From NCBI GenBank assembly GCA_951799425.1, contig OX637406.1, forward strand, positions 25,352,390 through 25,416,389: DNA of 64,000 bases, in the 5' to 3' direction. Positions 1 through 64,000 of this stretch are shown here, one piece after another; within the stretch, counting starts at the first letter, position 1, and each line of letters starts with the position of its first letter. Made by a program: the position numbers and the translations under genes. The notes under the pieces were generated by a model. The model searched no databases and was not told the origin of the DNA. It was given only the letters and a program-made list of their open reading frames with translations. The DNA comes from Ilex aquifolium. Taxonomy: Eukaryota > Streptophyta > Magnoliopsida > Aquifoliales > Aquifoliaceae.

Positions 1-428
1 TCAAAGTGGGAGATTACATGTTTCCCAAGGTGTCACACAAGAAGGGCGTGTTTCGATTCGGCAAGAAGGAGAAGTTAGCGCCAAGATATACCGGACCGTT
101 TGAAGTGATCAAAGCGGTAGGCAATGCGGCGTTTCAACTTCGACTACTAGCCCAGCTATCCGGAGTACATGGCGTGTTTCACGTGTCGATGTTGAGGACG
201 TGTCACTCGGATGCAACTCCAGTCGTGAACTTGGAGGAGATTGAAATTCCAGACGAAGCAACCTACGAAGAACAACCGGTAGAAATTCTCGGCGCCAAGG
301 AAAAAGTGCTTCGCAACAAAGTTATCAGATTGGTAAAGGTTTGGTGGCAACACCATGGAGTGGAGGAAGCTACATGCGAACCGGAGCAAGAAATGCGGGA
401 GAAGTATCCATATTTGTTCGCTACTTGA
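1..428 (+). pseudogene. Chromovirus integrase C-terminal end (partial at window edge)
   Basis: This is the end of a Ty3/gypsy polyprotein; the rest lies to the left of the window. An open frame covers 6-428. Around codons 28-45 it has a GPY/F-type motif (RYTGPFEVIKAVG), then HGVFHVSMLR, which is typical of the integrase tail. Near the end is a chromodomain-like segment, VKVWWQHHGVEEATCE. In chromoviruses this tail follows the catalytic core and helps target integration. It is followed by a polypurine tract and an R LTR, which is the expected order. The T element has a closely similar tail at 54966-55150. The family call (Tekay/Del-like) is inference from motif style and LTR ends. Confidence 0.88.
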
Positions 429-456
429 GGTAAGTTTCGAGGACGAAACTTTCTTT

Positions 457-468
457 AAGGGGGGTGGA
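457..468 (+). promoter_or_regulatory. Polypurine tract of the R1 chromovirus
   Basis: A purine run (AAGGGGGGTGGA) ends one base before the LTR start TGTAACACCCC at 470. It follows a TTTCGAGGACGAAA-like motif that also precedes the T element polypurine tract at 54872-54889. It would prime plus-strand DNA synthesis and marks the LTR at 470 as a 3' LTR. Confidence 0.85.
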
Positions 469-982
469 TTGTAACACCCCGCATTTTTCTTTTATATATG
501 TATATAGATATATAGTAAATAATTGTTGTAAAAAAATGTGGATATGTGTAATGATGTAAGAATGAACTATATAGATTGTAATAGTAAGAGAAATGCTAGA
601 GATGCATATTGATTGGGAAGTTTGAGTTTCCAAGATATTTAAACTTGGAAAGGGTGATTAGATGCATTTCTAACTATTTTTAGGTCAAAATAAGGTGTCC
701 ATTGAATCCGGAAGGTCGAACAACCTTGGGAGAGGTAATATGAGGTGTATTGGAAGTTAGGAAGTATTCCGGAGTGAAAATACACTTAGAGAAAATTTGG
801 GTAAAAATGAGTTGGGACACCTTCTAGTATTTTGATCATAACTTTTTATCCTTATATCCAATTGATCTGAAATTTGGACAGTAGATAGCAGACATCTAGG
901 TCTACAAAAGTGTATCTCATGAAAATTTTACAATTCGATCCCTAAATGGGTCAAAACAGCCCTGGAAGTCGAAGTAGCCGAA

Positions 983-1069
983 GTGTACCGGTACACAATA
1001 CCGGTACGGTACCGTACCGGTACGCCCGAACCAGTAGCTTAACCGTACCGGTACCGCGTACCGGTACGC
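983..1069. repeat. Palindromic ACCGGT tract in R1
   Basis: Several copies of the self-complementary string GTACCGGTAC and near variants lie close together. They are about 510 bp into the LTR, upstream of the likely transcription start. Comparable tracts occur at 25103-25160 and 46028-46114 in other R LTRs and, with other flanks, in the T LTRs. Confidence 0.85.
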
Positions 1070-2339
1070 TTTTTTTGACACTCGCCGAACAGTTAAAAAG
1101 TCGGGATTTTTGGGTTTAAAACACCACCTCAAGCCCTCATTTGTCCCATTCTTCACTCCACTCTCATCCTAAACACTTTAGAACCCTAGGAGGAGATAAA
1201 GGAGGAGAAAGAAACACAAGATCAAGAGGGAGTTACACGTCCAAAAAGATCAAAGCCCTAGATTTCAAGAACACCAAGGTAGGGGTTTTCTTTCATTCTT
1301 GTTCATTGATGTTAGGGTTATTATATATATATGTTTTGACTCCTAATCATATGTATTTGCTATGGGTTCATTGTTTCTTGGTTCTCTTGCAATTGTTAAC
1401 ATGTTTTACACAAGCTTAGGGTTGTATACCCATGAAATCCCTCTTTTGTTTGAAAAACCCTAGTTTGCAAGAGTGATGAGTTTTCCTCTTGAACTCTTCC
1501 TTTATTCTTGATTTCAAAATCATAGTGTTTTGTGTTGAGTAATAAAATGATATTGTTGTGATCTCTTGCATTTTTCTTGGTTGGTTATTGAAAATGTCAC
1601 ATGCTTAATTTGGGGATTTTGAGATATGATTATAAAATGAGAAATTGTGGATTTTGTAGTTATTTGGAATTGTTGGTGAATTGAGAATATTTTGGTTTCC
1701 TCATTGGTATGGTTGTTGTGATGGACTTGGATTGCCTTCGAGAGATGCCGTAGAGTGTTAGTGGTTAGTCTATCCCAGTGGGGAGTGAGATGGTTTCCTA
1801 ACACTTGTGGTGGGTTGTCATTTGGTAATGCGACCACTATCGTTCACTGGAGTTCGAACAAGGGATGGTATACTTTTCCTGGGAAGGGACTCGTCACTGC
1901 CATTGGGATGGTAGACGCCCTTTCCTAAAGTGTTTGTGATTGTGATTGTGATTGGTGGACTAGGTATAATCGTTGGGTAGATTCATGAGAAGCAATCAAC
2001 ATACATGGTACGGGGATGAACCAATATAAATGGGATAATGGGTTGGACCGCCTTGGCCGGTGCATTGGCATGGGACAATGCATCGGAAGGCGCCCTTCCT
2101 AAATGGATTATATTTGGAAATGGTATATTGTTATGAAATTTATCTTAACCTTTCACTTGATTATTGTTACGGCTTAAACTGGAGATCTATTTAAAATGTC
2201 CTCGTTTTACTTCAAAAGTTTTATATGATATTTGTGAAATGAGACCGACTTGCTTTACATGTTTTCTAAACCTTGTTCGAGTTTGAAAGAATTTTCCTAC
2301 AGAGCTTCGTGCTCACCCTCTACTTAACAACCTTTTCAG

Positions 2340-2431
2340 ATTACTCTCTCGAGGAAGAGCTGGGAGTCGAGGAGCCCGCACACTGGGAGACTCCGATAGA
2401 CGGGAGCATGGATTCCGAGGTGGACGCCTAG
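2340..2431 (+). other. Acidic reading-frame block after the acceptor-like site of R1
   Basis: Directly after TTTTCAG an open frame reads LEEELGV, then EPAHWE, and ends in an acidic tail before a stop at 2429-2431. Blocks with the same spacing, phase and many of the same residues lie at 47487-47578 (plus), 24466-24557 (minus) and, more diverged, from 45611 (plus). Conservation of the frame, the stop and the acceptor is visible by eye. Whether it is translated is unknown. Confidence 0.55.
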
Positions 2432-2690
2432 TGCGACACTTTCTTTTGTTCTAGACTAGGATATTCATTTTGAACCTTGTGAAGTCTAGTTTTCTTTTGT
2501 TATTTCCGCTGCGCTACATTAGTTGATTTTTGGAATGTAAAAGCCAAGATGGGTCTATTCTTTTGGGATAATGCTGTAAATTTTATGGATGACTTTATGA
2601 AGTCTTATTTATTGATGGATTATTTTAGTGCTCTCATGATGTGAATGTTTAGAATGTAATGCCGTCTAGGGTGGTATTTGGGGCGTTACA

Positions 2691-3461
2691 CGGTCCCCCT
2701 TGGCTGCTCAAGTTGATCATTCCACCTCCTGCTTCCTTTTTTCTATAAATAGGCAGCCTTCTTCAGTTTCTAGTCGGGGGCCAAGGGAGAGGAACTCTAG
2801 GAGAGAAAAAAGAATAGAAGGAAAAGAAAAGAAAGGAAAGAGAGAAAGTCATAGAAATATTCTAGATCCGATGCGACCTACTCTCCAGCTAAAACTCTGT
2901 ATTTCTACATTTCTGTTATATCTTTCTACTTGGAAAGTTGAACTACCGTCACCTTTATATTTTAATCAATATTAATGGTGATTGTATTTCAGTTATTTCT
3001 CGCGAAAGAAGTATCTGTGTCTGTAGTTTATTTAATACTGTAATGAGAATTACCTGCACTTCTTGCTTGTTTATAGCAATGGAGCGTGAGTAGTCTCCTT
3101 ATACGCTTCAGTGAAGGGTAAACATATGTATAATATTGGTTAAGTTGTGAAAATGCCAATGTTTAATTATACTATATATATATATATATACCTCCCTTAA
3201 TTGTTGGATGGTTATATTTATATATACTCTACTATATTATATATTATTATGAACTTCATGCATGATACAGTGATGTACGTAATTGGGTGTTACTACGTAG
3301 CCCGGAATTATGTCATCAGTGAATCATCAACCCGCCGGTTGAATATCTATGGTGTTCCAACAGAATGGCTTGACCTCCAGGTTCACTGAGGATGTTTTAC
3401 TGTTGTATGGTATATAACACTATCAGATTAATGACCTAAGTGATCCACTTGAATGACTTGT
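2691..3461 (+). mobile_element. Old Athila-type LTR, left visible part
   Basis: This stretch is collinear with the Athila LTRs at 16591 and 36556 but clearly more diverged. It keeps a TATA-like TTCTATAAATAGG at 2741-2753, the tract ending in a first-exon-like TTTCTACTTGG, and the GTGAGTAGTC..TATACGCTTC segment. Its left part is cut off by the R1 LTR and its right part by a T solo LTR at 3462. Dinucleotide TA repeats lie at about 3174-3190. From its divergence it looks like the oldest LTR in this half of the window. Confidence 0.75.
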
Positions 3462-3979
3462 TGTAAAACCCAGGAAATTTAAACTTTTCCAAAAAAAAAA
3501 AAGGGCAAAATAGTAATTTGCCACTATAATGCGTATTTAAAATACTCATGTTCCAGACCTCGGATGAGGAAACGGAGTTCACTGTTGGATTCGTATCGTG
3601 AAATTTAGCCACCCCGTCAAATTTCGTCGAATTCCGAAGTAGTCGGATTTTGCACGTCGTTCGAGGCGACTGCGTGGCGATTTACCTTACGAACGTCCCC
3701 ATAAATAAATTTTATAAAATTTCCTTAAAATTAAGTTAAAGTTCAAATAAAATTAATTTAAACTTAAACCGGGATCAAATAAATCGTTTCGAGACGAAAT
3801 CGGACCTGATTAAGCGAATGACACGTGGCGCGACGCGGGCCGAGTATTTAAAACTATAAATAGGGGTAAATATCTAGAAAATCAGACTTTTTAGCCACTT
3901 GTGTTCTTGTTTGGCCGGCCAAGAGAGAGAAAAGAGAGAAAATAGAGAAAATAGATTTTCTTCAAGCCTTCTCCGGCGA

Positions 3980-4170
3980 TTTCCCGGACTTCCGTCGCTC
4001 GGAATCCGTCGAGCCAAGAGTCAAAGTCGATCCTCTCGACGAGGGCTACGCAACCACACCAAGAACAAGGGATTTCACCGAAGATCCAAAGGAGGAGATT
4101 TGGGGGAAATCAATTCTTGGGCTTGGGAAGTGTTCTTGAAGCGTCATTCGGGTGTTTTACGCTTCAAGAG
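3980..4170 (+). other. First conserved reading-frame block of the T LTR
   Basis: In one frame the block reads FPDFRRSESVEPRVKVD, then DEGYATTPRTRDFTEDPK. The same frame is recognisable in minus-strand T LTRs near 10258-10455, 19400-19580, 41615-41815, 43468-43660 and 54178-54390. It ends at a donor-like GTAGGG. Many differences between copies look like third-position changes. I do not recognise the protein. It might be a former leader peptide or an untranslated segment that is open by chance. Confidence 0.45.
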
Positions 4171-5259
4171 GTAGGGTTCTCCCTACCTTGGTGTAATCTT
4201 TCCTTAGTTGTTGGTAGTCTAAAGGTTTAATATGTTATGTCTATGATGGACCTTAATATATAGGGGTATGATTATAGAAATGGAAAAAGTGAGCTTAGGA
4301 ATGACTTAATCTAATTTCTAGCTTAACTTTGGTATATGAAGTTACGTGTGAATTATTATGTAACTTGGGGAAATTTGAGGCATGTTATGTGATTTATAAA
4401 TTGTGCCTAGAAGGTGTTTGATTAAATGCCTTGCTTGAATGGAATGGTTGTTTTGATCCAATTTAAATAACATGTTTAAGTTCAACTTGTGGAATCATAT
4501 GCTTATGATATGATTTGTGATTAAATGTGCTTGTTGATATATGCATGTGTTGATATATTAACATTGAGATAAGTATGGTACTTATATGCTTAGGATATAA
4601 ATTCACCATGGATGTGATGAAATTGTTCATGTGTTGTTCTTGGCATATTGAAGATTATGTTGTAAGCAATGGGACATGGCATTGCATATGCACGGAAGCA
4701 TCTCATTACATGGGTGTGTGTGCATTGGTTGATGTCAACACCACACTTGGTGATTGACGGTATGGCTTGGGGAAGTTGGGTCGAAGACCCAGCTAAGCCG
4801 CTTGATTGCATGATAAATTGGGTCGGGATGAGCAAGAAGAGGCATGATGACCTCTCGGGTGCAAGGCCCGGTGATTTGGGGGGTGCACTCCATTGGTATA
4901 AGAGCCCATAAAGTGTACGGGTGTGGAAGACCATTGGTATGAGTCCATGAAAAAGTTTGATCCCAAGAAAGACCCTAGTTTTGAAAATATCATTGATGTA
5001 AACATAAATGATAAAATGAAACACTTTGGCATTGCATCGTGTTATAGGAGTCGGAGAGGACTCGGGTTAAATTGCATGAGTGGGTGTCATCTCAATTCAT
5101 GGCATGGTGGTGTTGCATTCCAACTTAGAATGCATGTCCTTATGAGAAATGATTGTTTGCAAATGAATGTTACATGAGCATGAGCATCTAGGGGGAGAGT
5201 AGCCCTTGTAGGGTTTACTTTACTGGGCGTTGGCTCACCCTATACGGGAAACATTTCAG

Positions 5260-5309
5260 GTGTGGGGTTCGCACCGGCAGATGGCTCACTTGGAGAGCAT
5301 CAAGTATGA
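5260..5309 (+). other. Second conserved reading-frame block of the T LTR
   Basis: After TTTCAG at 5259 a short frame reads VGFAPADGS and stops at 5307-5309. Counterparts on the minus strand end at equivalent stops in 9055-9104, 18177-18226, 40490-40533, 53025-53074, 55928-55977 and 63121-63170. The shared pattern is GxGFTPADGSH-like with a terminal HQG or similar. The phase relative to the acceptor is the same in each. Confidence 0.5.
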
Positions 5310-5515
5310 AGGGGGCCGGCTTGTGGCCTTAGTTCGAGTTTTTGTAAAACTTTTGTATAAATTCTATTTTGATGTGTAAATTATGGAATTAATTGTAATG
5401 GAACTTGTACAAACAATGTTTTATGTTAATAACTTCATTAGGTATGTTTGGAATGGTTTGAATTGGATTGGAAATGAAAAAAAACTGTTGAAGTGGGCAA
5501 AACAAAACTGCCTTT

Positions 5516-5678
5516 GACTACCGGTAGTCAACAGGTAGTCGTGTACCAGTAGGGTACAGCTACCGGTAGTCAACAGGTAGTCGTAGACCAAAAGGTCACA
5601 GCTACCGGTAGTCAACAGGTAATCGTTGGTCCAGAAGGTTCCAGCTACCGGTAGTCAATAAACAGCTATCGGTAGTTA
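5516..5678. repeat. Palindromic CTACCGGTAG tandem tract in T-plus
   Basis: Three imperfect tandem units of about 60 bp plus a partial fourth each carry CTACCGGTAG followed by TCAACAGGTAGTCG. The spacers hold short inverted pairs that differ from unit to unit (GTACC..GGTAC, GACC..GGTC, TGGTCC..GGTTCC). The core is the same ACCGGT as in other LTRs, but the outer bases differ. Confidence 0.85.
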
Positions 5679-5965
5679 GTCCAAAAATCTGGAAAGTTGA
5701 AATTATTTCACCAAGCATTTGGACCTTGTTTTCTTTAGTTCCAATGACACAAATGGACCAAAATTGAGGTTGATTAGGGTACATTGGACCTTGATTGAAT
5801 TAAATGATTAAAGAAACATAGATCACAACTATGGACAATAATTCCGACTTTGGGGAATGTTAATGACGTGGTGTCGGGTTAAGCGACATCCACGGGTATT
5901 TCCGCAGGTTGACGGGTCGTCAACGGGTAATAAAAGACCCCCGGATTTTGGGGCGTCACACTTGT

Positions 5966-6447
5966 CTTTCTGGTTCACTAGGGTCGTTTAACTGGTATAT
6001 AAAGCTGTCAGATTAATGACCTAAGTGATCCTCCTGAATGACTTGTCCTTCTGGTTCACTAGGGTCGTTTAATTGGTACATAATATTAAAATAACAATTG
6101 AGTAATTTCGATATTCCTCATGAATGGCTTGTCCTTCTGGTTTACTTTAATTAGTCAATTGACATATATAACACCAGCTAACCTAAGAAGTTGTTGTGTT
6201 TACTATACATCAAACCTACCGGTTGACTTTCCAAGTGACATGGAAGTTAATTGTTGTAAGGTGGCATTTCCAGTACTTATCTAAGCTCACACCACAAGCT
6301 ATCTTATGTCCGCTACATTAACAACAACTTTACTATTTCTATTTTGAATTCGAATTATGAAAATTCTTCGTGGGATCGATCTTGGACTTAAACCGAGAAA
6401 ACTATAATTTGACCACTTATACTTGGATGTATGATATAAAACAAGTC
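5966..6447 (+). mobile_element. Old Athila-type LTR, right part, with tandem repeats
   Basis: It continues the LTR broken at 3461. A unit of about 80 bp (CAGATTAATGACCTAAGTGATCC, then GAATGACTTGTCCTTCTGGTT) is present about two and a half times; the T-plus solo LTR landed inside the first copy. From 6140 the sequence matches the end of the Athila 5' LTR near 20330-20690, including a CCACTTATACTTG..GTATGAT segment. The right border with the copia remnant lies at about 6440-6455 and is not marked by a clean LTR end. Confidence 0.7.
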
Positions 6448-7190
6448 GAATCACCATGCTTATCAAAAGTGGCATCTTTGCTAATAATTACTTTTACTGT
6501 GATGGGATTATAAAGCTTATACTTCTTTGTAGCTGGACTGTACCCATTAAAAATACGTTTTTCAGCTTTGTCCTCAAGTTTTTTCCTGAGTGGATTAAGA
6601 ACATGGGCATAGGCAATACAACAAAACACCCTCAAATGCTGAATATTAGGCTTTTGACCACTCCAAATCTCATAGAGAGTTTTTCCCTGAAAACTTCTGG
6701 TAGGGGACTTGTTCTAAACCTAAACAACAAAAGCAACAGTTTTTGCCTGAAAACCTTTAGGCCTATTTTTCGATTTCAACATGCATCTAACCACATCCAT
6801 AATAGTTGTATTTTTCCTCTCTACCATACCATTTTGTTGGGGAGTATACCTGTCTGTCAACTGACGCTTAATACTATGACTTCTCAAAAAACCATCACAA
6901 AACCATATATTCTTGACATTTGTCAGTCCTCAAAATTTTAATTTTTCTTCCACTTTGCATTTCAACATAAGCCTTAAAATATTTAAATGTATCAGATTTA
7001 TTTTTTAAAAAAATACACCCAAATATTTTTTCTAAAATTATCAATAAAAGTAATAAAATACATACTCCCACCATTGGAAGGAACTTCAACAAAACACAAA
7101 TCAGAGTGAATGAACTCAAAAGGGCCTTTTTGCTTGCCAGACTTATTTAATGGGAAAAGGGTCCCTAGGTTTTTTTTTCCAAAATACAAG
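6448..7190 (-). pseudogene. Copia integrase remnant
   Basis: Minus-strand frames give integrase-core pieces: HSDLCFVEVPSNGGSMYFITFIDN with the first catalytic-type Asp, then YVEMQSGRKIKILRTD, and a downstream piece FCCIAYAHV..RIFNGYSP..YKLYNP. These match the usual copia integrase order. It is heavily decayed. Plus-strand open frames here (for example 6456-6941) are antisense. Confidence 0.8.
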
Positions 7191-7668
7191 TCTCACAAAC
7201 TTGACTGGGAATATGAGTAACAGGAAAACCAAAAACCAATCTTTTTCGGGCAAGAAAATTTAAACTATAAAAATTTACATGCCCAAACCGCATATGCCAT
7301 AACCAATTATCACTAGAAATCACAGAACTAAAGTAAAATAAATTCTTACAATTAATTTGTAGTGGGAACAAATGATTGAGAGCCATATTTACCTTTGCTA
7401 TTAGTCCCCTACGACTGTCATTAATAGTGTAAACACTATTAAAAATCCTCATATTATACCCTTTTTCTGATAACTGCCCCATACTCAATAAATTGTGGCT
7501 AAGACCAGGAACATAATAAACATTTGAAATAGCATTCAAAGATCCATCTTTTAATTTGATAGAAATCTTATATTTCCCCTTTTGGGGGATGGTTGAAGCA
7601 TTTTCAAATTTAATGTCTGACCGAACAGACTCATTCAATTCCATGAACATCTCCCTGTGACCACACAT
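7165..7668 (-). pseudogene. Copia GAG-pre-integrase / protease-end remnant
   Basis: A 167-codon minus-strand frame includes VYYVPGLSHNLLSMGQLSEKGY, the signature just after the copia protease, then LWHMRFGHVNFYSLNFLAR with the pre-integrase H-H arrangement, and CETCILEKK, the zinc-binding Cys pair. It is the best-preserved piece of this element. Confidence 0.88.
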
Positions 7669-7779
7669 ATATTACTGCAACCTAAATCCACGTACCACTT
7701 GTTCTTTGGAACATCATCCATTGCACAATCTGCCAAAAATAAAGCCTATGAATTATTATATTTGCCCTTTAGAATTTTA

Positions 7780-8598
7780 GCATGATAACTCTTACTGTCG
7801 GATCTCCTAAATTTGTGACACTCATTTTTATAGTGTCATAATTTTCCACAATTGTAGCACTAGATCTTGGATTTATCACGTTGTTAACCCCAATTATTAC
7901 TTTGGCCTTTTTATCCACCAGATCTATTTTGCGACATCTCTTGCTAATTTGAATGCTGATATTTCTAATTTGATTGGGATTTGTTATGGGACTCATTTTT
8001 TTCCTTCTTGTAATTCATTTGAGTCTACAAGACTTCTTCTCCTGAAATCTTTGTCTTTTGTTTCAATCTTTGTTCATGGGCTTGTAGGGAGCCCATCATC
8101 TCATCAACCATCAGAGAATCAAGATCTTTTGATCCATAATAGCCGTGACAATATATTCAAACCTCATTGACAAGGTGCGAATAATTTTTTCCATAACTTG
8201 GAGATCCTTCACATCCTCGCCGTTGGCTCTCATTTGATTGACAATAACCAATGTCCACAAAAAATAATCAAATATACTCTCTGATTTTTCTATCTGAAGA
8301 AGTTCAACTTGTCACCGTAGGGTCCGCAAATGAATCTTTTTCATCTTGTCTTGTCCCATATAGCAATTGATCATGACATCCCATTCCGCATTTGTTGTCA
8401 AAACATGAGCAATCATATCATAAATTGACGAATCAATTGCTCCATAGATGTACATTAACGATCTGTTATCTTTCTTTTTATTACGTCCCAATTCATCTTT
8501 TTTGGGGTTGTGTGAGATTTGCTTGATCTCCAAGATCTGTGAAGCGGTTTGTCACAATATCTGAAAATTCCAGGACTTTGAAGAACAACTCCATCTGT
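7780..8598 (-). pseudogene. Copia gag remnant with zinc-knuckle trace
   Basis: Minus-strand pieces show the copia gag order: KKKDNRSLMYIYGAIDSSIY, then a long helical gag segment, then a degenerate CYNC..HYKNECHK zinc knuckle at about 7790-7850. The N-terminal gag piece ends at 8598, where the T1 solo LTR is inserted. The upstream remainder resumes at 10958. Confidence 0.75.
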
Positions 8599-10952
8599 GT
8601 GACACCCCAAAACCCGGGGGTCCGTTGATTTCCCATCAACCCGCGGAATACCCGTGGATACTGAGTAACTCGGTATCGCGCCGTTATGCCCCATTTACCG
8701 GGGTCCATAATTTAACAAAATTCGGGCAGAGTCTCCTTTGTACGGGGAGCTCTACCCAAAACTCAACCTGTGCAATATATTTTCACATGACCCATCTGAG
8801 GCCCAATATAAAGCAATGACCGCACCGGGTCCATTTATAAGTAAACATTGACCACACCGGATCTATTTATCCATACTTATAAACATTGATCACATCGGGT
8901 CCATTTATCCCTACCTATGTCAAAACATGCAAAGTTGTTTTAACAATAATTCATATAAGTTCTATTACAATTATTTGCAAAAGATTACATGCCCAAGACA
9001 TAAGTTTCACAAGTGTTTTACATTAACACAAAATAAAGCCACATTCGGCTTTCTTCAAACATGAGGGTCCGAATTGGAGCCATCCACCGGTGTATTTCTC
9101 CCACCTGAAATGTGTTCCCGTATAGGGTGAGCCAACGCCCAGTAGAGTATATCATACAAAAGCTACTCCCCACCTTAGATGCATATGAAATGTGTACATG
9201 CAACAAACAACATTTAACAACCATTCCATACAAGAATATACATTCAATGTTGGAATGTTACCATGTCATGCCATGAAATGAGGTGAGACTCACTCATGCA
9301 TCTTAACCCAAGTCCTTACCGACTCCTACAACACAATGCAATGCCAATGTGTAGTAACCCCATCAACTGATGGAAAATACATCCAATGACTGTTTGAATT
9401 GAAAACATGTATTTGCAAAATCAAATCATTGTTGGATGTCACCCATTGAATGAGTGTTTATGTACTCAAAATCTTGTGTCTTGTTGGGCAACGGATTTTG
9501 GATTTTATACCGCCGGTTCCGTACACCATACTACACTTTTCCGGAATTTCACCACAGGGGAGTGTATAACCAAGTCGCCGGGTCTTGCACCCAAGGGGGG
9601 GATCTACCCCTTCTTGCTATACCCGACACAAGTTTTTCTTTCATGCAGCCATGCGACTCAGTCGGATTTTCAACCCAACTTTCCCGAGCCCACCCATCAA
9701 TCACCAAGAATGGTGTTTGATTAACCATGCATACACACCCACACTCATGCCTAAGCCCATGAATGTGATGTCAATGTCATGCTCAATATGCAATCATGCC
9801 CAATGAGAAATTTTATCACATGTTCAATATGTAATGGGTGTCATACGAACAATTTCAACATATCCATGGCAATTTATATTACAAACATATAAATACCATA
9901 TTTTGTCACAATGTTAATATATCAAAACATGCATATATCAACAATTCCTTCACTACAATATCCAAGCATGCTATACATCATTGTGTCATGACAAACTTTA
10001 TCCACACATAGGCATTTAGCAAACACCATCAAGGCAATCATCATGTTATCACACAATTTTCCCACATAATAACAAGTTACAAGAAAATTTCACAAGTAAC
10101 TTCCCTAGACCAAATTTAACAAGGAATTTATCTAGGCCATTTCTATATTCATTTATTGATTCCCATGACTATAGACAAGTCATAACAACTCTATACATCT
10201 AACCATTACTTATGACACCATAGGTTAGAAATGAACCAAGGTAGGAGGGAACCTTACCTCTTGGAGCGTAAAACAACCGGTAGAACCTCCAAAAATAAGA
10301 TTTAAGTCCAAATATTTGATTTTCCCAAAATCCCGTCTTTGGATCTTCGGTGAAATCAGCTCTTTTTGGTATGTACGCGTAGCCCTTGTCGCGTAGATGA
10401 ACTTTGACTTCTGGACTGACGAATTCCGACGGACAGAACTCCCGGAATCGGCGAAAGAAAACTTGAAAATCCACTTTTTCTCTCTTCTCTCTCCAAGAAC
10501 GTCCAACACTGGTTTTGAATAGATATTTTGTGTAAAATATCTAATTTAGGCCCATATTTATAGTCGCTAATGAGCGGTCCACATCGCACCGCATATTTCC
10601 GACTTCCGAGTCCGTTTTTCGCCCCAAAACGGTTCATTATAACTCGGATTAAGTTCAAATTAATTTTATTTGAACTTTCACTTTTTATTTAGGATATTTT
10701 AAAAAAAAGTGTTTTTAGGGACCCCTGAAATTTAAGTCGCCACGCAGTCGCCTCGAACGACGTGCAAAAATCCGACTATCTCGAAATTCGACGAAATTTG
10801 AGAGGGTGACTCGATTTCGCGATACGAATCCAACGGCGAACTCCATTTCCTCATCCAAGGTCTAGAGCATGAGTATTTCAAATAAGCATTAGGATGACAA
10901 ATGACCATTTTGCCCTTATTCACAAAAAATTCAAATTTGCCCGGGTTTTACA
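8599..10952 (-). mobile_element. T1: solo T-family LTR, TSD ATCTG
   Basis: Plus-strand ends are TGTGACACCCC and CGGGTTTTACA, 2354 bp, with exact ATCTG copies at 8594-8598 and 10953-10957. It sits in copia gag in a solo configuration. The donor-like GTAAGG and acceptor TTTCAG bound an intron-like span 9105-10257 on the minus strand. Unlike other T copies it lacks ACCGGT palindromes. Its left 300 bp (8700-8920) instead carry three copies of a roughly 35-bp ACCACACCGGGTCCATTTAT-type repeat, and a segment shared with R LTRs at 24190-24310. Confidence 0.92.
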
Positions 10953-10957
10953 ATCTG

Positions 10958-11060
10958 TGTTCTCCAATGTTAAAAATTTGACCTCTTGTCAAAATTTTCA
11001 ACCAGGTATTGAATGAACTCGTTCCTATTTTTCATCTATGAAGTTGGCCCTGATACTAGA
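10958..11060 (-). other. Copia leader and primer-binding site remnant
   Basis: This is the sequence between the T1 target duplication and the copia 5' LTR. On the minus strand 11046-11058 reads TAGTATCAGGGCC, close to the tRNA-iMet primer site TGGTATCAGAGCC, and lies two bases from the LTR end. The rest is the short leader and start region of gag. Confidence 0.6.
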
Positions 11061-11575
11061 TGTAGGATCTTAAAATAATCAAGCACTCAAAATAATCTCA
11101 CAAACAAAATAATTAATCAAAGCTCAAGAAGACAACAAAGAAAACTAAAGGAACGAGACAAAATAATGAAATCGACGAAGAATGATGAAAAACATTGCAA
11201 GGCTGCTGTTATTCTCATGAAACAAAACTTTATGGCTTACAAGCCAACTTAAAAAATTGACCAAGCCTACTTCTAATAAAATAATAATTCCTAATTATAC
11301 TAGGAGACTATGACACCTATTCTACTTTTAATAAATTACTCCTAAACCCATTTAAATACTAATAACAAATAAATAAGGAATAGGAAACTTTGGAGAATTT
11401 GGGTCAAACTCCAAAAAAATCATGAAAAACTAGATAGTTACTGGATAATCCATGCAACAAATGAATATATATTATTAGGAAACAAATTCAACAGAAAAAA
11501 AACAATTTATCAATATATTGTACAAATTATGCACTAAATGCAACACAAAACCTACTTACTTCTAAAAGCATCAAT
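11061..11575 (-). mobile_element. Copia 5' LTR fragment
   Basis: The left edge on the plus strand is TGTAGGATCT, two bases from the primer-site remnant. The fragment is AT-rich and cut at 11575 by the P1 LTR. No second copia LTR is present, so its full length cannot be told. It may continue in 12864-12978. Confidence 0.55.
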
Positions 11576-12863
11576 TGATAGATTTATATACTAAAAAAGT
11601 ACTTTTATAGTGGAACTCAGTTTATTATTTACTAAATTTCTTCATTTTCTATTGAAAATCAGTATGGGTAAAATGATTGCATTAAATTAAATATATGTTA
11701 TGCACGTGTGTCTTTTATTTTACATTGTAGATAATCTAGTGTGTAGAGTTTGACTTATACACATAAGATCAGATTATCAGATCCTTATATGATATGAGTA
11801 AAGGTTCACAGTCTTACATGGAATTGGATAAACTATCAGTATGACTATAGCGCAATCTTCTAGCATAGTCTGTCTTGGCTATGAGAGACTATCTGATGTG
11901 TCAGATTGTTGCACTAGTACAATTTGTGTATTGGACATGACCATTATTAAGGTTATTTTTTTTAATGAATAAATTAGAAAATAAATACCTCATGGTTATT
12001 GTGATTGCTTAAGCTCTTAATTCTGAGATATTTAATTGACACAAGCATATAATAATTGTTACTTTAATTGATAAAAGAGTGAGATTCATATTTGAGTCAG
12101 CAAACTCTGTGAATTGAGAGATTTCATTATTTGTGTAATTATTAAAAGAAACTATGTCCAGGTATTTAAATGGGTTGACGATCTCTTCTTGAGGGAAGCT
12201 CATAAATTTTGTCCATGTCAAACCCTGCAGGTGGATTTAATTATCCGACATGACAAATAAGTTGAGAGGTAAGATCTCAAGGATAAAAAGAAGTCAATTA
12301 AACATAATTATCAATAATTTAATTAATTGATTGATATATGTAATCTTAAACGTGAGGAGATTATTAAGCATATAATAACGAGGAGCTCAAAATATAATTT
12401 TGAGATAAGGCCTGAGAGATCAATAATAAATTTTTGATAGACTAACTAATTATTACTAGACCTTAGGATGTTTATTCTGGGATGGACATAGAATTCCTAG
12501 GCCCATTGAAAGCTCATCTCATATTTCTCCTTAGGGTCTCTGCTATAGCCTATAAATACATGCACTCGCTAGTTCTCTCAGTCATAACCTTTACCTTCAT
12601 GTTTAGAAGAGGCAGATAGAGAGCAAGGCAGAAAATTCGAAAGATTGCTGCCCACACTACATTCGAATTTTGGTGTCAAAGGACATACGATAAAAGTTCG
12701 TGAGGTCCATCGAGCAAACTGTTTGATCTATATATGTCTTCATTCATGTGGATCTGTTAGTCAAAGGTAAACCTTAATTTCGCCTTGTAGGGTGAATAGA
12801 TGAATAAATTTTTGTAATCAATTAGACGCGCTGTCAATAGATCTTGGGGCTGTCGTTCCAACA
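11576..12863 (+). mobile_element. P1: P-family LTR with mismatched flanks
   Basis: It is 1288 bp, from TGATAGATTT to CGTTCCAACA. Read on the plus strand it has a TATA-like CCTATAAATAC at 12549 and an A-rich AATAAATTTTTGTAA near 12804, supporting plus orientation. A reverse-strand relative is at 37961-39240. The five bases left (TCAAT) and right (AGTTC) do not match, and neither side shows a primer site, although a purine-rich stretch reads on the opposite strand at the right. The superfamily is not recognised; it could be copia, gypsy or a short non-autonomous element. Confidence 0.7.
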
Positions 12864-12978
12864 AGTTCACTTCCTTTATAGTTTCAAGACGGTATATAAG
12901 TGCGAAGTATGGTCAAATAAGAACCAAAAAGCAACCCAAACTTAGAGTTTTGCAATTGAACCTTCAAAGGAACAAAAG
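12864..12978. other. Unassigned 115 bp between P1 and the S LTR
   Basis: AT-rich sequence without an open frame or recognisable motif. It may be copia LTR remnant or original flank of the S element. The five bases before the S LTR are AAAAG. Confidence 0.3.
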
Positions 12979-14262
12979 TGTAAGACCCTGTACAAAATTT
13001 GAAGCTGGCTGACTTGATATTAAGGGTAACTGTAATAATAATATAAACCTTATATAATTGTTGAAAGATTGATCATGAAATTTAAGTTTTGGGCATATTG
13101 ACTTCGGTATTAAATTTAGTTTCAGAGATGTTTACGGTTGAGAAGCGTGTTTAGGTAGGTTTCTAAATATTTTTAGGCCTAAATAAGGCCACCACTAAAT
13201 CCGAAAGGTTGGGAAACCTTGGAGGAGGTGATATGAGGTGTATTAGAAGTTTGAAAGTCACATGTTGGGGAGAATTCGGGTAGAATGAGATTTGACACTA
13301 CCTCAATATTTGAACCATAAATTATTAATCTGATGTCCGATTGATCTCATTTTTGTAAACACGAAACTAGACTTTAAGGGCTACAAAAGTGTATTTCAAT
13401 AAAATTTCGTGAATCGACTTCTAACTAGGTCAAAAATGCCTTGAAATTTCAGATAGAAAGTGGAGCCCGTTCGAATGCTAATGGATCTGCTCGAATGCCC
13501 TGTTTGATATTTTTCATTAAAAAATAGGAGATACTAGGAGCAAAGCCCATTCGAATGCCATAGACTCCATTCGAACACCCTAGGCACCGTTCGAACGCCA
13601 AGCTCTCTGTTCGAATGTGCTGGCGTGATTTTGTACGATCAAAGCCGCATCGCTTGAACTATTTTCCTCCGTATATAAACCCTAGGAATGTGTTTAGGTC
13701 AGTTTAAGCTATTTTTCAACCCTGAGAGTCTAAGAACACTTGGGAGAATGGAGAATGAGTGAGATCTTGAAGGATTAACGTGTGGTAATCGCATCAAAAT
13801 GTGTTAGGATCAATTATTTGCAAATTAAGGTAGGGGTTCTTTTCTTAATTTCATACATTGAGGCTAGGGCTATCAGTTATTATGCTTTTTGATCCTAATC
13901 TTTATATATATGTTAGATAAACAGTTCTTGGAAATTCTTTTTCAACTACGTGAATCGTTTTCGTAAAAATATATGATTTTTATTCAAGATTTATTTGTTC
14001 TTGTTTCAAAAACCATAGTTTTTTGTTGTGATCAAAGTAAATATTTTTCTTGAAGATCTTTTGCATATTTTCTTGAATTATTTCCTTTTAAAAAGTTGTG
14101 GAAACATGATTTTTTTATTGTAGTTGGATTTATTATATTGTGAAAAGTATCTCTTATATGGGTGGGTGTGACTAACGTGGGTTGCAATTGACCGGGTATC
14201 GTAAAACGGTTAGATGAATTTCTTACCTTGAGGGGTTTGAAGGTTTCCTAACACTTATAGGG
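12979..14262 (+). mobile_element. S element 5' LTR, left part
   Basis: It starts TGTAAGACCC and is interrupted at 14262 by the U LTR (TSD TAGGG at 14258-14262 and 45157-45161). The LTR resumes at 45162 and ends at about 48221, roughly 2.08 kb without its insertions. It has a TATA-like GTATATAAAC at 13671-13680, a donor-like AAG|GTAGGGG at 13830, and a TTCGAA palindromic tract at 13464-13620. The U3 part resembles R1 and R2 (AAAGATTGAT..AAGTTT..ATTTTTAGG). Confidence 0.82.
13464..13620. repeat. TTCGAA palindromic tract in the S LTR
   Basis: Six or so short segments with TTCGAA or TCGAA cores (for example CATTCGAATG, GTTCGAACG) are separated by 15-30 bp. The tract sits just upstream of the TATA-like box, where R LTRs have ACCGGT palindromes. 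The sister LTR S2 (15161-16590) lacks it. Confidence 0.8.
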
Positions 14263-15160
14263 TGTCACACCCCAACCTGGAGATAAGATATTATATCCAA
14301 ATCTGGTAGAGTGGACCCTGCCCCTTGGTTAACACCTGCACCCTGTACATAAACTTACTTTTAAATAGTAATTTCAATTGACCAGATATAACAAAATAAC
14401 ATTTATTCTATTGATATCTCGGCATATCATGTACATGAAATAATATTTTTAACCCTAACTTATTACAATGTTTAATTCTCCTCGTTACAAAACTCAACAG
14501 TTATACAAAATGACACAACAAGACACCAAAAATCCGATTCCTTCTGATATACAACCTAAACTCAGCAGTGGACATTCCTTCTTCCTTATCTACCTTGTAA
14601 ATACAAACTAACAGGGGGTGAGCACACACACTTAGTGAGTGTATATAATTAATATATAGTTAATGACAAAAGCAAGTAATACATACTTCCATATTCATTT
14701 CATCAGTAGAACTGAACAATCTTATAAGCCAATACATATAAGCTCTCATGATTCTCTAGCAGTTATGTTATAATACACCAATCACCATAGCCTCCAATAG
14801 GAGTATACAATTGTTGCCACTCAGGCTATAGTCGCCACATAGGCAACACTTGTCACATAGGCAATATCTGTCACACAGGTAACATTCGCCACACAGGCTA
14901 TTTGGTAATCACTTAATCAATATTCGCGACACATGCCATACACTTGCCTCTAAGGCTATATTTGCCAATAAGGCCACTTATTATAACCACAGAACATAAC
15001 TGAATATTGCCAACAATAAATAATAATTCATAAAGTCACCTATTAATAGCAAGAACATTAGCTTTTAAGGCTAACTTAATTAGAAACAATTATATGATAT
15101 AATCGTATAGTATTCTCAACACCTTTATCCACATGCTTATAAACCAATAAGCTCAATCAT
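14263..15160 (-). mobile_element. U solo LTR, left part, TSD TAGGG
   Basis: It starts TGTCACACCCC on the plus strand. With its right part 44161-45156 it forms one minus-strand LTR of about 1.9 kb. The outer flanks are exact TAGGG copies at 14258-14262 and 45157-45161, so the U insertion holds about 29 kb of later insertions. The interruption at 15160 is where the S2 LTR starts. The GGGGGTGAGCAC segment near 14615 corresponds to the CTCACCCC motif near the end of R LTRs. Confidence 0.82.
14815..14903. repeat. Short tandem repeat of about 18 bp in U
   Basis: About five imperfect units of the type GTCACATAGGCAATATCT lie in a row. More decayed, spaced units (GCCATACACTTGCC, GCCAATAAGGCC) follow to about 14980. 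The tract is in the intron-like middle of the LTR. No function is apparent. Confidence 0.75.
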
Positions 15161-16590
15161 TGTAAGACCCCGTATTAAAACTAAATAAGGATAATATTAT
15201 CTTAAGAGTTCTCATAAGACGAATAAAATGATGGTAGAAACTTAGAATCATTGTTGAAAGATTAATTATGAAGTTTGAGTTTCAAGCGTATTGACTTTTG
15301 GGGTAAATTGAGTTTTGTAGATGTTTAAGTTTGAGAAGGTTGGCTAAGTAGTTTTATAAATATTTTTAGGTCAAAATAAGGTTTTCATTGAATACGGAAA
15401 GTCTAAAAACATTGGAATAGGTTATATGAGTTGTATTAGAAGTTTAGAAGTATTATAGAGTTAAAACCTATTTTGGAGAGGATTTGGGTAGAAAGGAGTT
15501 TGATACTATCTTAGTATTTTAGAAATAAATTTTTACACCGATGTCCAATTGACCTGAAGTTTTTATAGTAGAAACTAGACTTCCATATCTACAAAAGTGT
15601 ATTTCACGAAAATTTCGTGAATCGGCTGCTAACTAGGTCAATCTGGTTCAGCCTATAAATACCATAGAGTTGTGTTCTAAAGAGTCTTTACCTATTTTTT
15701 CAACCCCAAGAATCCTAGGAGAGTTTGAGGAGAAGAAAAGGAGGAATAACGGGCTAAATCTTGAAGGATTAACACAGGATAATCGTAACAAAACACGTTA
15801 CAATCAAGATCTCAAGAATCAAGGTAGGGGTTCTTTCTCAGATTCATTCATTGATGTTTAGGGTTATTTAATATATCTTTTTCATCCTTATTATGATATA
15901 AATAATTGATGTACAATGCTTGTACATTTATTTGAATCCATGATTCATTTCTTGAGCAAAATACATGATTTGCTTTCAAGACTCATCCATTCTTGATATA
16001 AAAATCTAGTTCTTTGACTCTTATTCTATATATGTGATAGATCTACACAGTTTTTATATTATTTTTTAATATATTTTTAAATTCTTGAATAAATGGATTA
16101 CTTACATACAAATAAATGTTTTACATCCAAAAATCATATGTTCTTGATTAAAGAACCCTAGTTGATTTATAACCTAATCTACACATGTTTTACATCAAAA
16201 TTTACATGTCTTGATTACAAAAACCCTAATTCTTGATTACTATCAATTCAAATATGTTTTATTTGGGATCCCTTGCATGTTTTCTTGAATTATTCCTTTG
16301 GAAAAGTTATGGAACCATGATTCTTGATTGTAGTTGGATTTTATGAAAAAGTAGTGGAATTTATCTCTTGTATGAGTGGGTGCGATGAACGTGAATTGCA
16401 CTCACATCTATATCGTAGAGTATTTAGCTGTTTTTTTCTTACCTCGAGGGGTTTAAAGGTTTTCTATCACTCGTAGTGGGGTTGGTACCTTGCGAGAACC
16501 AAACTACTATTCGTTCACGGTGATCCAGGTTGGGGGTTAGTATACTAGTCCTGGGAGGGATTCATTACTGCCGATGCGTCGGTATACACT
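15161..16590 (+). mobile_element. S2: left part of a second S-family LTR
   Basis: It starts TGTAAGACCCCG after ATCAT and parallels the S LTR at 12979, with a TATA-like GCCTATAAATACC at 15651 and a donor-like CAAG|GTAGGGG at about 15820. It lacks the TTCGAA tract. It is cut at 16590 by the Athila 5' LTR (left target copy ACACT at 16586-16590). Its right half is not in the window, which fits loss in a later deletion. Confidence 0.8.
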
Positions 16591-17475
16591 TGATTAACCC
16601 TAAAAGACTGTGGTAATGAATCATAATTTAGCGTTAAATGTGTGCATAATTTAGGTTAAAGTGATTGATTTATAAAGTATTAGGGTTAATGTCTGATTTA
16701 TCTAGTTTGTAGGGTTTTAAGAATAATTAAAGAAGTTTGAAGTGATAAAAGTGCATAGGCTAAACAAGAGAAGGGAGGCAAGTGTAATTAAAAGTAAAAC
16801 AAGTCAACAGAGGATAGCTGCACAAGGCAAAAAACCAGAGAATCTCCACCGTCTAGACGGTGGTGGTGGTGTCCGGACGATACCCTAAACTACCTTACCT
16901 CTCATCTCCTCCTATTGGTCCAGAAAAGCAACAAAATCGTCTGACTGGCCAGCCTGGGTGTCTGCCGCCTTATCTCTCCCCCCCCCCCCCCCTTTCTGGT
17001 GCCTATAAATACCCCTATTTAGTCAATTTTAGGAGAAGGTTTGCCAGAGAAGAAATCCAAAATCAAAAGAAAGAAAATCTTTCCCTAAACATTTTTCAGC
17101 CAATAATTTCTCTACTTCTACATTTTTGTTTCATTCTTTCTACTTGGAGGGTTGAACCTCTCTCACTTTTGTGCCTTAGCCAGTAATAAGAGTGGGGTGT
17201 TTCAACTATTCCTCGGGGAAGGACTTGTTAATTTTATTTTCTGTTGTAATTGGGTTATCTCATTCTTCTTGCTCGTCTATAGCAGTGAAGTGTGAGTAGT
17301 CCGTTTATACTCTTTGGTGAAGGGTGAAAGCATGTGTAATATTGTTTGGGTTATAAAAATGCTGATGTGTTATTCACACGTTAATGTTTATACCTCCCTT
17401 AACTGATGGATGATTATTACTATTATATATGCTCATGATTATGAACACTGAGCAAAGCTTATTGCTATATACCAT

Positions 17476-20073
17476 TGTGACACCCCAAAATCCGGGGGTC
17501 CCGTTGATAACCCATCAACCCGCGGAAACATCCGTGGATATCGCTTAGCCCGACACCACATCAAGAATATTATTAAGCCGGGATTATAACCCATAATGAA
17601 AATTCGGTTTAACATTCATTTGATTCAATTAAAGTTCCATACACTGTGGTTTGTACCCCATTAGGGTCCACTTTGATCATCTAAGGGAAGGAAATTCAAA
17701 GCCCAAAGATTTGGCAAAACAATTGAAAATTTCAGATTTTTGGAATGACTACCGGTAGCTGTTTATCGGATACCGGTAGCCGAAACATTCTGGAGTTACG
17801 ACTACCTGTTGTCTACCGGTAGCCGAAACCTTCTGGAGTTACGACTACCTGTTGGCTACCGGTAGCTGATACACACTGGACAGTCGACTACCGGTAGTTA
17901 CCCATTGACTACCGGTAGTTGCTGCCCAGATTTGCTTTCTTGCTCCATTTTTCATTTCCAATTCATCCTAACTCAATTCCACCTCATCCAAGACATGTAC
18001 AACTATATTTTTACATTTTGCACAAGATCCATACACGACCATTACAATCTATCCCATACAAATATAATTCAAAAAGAGAATGAAATAAGTTTGTTTATAC
18101 AAAATTTACATGTCATAAACCATTGTAAAACAAAAGGTTTACAAAATCTTGAGATAAGGCCGCACTTAGGCCCCCTTCACCCTTGATGCTCTCCATGGGA
18201 GCCAATCGCCGGTGTAAACCCGACACCTGAAATTGTTTCCCGTATAGGGTGAGCACAACGCCCAGTAGAGATAAACCTATAGAGGTTACTCTTCCCCTAG
18301 ATGCACATGCTCATGTAATCATCACATAAACATATAATTAATCATTTCTCATACTTATGCATTCTATGATGGAATGCAACAATGCTATGCCATGGAATGA
18401 AGTGACACTCACCCATGCATTTCAACCCGAGTCTTCACCGACTCACACAACACAATGCAACGCCAAAGTGTAATGCAACCCGTCTATTGACGGAAAAATC
18501 CTTCCAATGATCGTTATGAAATCCGATCATTATTGGAATCTGCCCATTGAATGGGTGTTTTTATAACCAAATCCTTGTGTTTTCTTTGGGCAACGGATTT
18601 TCGGAATCACACCGCCGGTTCCGTACACCGTGTCACTTTTCTGGAATCTCACCGCCGGCCAAGTGACTCAACCAAGTGGTTTAGGGTTTTGCACCCAAGG
18701 AAGTCGCCATGCCCCTTCTTGTTATACCCAACACAAGTTTTCCTTATGCAACATGCGACTCAAAAAGGATCGTCGATCCAATTTCTCCCGAGCCCACATA
18801 TCAAGCACCAAACAAGGTGTCGATTAAATCTATGCATCTCCCACACACCAACACTCATGCAATTGTCCCATGAATGTGATGCCATGATCATGCCCAATAT
18901 GTAATGTATACAACATGAGAAATAATCAACACATATCTTCACATTCCATGGAATTTAAATCATAAGCATGTAAATTCCATAAACCATCATAAACAACATA
19001 TCAATGAGCATATGTCAATACATCAATAACACATTCAAACATGTTATTTCAATGACCCCAAACAAATCATCTAAACAACCCACCAAGGCATATTATCAAA
19101 CACCTCATAGGCACTAACATATTGTTTCATTTTAAGCAAAACAACAACTTCCAACACACAAAACATGCCTTCAATATCACCAAGTTATATAATGCATCAC
19201 ATATAACTTACACATATCAAAATTTAGCGAGCAACAAGCCTAAGCTAATTTCATGCTCACCTTTCCATTCTCATAACCATAAACACATATATATATACAT
19301 ATATACACATGCATATATATAGATACCCTTAAACTAGCTACACCTAAGGTAGAATAATCCAAGATAGGAATAACCCCTACCTCAATAGAGATGTAGGCAA
19401 TCTCTATACACCAAAATCACTCAAAAACCAAGACTTTCCCCAAACTTCACCCTTGGATATTCGGTGAAACGCCTTGTTTTTGGTACGTAGTCGAAGCCCT
19501 CACCGCGTAGAGCAACTTTAATTCTTGGTTCTTGTTGATCCGAGCGACGGAGCTCCGGGAATCCAAGAGAGAAGACTTGAAGAATTGATTTTCTCTCTTT
19601 CTCTCTTTCTCTCTTCTCACGCCTGAACCAGCCGGCCAAATGGGTATAGAATATCTGATTTTTCAGATATTTTGCCCCTTTTATACTTTTTAAGACTTGG
19701 CCCGAGTCGAGCCACATGTCCCCCACTTAATCGGGTCCGATTTTATCCCGAAACGATTTATTTGATCTCGGTTAACTTCAATTTAATTTTATTTGAACTT
19801 TAACTTAATTTTAAGGAAATTTAATATTTCTCGTTTTTTGGGACCTTTAAAAGGTCAATCGCCACGCAGTCGTCTCGAACTACGTGCAAAATCCGACTAT
19901 CTCGGAATTCAACGAAATTTCTGGTGGTCACTAGAATTCGCGTTGCGAATTCGACGACGCACTCCGTTTCCTCATCCGAGGTCTAGAACATATGTATTTC
20001 AAATACGTGCAGTAATGGCAATTTACCATTTTGCCCTTTTTCAGAAAAATTTCAAATTTTCCCGGGTTTCACA
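17476..20073 (-). mobile_element. T2: solo T-family LTR, TSD ACCAT
   Basis: Plus-strand ends are TGTGACACCCC and CGGGTTTCACA, 2598 bp, with ACCAT at 17471-17475 and 20074-20078. The empty site is visible in the Athila 3' LTR, where ATATACCATTCTATC is uninterrupted near 37410-37430. A palindromic tract lies at 17747-17921 and the intron-like span is 18227-19380. A TA/CA microsatellite is at about 19285-19322. Confidence 0.95.
17747..17921. repeat. CTACCGGTAG tract in T2
   Basis: Six or so ACCGGTAG cores are spread over tandem units of about 60 bp that share CTGGAGTTACGACTACCTG spacers. The flavour resembles T-plus (5516-5678) more than the GTACCGGTAC flavour of T4, T6 and T7. Confidence 0.85.
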
Positions 20074-20698
20074 ACCATTCTATCTATAAGTTATTACATA
20101 CTTCATGCATGATTCAATGATGCATGTTGTTGGGTTTTATGTAACATGTGTGAGATTGGTTATAGATGGGTTAAATTTCACCATAGCCAATGCTTTTGAT
20201 TCAATGCATAAATTGGAACTCCATCTTCATTAAATCATCAACCTGCTGGTCAAATAGGTCGAATAGCGAGAATAAACATTTTGAATGGTTCAATTTCAGG
20301 TTTACTAGGGTTATTTGATTGTTGCATGGTACATAAACCTTTCGGCTAACCTAATCAGTTACACATCAAGCCTACTGATTAACTTTCCAATGAAATGGAA
20401 GTTAATTGCTGTAAGGTGACATTTCTATAAACAAGCAATATAATGCATGTCGGATCCCCGAACTAAAGAGTAGCTTTTTAGTTATTGTTATCAAGAGTTT
20501 AATTTAAGTAATTTTCTTGTTTTTCTAAGTTTACACCACAATCTATTTTAAAGCACACTACACACAAGACAGTCTTACCTTTTCCCATTTTGAATTCCAA
20601 TAGTTAGCTCCCTATGGGTTCGACCTCTGACTTAACTAAGTAATACTACAATTGACCACTTATACTTGAGTGTATGATTTAAATTAGGTCAAGCTTTT

Positions 20699-20712
20699 TG
20701 GTGCCGTTGTCG
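20699..20712 (+). promoter_or_regulatory. Athila primer-binding site (tRNA-Asp type)
   Basis: TGGTGCCGTTGTCG follows the 5' LTR and is close to the TGGCGCCGTTGCCGGGGA site that Athila-type elements use to prime from tRNA-Asp. It fixes the plus-strand direction of the element. Confidence 0.82.
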
Positions 20713-20793
20713 TGTAGTTACGGTGATTAAAAAATGAACAGGGAAGTTGTCTAGATTGTATTATATATGTATATACTTTTTGTTTTATTTTAA

Positions 20794-22250
20794 TTGTTTA
20801 TGTCTGTTAAGTCATTAGTAGGGTCTGTAAATCAGTCTAGGCCTTCATCTTCACCATCTTCATCATCACAAACATCATTGGACTCTTTTGAGTTAAGTAT
20901 GACTAATAATAATCAAAGGGAACAAGAGGTAGTTGAGAATGTCAGACCTTTTGAGAGAATATCTGCATCCCACACGTACTAGTGTCCCCTCATGTTTTGC
21001 CTTTCCCACAAATGCTCCAAATTTTAACATCAAAGAAGGGACAATACAACTTTGACCCAAATTTCATAGTCTTGAGTTTGAAAACCCTCATTTGCATATG
21101 AAATAATTTAAGAATGTGATGCATTGCAAGATAATTCTAAAATGACCTGGTTGAAACATTTTCCTTTTTCTTTAAAAGATAAATCTAAACAATGGCTAAA
21201 TTCTTTAAAAGCTTAATCCATTCCAAGTTGGCAAGTTTGGCAAACTGAATTTTTCAAGAAATTTTTTCCTGTACATCGCACTAATGCATTGAGATGTCAA
21301 ATCATGAATTTTTCTATAAAAGAAGGAGACACGTTTTTATCAATGTTGGGAAAGATTTAAGGATCTTCTCCAAGCTTGCCCCCATCATGCATTTGAAAGT
21401 TGGACCCTAGTTGATTTCTTTTATGATGCCCTCCCGTCTACAATGCGTCAGTTTGTTGAAATGATGGCTCAAGAAAAATTCATGGGTAAGAATCCCGATG
21501 AGGCATTTGAGTTTTTTGATACCATTTCTAAGAGTTCCCAAATGTGGGACTTGACCTCGCCAAATATTGTTGAAACCAAGCCATCTTCATCCCAAGGAGG
21601 GAAATACATGTTAAAAGAGGATGATGACCTAAGGGCCAGAATGACTAATTTGTCCTGAAAGCTAGATGCTCTAGAGATGAAAAAAGTCAAGGAAGTTTCT
21701 GTTGTGTCACCCACTAATCAGTTGTGTTGAATCTGTGCTTTGGCAAGACATCCCACGGGGGAATGTCCTACAATTCCGACATTCAAAGAGGTTTTGATGG
21801 AACAAACTAATGTCATTTCAAACTTTAACAAGCCTTATTTAAATCCATTCTCTGAAACCTATAATCCAGGGTGGCGAAATCACCCGAATTTCAGTTGAAA
21901 AAACACACAGTTTGTGAGTCAGCGACCAAGTCCACCTTCACCACAACCCCAAACTTAGTCGCCATATTAGCCTTATCAATCCCTACACAAGAGAAGTTTA
22001 GAAGACACCATGAATCAGTTCATTCAGAGTAAATGAGTTTTAATACTCAGTCTACTCATGCATTTAATGATTTCAAAGCTCAAACTTCACAAAATATTGA
22101 GGATATCAAGAGTCATCTAGCCAAGTTGGCCCAATCTTTGAGCATAACAGAGAAGGAAAAATTCCCATCTCACCCGAAACCTCCGCAAGGTCAAACCTAG
22201 GCTAATGTTGTGTTTTCTGAACCTTCTCCGAGTCAAGTATAAGTAATTAC
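20794..22250 (+). pseudogene. Athila gag remnant
   Basis: Plus-strand pieces begin with a Ser-rich leader and MTNNNQREQE near 20899. They continue with a retrotransposon-gag core (FYDALPSTMRQFVEMMAQ, then KFMGKNPDEAFEFFDTIS at about 21420-21540) and a linker rich in Pro and Gln. This wording is typical of Athila gag. It is broken in several places and adjoins protease without a clear boundary. Confidence 0.85.
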
Positions 22251-22599
22251 CACACTAAGAAGTGGAAAGGTGATTGACAAGACCATTAAGGCCAAAACCT
22301 TAGAACCCATAGCTGAGTCAATCCCTATAAATGAACCAAATGTGCCTGAAACTTTGATTGAAAAGGAAACAAAATTGCCAAATGAAAAAGAAAAATCAAG
22401 TCATGTTCCTTTACCTTTTCCTCAAAGATTCAAGAAACATCAACCATTGAACAATCATGCTGAAATCTTTGAGTTATTTAAGCAAGTAAAGATTAACATC
22501 CCCCTGTTGGATGCAATTAAGCAAGTCCCATCTTATGCCAAGTTTTTGAACGACCTTTGCACAATAAAAAGATGGATCAATGTACAAAAGTGAGTATTT

Positions 22600-23460
22600 T
22601 TGTCTGAATAGGCTAGTGCTATCATTCAGCACAAGGCCCCTCTAAAGTACAAGATCTTGAGAGTCCTACAGTTTCACGCATAATTGGGAACTTCAGGATT
22701 GAGCAAGCCTTTCTTGATCTTGGAGCCAGTGTCAATTTTCTTCCATATTCAGTCTATGAGCAGTTAGGATTGGGTGAATTAAAACCCACAAATGTCACAT
22801 TACAGCTGGCTGACCGTTCTGTGAAAATTCCATGTGGAGTTGTCGAAGATGTACTTATTCAAGTTGATAAGTTTTATTTTTCCAGTGGATTTTATTATCT
22901 TGGATACACAACTAGTTTTGCATGTCTCTACACAAAATCTTGTTATCCTATGGCGACCATTCCTAACTACATCCAATGCATTGATCAATTGTAGGAATGG
23001 AATTACGAAACTTTCATTTGGAAATATGACTTTGGAATTGAATGTGTTTGATATTGCTAAGCAAACCCGAGAGGAAGAAGAATTGCATTGACTCATTAAC
23101 TCAAAATCTGTTTGAAAATGCTTGTACAAAGAAAGAGGTACATGCATTAGAGTCTGCAAATAATGTTGAGTCTATTGATATGTCTACTATTGAAACATGG
23201 GTCCCAAAATTTGAAGAATTATTGCATTCTGGAACAAAGTCTGTAGAGTCTAGTATTGTTGCCCCGAAACTAGAGTTGAAATCTCTTCTGACTGACTTGA
23301 AATATGTCTTCTTAGGAGAGGATGAAACTTATCCAGTGGTAATATCTTAAAAATTGTTAGAAATCCAAGAAAAGTAATTGATAGGAGTCATAAAAAATCA
23401 TCAAACTGCAATCGGTTGGATGGTCGTTGATATAAAGGAAATAAGTCCTCTTCTCTGTAC
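22600..23460 (+). pseudogene. Athila protease remnant
   Basis: It contains FLDLGASVNFLPYSVYEQLG at about 22708-22768, the aspartic-protease active site in the DLGA form usual for Athila. LKPTNVTLQLADRS and GVVEDVLIQVDKFYF follow. Downstream is a decayed linker to RT. It belongs to the gag-pol polyprotein; no free start is expected. Confidence 0.87.
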
Positions 23461-23469
23461 TCATTGTAT

Positions 23470-24090
23470 ATAATTGGAAGAAGACTATAAACCATCTCGA
23501 CAGCCACAAAGAAGATTAAATTCATATTTAAAAGACATAGTCCGGGTTGAAGTGCTTAAACTATTAGATGTTGATATTATATATCCTATATCTGATAGTA
23601 AATGGGTCTGCCCCACACAAGTAGTACTAAAAAAATCTGGTGTTACTTTAGTGAGAAACCAAGAAAATGAGTTAGTCCCTATGTGTACGGTCACTAGTTG
23701 GCGTATGTGTATTGACTATCGAAAATTAAATTCTCTTACCAGAAAATATCATTTTTCCCTACTTTCCTAGACCAAGTTTTGGAAATAATAGCCGGACATG
23801 CGTATTATTATTTTTTGGATGGGTGCTCCGGCTATAACCAGATTGAAATTACAATTGATGACCAAGACAAAACTACTTTTACATGTCCTTTTGGCACTTT
23901 TGCCTATAAAAAAATGCCATTTGGATTGTGTAATGCTCCAACCACTTTTCAACGCTGTATGTTGGGCATTTTTAGTGATGTGGTGGAGCGATTTTTGTAA
24001 GTTTTTATGGACGATTTTTCTATATATGGTGATTCATTTGAGTTATGTTTAGAAAATCTTGAAAAAATCTTTACTCGGTATGAGGAAACA
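23470..24090 (+). pseudogene. Athila reverse transcriptase, first part
   Basis: Pieces show WRMCIDYRKLN, FLDGCSGYNQIEI, CPFGTFAYKKMPFGLCNAPT, and the active-site line FMDDFSIYGDSFE at about 24005-24045, all in normal RT order. The R-family insertion starts at 24091, just after the active site. The second part starts near 30000. Confidence 0.9.
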
Positions 24091-24589
24091 TGTAACGCCC
24101 CAAATGCCCCCTTGGACGGCATTACATACTAACAACCATTTACACCATGAGAGCACTAATATAAATCATCCATAAATAAGACTTCATATCAATCATTCCT
24201 TAATTTAACAAAATTCGGGCAGAGTCTCCTTTGTTCGGGGAGCTCTACCCAAAACACAATCTGTGCAATTATGCTACATTGACCACACCGGGTCCATTGA
24301 TTCATAAAAATACTTACAACATTATCCAAAATAATATGCCAAACAATGGCATCTACATCCCAAAAGAATTAAATTACACTTGGCAGCGGAAACATAAAAA
24401 TAATGTTAGACTTTACATTGCCTCAAAATGAACTTCCTAGTTTATCACAAAAGAAAAATAGAACACTAAGCGTCTCCCTCGGGATCTACGTTCCCTTCTA
24501 TGGGAGCTTCCCAATGTCCCGGCTCGTCAGTTTCGAGCTCCTCCTCTAGACAAAGACCTGAAATATGTTGTTTGTAGGGGGTGAGCACT

Positions 24590-27393
24590 TGTAACACCCC
24601 GAATTTTCTTTTATATATTAATAGAGATATATATATATAGTAAATAAAAATTGTAAAGATGTAGATATATGTAGTGACATAAGAATAAACCCTAGGAATA
24701 AATGCTATGGAGACAATTTGATTGGGAAGTTACGTGTCGAAGATGTTTAAACTTGGAAAGGGTGATTAGACAAGTTTCTAAAAGTTTGTAGGTCAAAATA
24801 ATGATTCCATTGAATCCGGAAGGTCGAAAAACATTGGGAGTGGTAATATGGATGTATTGGAAGTTAGGAAGTGTCTCGGAGTTAAAATACACTTTAGCGA
24901 GAATTTGGGTAAAAATGGGTATTGAACACTACTTAGTGTTTTGACCATAACTTTTTATCTTTAAGTCCAATTGATCTGAAATTTTTACAGTAGATAGTAG
25001 ACATCTAGAGCTACAAAAGTATGTCTCATGAAAATTTTCTAATTCGACCTCTAAATGGGTCAAAACTGCATTGGAAGTTGAAACAAAAATCTGGCAGTCA
25101 AACCGTACCGGTACGCCGAACTCCAGTAGCTAAACCGTACCGGTACGCGTACCGGTACGCCCGATAAATCCAGCCGATCCGACTGCGGGTCTTTCTCCAT
25201 TTCTTCCACTATAAATACTTAAGGCCGACTATTTTCGCCCCATTTCAGCCTTCTAAACCCTAGGCACCTTTAGAGAGAAAGAGAGGGAGAGAAGAACATC
25301 AAAGATAGGGAGAGATACACCATTTTAGAAGATCAAAACCCTAGATTTCTAAGATTTCACTTCTCTACTCATTCTCTTTTCTTCCATTCTTCACCCACTC
25401 TCACCCAAATCTTTTGAAAACCCTAGGGAGGGGGAATTAAAAAGGAAAAGAAAGGAAAGCAAGAAGGTCTTGAAGCTTGGGGTATTTGGCTAAAACTCTT
25501 GAGCATTGAGGTAGGGGTTTTCTCCTTTTCTCTTACATTGAGGTTAGGGTTTATATTTATGTATGTTTTGCTTCCAAATCTTATATGTATGTTATGGAAT
25601 CTCTATTTCTTGTTACTCTTGAAATCCCTTACCATATCATGAACGAAATTAGGGCTTGGTAGCCATAAATCCCTTGTATGCCTTTGAAACCCCAAATTTT
25701 CAAGGAGATTGTGTTTTCTTTTGATTTCTCCTTTTCTCTTGATTCCTAACCTTAAATATTACATGTTCTAAACTATGTTGTGCTTGGGTAATCGCTAAAT
25801 CTCTTGGTGTGCCTTCGAAACTCTAATTGCAAGGAAATTGGGTTCCTCTTGATTTCCCCTTTGTTCATGAGGTCTAATCTTAATGTTTGTTGTTATAAAT
25901 GACAAAACTTGATTGTTCCTTCACTTTTGGATTCCCAAGCTTGATATTTGTTGCTATGGATGTCAAGGCTTGATTGTTCTTTTGTCATTGATGACCCACC
26001 TTGTTATTCCTTTATTCTTAATTTCAAGACCTTGTGTTTAATTGTTTTTGATTTCAAGCTTTATATCCATTGGCCCTTAATATCCTAACCCAACATTCAC
26101 ATGTCCTCACTTCAAAACTCTATTTCTTCATGAAGTGTGGATTCTCCTTGGATATTCTTTTGTCTTGTTTTAAAAAGAAATTTAGTGTTTTGTGTTGAGT
26201 AATAAAATGATATGTCGATGATCTCATGTGTTTTTCTTAAATTGTTTTATTGAAATGTTACATGTGAAGTGGGATAGAAAAATTGGGGACTATGTAATTG
26301 TTGGTTAATTGTGGAATGAAACCTTGAGGGTGAGAGGTTCCTTGTAAGGATGCTCATTCCGAAAAGGTAAAATTGGAGAAAATGGTGATGAAATGGTTGA
26401 ATATTTTTGAAAAGCGGGGGTATTTTATTTCTTGCGTGGTTGTACGATACGAACATGGATTACTATTGACCGGGTATCATGTAGTGGGTAGACGTCTTTG
26501 TATGCCACACGAGTATGAATTTTTCCTATCACATGGAGTGGGTAGACGTCTTTGTACGCCGTGTGGGTACGAACTTTTCCTATCACTAATGATCACGGAT
26601 TAGTAACGTGGGTTGTGTCGGACAAACAGTGTGGGTTATCGTGCATTGTACCAGAAATGGTTTTGACAAGAGTCTCAGGAAGTATGGGATTCCGCGAGAA
26701 CTTGTTGGAAACGGTTTATGGTAGAATGGATTATCTATTGTATATTGGTTATTGTTCATTTTACCATAGACGGTTTCTACAAGAGTCTTGGGAAGTATGG
26801 GATTCCGCAAGAACTTGTGGAAACAGTGTATGGTGGATTGAATTATATTTGGATATGGTCTGTTAACTGTATAGTGGTTCCACTTATTCAGTCAATTACT
26901 GTTGTTCCTTAAACTTGAGATCTATTAAATGTCCTTGTTTTACTTCAAAAGTTATATATGATATTTGTGAAATGAGACCGACTTGTTTTACATGTTTTCT
27001 AAACCTTGTTTGAGTTTGGGAGGATTTTCCTACAGAGCTTAGTGCTCACCCCCTACAAACCAACACATTTTTCAGGTGATGCTGTAAAAGAGAATTAGTT
27101 AGAAGACGAGGAGGGAGATCCGGATGGGGATATCTCGACGGTCCTTCGTTGTATTAGATTGAAGGGTTATTTTGGAATCATGTAAAATATAATCTTTTGT
27201 TATTCCGCTGCTAAGTTATGTTTAATGCTTTGGGATGTAATTGCCATGAATTGGCTTATTCTTTTGGGATAATGTTATGGATATGAAATGTGATGAATGA
27301 AATTTCCTTATTGATGAAATTTATTTAGTCGCTCTCATGTTGTGAATGGTCTTAGATAGTAATGCCGTCCATGGTGTGTTTTGGGGCGTTACA
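24590..27393 (+). mobile_element. R2: 5' LTR of a plus-strand R element
   Basis: It runs from TGTAACACCCC to GGGGCGTTACA, 2804 bp, longer than other R LTRs because of internal tandem repeats. A primer site follows at 27398, so it is a 5' LTR. The left target copy would be GCACT (24585-24589), but no matching right copy was found. It has a palindromic tract at 25103-25160, a TATA-like ACTATAAATAC at 25208-25218, and a donor-like GTAGGGG at 25511. Confidence 0.88.
26477..26890. repeat. Two tandem repeats inside R2
   Basis: A unit of about 54 bp (GTGGGTAGACGTCTTTGTA..) is present twice at about 26477-26585. A unit of 113 bp (ACAAGAGTCT..GAAGTATGGGATTCCG) is present about twice at about 26666-26890. 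These replace the GTTCACTGGAGTTCGAACAA region found at this position in R1 and R-solo. Confidence 0.8.
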
Positions 27394-27397
27394 AAGT

Positions 27398-27409
27398 TGG
27401 TATCAGAGC
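27398..27409 (+). promoter_or_regulatory. Primer-binding site of R2 (tRNA-iMet)
   Basis: TGGTATCAGAGC lies four bases after the LTR end and matches the 3' end complement of plant initiator tRNA-Met, the usual primer of chromoviruses and many copia elements. Confidence 0.92.
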
Positions 27410-28868
27410 TTAGGAATTAGGTCTTACATGGGAGCTGTAGGTTGTGGACTATCACTGGAGTATTAGTTTAGGATGAAGAAATTTTAAGTTTTGATTTGTT
27501 TGAAGTTAGATGTTTAGAAGATAAGTGTGATTTGTTGTTTAGTAGTTTAGGGATTAATTATTTGCTCGAATTCATGGATTATCTAGCTTTGAGGAGTTGA
27601 CGAAAATTTTGGGATGGATATTTTAGTTTCATATCATGTCATTTTGGACTATTCTAGGAGACATATGGTAATTTGGCTTTTGGTTTGTAAATCATGTTAG
27701 GCATGGATCTTTGTGTAAGTCATATTATCTATATTGGAGATGGGTATGAGATAGGATGTGTGACAAAGACACCCAAACTTGAGTTAGACAAGTATAAAGG
27801 AACCAAACAGTCCGGCAGACTACCTCGCACCAATCTGTTCATAACTCTTCATTGGAAAGTCCAAATTGTGCACCGTTATTTTTGTTAAAACCCTAACTCG
27901 TATATCTTTCCAACCATATAGGTCACGCATGCTCAAAATACTCGAGTCAAATCAGTTTATTCTTCGAAATTGGTCAAAAATCTGCACTATGGTGTTCTTT
28001 GGACAGTAAAGTGTTGTACTTTCTTCTTAGATTCTGAAGGACCTATCCTTAAGTGAAGTTCCACTCTATTTAGGCTTTAATTGAGAGACACCCCATGTTG
28101 ATTGAAGTGCTTTTGATGGATAACAATATAAAAGATGATTATGATTTGGGACTTGTCAACTTTAAGTATTCTCTTCCACTAATAGTATTGCTCATATTTT
28201 AGAAGTCCAGGGATATGATAACCCAATTGGGATGTGTGGAGATAAGGTTAACTTAGAGGTTCTCTAAGATGAATTAAGTTCCTAATGATAAGGGTATGGA
28301 AGGTTACGTGTGTTACTTAAAAGACATAGAAATTAAGGAATGAATGTAGTTTTGGTTCTATAATAGAAACCCTGGGAGGGTAATGGTTAGTGCGATGTAT
28401 GAGGTTGAATAATTCCTAAAGATGACCAATTGAAGGAATATGGTGAAGTAACCTCGAATGGGAGCTTATTTTTGGAATAATGATTGGAATTGTGGTTATA
28501 GATCTTAAATCTATAGGAGATTGTTTCATAACCACTTACTTGAGGTTCCCAATATTAGTTGAAAATATTACGGAGAGTTGATTAAATTTACATTGGAAGT
28601 ATTGATGGTTTAGAAGAGTCATACATAGGATACTCCTTGAAGATGTTATACTTCGGTAATCTTAATTCGTTGTGGACTTAGTTGACTACATTTAGAGTAT
28701 CTAAGACATTAACCATCAAGAACCTCTCAGTTAAATGTGGAATCAATAGTTGATTTGTATTCACAAACTTGATTGGAAATCTAAGAAGCATGACTAAGTT
28801 GTAGTAATTACCTTTGACCATTGGTATTGTAGGATTAAAGTAATTACCTGAGAAGGAATGAGCATCCT
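27410..28868 (+). mobile_element. Non-coding interior of R2 (truncated)
   Basis: No gag or pol motif and no long frame is visible. The first 50 bases after the primer site resemble those after the S primer site (GCTTAGGAATnAGGTCnTACAT..GACCTGTAGGTTGTGG-type). Much of 28200-28800 resembles 50380-50770 of the S interior (AATTGTGGTTAT..GGAGATTGTTTCATAACCA). This points to a shared non-autonomous interior. The right border with R-minus is near 28860-28880, without a 3' LTR. Confidence 0.65.
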
Positions 28869-29999
28869 TACAAGAAACCTCTCACTCATGTTCCTCCAAA
28901 CAACCATACAAGAAATATGATATCCACAATTTCCTCAATTAACAAACAATTCCATAAACCCCCAATTTTCTCAAGTAGTTGTACAAAGAGCAATATAAGA
29001 AAATGTACAAGAGATCATCATAAATACCATTTTGTTGTTCAATATGAAACACTAAAGTTTTGAAATCAAGAACATGAGAGAAATCAAAAGAAAAACCTCT
29101 TTCTCTTGAAACCTAGGGTTTGAAGATGAGAAAAAGGGATTTAATGGTTATTCCACCATAGATTTGTTTAAAATATGATATTCTTTGCAAGAATGTCAAG
29201 AATCAAGTATTTCATACCATATATATATAAGAATGAGAGTGAAAACATACATATATCTATGCCCTAACCTCAATGGACAAGAATGGAAGAAAACCCCTAC
29301 CTTGAAATCAAGAATTTCAAACCAAAGCCCAAGCTTTAGAGACTCTCTTTCTCCCTTTTCTTCTTCCCTTTATCTTCTCCTAGGGCTCTAAGAGGTTTGT
29401 GGTGAGAGTGGAATGGAAGAATGGGACAAATGGGGCTTAAAATGGTGTTTTAAAACACAAAAATCCCGATTTTTTTTTTACTGTTTCGGCAAACACTTTT
29501 TCTGCTCCAGACCAGTATTCGTATAATGGGAATAACTCTCTCATCCGAGTTCCGATTGAGATGATTCAAGATGTTATGGAATGATAAGAAAGAGCTCTAC
29601 AACTTTCATGTTTTGAGTTTTGAGAGATATTGACTGCATCAAGGTCGAAATCGCGCTTGAAGCTGCAGCCAGTGCACTGTTTATGTGCACTGTTCACAAC
29701 CTGTTTCATCCCTTTTTCCATTTCCAATCCATTCCTAAGCCAACCAAATCCATCTCAAACCTCTCCAACACATATTTCTACACCAAACCTATTTAATACA
29801 AGTTCTAGGACCTAAAATTTCATATTTTCACTTATTAAAACTAAATTTCAACTATTATTTCCACTAACATTTTAAATCTCTACTTTTCCAATCTACCAAA
29901 TTCAAACACACATCACTACACGTATCCACATTTTTACAACAAATATTTACTATATATCTATATACATATATAAAATAAAATGCGGGGTGTTACAAAACA

Positions 30000-30690
30000 A
30001 ATCTTATTTTGAATTGGGAAAAGTGTAATTTCATTGTCACCCAGGGCATTGTTCTAGGACATGTAATTTTTGCCGAGGGAATTGAAGTTGATAAGTCAAA
30101 GATTAATTTAATAGCAAATCTGTCTCCACCTAAGACTGTAAAAGATGGTCAATCCTTTCTAGGTCATCCAAGATTCTATAGAAGATTCATTAAAGATTTT
30201 AGTTTGATATCCAAACTAATGTGTAATATTCTATGTCAGGATGTACCATTTGATTGGAATGATGCATGTCAAGCAGCATTTGATAAACTCAAAAGCATGC
30301 TTATTTCTACACCAATTATGCAACCTCCTTATTTGTCTTTACTTTTTGAATTAATGTATGATGCTAGTGATTATGCATTATGAGCTATCTTAGGTCAAAG
30401 AAAAGATAAAAGACCCTATGTGATTTACTATGCAAGCAAAACTCTGAATCATGCACAGATGAATTATTCCAATACATAAAAAGAATTGCTTGTTGTAGTA
30501 TTTGCTTTAGATAAATTTCGACCATATTTAGTTGGATCCTCAATTATTGTGTTTACTAATCATGCAGCCTTCAAATATCTGCTTACCAAGAAGGATGCTA
30601 ACCAAGTCTCCTACGATGGATACTACTGCTTCAAGAATTTGATCTTATCATGAAGGACAATAAAGGAGTTGAAAATGCGGTAGCTGATCA
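30000..30690 (+). pseudogene. Athila reverse transcriptase end and RNase H
   Basis: It starts LNWEKCNFIVTQGIVLGHV, the region following the RT palm, then RFYRRFIKDFSLISK and PFDWNDACQAAFDKLKS. RNase H pieces follow (YDASDYA, YVIYYASKTLN, ELLVVVFALDKFRPYL, then DHLSRL). All are in normal order and Athila-like. It is broken at a few points. Confidence 0.88.
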
Positions 30691-30691
30691 C

Positions 30692-31611
30692 CTTTCGAGG
30701 CTGAATTATGATACAAAAGAAGAGTCAATGCCAATTAAAGAAACTTTTCCTGATGAAAAATTATTTGCAATCACAAAAGTACCATGGTATGTAGATATAG
30801 CCAATTATTTAGCCACATGTACTATTCCTTTTCATTATACCTGGACCGACAAGAAGAAATTTTTAAGAGAGGTATGCAATTTCTTTTAGAAAGATCCCTA
30901 TGTGTTTAAGTACTGCAAATATCAAATAATAAGGTATTGTGTACCCAATCATGAGATAGGTCAGGTCATTTCATTTTGCCATTCTAAAGCTTGTGGAGGA
31001 CATTTTTCTTCAAAGAAAATCGCTGCTAAAATTCTGCAGTGTAAATTTTATTGGCCAATTCTTTTCAAGGATGTACATGTTTTTTTTTCTAAATTTCGAC
31101 CGATATGAAAGAATGAGAAATATTTAAAAAAGAAACATGATGCTTTTGAACCCTCTCGAGGCTGAATTATGATACAAAAGAAGAGTCAATGCCAATTAAA
31201 GAAACTTTTCCTGATGAAAAATTATTTGCAATCATAGAGTACCATGGTAAGTAGATATAGGCAATTATTTAGCCACATGTACTATTCCTTTTCATTATAC
31301 CTGGACCGACAAGAAGAAATTTTTAAGAGAGGTATGCAATTTCTTTTGGGAAGATCCCTATGTGTTTAAGTACTGCAAAGATCAAATAATAAGGTATTGT
31401 GTACCCAATCATGGGATAGGTCAGGTCATTTCATTTTGTCATTCTAATGCTTGTGGAGGACATTTTTCTTCAAAGAAAACCGCTGCTAAAATTCTGCAGT
31501 GTAAATTTTATTGGCCCATTCTTTTCAAGGATGTACATGTTTTTTTGTCTAAATTGCGACCGATATGAAAGAATGAGAAATATTTCAAAAAGAAACATGA
31601 TGCTTTTGAAC
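30692..31611. repeat. Tandem duplication of 460 bp in the Athila integrase region
   Basis: Two direct copies, 30692-31151 and 31152-31611, keep an offset of 460 bp along their length and differ by only a few scattered bases. Each covers the linker after RNase H and the integrase zinc-binding region (FCHSKACGGHFSSKK). The likeness of the copies says the duplication is later than much of the decay in the element. Confidence 0.92.
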
Positions 31612-32440
31612 CCTGTTTTGATTATTGAAATTTTTGATTGTTGGGGCATCAATTTTATGGGACCATTTCCCCCATCCTTTGGACATCTGTACATTTTGGT
31701 TGCCTTGATTATGATTCCAAATGGATGGAGGCAATTCCTTGTTGAAACAATGATCACCGCACAGTAATCAGATTTTTAAAAGAAAATATTTTGCCTAGAT
31801 TCGGAATTCCTCGAGCTATTATAAGTGATGGGGGTACACATTTTTGTAATAAATCTTTTAAAATTTTAATGAAAAAATATTTAATTTTCCATAAAGTATC
31901 TACCCTTTATCATCTTCAGACAAGTGGACAAGCTGCATTGGTGAATAGGGAGATAAAATATATTTTGGAGAAAACAGTTAACCCAGATCGCAAAGATTGG
32001 TCTTTGAGACTGATTGATGCGCTTTAGGCTTACCAAACTGCATACAAAATTATTTTGGAAATGTCTCCTTATCGGCTGGTTTATGGTAACCCGTGTCATT
32101 TGCCTGTGGAATTGGAACATCGAGCATATTGGGCAATCAAAATGATGAATTTTGATATTGACAAAGCAAGTGCGTCCCTCAAACTTTAGATTAATGAATT
32201 GGAAGAACTGAGAAATGAAGCATATGAAAATGCAAAGATTGCCAAATTCAGAATGAAAATTTTTCATGATAAAAATATTGTGTGGAAGTCCTTTATACCC
32301 TCTCAAAAAGTTTTGTTACATAATTCAAGGCTCCGTCTATTCACTGGAAAGTTAAGATCAAGATGGACAAGCCCATACATATTTAAACAAGTTTTTGAAC
32401 ATGGGGCGATTGAAATTGAGAATTCATTAACATAAAATGT
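31612..32440 (+). pseudogene. Athila integrase core and C-terminus
   Basis: It carries INFMGPFPPSFGHLYILVAL (first Asp region altered to an Asn-type core in this copy), then FGIPRAIISDGGTHFCNKSF with the second catalytic Asp. An Athila-type tail follows: YRLVYGNPCHLPVELEHRAYW, then IHDK-like FHDKNIV and a SRWTSPYIFKQVFEHGAIEI end. It is broken in several places. It would have cut and joined the DNA copy into the host genome. Confidence 0.85.
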
Positions 32441-33690
32441 TTTCAAAGTAAATGGAAAAAGACTTAAGCCATATTATGATGAATTTGTCAAAATGTGGAT
32501 TCTATTCAGTTAATGAAACCAGAATATATGTTTTAAGAAATATTATGAATGTTTGATTGTAAATAGTAGTACAAACTGTTTGCTATTTGTTTTACAGATT
32601 AAGGTTTTGCACTATGGATTTGTCTCGCCTCCAGATCCTCTTAGCAATTGTCTATAATTTTTACTTCATAATGTTATACATTGAAGACAATGCTAAATTT
32701 AGGTTGGGGGGAAGGAACAATTCATATTCGTCTTTATGACCGACAAACATTAAAGAACCGGATAGTGAGTCTTTTCTAAATTTTTTAAATTTTTTCAAAA
32801 ATGGATGAAAAACTTTTTTGTTTTAGTTTGGGTATGTTACGTATTTTTCCGAAAGATATACACTCTTTAATCATAGAAAAATCAAAGGTTGTAAGAAAAT
32901 TAGAAATTTTTGGTAGTCAAACAAAACCTTTGTGTGGGAAAAGTTCATTTGCCAAACGCTGACGAGCAAATCGACTTGGTGGTTGTATAAAGTGCGGTCG
33001 ATCAATGCATATGAGAGAATTTAATCAATGTGCTGAATCAATTTCAAGTCGAGCATTAGATCATCTTGACTGGATCAAGTATGGGCAGAGTAAGGATTAT
33101 CATGAGACGTCATCCTATTCCAGTCCAATGCTCTTAAGATATGTGCGACAGAAAATTAATCGGTTCACTGATGTTCTTGATTTAGAAGATTCTGATTAAA
33201 ATTAATTATGATCAAAGTTGTATAATCTTAGGGTTTTTATGAATTTATATAAGTATAGTTTCATTTAATGTATTAATTTAGAATTTAAGTTTATTAGATA
33301 GTTAAATGTGAAATTTTTTGAATTTAAACTAATTATCTGTAATTGCAGGTTCGAAACTGAAGCTGGAAACCAGGAGAAGATCAAAGGTCAGTAGCTAGGA
33401 TGCCTGAGAAAAATCTAGAGGATCAGCACAGTTCGGACGGTGCTGATAGCGTCCAAATGGTACTGGCCAGTATAAAGCAAACATTTCGTGAAATAGGCAG
33501 TCTAACAGTTCCCTCGCAGTAGAAATTCAAAAAAACCAACAATATTCTCCACCTTCTCTCTTCAGATTCGCTTTATCCATAAGATTTTCTTCAATTCTAC
33601 TCCAATTAAACCCTTACCCATCATCTTTTATAGGTTTCTACCGAACAAATACCTCTGAAATTCTACATTGAGTAAGAAATTCAAGATTTC
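32441..33690 (+). other. Athila post-pol region with an internal polypurine-like tract
   Basis: After pol the sequence is AT-rich and mostly non-coding. At about 32683-32716 it reads GAAGACAATGCTAAATTTAGG followed by TTGGGGGGAAGG, the purine-rich signal Athila-type elements carry after pol. A 64-codon frame at 33005-33199 has no recognised motif. At 33430-33470 the phrase TTCGGACGG..GCGTCCAAATGG echoes the LTR palindrome. Confidence 0.65.
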
Positions 33691-34812
33691 ATGGATCCAA
33701 GAAGAGAGACAAGAGCCTCATCAAGTCGAGCAAGGCGAGGAGCCTCTTCATTGCCTGAATCCATCCCGCAATAAGAAGAACAACCCAAGGTTCACAATCA
33801 ATTCGATAATGCTATGTTTGAGAACATAGATCAGCAAGTTTGATATGATACTCACTTTTATTCTAAGTCTATTATTGCTGAAAGACCTGTGATATATGAG
33901 GATTTTGAACAAATTGAGGTTAGGCAAAATCTAGCAGCACGATGTTGATTACATTATGTAAATCTGGTAGGTCTTGACTATGAATGTTTAGTCTAGAAAT
34001 TTTAAAGTAATGCATGAGAAACTGGGCCAAGACAATTGCCCGCATATGTTAGGGGAGTGGTATTTTAGGTTACACCCACTACCATTGCCAACTTTTTAAA
34101 CTCTATACCAAGGCATCAGTATCCCCAATATCCCTTTACCATATTGCCTGACCTGTCTACCATTGGGATTGAGTTGACTGCGAAACCGGAGTAAGTCCGA
34201 GTTAGGCCAAATAAATTCATTAAGCAAGGGGACTTGACTGACAAATACAGAATCTTGAATTTGATAACTGTAAACAGTTTGCTGCCCTAGTCTCAGAAAA
34301 ATCAAATTTACACTGAGAGAAATTATTTTATGTATGCTTTTGGAATGGGATACACTATTTACTTGCCGATGCTCATAATGGATCAAATGATGTTAACTTT
34401 CAAAACTAAGAAGCCCTCACTCCTATTTTCTATTTTAGTATCTGAGTTATGTAGAATAAAAGGAGTGATTGCAGATGCAACATGACCAACAGTGGAGCAT
34501 TTGGTACCTTTGGATAAAACCTTACTGAAAAAGAGCCATGGAGGGCAAGTAGAAGAGCAACTGGAAGCACCACCAGAGCAACAAGCAGACCCATTCCCAG
34601 AAGGAGTAGATTTTCAGCCACCAGAGGAACCCCAGCAACAAGAAGAACAACAACCCTATGTTCATGTTGATGACTTGACTGACTGCCAAATGTTGATGGG
34701 ACTAGAGACTAGCATAACCCAATTGGACCAAAGGATGGCCAGCTATGAGGAGAATCATAACGAAATCCAAAGGCTACTTCGAGGGCAATATAGTGGTGGC
34801 CCTTCAGCCTAG
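33691..34812 (+). pseudogene. Athila env-position reading frame remnant
   Basis: It starts with MDPRRETRASSSRARRGASS, a start style common to the extra frame that Athila elements carry downstream of pol. Pieces VRPNKFIKQGDLTDKYRIL and a final Glu/Gln/Pro-rich stretch (34492-34812, with PEEPQQQEEQQPY) follow. The function of this plant frame is not established; the name env-position refers only to location. No signal peptide or membrane segment is clear here. It is broken. Confidence 0.7.
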
Positions 34813-36543
34813 TGATCATAGTTCTTGGAATTTCTATGCTCTTTCTACTTTTCTGAACTTTTTATTATGCACTTTGTTTTATGTTTGTTAGATGTTTTGA
34901 AAGATTGTTTTGATTTGGTTTTAATTAAGTGGGTTAGTTGGTGATTTTGCTTAATTTTTGCTGTGTTAGGATACTTAGTTCATATGATTCACAAGACAAA
35001 TTACATTATCATTCTAATGTTTTGCAGGTATAACCCTAATCGAATTACAAGAGATTTTCATACATTGTTTGTGCCCTTTGTCTATATTTTCATAAAAAAC
35101 TCATCTTTTTGAGTACTAAATAATTTCTTATTTTGATTTTTTTTTTGAAATAGCATGATCCTTTATAAAGCTTACATATATAGTGGAGATGCAAAACCTG
35201 TGTGCAGATTTTGAGCCAATCTTCCTTGGAGAGATTTTAACATTTACTCAAGTAAGAATTTTAGTTCTACGTAATTTTTCTTTTAATAATCTCATTATCG
35301 TTGTTTTGGTTAGCACTTTTTAAATAACATATCTTAAAATTGTGAATGGAAATCATGCATGTGTATGAATCTTGGGAAATGATCTTGGGCCATTTATGAT
35401 TTTATTTTGAGTCTTAGCCATTTCTTTTACAAAACTATATCCCTCGTAAGCCGTGATTGAGCCTAAAAGTACAATTTCTTTTCTTAAACCCATGCATTAA
35501 CCAAGCCACATAAAATATATATGATTGACCCTTGCTATCTAATTTTCTTGCACCCTCTCCTAAAGAAGGCATTATACAGGAAAGGAGAAAAATGATGATT
35601 ATGGTTCAAGAAAGAAAACAAAAAGAAAGAAGAAAAGAATCTGTGAAAAGAAAGAAAACAGAAATATAAAAAGGAAAAGAAAGAAAGCAAAGCAAGGGAA
35701 TAGCCAAGAATTTGCAAATATGGGATTGAAAAAGGAGAAATGGGAAGTATGATGTGTAAAAGTTTGGGGAAAATGGGAGAGATGTGCGCTACATAAATCG
35801 AAAAAAAATAGTTTTTTGAATACCTTTGATGTTGTTTCTTTAAACCCAATGCCCTTTATCCACGTTATAACCCTAATAAAGTCCTTTTTTATTCCAGAAA
35901 GCATGCACGTGTATTATTTCCAGCTATTCATTAAAAGGGTGAATGTTGATAATATTGTTTGATATAGTGTTAATATTCTTTCATGAGATTATGTCAAATT
36001 CCATTTTTGTTCAATTAACCTTTCTTTGGAAAATTACATGTGTCATTACTTTGCTTTGGTGATAATATTCTTATCACATGTAATTGCTGAGTAATAATCA
36101 CTAAAACTTGAGTGTGTTCTTTGCTGAGTGATTTACAAGGAAGGATTGACATCAAGGCTAATTCTTGTACAACAGAGTAAAGGATTGCGATATTTCTTTA
36201 GTGTTTTTGAAAGTAAAGAAATCCCTGCACACACAAACGAGTTTTTGTGAAAATGTATGGAATAGTGTTACAATTGGTGTTTGTTACTCTTATAGTGATA
36301 AGGAGAGGGGAAATATTTTGGTCTTACAATAAAATGGTGATTTAATCTTATCTGTGAAAAATATGAATTATGTAAATCCTAACCTTTGAAGTTTGTACTT
36401 TTTCACTGGAAATCTTCACTAGACAAAACATGTCCACTAGGGATCACCTAGGGGTTGAACGGCTTGTTGAATAGGTTAAATGCAATCGTGAAATCTATGA
36501 AAGTGATGTTGTTTTATTTTATTACTAGGGACTAGTAATGTTT
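34813..36543 (+). other. Athila 3' untranslated region
   Basis: No gene is seen. The stretch 35575-35710 is purine-rich on the plus strand (AAGAAAGAAAACAAAAAGAAAG), giving long but meaningless frames on the other strand. A long non-coding segment between the last frame and the 3' LTR is usual for Athila. A purine-rich GGTTGGAGGG abuts the LTR at 36543-36555 and may be the polypurine tract. Confidence 0.7.
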
Positions 36544-36555
36544 GGTTGGAGGGTG

Positions 36556-37960
36556 TGATTAACCCTAAAAAAGTGCAGTAATGAATCAGAATTTAGGGTT
36601 AAATGTGTGCGTAAATTAGGTTAAAGTGATTGATTTATAAAGTATTAGGGTTAATGTCTGATTTATCTATTTTGTAGGGTTTCGAGAATAATTAAGAAAG
36701 TTTGAAGGGATAAAAGTGCAGAGGCTAAACAAGAGAAGGGAGACAAGTGTAACTAAAAGTCAAACAAGTCAACAAAGGAGAGTTGCACAAGGCAAAAAAA
36801 CCAGAGAATCTCCACCATCCAGACGGTGGTGGCGGCGTCCGGATGGTACCCTAAACCAGCTTACCTCTCATCTCCTCCTAATGGTCCAGAAAAGCAACAG
36901 AATTGTCTGATTGGCCTACCTGGGTGTCTTCGGCCTTATCCCCCCTTCCACTGCCTATAAATACCCCTATTCAGTTAGTTTTAGGAGAAGATTCGTCAGA
37001 GAAGAAATCCAGAATTAGAAGAACCTTGCCCTAAACACTTTTCAACCAAAATTTTCTCTACTACTACATTTATGTTTCATCTTTTCTACTTGTAGGGTTG
37101 AACCTCTCTCACTTTTGTGCCCTAGTCGGTAATAAGAGTGGAGGTGTTTCAACTATTCCTCAAGGAAGGACTTGTTGTATTTTGTGTTCTGTTGTAATAG
37201 GGTTATCTCATTCTTCTTGCTCGTCTATAACAATGAAGTGTGAGTAGTCCGTTTATACTCTTTGGTGAAGGGTGAAAGCATGTGTAATATTGTTTGGGTT
37301 ATAAAAATGCCGATGTTTTATTCATGCATTAATGTTTATACCTCCCTTAACTGATGGATGGTTATTACTATTATATGCTCATAGTTAGGAACACCGAGCA
37401 AAGCTTATTGCTATATACCATTCTATCTATAAGTTATTACGTACTTCATGCATGATTCAATGATGCATGCAGTTGGGTTTTATGTAACAGTTAGGAGATT
37501 GGTTATAAACGGGTTAAATCTCATCATAGTCAATGCTTTGGATTCTATGCATAAACTGAAACTTCATCTTCATTAAATCATCAACATGCCGGTCAAATAG
37601 CTAGAGTAAACCTTATGAATGGTTCACCTTCAGATTTACTAGGATTATTTGAGTGTTGCATGGTACATAGACCTTCTGGCTAATCTAATCAGTTGCTATG
37701 ATATGGTTCAGTTATACATCAAACCTACCGGTTAAATTTCCAATGAAATGGAAGTTAATTGCTATAAGGTGACATTTCTATAAACAAGCAATATAATGCA
37801 TGTCGGATCGACGAACTAAAGAGTAGCTTTTTAGTTATTGTTATCAAGAGTTTAATTTAAGTAATTTTCTTAATGTTCTAAGTTTACACCACAAGCTATT
37901 TTAAAGCACACTACACACAAGACAATCTTACATTTTTCCATTTTGAATTCCAATAGTTAG
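36556..37960 (+). mobile_element. Athila 3' LTR, truncated at its right
   Basis: It starts TGATTAACCC and is collinear with the 5' LTR. It includes a CCACC..TCCAGACGGTGG palindrome variant at about 36817-36834, a TATA-like CCTATAAATACCCC at about 36955-36968 and the unoccupied T2 target site. It stops at GTTAG (37956-37960), where a P LTR starts. The last 80 or so bases and the right target copy are absent. Confidence 0.88.
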
Positions 37961-39240
37961 TGTTGGAACGGAAATCCCAAGAGCTGTTGACAGCGCGTAT
38001 GTATTGAATATAAAAAATTTTCCTTTAAAACCCTACAAGGCGAAATTAGGGTTTACCTTCGAGATCCCTCGGGATTGATCTCGTCTCAGCATGAATGCAT
38101 AACAGAACAACGAGCAACCGAAGGACGGCTCGACGAACCTCGCGGCCTTCTGTCGTATATCCCCCAACGTCAAAATTCAGATGCAGTATGAGCTGCCAAG
38201 ACCTCCGAATCCTTACTCTCTCTTTCAGTCTCTCTAAAAAACGTGAGTAAAGAATAGATGCTGAATTAGATAGCTTAGAAGTCTATATATAGGCTACAAC
38301 AGAGACCCTAAGGAGAAATAAGGACCGAGCTTCCAATGGGCTTAGGATTCCTATGTTCAACCCATAACAAACATCCTACAGCCCATTAAAAATAAGTCAG
38401 TCTACTAAAGACTTATTATTGATCTCCTGATCCTTATCTCAAAATTATTTTCGAGTTCCTTATTATTATATGCTTAATAATCTCCCCACATTTAAGATTA
38501 CAGATGTCTATCAATTAAATAAATTACTGGCAATTATATTTAATTGACTTCTTTTATTCATTGAGACCTTACCACTCAACTTATTTGTCATGTCGGATAA
38601 TTAAATCCACCTGTAGGGTTTGACATTAGCAAAACTTATGAGCTTCCTCAAGGGGACATCATCAACCCATTTAAATACTAGGACATGGTTTCCTTTAATA
38701 TTTAATTTTCACTTTACAAATAACATCGTCTCCCAATTCATCGAGCTTATTGACCCAATATGAATCTCACTCTTTGATGAATTAAAGTGACAAACATTAT
38801 ATGCAAGTGGCAATTAAATATTTAGGGATTAAGAGCATAAGCAATCATAATAATCATGAGGTATTTATTATCTTATTATATCAGTAAAAGATAATAACCT
38901 CAACATGGGTCTATTCAATACATAAAGTATACTAGTGCAATAATCCGAGACATCAAACAATCTGCTATAGTCAAGACAGACTATGTCAGAATATTACACT
39001 ACAATCATACCGATGGTGTGTCCAATTTCATCTACGATTGTGAACATATACTCATATTATATAAGGATCCGATAATCTAGTCTTCTGTAAAATATAAGAC
39101 ACACATGCATACCATATATAAAATATAATACAAACATATTTCCCATATTGATTCTCAATAAAATGGAAAGAACAAACTTTTATTAATTAATAAAATGAGT
39201 TTCACTAAAAAAAGTAAACTTTTAGTATACTACTCTATCA
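37961..39240 (-). mobile_element. P2: P-family LTR joining two unrelated hosts
   Basis: Plus-strand ends are TGTTGGAACG and ACTCTATCA, 1280 bp. It is collinear with P1 (1288 bp) read from the other strand. A TATA-like box lies on the minus strand near 38285-38295. The left flank is Athila LTR ending GTTAG; the right flank is T5 LTR starting ACAAC. No target duplication, primer site or polypurine tract is present. Both LTR ends look complete. Confidence 0.8.
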
Positions 39241-39473
39241 ACAACATCCTTTCACCGGGATCATAAACAACACAGGGTTCTGGCAGAGTCTCCCTTATAT
39301 CGGGCACTCCCAAACGCATAACCTATGTACATCTCAATCACTTGACCATTCCAAGGTCTCATATACATCATTTTGTCCTTAATTTTACTCCATTTACATC
39401 CTTTGAGCAAAAGGACTCAAGGCCCGAAGGCTTGGCAAGATCATTTTAATTTTCTGAAAACTGAAGAGGACTT

Positions 39474-39665
39474 ACAGGTAGAAAATCAACGTTCTACCGG
39501 TAGAACAGTTCACTAGAATTCTACTATCGGTAGATAATCAACGTTCTACCGGTAGAATAGCCCTCTGGAATTCTTCTACCAGTAGATAATTAACGTTCTA
39601 CTGGTAGAAGAGCTCTCTGAAATTTTTTTACCGGTAGATAATCAAAGTTCTACCAGTAGAAGAGC
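39474..39665. repeat. TTCTACCGGTAGAA tract in T5
   Basis: About four imperfect units of 57-60 bp of the form GGTAGATAATCAACG then TTCTACCGGTAGAA. The palindrome is extended by two bases on each side relative to other T copies. A decayed relative with TTCTAC and GTAGAA halves lies in the U LTR at 44161-44260. Confidence 0.85.
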
Positions 39666-39903
39666 TCAGTTTTTTCCCCGATTCGATCCTTTTTCAATTC
39701 CAACTCATCCAATCTCATATAACATCCACCCAAACTCATATAACATACAAGTTTACACAAAACATAGTTCATATGAGTTTGTTTTACAATCCTTTACACA
39801 ATATTACATGTTCAAAACTAATTACACACTTGTTTTACAAAAATGTAATTCAAAGCCACAATCCGGTTTTCTTCATCAATGAGGGTCCAAATGAGAGTCA
39901 TCC

Positions 39904-42298
39904 TGTGATGCCCCAAAATTCGGGAGTCCGTTTATCAACCCATCAACCCGCGGAATACCCGTGGATGCCGGTTAACCCGACACCGCGGCACCACATTCCC
40001 TTCACAGGAATTTATAAAAAAAATACAAGTCCAATTAATTTAGGTTAGTTGACCCATCCGAGGTCCAATATACCACCATTGGTATCCTATTATTGTCCAT
40101 TTGTAACATTGGAAGGAAGGAAAATATAGCCCAAAGACTTGGCAAAAGAAAAAAAAAAAAAAATTCTGAGTTTTTGGAAAGTGTACCGGTATGCGTACCG
40201 GTACGGCGAGCTCACTGGTCCTGGCCGTACCGGTACGCCCCACCTTCTGGACAGCTCTGTACCGGTACGCTCTGTCCACCTTTGCCCATTTCACCTGTTT
40301 TTCGACTCCAATCCATTCCAAATCTCACCAAATTCATCTCAAACTTACACAACATGTATTTATACATTAAAACATGATTGATACAAGTTCTATTACAATT
40401 ATTGACATAAATTTACATGCCAAAACTGAGTTTTTATAAATATTTTTACAAAAACTTCAAGTAAAGCCACATTCCGGCTTTCTTCCTCCTCAAGTGCCTG
40501 AGTGAGTGTCGTCCGTCGGCGTAAAACCCGCACCTGAAATGTTTTCCCGTATAGGGTGAGCCACGCTCAATAGGGTATCTCCTAAAGAGGCTAATCCCCA
40601 ACCTATATGTATATGAAATGTTCACATGCCAACAAATCAACAATTCTTAACATTCCAATTTAGAATATGCATTCCTTATTGGAATCTACCATGTCATGCC
40701 ATGAAATGAGATGGGACTCACTCACGCACATCAATCCCGAGCCCTTCCCGGCTCCTCACACATGCAAGTGCCAATGTGTATGAAATCCGTCATTTATGTT
40801 ACACATCAAATGACATAACAATCTAGGGTCTTTATAGGGGTGGATGTTCATGGACTCACACCAAGGGTCACCCAACCCACACGGAATTGACGGACTTCCG
40901 CCGAGGGTTCCGCGTACACTCACACACTTTATGGGCCGAGCCAAGGGAGTGCGTATCCCAATCACCAGGTCTTGCACTCGAGGGATCTTCTAACCCTTCT
41001 TACTACCCCAACCCTATCAACCATGTAAACCGTGCGACTCGGCTAGGTTTTCAACCAAGCTCATTCGAGCCCACCCGTTATCCACCAAATGTGGTGTTGA
41101 CGACACCCATGCACCCACACCACATATGCGATGTTCCCGTGCATAATGCAATGTAATGCCTCATTACAACATGATACAAAGTTCAATATGCAATGAATGA
41201 CATATGAACTATATTAACATATTTCACGTATTCCATGGCCAAATTATATCATAAACATATAATTTCCATACCTCTTCACAAAGTCAATATATCATAAACA
41301 TGTATATATATCAACAATTCACATAACTCAACTCCCAAGCATGTTATCAACACACTAGATTTTCAAGGCATATGTAAACACATAAACATGCCACAATTTC
41401 ACATCACACAATAATCACATTGGGTCTATTTCACCTACACAATTCTAGAAATCACAATTAACAATTTCTAATCACCAATCCAAGCTAGGATTTATCTTTA
41501 CCCATTTCAATACCCATTTAACAACAATAGGCAATGATACTTGAATCTATCCATGTTCCCATTTCACCTAAGCATTCTAGGTTTGGAATAAACCATAGTA
41601 GAAGGGAATCCTACCTCTTGTAGCGTAAAACGAAGTGTAGAGAACTTCGAGAACACCTCACTAGCCCCAAAAACCTTGATTTCTCCAAAGCCTCCTCTTG
41701 GATCTTCGATGAAATTCCTTGTTTTTGGTGTGGTTGTGTAGCCCTCGTCGATGTGATCGACTTTAGTTCTTGGCTCGACGGATTCCGACCAACGGAACTC
41801 CGGGAATCGACGAAAGAAGATTGGATTTTTGATTTTTCTTCTCCTCTCTCCCTCACACGTTTACACACTGGTTTGGGCAGAAAATTCTGCCTAAAATGCA
41901 GATATTTGCTCCTATTTATAGTTTTAATACTTGACCCACGTCGCGCCACGTGTCCGGGTCCGTTTTCGCCCCGAAACGATTTATTTGATCCCGGTTTAAG
42001 TTCAAATTAAATTTATTTGAACTTTAATTCAATTATAAGGAAATTTTATAAAATTTATTTGTAAGGACCTTTGTGAGCTCAGCCGCCACCCAGTCGCCTC
42101 GAACTACGTGCAAAATCCGACTATCTCGGAATTCGACGAAATTTGACAGGGTAACTAGATTTCGCAATACGAATCCAACGGCGAAGTCCGTTGTGTCATA
42201 CGAGCTCTAGAAACACGAGTATTTTAAATACGCATTATAGTGGCAAATGACCATTTTGCCCTTTTTTAGAAAAAATTCAAATTTACCCGGGTTTTACA
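39904..42298 (-). mobile_element. T4: solo T-family LTR, TSD CATCC
   Basis: Plus-strand ends are TGTGATGCCCC and CGGGTTTTACA, 2395 bp, flanked by exact CATCC at 39899-39903 and 42299-42303. It landed inside the short second reading-frame block of T5. It has a GTACCGGTAC tract at 40181-40271, an intron-like span 40534-41614 and a TATA-like box on the minus strand at about 41920-41932. Confidence 0.93.
40181..40271. repeat. GTACCGGTAC tract in T4
   Basis: Four ACCGGTA cores with CTGGTCC or CTGGACAG spacers. It follows the shared ATTCCAAATCTCACC..CCATTTCACC cassette when read from the minus strand. Confidence 0.8.
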
Positions 42299-44160
42299 CA
42301 TCCACTGACGCTTGTCCCGCACCTGAAATGTTGTCCCCATAAAGGTTGAGTCATGCTCAATATGGTATCTTCTAAAGAGGCTACTTCCCAACCTAGATGC
42401 ATATGAAATGCTCACATGCAATTCAACAATCAACAATCAATAGACAATCCATTTAGGAATATGTAATTTATAATGGAATACTTTATGCCATGACATGTAA
42501 TGAGATGAGACTCACACATGCAACGCAACCCGAGCCTTCACCGACTCCCATATCACACGCCATGTCATGCTTATAAATCCGGGCATTCCAAGCCCCCGCC
42601 ATTAATGTTGCACATCCACTGACCATTATAATCCCGGGTCTTTCTTGGGGTGGGTATTTATAGACTTACACCAGCAGGCACCCAACCAAAACACCATTTA
42701 TGGACTTCCACCAATGGCTCTGCATGTGCCGACACACTTTATGGACTCAATACCAATGGAGTGCGTGTCCAAATAACTGGGTCTTGCACCCGAGGGATAG
42801 TCTAGCCCTTCTTGCTAACCCCAACCCTATTTTCAATGCAAACCCGTGCAACTCAATCGAATATTGATCCAACTTTTCCGAGCCCACGCATCATCCACTA
42901 AGAATGTTGTTTGATCAAAACCATGCACACACACCCAACTCATGTCATATGCCCACGAATGTGATGCTACCCCTGCATATGCAATGTAGTGTGCTATTGC
43001 ATTTAATATCATTATGCAACCAAGTTTTCAATCGTAATATCAACATCATGTTCAACATGTCACGAGCACAATATGAATAACATTCCATCTCAACAATATT
43101 CTCAATTGTCAATTTATATCATATGCATATAAATTACAATATATATTCTCACCAAGCATGTTATAACATTTTCAATGGAACAACCATGCTAAATTAACCT
43201 AGGCATTTTATCAAACACCTTTATAGCACATAATCACATAAACACATAATATGCCCTATCCATCACATTTCTCATGAAATTATTAAACAAGCAATTTCAA
43301 CAACCCAATTCATGCAAGAATTGATTTTAACCATTCTTAAACCCAATTTTCACATTTCAACCACAATAGGTATGTGCCATACATGAGATTACATCCCTAA
43401 CACCCTACCCATTTCATATTTCACTCAACGTTGGAAATAAACCTAGCTAGGAGAAAAACCTTACCCCTTGAAGGGTAATTCGAGCTGTAGAAAATTACCA
43501 AGGACCCAAATCAAGCTTTAACCCTTGATTTTCAAAAATCGCGTCTTTGAGACTTTGGTCAAATCCCCGATTTTTGGTATGTAGGCATAACCCTCGTCTC
43601 GTAGATGAACTTGAGTTCTTGGCCCGAAGGATTTCGACCAAATGTTGGCCCTAGATCGTAGAGAAAAGATGAAGAATACTTGATTTTTCTCTTTCCTCTC
43701 TCCCTTCTCTCTTTTTTCGAAATTCAGTTGGGTATGGAGAGAAAATCTGATTTTTCTCCCCTATTTATACCCCTTTGATACTTGGCCCCCTTTGCGCCAC
43801 ACGTCCGCCTTTCTCGGGTCCGATTTCGTCCCAAATTAATTAAATCTCGTCCCAATTCAAGTTCAATATATTTTTATTTGACCTAAATTTAAATTATTTT
43901 TCACTTTTTGCAATTAATTTTCAATCGCATTTATTTTGGTCACGCGACACCCAATCGCCACGTAAAAGGTAAAAAATTCGAGTATCTCAGAATTCAATAA
44001 AAATTGATTGGGCAACTAGATTTTGCGAGACAAATGCAACAGTGAGGTCCGTTTCATCATCCGAGTTCTAGAAAAGTTTGGGTTTTCAACCCGTATCATA
44101 GTAGCTAATTACAGTTTTGCCATTTTTTCATAAAAATTCAAAATTTTCCCGGGTCTTACA

Positions 44161-45156
44161 ATTCTATTGGTAGGTCACCTCGTCCTACAAGTAGAAGTCT
44201 GACAGAACGTCGTTCTACCCATAGAACACATGTAGAAGTCTGGTAGAAACCCTTATTTGACCCATCTTTTTCCCAAATCTTTCTCTCTCTACCTCACAAC
44301 CTCTAACATACATACCAACAATCATAAACATAATCCCCCATGAAAAGTTGTACTAATAATATACCCACATAAAAATTCATAAATCAAAATTAAAACTAAA
44401 ACCAAAACCATCCCTCAGAACCAAAATTCACAACCCAAAAACCCATTCTTTTTCTAGACCTTCCAAACTCCGTTCTACAGTACCCAACTATTATCCACAC
44501 CACTAGGATACTTCTAAAGGTTGAAAAACATATAAATTTGCAAGATTTCAATTACCTTAATTGCTTCTCAACTCCGTTGAACTTCTCCGAGCTTTCACTC
44601 AAGAACTTTGGATTTCCTAGCCCTTCAATCACAACCACCACTCACTTCCTTGGGCACAAACATGGATTGTGCAAGTTCTCAAGAAGGATTTCCACTCAAG
44701 CACAAGCATGCAAGAATTTCTTTCTAAAATTGACAAATTCCAAAACCCACCAACTCTCTCTCTCTCTCCTTACATTAAACACACACACATGCACACGTAT
44801 GCATACGTATATATATATCACATCTCTCTCTTTGTCTCTCTCTCTCTCTCTATAAATATAGGTGGGTAAGAGGGAAAAGATATGGTTGTCTCTTATGACA
44901 CCTCTTCTCCCCAAACTACACCCCAAACCCCCTATCGTTTTTCTTGCTCACATAAATCGCCCATGATTTTAATCGCTTAACGATTTACATCCAAAATATT
45001 TCACTATCTATTCAATCAAACCCCTATAGTTATTTAATTTAAACACTATCTAGCTCCAATACTTCTAACAACCGTAATTGAATCCCCATAACAAACATCA
45101 CAAATTATGCTTAAACCCAAAATAGTTTTAAAATGCTATAATGCTTGGGTCTCACA
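44161..45156 (-). mobile_element. U solo LTR, right part
   Basis: It ends GGGTCTCACA at 45156, followed by the second TAGGG copy (45157-45161). A CT-rich and CA/TA microsatellite lies at about 44755-44857, just at the TATA-like TATATTTATAG on the minus strand. A donor-like AAG|GTAATTG is at about 44553 on the minus strand. Partial TTCTAC/GTAGAA palindromes are at 44161-44260. Confidence 0.8.
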
Positions 45157-45161
45157 TAGGG

Positions 45162-45712
45162 GGTTTGGTTTCTTGTGAGAACCAACCGCTATTCACTTAC
45201 TGTGATAGAGACAGAAGGTTAGTATACTATTCCTAGAAAATTACGTCAATGCCATTGCGTCGATATATGGGCTACTTAAAAATGGTTTATCCTTGCGAGG
45301 ATTGGATTGATGATTGGATGTGTGTGTGGGCCAGGATATTCTCGATGTGTGGACTCATGTTAGCCAATCTGCATACATGAGATATATTGATTGTGTTGAT
45401 ATATGGCTTGAGAGCTGATTTTACTTCTTCATGAATTTTATTGTGTGCACTGCAAACCTGAGATCTTATTGTTATTGTTTTAATTCAAATACTTATATGT
45501 TATTTTACAAAGTGAGACTTACCAGTTTTGATGTTTCCAAAACCTAGTGAGTTTGAGAAGGTTTTCCAACTGGTTTTTGTGCTCATCCTATGATATAACA
45601 TTTTTTTTAGATTTCGGTATTGAGGAGGATCTCAGACTAGGTGATCAAGTAGAATGGGATACAGATGTGGATCAGGATATTGATCCAGATTTGGAGGCTT
45701 GGAGATGCTTAT
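45162..45712 (+). mobile_element. S element 5' LTR, middle part
   Basis: It resumes the LTR broken at 14262. GAGAACCAACCGCTATTCACTTACTGTGATAG-type sequence matches S2 at 16495-16530. An acceptor-like T run ending in TTAG precedes 45611, after which an acidic frame (IEEDL, EWDTDVD, DPDLEAW) follows, a diverged relative of the R block. It is interrupted at 45712 by the R solo LTR. Confidence 0.8.
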
Positions 45713-47975
45713 TGTAACACCCCGCATTTTCTTTTATATATGCATATAGATATATAGATATAGCAAATAATGGTTGTAAAGATGTGGATAGGGGTATTGA
45801 AGTATGTTTGAACTTTGTAAATTTGAAAAGTAAAGATTTAAAATGTTAATGAAAATCATAGTTGAAATTTAGTTTTAGTGAGTGAAAATATAAAATGTTA
45901 GGTCCTATAACTTGTATTAGATAGGTTTGGTGTATAAATATGTGTTGGAGAGGTTTGTGATGGATTTGGTTAGTTTTGGAATGGATTGGAAATGGAAAAC
46001 AAAAGAAATACGCAAAACTGGGTAAATGGTACCGGTACCCCGATTCCAGAAGGTTTCTTGTACCGGTACTGGGTACCGGTACTGAATGGTACCGGTACTG
46101 AGTACCGGTACTACCGAAACCAGACTGTTTATTTTAAAGTCGCGAATTTTGGCCTCTCTCTCTCTCCCTATAAATACTTAAGGCCGACTATTTGAGCCCC
46201 ATTTCAGCCTTCTAAACCCTAGACACCTTTAGAGAGAAAGAGAGGGAAAGAAGAACATCAAAGATAAGGAGAGATACACCATTTTAGAAGATTAAAACCC
46301 TAGATTTCTAAGATTTCACTTCTCTACTCATTCTCTTTTCTTCCATTCTTCACCCAAATCTTTTGAAAACCCTAGGGAGAGGAGATTAAAAGGAAAAGAA
46401 AGGAAAGCAAGAAGGTCTTGAAGCTTGGGTATTTGGCTAAAACTCTTGAGCATTGAGGTAGAGGATTTCTTCCTATGTTCTTACATTGAGGCTAGGGCTA
46501 CATTATATGTATTCTTTTGGTTTAAAATCATATGTACTTGCTATTAAATATATGATTCTTGTTCCTCTTGAAATAAATGTCATGTTTTGAACATTGTGAT
46601 GGTTGGGTAACTATTAAATTTCTCTTTTTCATCTTCAAACCTTGGTTCTATAGAGAAATGGACTTTTCCCTCTATTTTTCCTTAGTATTGCTTTCAAAAC
46701 CTTAGTGTTTGATATTGTACACCAAAATGTTACTTATGATGATCTCTTGCTCATTTTCTTCCATCATATTATGAAACATTATATTAGAAATTGTGGAATT
46801 TGGTAATTCCTTGAAATGTTGATGAATTGAGAATATGTTGGTTTCTTCAATTGTATGGTTGTTGTGAGGGACTTGGATTGCCTTCGAGAGATGTCGTAGA
46901 GTGTTAGAGGTTAGTCTACCCCAGTGAGGGTGAGATGGTTTCCTAGCACTTGTAGTGGGTTGTCATTTGGTAATAAAACCACTATCGTTCACTGGAGTTC
47001 GAACAAGGGATAGTATACTTTTCCTGGGAAGGGACTCGTCACTGCCATTGGGATGGTAGACGCCCTTTCCTAAAATGCTTGTGAATGTGATTGTGATTGG
47101 TGGACTAGGTATAATCGTTGGGTAGATTCAGGAGAAGCAAGCAACATACATGGTACGGGGATGAACCAATATACTTGGGATGATGAGTTGGAACATCTTG
47201 GCCGGTGCATTGGTATGGGACAATGCATCGGAAGACGCCCTTCCGAATTGGCCTAACTTTGGACACGGTGGATTGTGGTTCAATTTAATTTATTCTTTGA
47301 CTTGATTGTTGTTATGGCTTAAACTTGAGATCTATTTAAAATATCCTGCTTTTCCTTCAAAATGGTATATATGTTATTTGTGAAAATGAGACCAACCGTT
47401 TTATATGCTTTTCTAAACCTTGTTTGAGTTTGGGAAGATTTTGCTACAGAGCTTCGTGCTCATCCCCTACAATTAATATTTTTCAGATTTGGCTTTAGAG
47501 GAGGAGCTCGGTGTGAATGAGCCGGGCCTTGGGGAAGCTTCCTTGGAGGGGTACCTAGATCCCGACTGGGACATCTAGAGATATAGCTTATTTTGTTCTA
47601 GACTAGGAGATTTATTTCTGAACAATGTAAAGTCTAGATTCTTTTGAAACTCCGCTGCGATATATTCATGTAATTCTTTTGGGCAATGTAATTGTCATAT
47701 CTGGCCTATTCTTTTGGGATAATGTTAAGGATAGTATAGATGGTAAATAGAAATTTTATTGTTATTGGATGGTTAAATGGACCCTGTGTGGTCAAGTTAA
47801 TAGAATTGCACAGGTTGTGATTTTTGGGTGGAGCTTCCTGTACAAAGGAGACTCTGCCCAAATTTTTGTTAAAATTAAGAATGTTTCTTATTCGATGGAT
47901 ATATATTTAGTTGCTCTCATGACATGAATGGTTTCATAGTGTAATGCCGTCCAGGGTGATATTTGGGGCGTTACA
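45713..47975 (+). mobile_element. R-solo: solo R-family LTR, TSD CTTAT
   Basis: It runs from TGTAACACCCC to GGGGCGTTACA, 2263 bp, with exact CTTAT at 45708-45712 and 47976-47980. It has a palindromic tract at 46028-46114, a TATA-like CTATAAATAC at 46169-46178, a donor-like GTAGAGG at 46458, an acceptor TTTTTCAG ending at 47486 and an acidic block at 47487-47578. Its first 300 bp differ from R1 and R2 and instead resemble the 3' part of T LTRs. Confidence 0.94.
46028..46114. repeat. GTACCGGTAC tract in R-solo
   Basis: Five or so ACCGGTA cores lie in 87 bp, ending about 55 bp before the TATA-like box. TACCGGTACTG units are spaced 15-20 bp. Confidence 0.85.
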
Positions 47976-47980
47976 CTTAT

Positions 47981-48221
47981 TTAGTTTACAATTCTGACTT
48001 ATGGACGTTTTGAGATATTCTTTTATTAGTTAGCTAAAAGATTATGGTTTTGGTTCTTGGATGTAAACTTTAAGAATTTGTTTATGTTTCTTTTGAAGAT
48101 TTATCTAGTTAATTGTTGGATCTTAATTGGTTTTATTTATTTAATAGTACTTTAGTATGCTGTCATGATTGGATGATTTATAGTTAGATAATGCCTCTAA
48201 ATGCGAAATTGAGGCATTATA
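47981..48221 (+). mobile_element. S element 5' LTR, right end
   Basis: It continues from 45712 without the solo LTR and ends near GAGGCATTATA at 48221. This is a decayed form of the GGGGCGTTACA type end. A primer-like site starts five bases on, which makes this the 3' border of a 5' LTR. Confidence 0.7.
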
Positions 48222-48225
48222 GATT

Positions 48226-48237
48226 TGGTATCATAGC
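48226..48237 (+). promoter_or_regulatory. Primer-binding site of the S element (tRNA-iMet type)
   Basis: TGGTATCATAGC differs by one base from the tRNA-iMet site TGGTATCAGAGC. It marks the plus-strand direction of the S element, whose LTR starts 35 kb upstream at 12979. Confidence 0.8.
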
Positions 48238-51200
48238 TTAGGAATCAGGTCATACATTGGGACCTGTAGGTTGTGGATTACTCACTAGATATTTAGGTAT
48301 AGATTGAAAGAAAATCCAGGCTTGAATCTCTTGGGAGTTATAATATGTTTACGAGTTAAGCATGTGTTGGTATTTATAGTTGTATAAAGGAACTTTAGGT
48401 TTAAATCATCTTGGAATTTTATGTTTAAGGATAAACATAAGTTGATACTTAGTTAGGTTGTAGAATGTTTATATATATAGGCATAAGTTTTGGGCTATTG
48501 CTTGACTCCAAAAAGGTACACCTAAGTACAGGTGGTCAAGAAGTAGTAATACTCGAGAAGTCCAAGGTCGAACCACAAGGATCAATTTAAAATCAAAAGG
48601 TAGAAAAAGATGAACAAATAACAATTGGTTTTGAAGATTGATTTGTGAACAAGAATTTTTAAAAGGATTTGATAATTTAAAAAATAACTCTTTAGTTTTG
48701 GAATCTGGATTTTTTCATGATCTTAATTATACATATTAATGCAATTATAATTGTCTCAGTTGATACCAAAAAATATAGCTTTGAAAACATAAGGCGATTA
48801 CTTTTAAAGTAAGAATTTAGGAACTAGTTTTAAGAAACTCGCAGGGAATTATAAGTACTATTCATACCAAGAACTCAATCATGTTAATGAACAGTCAAAT
48901 AATTATACAGAGCTTAAAAATTTACTAACAATCATTCAAATTAATCTTGAATTTTAGAAAGATAAAACATTAATAATATGGAAAATAATTACATAAAACA
49001 TGAATAAGAAAATAGCAATCCAATATCCATACTCCTAACTAAAGAGTACAAGAAAACTTACTCACAAGTCACGTGTCTTGGAAAAATAAGAAAAGAATAA
49101 TGATCCCAGGATGATCTCTCAAAACATGAGAGTCCCCCATTTATACCAAATAACCTAGTTATAAAAAGGGACGAATATGTCAATAAAATCTTTAGACCTG
49201 GCTTCCACTTTTTAAAAAGGCGCACTCGGATGGAACAAATAATGTTCAAATGGTAAAAAGGTATTGGAGTTTTGATCTTCATGCTCGTGTCTAGACAGAA
49301 ATATCTACGTTTAGACAGTATTAGCGGCATCCAAACAGTAACTCTTGAGTCTGAAAGATTGGGGTACGTATTGTCAATCTTAAGTCCGAATGGGCAACGA
49401 AGGTGTCCAAACATTTAAAACTCTATAGAATTAGAATATTGACACTTGCGTTCGAACAATGATAATGGCGTCCAGACGGTGGAAGTCCATCTTCGATTTT
49501 GACGTTTGTTTTCAAGAAGTCAACGATTTCAATTTAATGACTGTGTCCGAACGGTACTAGTGGCTTCCGGACAACACTACTTATCTGGCATTCCTCGAAT
49601 TTTGGGCTCCAAGCTTCTGGGAACTGGTTCAAATCTTCCACGGGTATCCACTTTGACTTCAACCTTGACTTATATTCCGAATGATGATTTTGCCCTCTTG
49701 AGTCCAATTTTCCTCCCCTTAGCAATTGATTCACCAAGTGTCTCCAATTTTGATCCAATTCACCTATTTTACCTAGAAAATAAATCAACCAATAAAAACA
49801 AAGGTTAAACTAAAAAATCAACACTTAATCATGTATAAGCTCAAATAATATGCAATAAGCCATACATTAAATATAATAAAACATCACTTTTAATGGCTAA
49901 TCAACTATCCTTGATGTTATTGGTATTTATGATGAAAGGGTATGAGATTAGATTTAAGTATCTTGATGAAACAATAGATATAATGTTATTATGGGTTGTT
50001 GACTATTCCATGATTGGTGACGGTGACCCTTTATGCCCTACATCGCTATGAGAGTATAAGATCAAAGTATGTTGAAGCAAGTGAGGGATGACAAAATATG
50101 ATGAGGTTATTATTTCATATTAGGTCAATTTTTGGTGTTTACCAGATTCCTTAGGTTTGCCTCAAATTTCGAAAAACAAAGAAGTGTGGAAATTTCATTT
50201 GTTGTATGTAGACAAGGAAAACTAGGGTATTCTTAGGATAGTCAATATTTAGTACAGAAAGAGTTATATGAAGTTATGAGAAAGAATCGAAAATCTAGAA
50301 AATTGAGGAACGATGGGGATTTTTGTTTTGTGGTGGAAAAACTTTGACATATCTTCCCCAAACGTGAGTACAATATTCAAATATGATTAATTGGAGGATT
50401 ATGATGAAATAACCACGAATGGGTGTCAGTTCTAGGAATAAGAGTAGGAATTGTAGTTATGTTTCTGAGATGGATTGGAGATCGTTTTATAACCATGTAT
50501 TGAGGGTATCAATATTGGTTTAGAAGTATTATGGAGAGTTAGCTAAGTTGGTTTCAAAAGTATAAATTGTTTAGAAATGTCCTAAGGAGGATACCCATTG
50601 AGGACATTGTACGTAGGTAATCTTATTTTGCTATGGGCTTAGTTAACTACACTCAGACACTTTAAAGTTAGTAGTAACCGAGAATCTCTTAGTTGAGTTT
50701 GGGGATGATAGTTGACTTGCACATAAAAATTTTAATTAAAAATTGAGATCAAGGGTATAGTTACGTATTTAGAGACATAAAATAAGAAAACCTAGGAAGC
50801 TTTATTAATTATTGGTAGTTATCTGACTCTCCATTTTACTAAACTAAAGACTATAGGTGTTCAAAAGCTCGAGACCAAAAATAGTGGACAATTATTAAAA
50901 TAAGGATGATATATGAACGTTTATAATGGTGTTTGATCTTTTAATGTTATTGGAGTTTCATTGTGAAAAAAATAGAGTTCTTTTCCTTGCTCATGTCTCT
51001 CTTAATGCATCAATAAGATAGATTTGAATATGTGGATTAGAGGATCGTTGTTATAAGTAGTGAACATTATAACCTTGAAAATGAAATCGTTATGAGTAGT
51101 GAAGATTGAAAGAATGTAATTTGAGGAATCAATGATGTTACTTATGCAGATTGACTTTAACATGAATGGAGAAACTTTGTGAGATTTTTGGGATAAAAGA

Positions 51201-52416
51201 CTAAGGTTATCCTACTAACTAGCAGATAGTTATTATCTTAGGGATTATGAATAATTGTTACAACTATGATGAATAATTTTGTTAAATTGAAGAACATTAG
51301 TTGAATAATTGGGAGTCTTGTTTTGGTTTTAATTGTACTACAAGAAATATGGTGGTGTTGAATTGGGAGAGATCATTGGGATCCTTGGAAGTCTATATTT
51401 ACTTTATGGATATTATAAGAAATATATTTGTACCGGATTGAATCATGAGAATTCACGATTATATGTAACGAGAATAAAATAGAGAGGTTGTGAAAGCTGC
51501 TAGGTATTGATTACATGGCTTGGTGATTCTAGCTTAAGGTCATAGGTTGAGAATGGATACTTGGGAGATAGAGAAAATAATTAGTGGTAGTGTATACATT
51601 TTGGAAGCTATAATCAAAGGACATGTATTGTTAGGTTTCAGTTGTAAACTTTGGTAGAATCTGACATATTTTCACAAACCCTTGAAATCTGTGGGAATTC
51701 TTATGTTGTGGCTAGTTTCGAATTGTGAATTGTTGAATTAAAATTTATATCAGAGTATGTAGCGAAACCATTTGATTAGATTTGATATTATTGGGAGTAA
51801 CTGTTAGTTATGGTGGCAATGTTGAATGTAAAGAGTATAAAGCTTGACAAGTGATAATCAATTTCTTGGATAACTAGGTGTGTAGTTGATTGTTATAACT
51901 GTTGGGCACCGGACCACCAAGACTTGTGATAGCCTATATGATTGAATATTACAAGAGTGTCGTGGTACCCTAAACAACCATAATGGAGGGATGTAACGTG
52001 AGGAAAAATGAACTAAAGTAAGTGAGAAATTGCATATGGGATGCAACCTAAGAGTTAATTCTAAAATATTGATTTATGTGGGAGTTTGTAGTTGAAAATA
52101 AAAGTTATTATTAGATTTCAAAGATTATGAGTTTCTCTAGGCTAGTGAGAGACAAAGTCAATACGAATGTTGTATCTATTCTAGGAATCGAGGTGAATCT
52201 TACTTTAATGTCATTACTAAGTTTTGGATTATACCATGATTTAAGTATAGAAAAGATTTATGTAAGAACTAATCATGAGGTTTAGTGAAATGATTAGTGA
52301 ATTCAAAAGAGAAGGGGTATCTGGTGAGTAAAAAATAAGTAGATGATCTAGTAGTTATACATGATAAGTAAGGAGTTCGGACAATCGCATTGTATTATTG
52401 TAGATAAGGGGTTGTC
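48238..52416 (+). mobile_element. Non-coding interior of the S element
   Basis: The parts are 48238-48498 and 49909-52416. I see no gag or pol motif in any frame; the short open frames look random. Segments resemble the R2 interior: 48238-48300 versus 27410-27470, and 50380-50770 versus 28430-28800. An LTR and primer site with a long non-coding interior fit a non-autonomous LARD-type element. An alternative is coding sequence decayed past recognition. The T element insertion ends it at 52416. Confidence 0.6.
48499..49903 (-). mobile_element. Athila-like solo LTR, TSD nearly matched
   Basis: Plus-strand ends are TGCTTGACTCC and GGCTAATCA, 1405 bp. On the minus strand it starts TGATTAGCC and ends GTCAAGCA, close to the Athila LTR ends. 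Flanks GCTAT (48494-48498) and ACTAT (49904-49908) match at four of five bases. It has a TATA-like box on the minus strand near 49140-49150 and a CACCGTCTGGACG palindrome relative near 49468-49483. It lies inside the S interior. Confidence 0.72.
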
Positions 52417-54871
52417 TGTGACGCCCCAAAAACCGGGGGTCATTTATAAGTCCGTTGATCAACCATCAACCCGCAGAAATACCCGTGGATACTGGTTAAC
52501 CCGACACCGTGGCACCACATCCCCTTTACCGGGGATTAAAAAAAAAATTACAAGTCTATATGCTTTCGGTTGATTGACCCATCCGAGGTCAAATATACCG
52601 CCATTGATACTCTATTATTGTCCATTTATAACATTGGAGGGAAGGAACTCACAACCCAAAAGCTTGGCAAAACAATTTTAAAATTTCTGATTTTTGAAAA
52701 ATGTACCGGTACTGCGTACCGATACGGTTTGCCTGCTGGATTGCGCCGTACCAGTACGCTGTACAGCGTACTGGTACGCTTTACCTGCTGGACCACAGTG
52801 TACCGGTACGCCGTGCCCAGTTTTGCCTCTTTTGCCTATTTTTCATTTCCAATCCATTCCAAACCTATCTACAATCATCCCAAACTTATACAACATGTAT
52901 TTATACCTCAAATATAGTTGGTACAAGTTCCATTACAATCATTTGCATACATTACATGTCATAAACTAAGTTTTCATAATTGGTTTACACAAAACCCAAA
53001 ATAAAGCCACATCTCGGCTTTTCTTCACCCTTGATGGCCCGAATGAGATCCGTTCACTGGCGTGTGACCCTCACCTGAAATGTTTTCCCATATGGGGTGA
53101 GCTACGCTCAATAGAGTGTCTCCTACAGAGGCTACTCCTCAACCATGATGCATATGAAGTATGCACATGCAACAATCAACAACATTTATTCATTCCAAGC
53201 AAGAACATGTGAGTCAAGATTGGAATTTAACCATGTAATGCCATGATATGAGATGATACTCACCCATGCACTTAACCCGAGCCCTCACCGACTCCCGCAA
53301 CACAATGCAATGCACTTGTATAAAACGTTTATCCTTGATGAAATATGTCCAATGATCGTTTGAAATAAAAATCATATGTTTTATAAAACCAAATCATTGT
53401 AGGATGTTTTCATCAAAAGAGTATTTTCATAAATCAAAACCCTTGTGTCTTTGTTGGGCAACGGATTTTTAAAATCGCACCACCGGCTCCGGACGCCATT
53501 ACACTTTTTTGGACTTGCACCGACGGAAGTTTATAAACCAATAGTCGGGTTTCGCACCCAATGGAGAGTCTAGCTCTTCTTGCTATACCCGACACAAGTT
53601 TTTTTTTTCCATGCAATCCATGCAACTTAGCCGGGTCTTCGATCCAAATTTCCCGAGTCCACTTATCAACCACCAAATGAGGTGATCAACCATGCATACA
53701 CACACCCCTACTCATGACTTATGCCCATGAATGTGATGCAATATCATGCTCCATATGCAATATATGTCAAATGAGCAACATTAACCACATATCATCATAT
53801 TCCATGGAAATTGATATCATATGCACATAATTTCCATAATTCATCATCAAGCTAACATATCAGAAAGCATATGTTCACATGTCACTAACAAAGCCCAACA
53901 TGTTATTCCAATTATATCAAAATAACAGTTTCAGTCAATCAAGGCATTTTATCAAACACCTTCAAGGCACCAATTATGTTAAACACATATCATGCCAAAA
54001 TTTCACCAAGTTACAAGAAATTACACAAGTAACTTTTCCACACAGAATTCAAGCTATTTCAATACCCATTTCCTCCTTTCCATAACCATAGGCATATAAT
54101 AGTTTGTTTTATACGCCTAACCCTCTTCCTATGAACATCATAGGTAGGAATAAAACCAAAGTAGGAAGAACCTTACATCTTGACGCGTAAAACGAAAGGT
54201 AGAATTGTCAAGAACACCAACCATGACCCCAACTCTTGATTTCTCCAAAATCTTCCTTTTGGATATTCGGTGAAATCCTTCGTTCTTTGTGTGGTTGCGT
54301 AGCCCTCGTTGAGTAGATCGACTTCAACTCTTGGCTCGACGGATTCCGACCGAAGGAACTCCGGGAATCGACGAAAGAAATCTTGGATTTCTCTCTTTCT
54401 CTCCCTCTTTCTCTCCAACGTTCAAGCCAGCAGAAAATCAGAGATATTTGTGGCAAATATCTGATTTTTTAACCCTATTTATAATTTCCAAGGCTAGGCT
54501 CAGATCACGCCACACGCCCCCCACTTGTTCGGGTCCGTTTTTACCCCGAAACGATTTATTTGATCCCGATTTAAGTTCAAATTAATTTTATTTGAACTTT
54601 AATTCAATTATAAGGAAATTTTATATTTTTCATTTATGGGGACCTTTATGAGGTCATTCGACACAGTCATCTCGTAAAACGTAAAGAATCTGACTATCTC
54701 AGAATACGACGAAATTAGTTTGGGTGACTCGATTTCGCGATACGAATACAACGGCGAAGTCTGTTGTGTCATATGAGCTCTAGAGAGAACGTATTTTAAT
54801 TCCCGCATTATAGTGGCAAATAACCATTTTACCCTTTTTCGAATAAATTTCAAATTTACTCGGGTTTTACA
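52417..54871 (-). mobile_element. T6: 3' LTR of the T chromovirus
   Basis: Plus-strand ends are TGTGACGCCCC and CGGGTTTTACA, 2455 bp, with the polypurine tract immediately to its right. It has a palindromic tract at 52702-52812, an intron-like span 53075-54177, and a TATA-like box on the minus strand at about 54473-54485. It pairs with the partial LTR at 62574-64000. Confidence 0.93.
52702..52812. repeat. GTACCGGTAC tract in T6
   Basis: Units of ACCGGTAC or ACCAGTAC type are spaced by CCTGCTGGA. The partner LTR (62857-62900) has only a short version, so the tract changed in length after insertion or during reverse transcription. Confidence 0.82.
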
Positions 54872-54889
54872 TTCTTCCCCCCTTAAAAG
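54872..54889 (-). promoter_or_regulatory. Polypurine tract of the T chromovirus
   Basis: The minus strand reads CTTTTAAGGGGGGAAGAA ending at the LTR start. It is preceded by the same TTTCGGGGACGAAA-like motif as in R1. It confirms the minus orientation. Confidence 0.88.
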
Positions 54890-54965
54890 AATTTCGTCCC
54901 CGAAATTCACACACATATGCACACACAATCACATGCATATGTAACCGTCATTTAATATTAAATGA

Positions 54966-55150
54966 CTATATAAACGTACCTCCATCCTCGAACAAGAAAG
55001 GATAATTGGTACGTATAGTGTCCTCGCGCTCCCATGTTGCCTCCTCCACTCCCTGGTGCTGCCACAACACCTTCACTAGCCTCACGGTCTTGCCTCGCCA
55101 AACCTGATCCCGGCTATCCATGATACGCACTAGTCCCTCCTCGAAGGTTC
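54966..55150 (-). pseudogene. T chromovirus integrase tail, end part
   Basis: A frame on the minus strand reads TFEEGLVRIMDSRDQVWRGK, then VRLVKVLWQHQGVEEATWER and YPFLFEDGG. This is the chromodomain-like end of chromovirus pol. It is separated from the rest of pol by the T7 solo LTR. Confidence 0.88.
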
Positions 55151-57770
55151 TGTGACGCCCCAATCTCCGGGGGTCCTATATTAACCGTTGACCACCCGTC
55201 AACCCGCGGAAATAACCATGGATGTCACTCAACCTAACACCACGGTAGTAGCATCCCCTTAACCGGGATCTTAATTCACCATTGTTAACCGGATTCGATT
55301 ATTCATTTGGGTTCAACCAATATTCGATATACCATGATTTATACTCCATTTACATCATTGGAGGGAAAGGAAACGTAGATTGAAAATAGGGCGAAGTAGT
55401 GTGAAAATCTGAAAATTTTGAAGAGAGTACCGGTACCCAGTACCGGTACCATTCAGTACCGGTACCAGGTACCGGTACTATCAACCCACTGGAAAGGGGG
55501 TACCGGTATCCAGTACCGGTACCATTCAGTACCGGTACCCGGTACCGGTACTGTCAACCCACTGGAAAGAGGGTACCGGTGTCCAGTACCGGTACCATTC
55601 CGTACCGGTACTGTCAACCCACTGGAAAGAGGGTACCGGTGTCCAGTACCGGTACCATTCCATACCGGTACCCAGTACCGGTACCATTCAGTACCGGTAC
55701 CCAGTACCGGTACTCTCTGCCCAGTTTTGCCATTTTCAACCATTTTTCCTTTCCAATCCATTCAAAACCCTTCCCAACTCATCAAATACATGTTTGACAA
55801 GGATTTCCATATAAAACATGGTTTATACAAGTTCTATTACAATTGATTCCATACATTTACATATCAAAATGGAATTCTTTTCAAAAGCTTTTACAAAACA
55901 ACAATAAAAGCCACAAGTCGGCTTTCTTCAACCTTGGGGCTCGAAATGGGAGCCGTCCGCCGGTGTGAACCCCGCACCTGAAATGTTTTTCCCACAAAGG
56001 GTGAGCCACGCTCAATAGGGTATTTCCTAATGAGGCTACTCCCCAACCTATATGCATATGAAATGTTCACATGCCACAAAACAACAATTCATAACATTCC
56101 AAGCAATAAAATGTATTCAATGTTGGAATTTCACAATGTCATGCCATGTAATGAGGTGAGACTCACACATGCATATCACCCGAGCCCTCCCCGGCTCCTC
56201 TACACATGCAAACGCCAATGTGCACCAATCCGTCATTTATGTTGCACATCAAATGACATTTTTATTCTAGGGTCTTTCTTGGGGTGGATATTTATGGACT
56301 TACACCAACGGCACCCAACCGACACGGAATTTATGGACTTCCACCAACGGTTCCGCGTACACCGACACACTTTATGTGCTCTATACCAACGGAGTGCGTC
56401 TCCGATCACCGGGTCTCTCACCCGAGGGATAGTCTAGCCCTTCTTGCTACCCCAACCCTAACAACCATGCAAACCGTGAGACTCGACTAGGTCATCGACC
56501 CATATTACCCGAGCCCACTTGTCATCCACCAAGCGTGGTGAAGACAACCACCATGCACACACACCCACTAAATGCGATGTTCCCGTGCATATGCAATGTG
56601 ATGCTCCATTGCGACAATATTATCATGTTCAATATGCTATGAGTAACACATGAACATTCTAATCACATTTCACATATTTCATGGCAAAATTATATCATAT
56701 ACATATAATTTCCATAATTCTCTACAATGTCAATATATTACAAACATGAAAATATATCAACATTTAATCTTAATCAACACCCAAGCATGTCATCACATTA
56801 TCAAGAAATAACATACTTCAATTTCAAGGCATAAGATAAACACATAGCATGCCCACACTTCACATAGCCCAAGTGTCACATTGGGTTAATTTCATATACT
56901 CAATCCTAGAGATTTCATTTAGAAACTTCTAATTACCAATCCAATTAGAATTTATTTCAACCCATTTCACCCAATTTCACAACCATAGGCAAATGACATA
57001 TACATATACATATCTATTCATTTACCCATTTCACCTAAGCATTCTAGGTGTGGAATAAACCTTGGTAGGAGGGAACCCTACCTCTTGAAGCGTAAGGAAC
57101 GACGTTGAGAAGCCTCCTAGACCCGATTCGAGCTCAAAGCCCTAGCCTCCAAAAATCCCGTCCTTGAATTCTCTCCAAAACCCGACCTCCTTGGTATGGT
57201 TTTGTAGCTCTTGGCGAGGGGAACAACTTTCTCTCTTGGCCCGAGTGGATTTGAGCTCCGTGGAGACGAGGATCTTAGAGAGAAGGTGGAGAAAACCTAG
57301 CTTTTCCCTCTCCTCTTTCTCACGCTAAAACCGGCTGAACAAATGGGGAGAGAAATCTGATTTTCTCCCCTTTAAATACTCTTTAAATGCTTGGCCCACA
57401 ATGCGCCACACGGCCCTTATTTTCCGGGTCCGTTTTAACCCCGAAACGATTAAATTTCGCTCCGGTTCAAGTTCAAAATATTTTTATTTTAACTTGCCGT
57501 CATTTATTTCCCAAAATTTAAAATTTTAAATCAGAATCTCGTTTTTGGGTCTCCCGAGGCTCGACCGCCTCGTAAAACGCGAAAAATCCGACTAACTCGG
57601 AATTTAATGAAATTTGACAGGGTAACTAGTTTTCGCGAGACGAATCCAACGGTGAGGTTCATTTCGTCATCCAATTTCTAGAAAATTTCAGGTTTACAAC
57701 CTGTACCATAGTGGCAATTTACCATTTTGCCTTTTTTTTCACAACAGTTCAAATTTTCTCGGGTTTTACA
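55151..57770 (-). mobile_element. T7: solo T-family LTR, TSD GGTTC
   Basis: Plus-strand ends are TGTGACGCCCC and CGGGTTTTACA, 2620 bp, flanked by exact GGTTC at 55146-55150 and 57771-57775. It is inserted in the integrase tail of a related T element, so it is younger than that element. It has the largest palindromic tract in the window (55427-55715) and an intron-like span 55978-57080. Confidence 0.95.
55427..55715. repeat. Largest GTACCGGTAC tract (T7)
   Basis: About fifteen TACCGGTA cores lie in 289 bp, in tandem units of roughly 60-73 bp ending CAACCCACTGGAAAG. Both strands give long frames here (Arg/Tyr/Val/Pro-rich) purely because the repeat lacks stops. The stretch could form many alternative hairpins. 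Confidence 0.92.
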
Positions 57771-57775
57771 GGTTC

Positions 57776-58994
57776 CATCCGCATCAACAACAAGCTCGCC
57801 CCAATCCACCACATGAGTCGGATCTGGGGTGTATTTACGGAACATGGAGACATGGAATACCGCGTGAACACCCGATAGATTTGGCGGTAACGCCAACCGG
57901 TAAGCAACTGTACCAATCCTCTCAAGTACTTCAAAGGGCCTGATGTACCTCGACGACAGCTTTCCCCGCTTGCCGAACCTGACCACTCCTCTTTTAGGCA
58001 TCACCTTCAAGAAGACATGATCTCCTACCTCAAACTCTAGAGGTCGCCGCCGTTTGTCAGCGTAGCTCTTCTGCCGGCTCTGAGCCGTGAGAAGACGCTT
58101 CCGTATCAAGTCCACCTTCTCCGAGGTGTCTCTAACCAATTTCGGACCCGTAGAGGGTCTCTCTCCTACCTCCGTCCAACAAACCAGAGAACGACAAGGC
58201 CTCCCATATAGTGCCTCATAGGGTGCCATCTATATGCTCGCCTGATAACTATTCTTGTAGGCGAACTCCACTAAGGTTAGGTGCTCTTCCCAGCTACCCT
58301 TGAGATCTAGGACGCATGCCCATAGAATGTCCTCTAAAGTCTGGATGGTCCTCTCCGACTGACCGTCCGTCTGGGGATGAAAAGTAGTGCTCATCATCAA
58401 CTGTGTCCCCATGGCTCGCTGGAAACTCTCCCAAAAATGAGCAGTAAACCTTGGATCATGATCTGATACTATAGATACGGGCACCCCATGCAACCGGACA
58501 ATCTTCCGTATATACAACCTGTAGAATTCCTCCAGTGTGAAGGTCATTCGCACCGCCAAAAAGTGTGCCGACTTCATAAGCTGGTCCACTATCACCCATA
58601 CCGCGTCATGCCCTCGCGATGTTCGTGGCAAGTGGGTCAAAAAATCCATCGTGACATGTTCCCACTTCCACTCAGCTACCTCCAAAGGCTGGAGTAATCC
58701 TGCTGGTCTCTGGTGCTCAGCCTTGACCTGCTGACACGTGAGACATCGTCTGACAAAATTCCCCACTTGTCTTTTCATTCCGCTCCAATAATACTGGCGA
58801 CGAAGATCATGGTACATCTTCGTGCCACCTGAATGCACAACAAAATGAGAGCAATGGAACTCTCTAAGGATCTCCTCTCTCAGCTCCGCTGACTGGGGAA
58901 CCACAATCCTTCCCCTAAACCGAAGACTACCATCCGTATGAATGGTCCAGCCCTCGTCGCATGTACTTGACCGTACTCGGTCTCTAATGGACAA
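57776..58994 (-). pseudogene. T chromovirus integrase
   Basis: On the minus strand, 58994 down to 58230 gives the zinc-binding His/Cys region (HSGGTKMYHDLR, CLTCQQVK), then TMDFLTHLPRTSRGHDAV with the first catalytic Asp, VSDHDPRFTAHFWESF with the second, and TDGQSERTIQTLED with the Glu. From 58229 down, MAPYEALYGRPCRS and the GPY/F-type RYIRPFEVLERIGTVAYRL and HAVFHVSMFRKY follow. It is well preserved. It would insert the element DNA into chromatin, probably heterochromatin if the chromodomain-like tail works as in other chromoviruses. Confidence 0.92.
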
Positions 58995-60570
58995 TATCTC
59001 TGGGTCTTACCCCTGGGACTCAATCACCCGATTTAGTAGGGAAGGCGTAGCCACCAAACTTCCCAAAGTGCCCTGAACCTGACCAATATAGCGTAGCCCG
59101 AACTGCCCCACAGTCTCGAGCATCTACCATTCCCGGGAGGCCACACTAGCCAAGACTCCCCGTGACTTCTGACTGAGTGCATCAGCCACCACATTTGCCT
59201 TACCGGGATGGTAATGCAAAGTGAAGTCATAATCCTCCAGATACTCCATCCACCTGCGTTGCCTCATGTTGAGGTCCCGCTGTGTAAAGATATATTTAAG
59301 ACTTTTGTGGTCCGAAAATACCTCGAATTGCTCACCATATAGATAGTGGCGCCAAGCCTTCAAGGCAAAGACTATGGCCGCCAACTCCATGTCATGTGTG
59401 GGGTAATTCTGCTCGTGGTTCTTTAACTGCCAAGAACCATAAGCCACTACCCTCCCAGACTGCATCAAAACGCATCCAAGTCCGTCCTTAGAGGCATCAC
59501 AATACACTGTGTACCTTTGTCCCCTTTTCAGAACTATCAGAATAGGAGCTGACGTAAGCCTCCTCTTCAACTCCTAGAATGCCTTCTCACACGAGTCATT
59601 CCACTCAAACTTGACCTCTTTTTGGGTCAACTTGGTCATAGGTGCAGCTAATCGGGAGAAGTCCTCGATGAACCTCCTGTAGTACCCTGTCAATCCCAAG
59701 AAACTGCGTATCTCGAAGACTGACTTCGGTCTCTCCCAATTCATGACTGTCTCAACCTTCTCCTAGTCCACAGATACACCCGAAGCCGACACCACATGTC
59801 CTAAAAATTTCACCTCCGTGAGCCAAAATTCACACTTGCTGAACTTGGCGTATAACTGGTAGTCTCTCAAGGTCTGGAGAACGATCCTCAAGTGACCCTC
59901 ATGCTCCTCCTCAGACTTGGAGTAGATCAAGATGTCGTCAACAAAGACTAGGACAAACTGATCTAAGTAGGGTTGGAACACCCTATGCATGAGATCCATG
60001 AATGTCGTCGGGGCATTCGTCAATCCAAAGGGCATCACGGTGAACTCAAAATGTCCATACCACGTTCTGAACTCTGTCTTAGGGATATCTACCTCCCTAA
60101 CCCTCAATTGATGGTAACCGGTGCAGAGATCTATCTTTGAGTAGACCCGCGCCCCTCTCAGCTGATCAAATAAATCGTCAATCCTCGGCAAAGGGTACCT
60201 ATTCTTGATAGTAACTCTATTTAACTGTCGATAGTCTATGCATAGTCAAAGGGTCTTGTCCTTCTTCTTGGCAAACAACACCGGAGCGCCCCAAGGTGAA
60301 GTGCTCGGTCTAATAAAGCCCCTGTCCAACAATTCTTGTAATTGGACCTTGAGTTCTTGCAATTCAGTAGGTGTCATCCTATGTGGAGTCATAGAAATGG
60401 GCGATGTACCGGGGTGTAACTCAATGGTGAAGTCGACATCCCTAGGTGGAGGTAATCCCGGTAGTTCATCTAGAAAAACATCCTCATACTCACAAATCAC
60501 CAGAGGTAGACCAAACTCCTGTCTCGCCTCATCCTCCAGGGTAAGGCTTGCTAGCCAACCCATCAACTGC
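58995..60570 (-). pseudogene. T chromovirus reverse transcriptase and RNase H
   Basis: The minus strand from about 60570 reads [14 protein letters not shown], then [20 protein letters not shown]. 60191-59763 gives [32 protein letters not shown] and the active site [12 protein letters not shown]. RNase H is at 59570-59124 ([46 protein letters not shown]). All expected blocks are in order. The frame is interrupted at a few points. Confidence 0.93.
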
Positions 60571-61010
60571 TCGGGTCATCTAGAGTCATACACAGCTTGG
60601 GGTAAAGCATCATGCTTTTCCCATTGGAACTTGAAACAAACAACCTCCGGTGTGTAGGCAGTGACCCTCTTACGATCACAATCAATGACGACTCGGTGTG
60701 CCGCCAACCAATCCATCCCAAGGATGACATCAAACTTCGACATGTCCATGACTCTAAGGTCCACAGTGAGTAGAGTCCCTGAGATCTCTAACTCACAACC
60801 CCGACATATCTGATCAATCCTCACCCTAGCTCCTAGGGGAGAACTCACATGCAATGGCTCTTCCAAGGTTTCGACTTCTAAGCCCAAATCTTTCACACAT
60901 GATACAACAATAAAAGAATGAGATGCACCAGAGTCAAATAATACTCTTGCCCATAAGCGAGAAAGTAGAAATGTACCCTGAATAACCGACTAATCTGCTG
61001 GCTCAGTCTG
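60571..61010 (-). pseudogene. T chromovirus protease
   Basis: The minus strand around 60960-60890 has the aspartic-protease type VLFDSGASHSFI. The flap and C-terminal half follow in 60896-60576 (LGARVRIDQICRGCELEI, VDLRVMDMSKFDVILGMDWL). FDVILGMDWL is the usual end of chromovirus protease. It lies between gag and RT as expected. Confidence 0.88.
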
Positions 61011-62216
61011 AGGCATAATGGCGTAGACACACCCCTGGGTCCCTGAAGTCCAGGCTTGTGAGCCCTGTCCTCGACCTCGATCCATGCTCTGGCCCATCTG
61101 GCCTGATTGCGGAGTCCCTGCTCATGAAGTAGTAGGCGCTTGTGCAGCACCCTGGGACTGGTACTGGCTTCCCTGGCCCATGGTGGGGTATGAAGGAACA
61201 AAACGTGTCTGTGGCTGCCCTACTGAAGACTGAGACTGGGATGTCCCAAAGCTCTGGGATCCCTGTCGCTGAGGACAATCCTGCTTCATATGCCCAGGTT
61301 GATGGCAATGAAAACAAGTCCTTTGGCTTGTCTGGTAAGAAGGCCTCTAATTTCTCCCGCCTTGGGAGGATTGACCCTCGCCTTGGCCTTGATAGCCACG
61401 GCCCTGTCCTGGCTGTCCCTGCAGAGTGAAAGTCTTCTAGCTCTTTCCCGACCTAGAAGAAAAGGATTGGCCTTCCTTCTTCTTATCCTTAACACTCGCT
61501 TCCCAGATGTTTCGTGCATCATCTATCTCTCTCTCAATGGCCATAGCTGTCTTGACCATCAAGTCCAAGTCTTGCAGGAGAAGTCCCACAATTTTACCCC
61601 GGATAGACAATTTCAGACCATCCTCAAACTTCCTCACGTTGGCCATATCTGTGGCCACATAGTCGTCGGCAAAACGAGCTAATTCTGTGAACTTAGCCAC
61701 ATATTCCAACACCGTCATTGTCCCTTGTTTCAAATCTAGGAATTCCCGAGCCTTAGCTTGCCGGACAGACGCCGGAAAATATTTGCCCATGAAGAGCTCT
61801 TTGAACTCCTCCCATGTCATCGCCTCCAAATTTTTAGAGGACTTTGCCCAATCCCACCACACTTGGGATTCTCCCTCTAGCTAGAAAGTAGCTAGCATTA
61901 TCTTAGTGGCATCGGAGGTGATCTCCATAGCCCCTAAAATCTTGTCGACTTGTCGGAACCAATGGTCAGCCACCATCGGATCCGCCCCTCCCATGAAGGT
62001 CGGAGGCTTGTGTGCCTTAAACCTCTAGAGGTTACTAGAGCCTCCTTGGCCCACACTTGCACTAGCTTGTGCAATAGTAGCAGCCGCTGCACTGGCCTAT
62101 GCAATGGTAGCAACCGCAACACCAATAGCCTCCCCAAAGGCTTGTTGATCAACGGTCGGTGGTGGTTGGTTGTTGTTCCGTCCACCTCCTCGGCGTCCTC
62201 TCCCTCTATTTTCCAT
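61011..62216 (-). pseudogene. T chromovirus gag with zinc knuckle
   Basis: The first Met on the minus strand is at 62216 (MENRGRGRRGGGRNNN), 343 bases after the primer site. The gag core in 61862-61437 reads VWWDWAKSS, TWEEFKELFMGKYFP and AKAREFLDLKQGTMTVLEY. A CCHC knuckle, CFHCHQPGHMKQDC, lies at about 61275-61320. Gag would assemble the particle around element RNA. It is broken at a few points. Confidence 0.9.
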
Positions 62217-62558
62217 CTACACATATGTCAAATAGCAATAGAGCCTCATATAGTATCCCAAGATAGGGATCAAGCGCAAACGTTGATAACTCTCTATTTG
62301 TCCCCCTAGTAGAACGTGTGTCACATACTAGCAGACATTTACACATTGAACTATCCCGTTCATCACTTTTTCCGAACTCCCAAGGTTATGTTTTCTAACC
62401 CTAGCATTTCCCTTTCCATATACATTCTACCATGCATATAATTCATATAACACAGAACACAGAACATGTAACATATTAAAGCACATAACATGAAATGCAC
62501 AATGAATGCAATGGTCTAGACCCATGCCCATCAAGCCCCAGGTATATCGTATACCTAG
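62217..62558 (-). other. Leader of the T chromovirus
   Basis: About 340 bases between the primer site and gag. It is AT-rich with no gene. It would include packaging and dimerisation signals, which I cannot identify by eye. Confidence 0.6.
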
Positions 62559-62570
62559 GCTCTGATACCA
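62559..62570 (-). promoter_or_regulatory. Primer-binding site of the T chromovirus (tRNA-iMet)
   Basis: The minus strand reads TGGTATCAGAGC, three bases from the LTR border at 62574. It is an exact match to the plant tRNA-iMet primer site. Confidence 0.95.
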
Positions 62571-62573
62571 AGT

Positions 62574-64000
62574 TGTGACGCCCCAAAAACCGGGGGTCAT
62601 TTATAAGTCCGTTGATCAACCATCAACCCGCAGAAATACCCGTGGATGTCGGTTAACCCGACACCGTGGCACCACATCCCCTTTACCGGGATTAAAAAAA
62701 AATTACAAGTCTATATACTTTCAGTTGATTGACCCATCCGAGGTCCAATATATCGGCATTGGTACTCTATTATTGTCCATTTATAACATTAGAGGGAAGG
62801 AACTCATAGCCCAAAAGCTTGGCAAAACAATTTTAAAATTTTTTATTTTTGAAAAGTGTACCGGTACTGGTACGCTGTACCTGCTGGACCACAGTGTACC
62901 AGTATGCCGTGCCCAGTTTTGCCTCTTTCACCTGTTTTTCATTTCCAATCCATTCCAAACCTATCTACAATCATCCCAAACTTATACAACATGTATTTAT
63001 ACCTCAAATACAGTTGGTACAAGTTCCATTACAATCATTTGCATACATTACATGTCATAAACTAAGTTTTCATAATTGGTTTACACAAAACCCAAAATAA
63101 AGCCACATCTCGGCTTTTCTTCACCCTTGATGGCCCGAATGAGATCCGTTCACTGGCGTGTGACCCTCACCTGAAATGTTTTCCCGTATGGGGTGAGTTA
63201 CGCTCAATAGAGTGTCTCCTACAGAGGCTACTCCTCAACCATGATTCATATGAAGTATGCACATGTAACAATCAACAACATTTATTCATTCCAAGCAAGA
63301 ACATGTGAGTCAAGATTGGAATTTAACCATGTAATGCCATGATATGAGATGATACTCACCCATGCACTTAACCCGATCCCTCACCGACTCCCGCAACACA
63401 ATGCAATGCACTTGTATAAAACGTTTATCCTTGATGACATACATCCAATGATCGTTTGAAATAAAAATCATATGTTTTATAAAACCAAATCATTGTAGGA
63501 TGTTTTCATCAAAAGAGTATTTTCATAAATCAAAACCCTTGTGTCTTTGTTGGGCAACGGATTTTTAAAATCGCACCACCGGCTCCGGACGCCGTTACAC
63601 TTTTTTGGACTTACACCGACGGAAGTTTATAAACCAATAGTCGGGTTTCGCACCCAATGGAGAGTCTAGCCCTTCTTGATATACCCGACACAAGTTTTTT
63701 TTTCCATGCAATCCATGAAACTCAACCGGGTCTTCGATCCAACTTTCCCGAGTCCACATATCAACCACCAAATGAGGTGATCAACCATGCATACACACAC
63801 CCCCACTCATGACTTATGCCCATGAATGTGATGCAATATCATGCTCCATATGCAATAGATGCCAAATGAGCAACATTAACCACATATCATCATATTCCAT
63901 GGAAATTGATATCATATGCACATAATTTCCATAATTCATCATCAAGCTAACATATCATAAAGCATATGTTCACATGTCACTAACAAAGTCCAACATGTTA
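62574..64000 (-). mobile_element. T8: 5' LTR of the T chromovirus (partial at window edge)
   Basis: It starts TGTGACGCCCC on the plus strand and follows T6 closely to the window end, which is about 1430 of an expected 2450 bp. The palindromic tract (62857-62900) is about 70 bp shorter than in T6. From about 63065 on the two are almost identical by eye. Confidence 0.93.

Follow-up and report, generated by a model that had tools for sequence, protein, structure and literature searches.

A probable leader intron from the long terminal repeat to the gag start codon in a Ty3/gypsy retrotransposon of Ilex aquifolium

The T element, an LTR retrotransposon of Ilex aquifolium, probably contains a leader intron of ~2.0 to 2.2 kb that would run from a 5′ splice site inside the LTR to the gag AUG. 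This reading of the genomic sequence rests on the conservation of splice-like sites among LTR copies, on the scarcity of AUG in the putative first exon, and on one genomic copy in which exon 1 is joined exactly to gag. The window is the whole stretch of DNA analyzed here, 64,000 nucleotides of contig OX637406.1 (positions 25,352,390 to 25,416,389, forward strand), and feature coordinates are window positions; its T LTR copies are called T1 to T8. A first-pass annotation had proposed that these LTRs hold two conserved reading-frame blocks, block 1 before a donor-like site and block 2 after an acceptor-like site ~1.1 kb away. The splice-like sites are real, and the coding reading is unsupported.

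Results

Identity of the T element and its copies in the window

The element formed by T8 (62574..64000, minus strand), its 5′ LTR, which is cut by the window end, and T6 (minus strand), its 3′ LTR, has pieces of gag, protease, RT, RNase H, and integrase between the LTRs (Pfam domains; 57678..61880, minus strand). The domains lie in the order typical of Ty3/gypsy, gag, protease, RT, RNase H, integrase, a primer-binding site (PBS) adjoins the 5′ LTR, and 5-bp target duplications are seen at T1, T2, T7, and the C6 copy described below; the T LTRs are part of a Ty3/gypsy plant element. The PBS, TGGTATCAGAGC (62559..62570, minus strand), which is presumably of the tRNA-Met type, follows the T8 LTR and lies inside the proposed leader intron. 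Since both the gag-pol domains and the PBS are on the same strand as the donor, the splice signals described below lie in the sense of the element. From its general look, the element may belong to the Tekay/Del chromovirus clade, in which the integrase has a C-terminal chromodomain; the one integrase piece scanned, near which T7 is inserted, matches Pfam SH3_Tf2-1 and gave no chromodomain match.

T1 (3462..5960, plus strand) is 2499 bp long, with TG...CA ends and CTTGT on both sides, and T2 and T7 likewise have matching 5-bp flanks; all three look like solo LTRs. T7 (55151-57770, minus strand), flanked by GAACC, is nested in the T6/T8 element, and its family is probably recently active, since it has many genomic copies that are mostly 98 to 100% alike to T7 and often paired ~7.6 kb apart. 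The T4 LTR starts 24 nt past the T5 acceptor (42298-42322, minus strand), and block 2 of T5 is gone. Short CTACCGGTAGTC-like repeats lie in the T1 LTR at 5518-5660, downstream of exon 2, and ACCGGTAC-rich repeats occupy a similar place in T7 and T8. A single sub-threshold Rfam match to SNORD107 at 5768-5843 was taken as chance. A fragment at 7165-7671 (minus strand) with Pol_BBD and gag_pre-integrs domains is, we assume, probably a Ty1/copia-type remnant.

A conserved donor and an acceptor within the LTR

In T1, a TATA-type box, TATAAATAGG (3855..3864, plus strand), lies upstream of a 5′ splice site, GAG/GTAGGG (4171..4176, plus strand). Transcription would start at ~3887, which would give an ATG-free leader exon, exon 1 (3887..4170, plus strand), that includes block 1 (3981-4090). 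The acceptor-like site that the first-pass annotation had paired with this donor, TTTCAG/GTG (5254..5259, plus strand), lies inside the LTR and is referred to here as A1. The annotation had listed seven donor-to-A1 spans; all exist, with T1 to T4 exact, including those of T2 (9105..10257), T3 (18227..19380), and T4 (40534..41614), whereas the true donor ends of T5, T6, and T7 lie 3, 1, and 1 nt from the positions listed, and the spans are corrected to 42323..43464, 53075..54176, and 55978..57081, respectively (T2 to T7 all on the minus strand). It had also found that T8 shows the acceptor side alone, which is true within the window, but the window end is the cause, and the sequence extending T8 beyond it (L010) has GAG/GTAGGG. 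The donor form GTAAGG does occur in T2 and T6, but it is likely private to those two copies, because GTAGGG is present both in L039, a 98% relative of T2, and in L010, the partner LTR of T6. The sequence GAG/GTAGGG differs from the textbook plant donor.

Conservation was assessed in an alignment of 41 copies, after two of 43 sequences had been set aside because they duplicate window copies. Also left out were T8, L012, L036, and L037, for which exon 1 and exon 2 were not recovered in the expected order. The copies from outside the window were the best matches to two queries plus one fetched T2 relative, and the set therefore leans to relatives of T1 and T6. The donor GT is kept in 40 of the 41 copies (GTAGGG in T1) and the AG of A1 in 39. 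Among T1 to T7, the mean pairwise identity per column, with gaps counted as mismatches, is 0.51 overall, and by the same measure it is 0.60 to 0.70 in block 1, 0.73 in the donor region, 0.82 at A1, and up to 0.84 in the intron. The blocks are thus not the most conserved parts of the LTR, since A1 and parts of the intron exceed them, and A1 is among the most conserved parts across these seven divergent copies.

This conservation of A1 has no account in a model in which the donor is joined to gag, and it bears on the rival reading in which the donor is joined to A1, over the 1.1-kb span of the earlier proposal, either exclusively or as a second option, such as in solo LTRs or the 3′ LTR. A CTCAC motif before A1, which we take to resemble a plant branch point, would suit such a role. 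However, no donor-A1 junction was found in the genome at up to 2 mismatches, and the nine matches at 3 mismatches (against 1 for the control) look, from the matched letters alone, like variant unspliced donors or chance. The sequence past A1 is also not poor in ATG (31, compared with 22.2 in dinucleotide shuffles), so splicing to A1 alone would not free gag, and the spliced product that was found in the genome, described below, runs from the donor to gag rather than to A1. We therefore regard the 1.1-kb intron as doubtful, at perhaps one chance in a few, and the joining to gag as the better-supported use of the donor.

Scarcity of ATG in exon 1 and the ATG load of the unspliced leader

For ATG counts, exon 1 was taken from 32 nt past the first TATA-type motif up to the donor. 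The counts in T1 to T7 are 0, 0, 0, 0, 1, 1, and 0, a sum of 2, compared with 14.2 (sd 3.0) in dinucleotide shuffles of exon 1, none of 200 of which was as low. TAG (10 versus 18.6), TGA (20 versus 28.0), and GTA (6 versus 11.1) are also low relative to shuffles, and GAT is not. Over the 41 copies, which are related and non-independent, exon 1 has 29 ATGs compared with 217 expected from base composition, and the highest count in one copy is 5 (L032). The intron from the donor to A1 has 343 ATGs, against 334.7 in dinucleotide shuffles and about twice the expectation from base composition. The intron is also richer in U, at 0.31 to 0.34 against 0.24 to 0.29.

In six elements, the unspliced leader up to the gag ATG is 2293 to 2525 nt long and contains 75 to 95 ATGs, of which 0 to 2 are in exon 1. 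The simplest explanation for so few AUGs in the first ~275 nt is that a real start codon follows in the mature RNA.

A genomic copy with exon 1 joined to gag

In the T6/T8 element, an acceptor AG, A2 (62217..62218, minus strand), stands directly before the gag ATG (62216-62214). A TAG lies directly 5′ of the gag start position in 13 of the 15 gag starts read (L006, L008, L010, L011, L014, L016, L038, L040-L044, and L049, with L044 having the TAG and an altered start codon), the exceptions being L050 and L052. The 15 include neither the spliced copy L045 nor L023, in which no gag follows the TAG. L023 is a T6-type copy whose likeness to its relatives ends at this TAG, roughly 370 nt beyond the PBS (reversed strand), where other sequence takes over.

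The donor-gag junction was fixed as a prediction ahead of the genome scan, in which up to 3 mismatches gave two places, compared with two for the reversed control. One of the two, with 2 mismatches, is on C6 (L045) and has the end of exon 1 joined to gag; the other, at C9:30198164, was set aside, as was C4:29269782, on the matched letters alone. The 5′ part of L045 comprises the LTR start, U3, TATA box, and exon 1, and is 69 to 73% alike up to the junction to T1, T2, and T4, the window copies that align to it that far, whereas from the junction on it is gag-pol sequence 81.6% alike to the T6/T8 element. Its own 3′ LTR (L047) keeps the donor, the intron, and A1, and over 707 positions of U3 and exon 1 the two ends are 89.4% alike. 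Up to the donor, 56 of 60 bases are the same as in this 3′ LTR, and from the ATG onward 54 of 60 are the same as in the relative L049; past the junction the likeness is lost on both sides (8/30 and 12/30). A 301-nt query across the junction matched end to end at L045 only among the 40 matches scored, the other 39 stopping at the junction (18 on the exon side and 21 on the gag side). Exon 1 of L045 has 3 ATGs, and that of its 3′ LTR has 1. The donor-like site of the first-pass annotation is thus supported, beyond what that annotation proposed, by this copy, which has the exact product of such a donor.

Unspliced counterparts are numerous, with 3,882 donor places and 1,985 gag-start places in the genome at no more than 1 mismatch and no control matches, and no second spliced copy was found with further junction patterns across the genome, one of which gave six places. 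A stricter pattern gave two places, L045 and L050, and L050 proved to be unspliced with a changed acceptor. The candidate L052 (C18:3800800-3802000), a T2-type element in which a piece of leader is missing between the PBS and gag, was rejected because its deletion does not start at GT, and L051 and L053 are unrelated sequence.

L045 is best read as a cDNA of a spliced RNA, given that it combines the exact predicted product with intact ends. A short-homology deletion is formally still conceivable, in that the same 2 nt (AG) occur on both sides of the junction and only a single such copy is known, but an ordinary deletion would have had to end by chance on both predicted positions, exact at the donor and at the gag ATG, which are ~2.1 kb apart in relatives, while leaving the LTR ends and the flanks of L045 intact; we consider this very improbable. 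Those flanks are ATTTT on both sides, an AT-rich sequence that could match by chance. L045 lacks the PBS and so would have needed help to be copied, for example, if unspliced and spliced RNA were packaged together and the template was switched from one to the other. The rarity of spliced copies fits an intron that takes out the primer site.

Codon pattern of the two blocks

Block 1 was described as a conserved reading frame, and it is indeed open in all copies: the seven window copies align over its 110 nt with neither gaps nor stops, and none of the 43 copies has a stop when columns absent from T1 are left out. Its codon pattern, however, is not that of coding sequence. The proposed comparison of synonymous and nonsynonymous change gives a pN/pS of 1.02 for the seven window copies, 1.37 for T1 to T4 plus T6, and 0.94 for ten representatives that include one further subfamily; values near 1 show no purifying codon pattern. 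Differences by codon position number 252, 279, and 220, so that third positions vary least. Indels do not respect the frame either, since among the 43 copies there are four 1-nt insertion columns and gaps of 10, 15, and 25 nt, each in single copies, some of which break the frame. The frame in T1 has no CAA, CAG, CGA, or TGG codons, which means that transitions make no stops and that the openness of block 1 is weak evidence for coding. T1 moreover has a stop at 4137-4139, between block 1 and the donor.

Block 2 (5260..5310 in T1, plus strand) was reported to keep its phase in every copy read, with a stop at a constant place, but it is not in every copy, since in T5 the block is cut off by the T4 LTR, and in T4 the stop lies elsewhere. 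In the claimed frame, pN/pS is 0.53 (6 copies, 51 nt), and a third-position excess as large is reached by 373 of 20,000 permutations (16 codons, 9 copies), a figure uncorrected for the frames and blocks tried. We regard this codon-like signal as a weak hint. It is, together with the open frame of block 1, what could be said for a small conserved protein encoded by the LTR from the two blocks, which we find scarcely credible, for in block 1 we reject a coding LTR on the codon pattern, the indels, and the few ATGs of exon 1. The best explanation of the conserved blocks is that they are untranslated leader sequence.

A small predicted hairpin lies in exon 2 at 5310-5335 (GGCC/GGCC or AAAGCC/GGCTTT), with changes on both sides, and it is also found at the same place in T2 to T4, T6, and T7.

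Predicted RNA folds

Conserved RNA folds are predicted in the T1 intron (4700..5180, plus strand). RNAalifold on 14 copies gave a summed energy of -147 in sense compared with -53 in column shuffles, and of -82 compared with -29 in antisense; since the antisense ratio is the same as the sense ratio, the fold excess is no sign of strand-specific selection. The largest sense energy is at T1 5037-5133 (-18.0 versus -7.1), and some segments with small energies have a larger z. A possible hairpin at the donor, AGGTAGGG-TTCT-CCCTACCT (4169..4188, plus strand), places the donor GT inside the stem. Its mean z over 11 copies is -1.56; in 4 of the 11, no more than 4 of 200 shuffles reach so low a value, and in T4, T5, and L048 it is no better than shuffles. 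A further hairpin at the end of exon 1, which by eye appeared compensatory, was rejected, its mean z over 11 copies being -0.91; only in T1 and L039 do 4 or fewer of the 200 shuffles reach so low a value.

These folds bear on the question of whether common descent alone, or a role in promotion or packaging, has kept the donor, blocks, and folds without any splicing. In favor of this explanation are the relatedness of the copies, several stretches of intron that match the exon in conservation, and folds that are more stable than column shuffles, to a similar degree on the antisense strand. It would, however, leave both the scarcity of ATG in exon 1 and the exact donor-gag copy unexplained, and we consider it unlikely, preferring splicing from the donor to gag.

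Discussion

In the model that we favor, the T LTR would carry a promoter, a 5′ splice site, and, between them, a first exon nearly free of AUG. RNA begun in the 5′ LTR of a full element would be spliced from the donor to the TAG/ATG acceptor at the gag start, and the intron removed would include the rest of the LTR, the PBS, the untranslated region, and all but a few of the upstream AUGs. Such an intron lies upstream of gag, whereas an Ogre-type facultative intron lies between gag-protease and RT. What remains after splicing would be an RNA with a leader of ~275 nt and the gag AUG as its next, or nearly next, start codon, and splicing would turn the -3 position of that AUG from T to G. A G at -3 provides a better AUG context. 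With a short leader, few or no AUGs to pass, and this improved context, the spliced RNA would be translatable by scanning, while the unspliced RNA, with the PBS and a folded leader, would be the template for copying. A1 may act in solo LTRs or in the 3′ LTR, or may have some other function.

A close parallel is Diaspora, a Ty3/gypsy element of soybean related to Athila, which resembles the T element in its long leader and in its software-predicted splice sites, with donors inside the LTR and acceptors around the gag start (PMC1142308). It differs in belonging to another lineage and, as far as the cited part of that report extends, in resting on prediction, whereas the T element has a genomic copy of the junction; its authors stated in 2005 that an intron in this place, upstream of gag, was as yet unreported among LTR retroelements (PMC1142308). 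In maize, most of the UTR is spliced out in CRM4TR cDNAs, though these derive from CRM4-derived tandem repeats of another clade and not from an element with its gag, according to the section cited (PMC3648361). We found no report of an LTR-to-gag intron in the clade of the T element in the open-licence literature.

A 2025 review describes plant LTR retrotransposons as generally intron-free, names Ogre and EVADE as notable exceptions, and cites BARE1 as well (PMC12786077). Ogre and EVADE are like the T element in being plant LTR retrotransposons with facultative introns that yield different RNAs, but in the accounts cited their introns are inside the coding region and do not run from the LTR to gag (PMC12786077, PMC6317226). 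Direct RNA sequencing revealed spliced and unspliced isoforms of the sunflower elements Tyran and Varan, but these are isoforms of the coding sequence, with a truncated Gag, and the passages cited describe no leader intron from the LTR to gag (PMC7730604). Sunflower Tekay elements are absent or underrepresented among expressed elements in the cited portions of two reports (PMC7730604, PMC9784723). BARE1 resembles our model in having separate RNA pools for translation and copying and a spliced form for Gag, yet its intron, in the description cited, is 104 nt long and near the end of gag, and its pools differ by cap and poly(A) (PMC3735527). Outside plants, foamy viruses share with the T element a donor within the LTR, and the cited excerpt places their major splice donor in R, upstream of the poly(A) site, with RNA structure controlling its use (PMC3694450). 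They differ in being retroviral and in making pol from a specific spliced transcript, as that excerpt has it (PMC3694450). By analogy with foamy virus, the hairpin at the T donor could limit splicing.

One problem posed by LTR retrotransposons is how a single transcript is shared out between translation and copying, and a leader intron from the LTR to the gag AUG would make that division by splicing alone. It would also explain how gag is reached past 75 to 95 upstream AUGs. If the model is true, every intact LTR would contain a splice donor, which would matter for host transcripts as well as for annotation. More tentatively, and with somewhat less than even confidence, we suggest that the LTR acts as a portable unit of promoter, AUG-poor exon, and donor, such that in full elements the spliced RNA alone is translated and the unspliced RNA alone is copied, while dispersed LTRs, solo LTRs included, splice onto and drive host exons. 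In that case, host exons downstream of thousands of dispersed LTRs would gain few upstream start codons.
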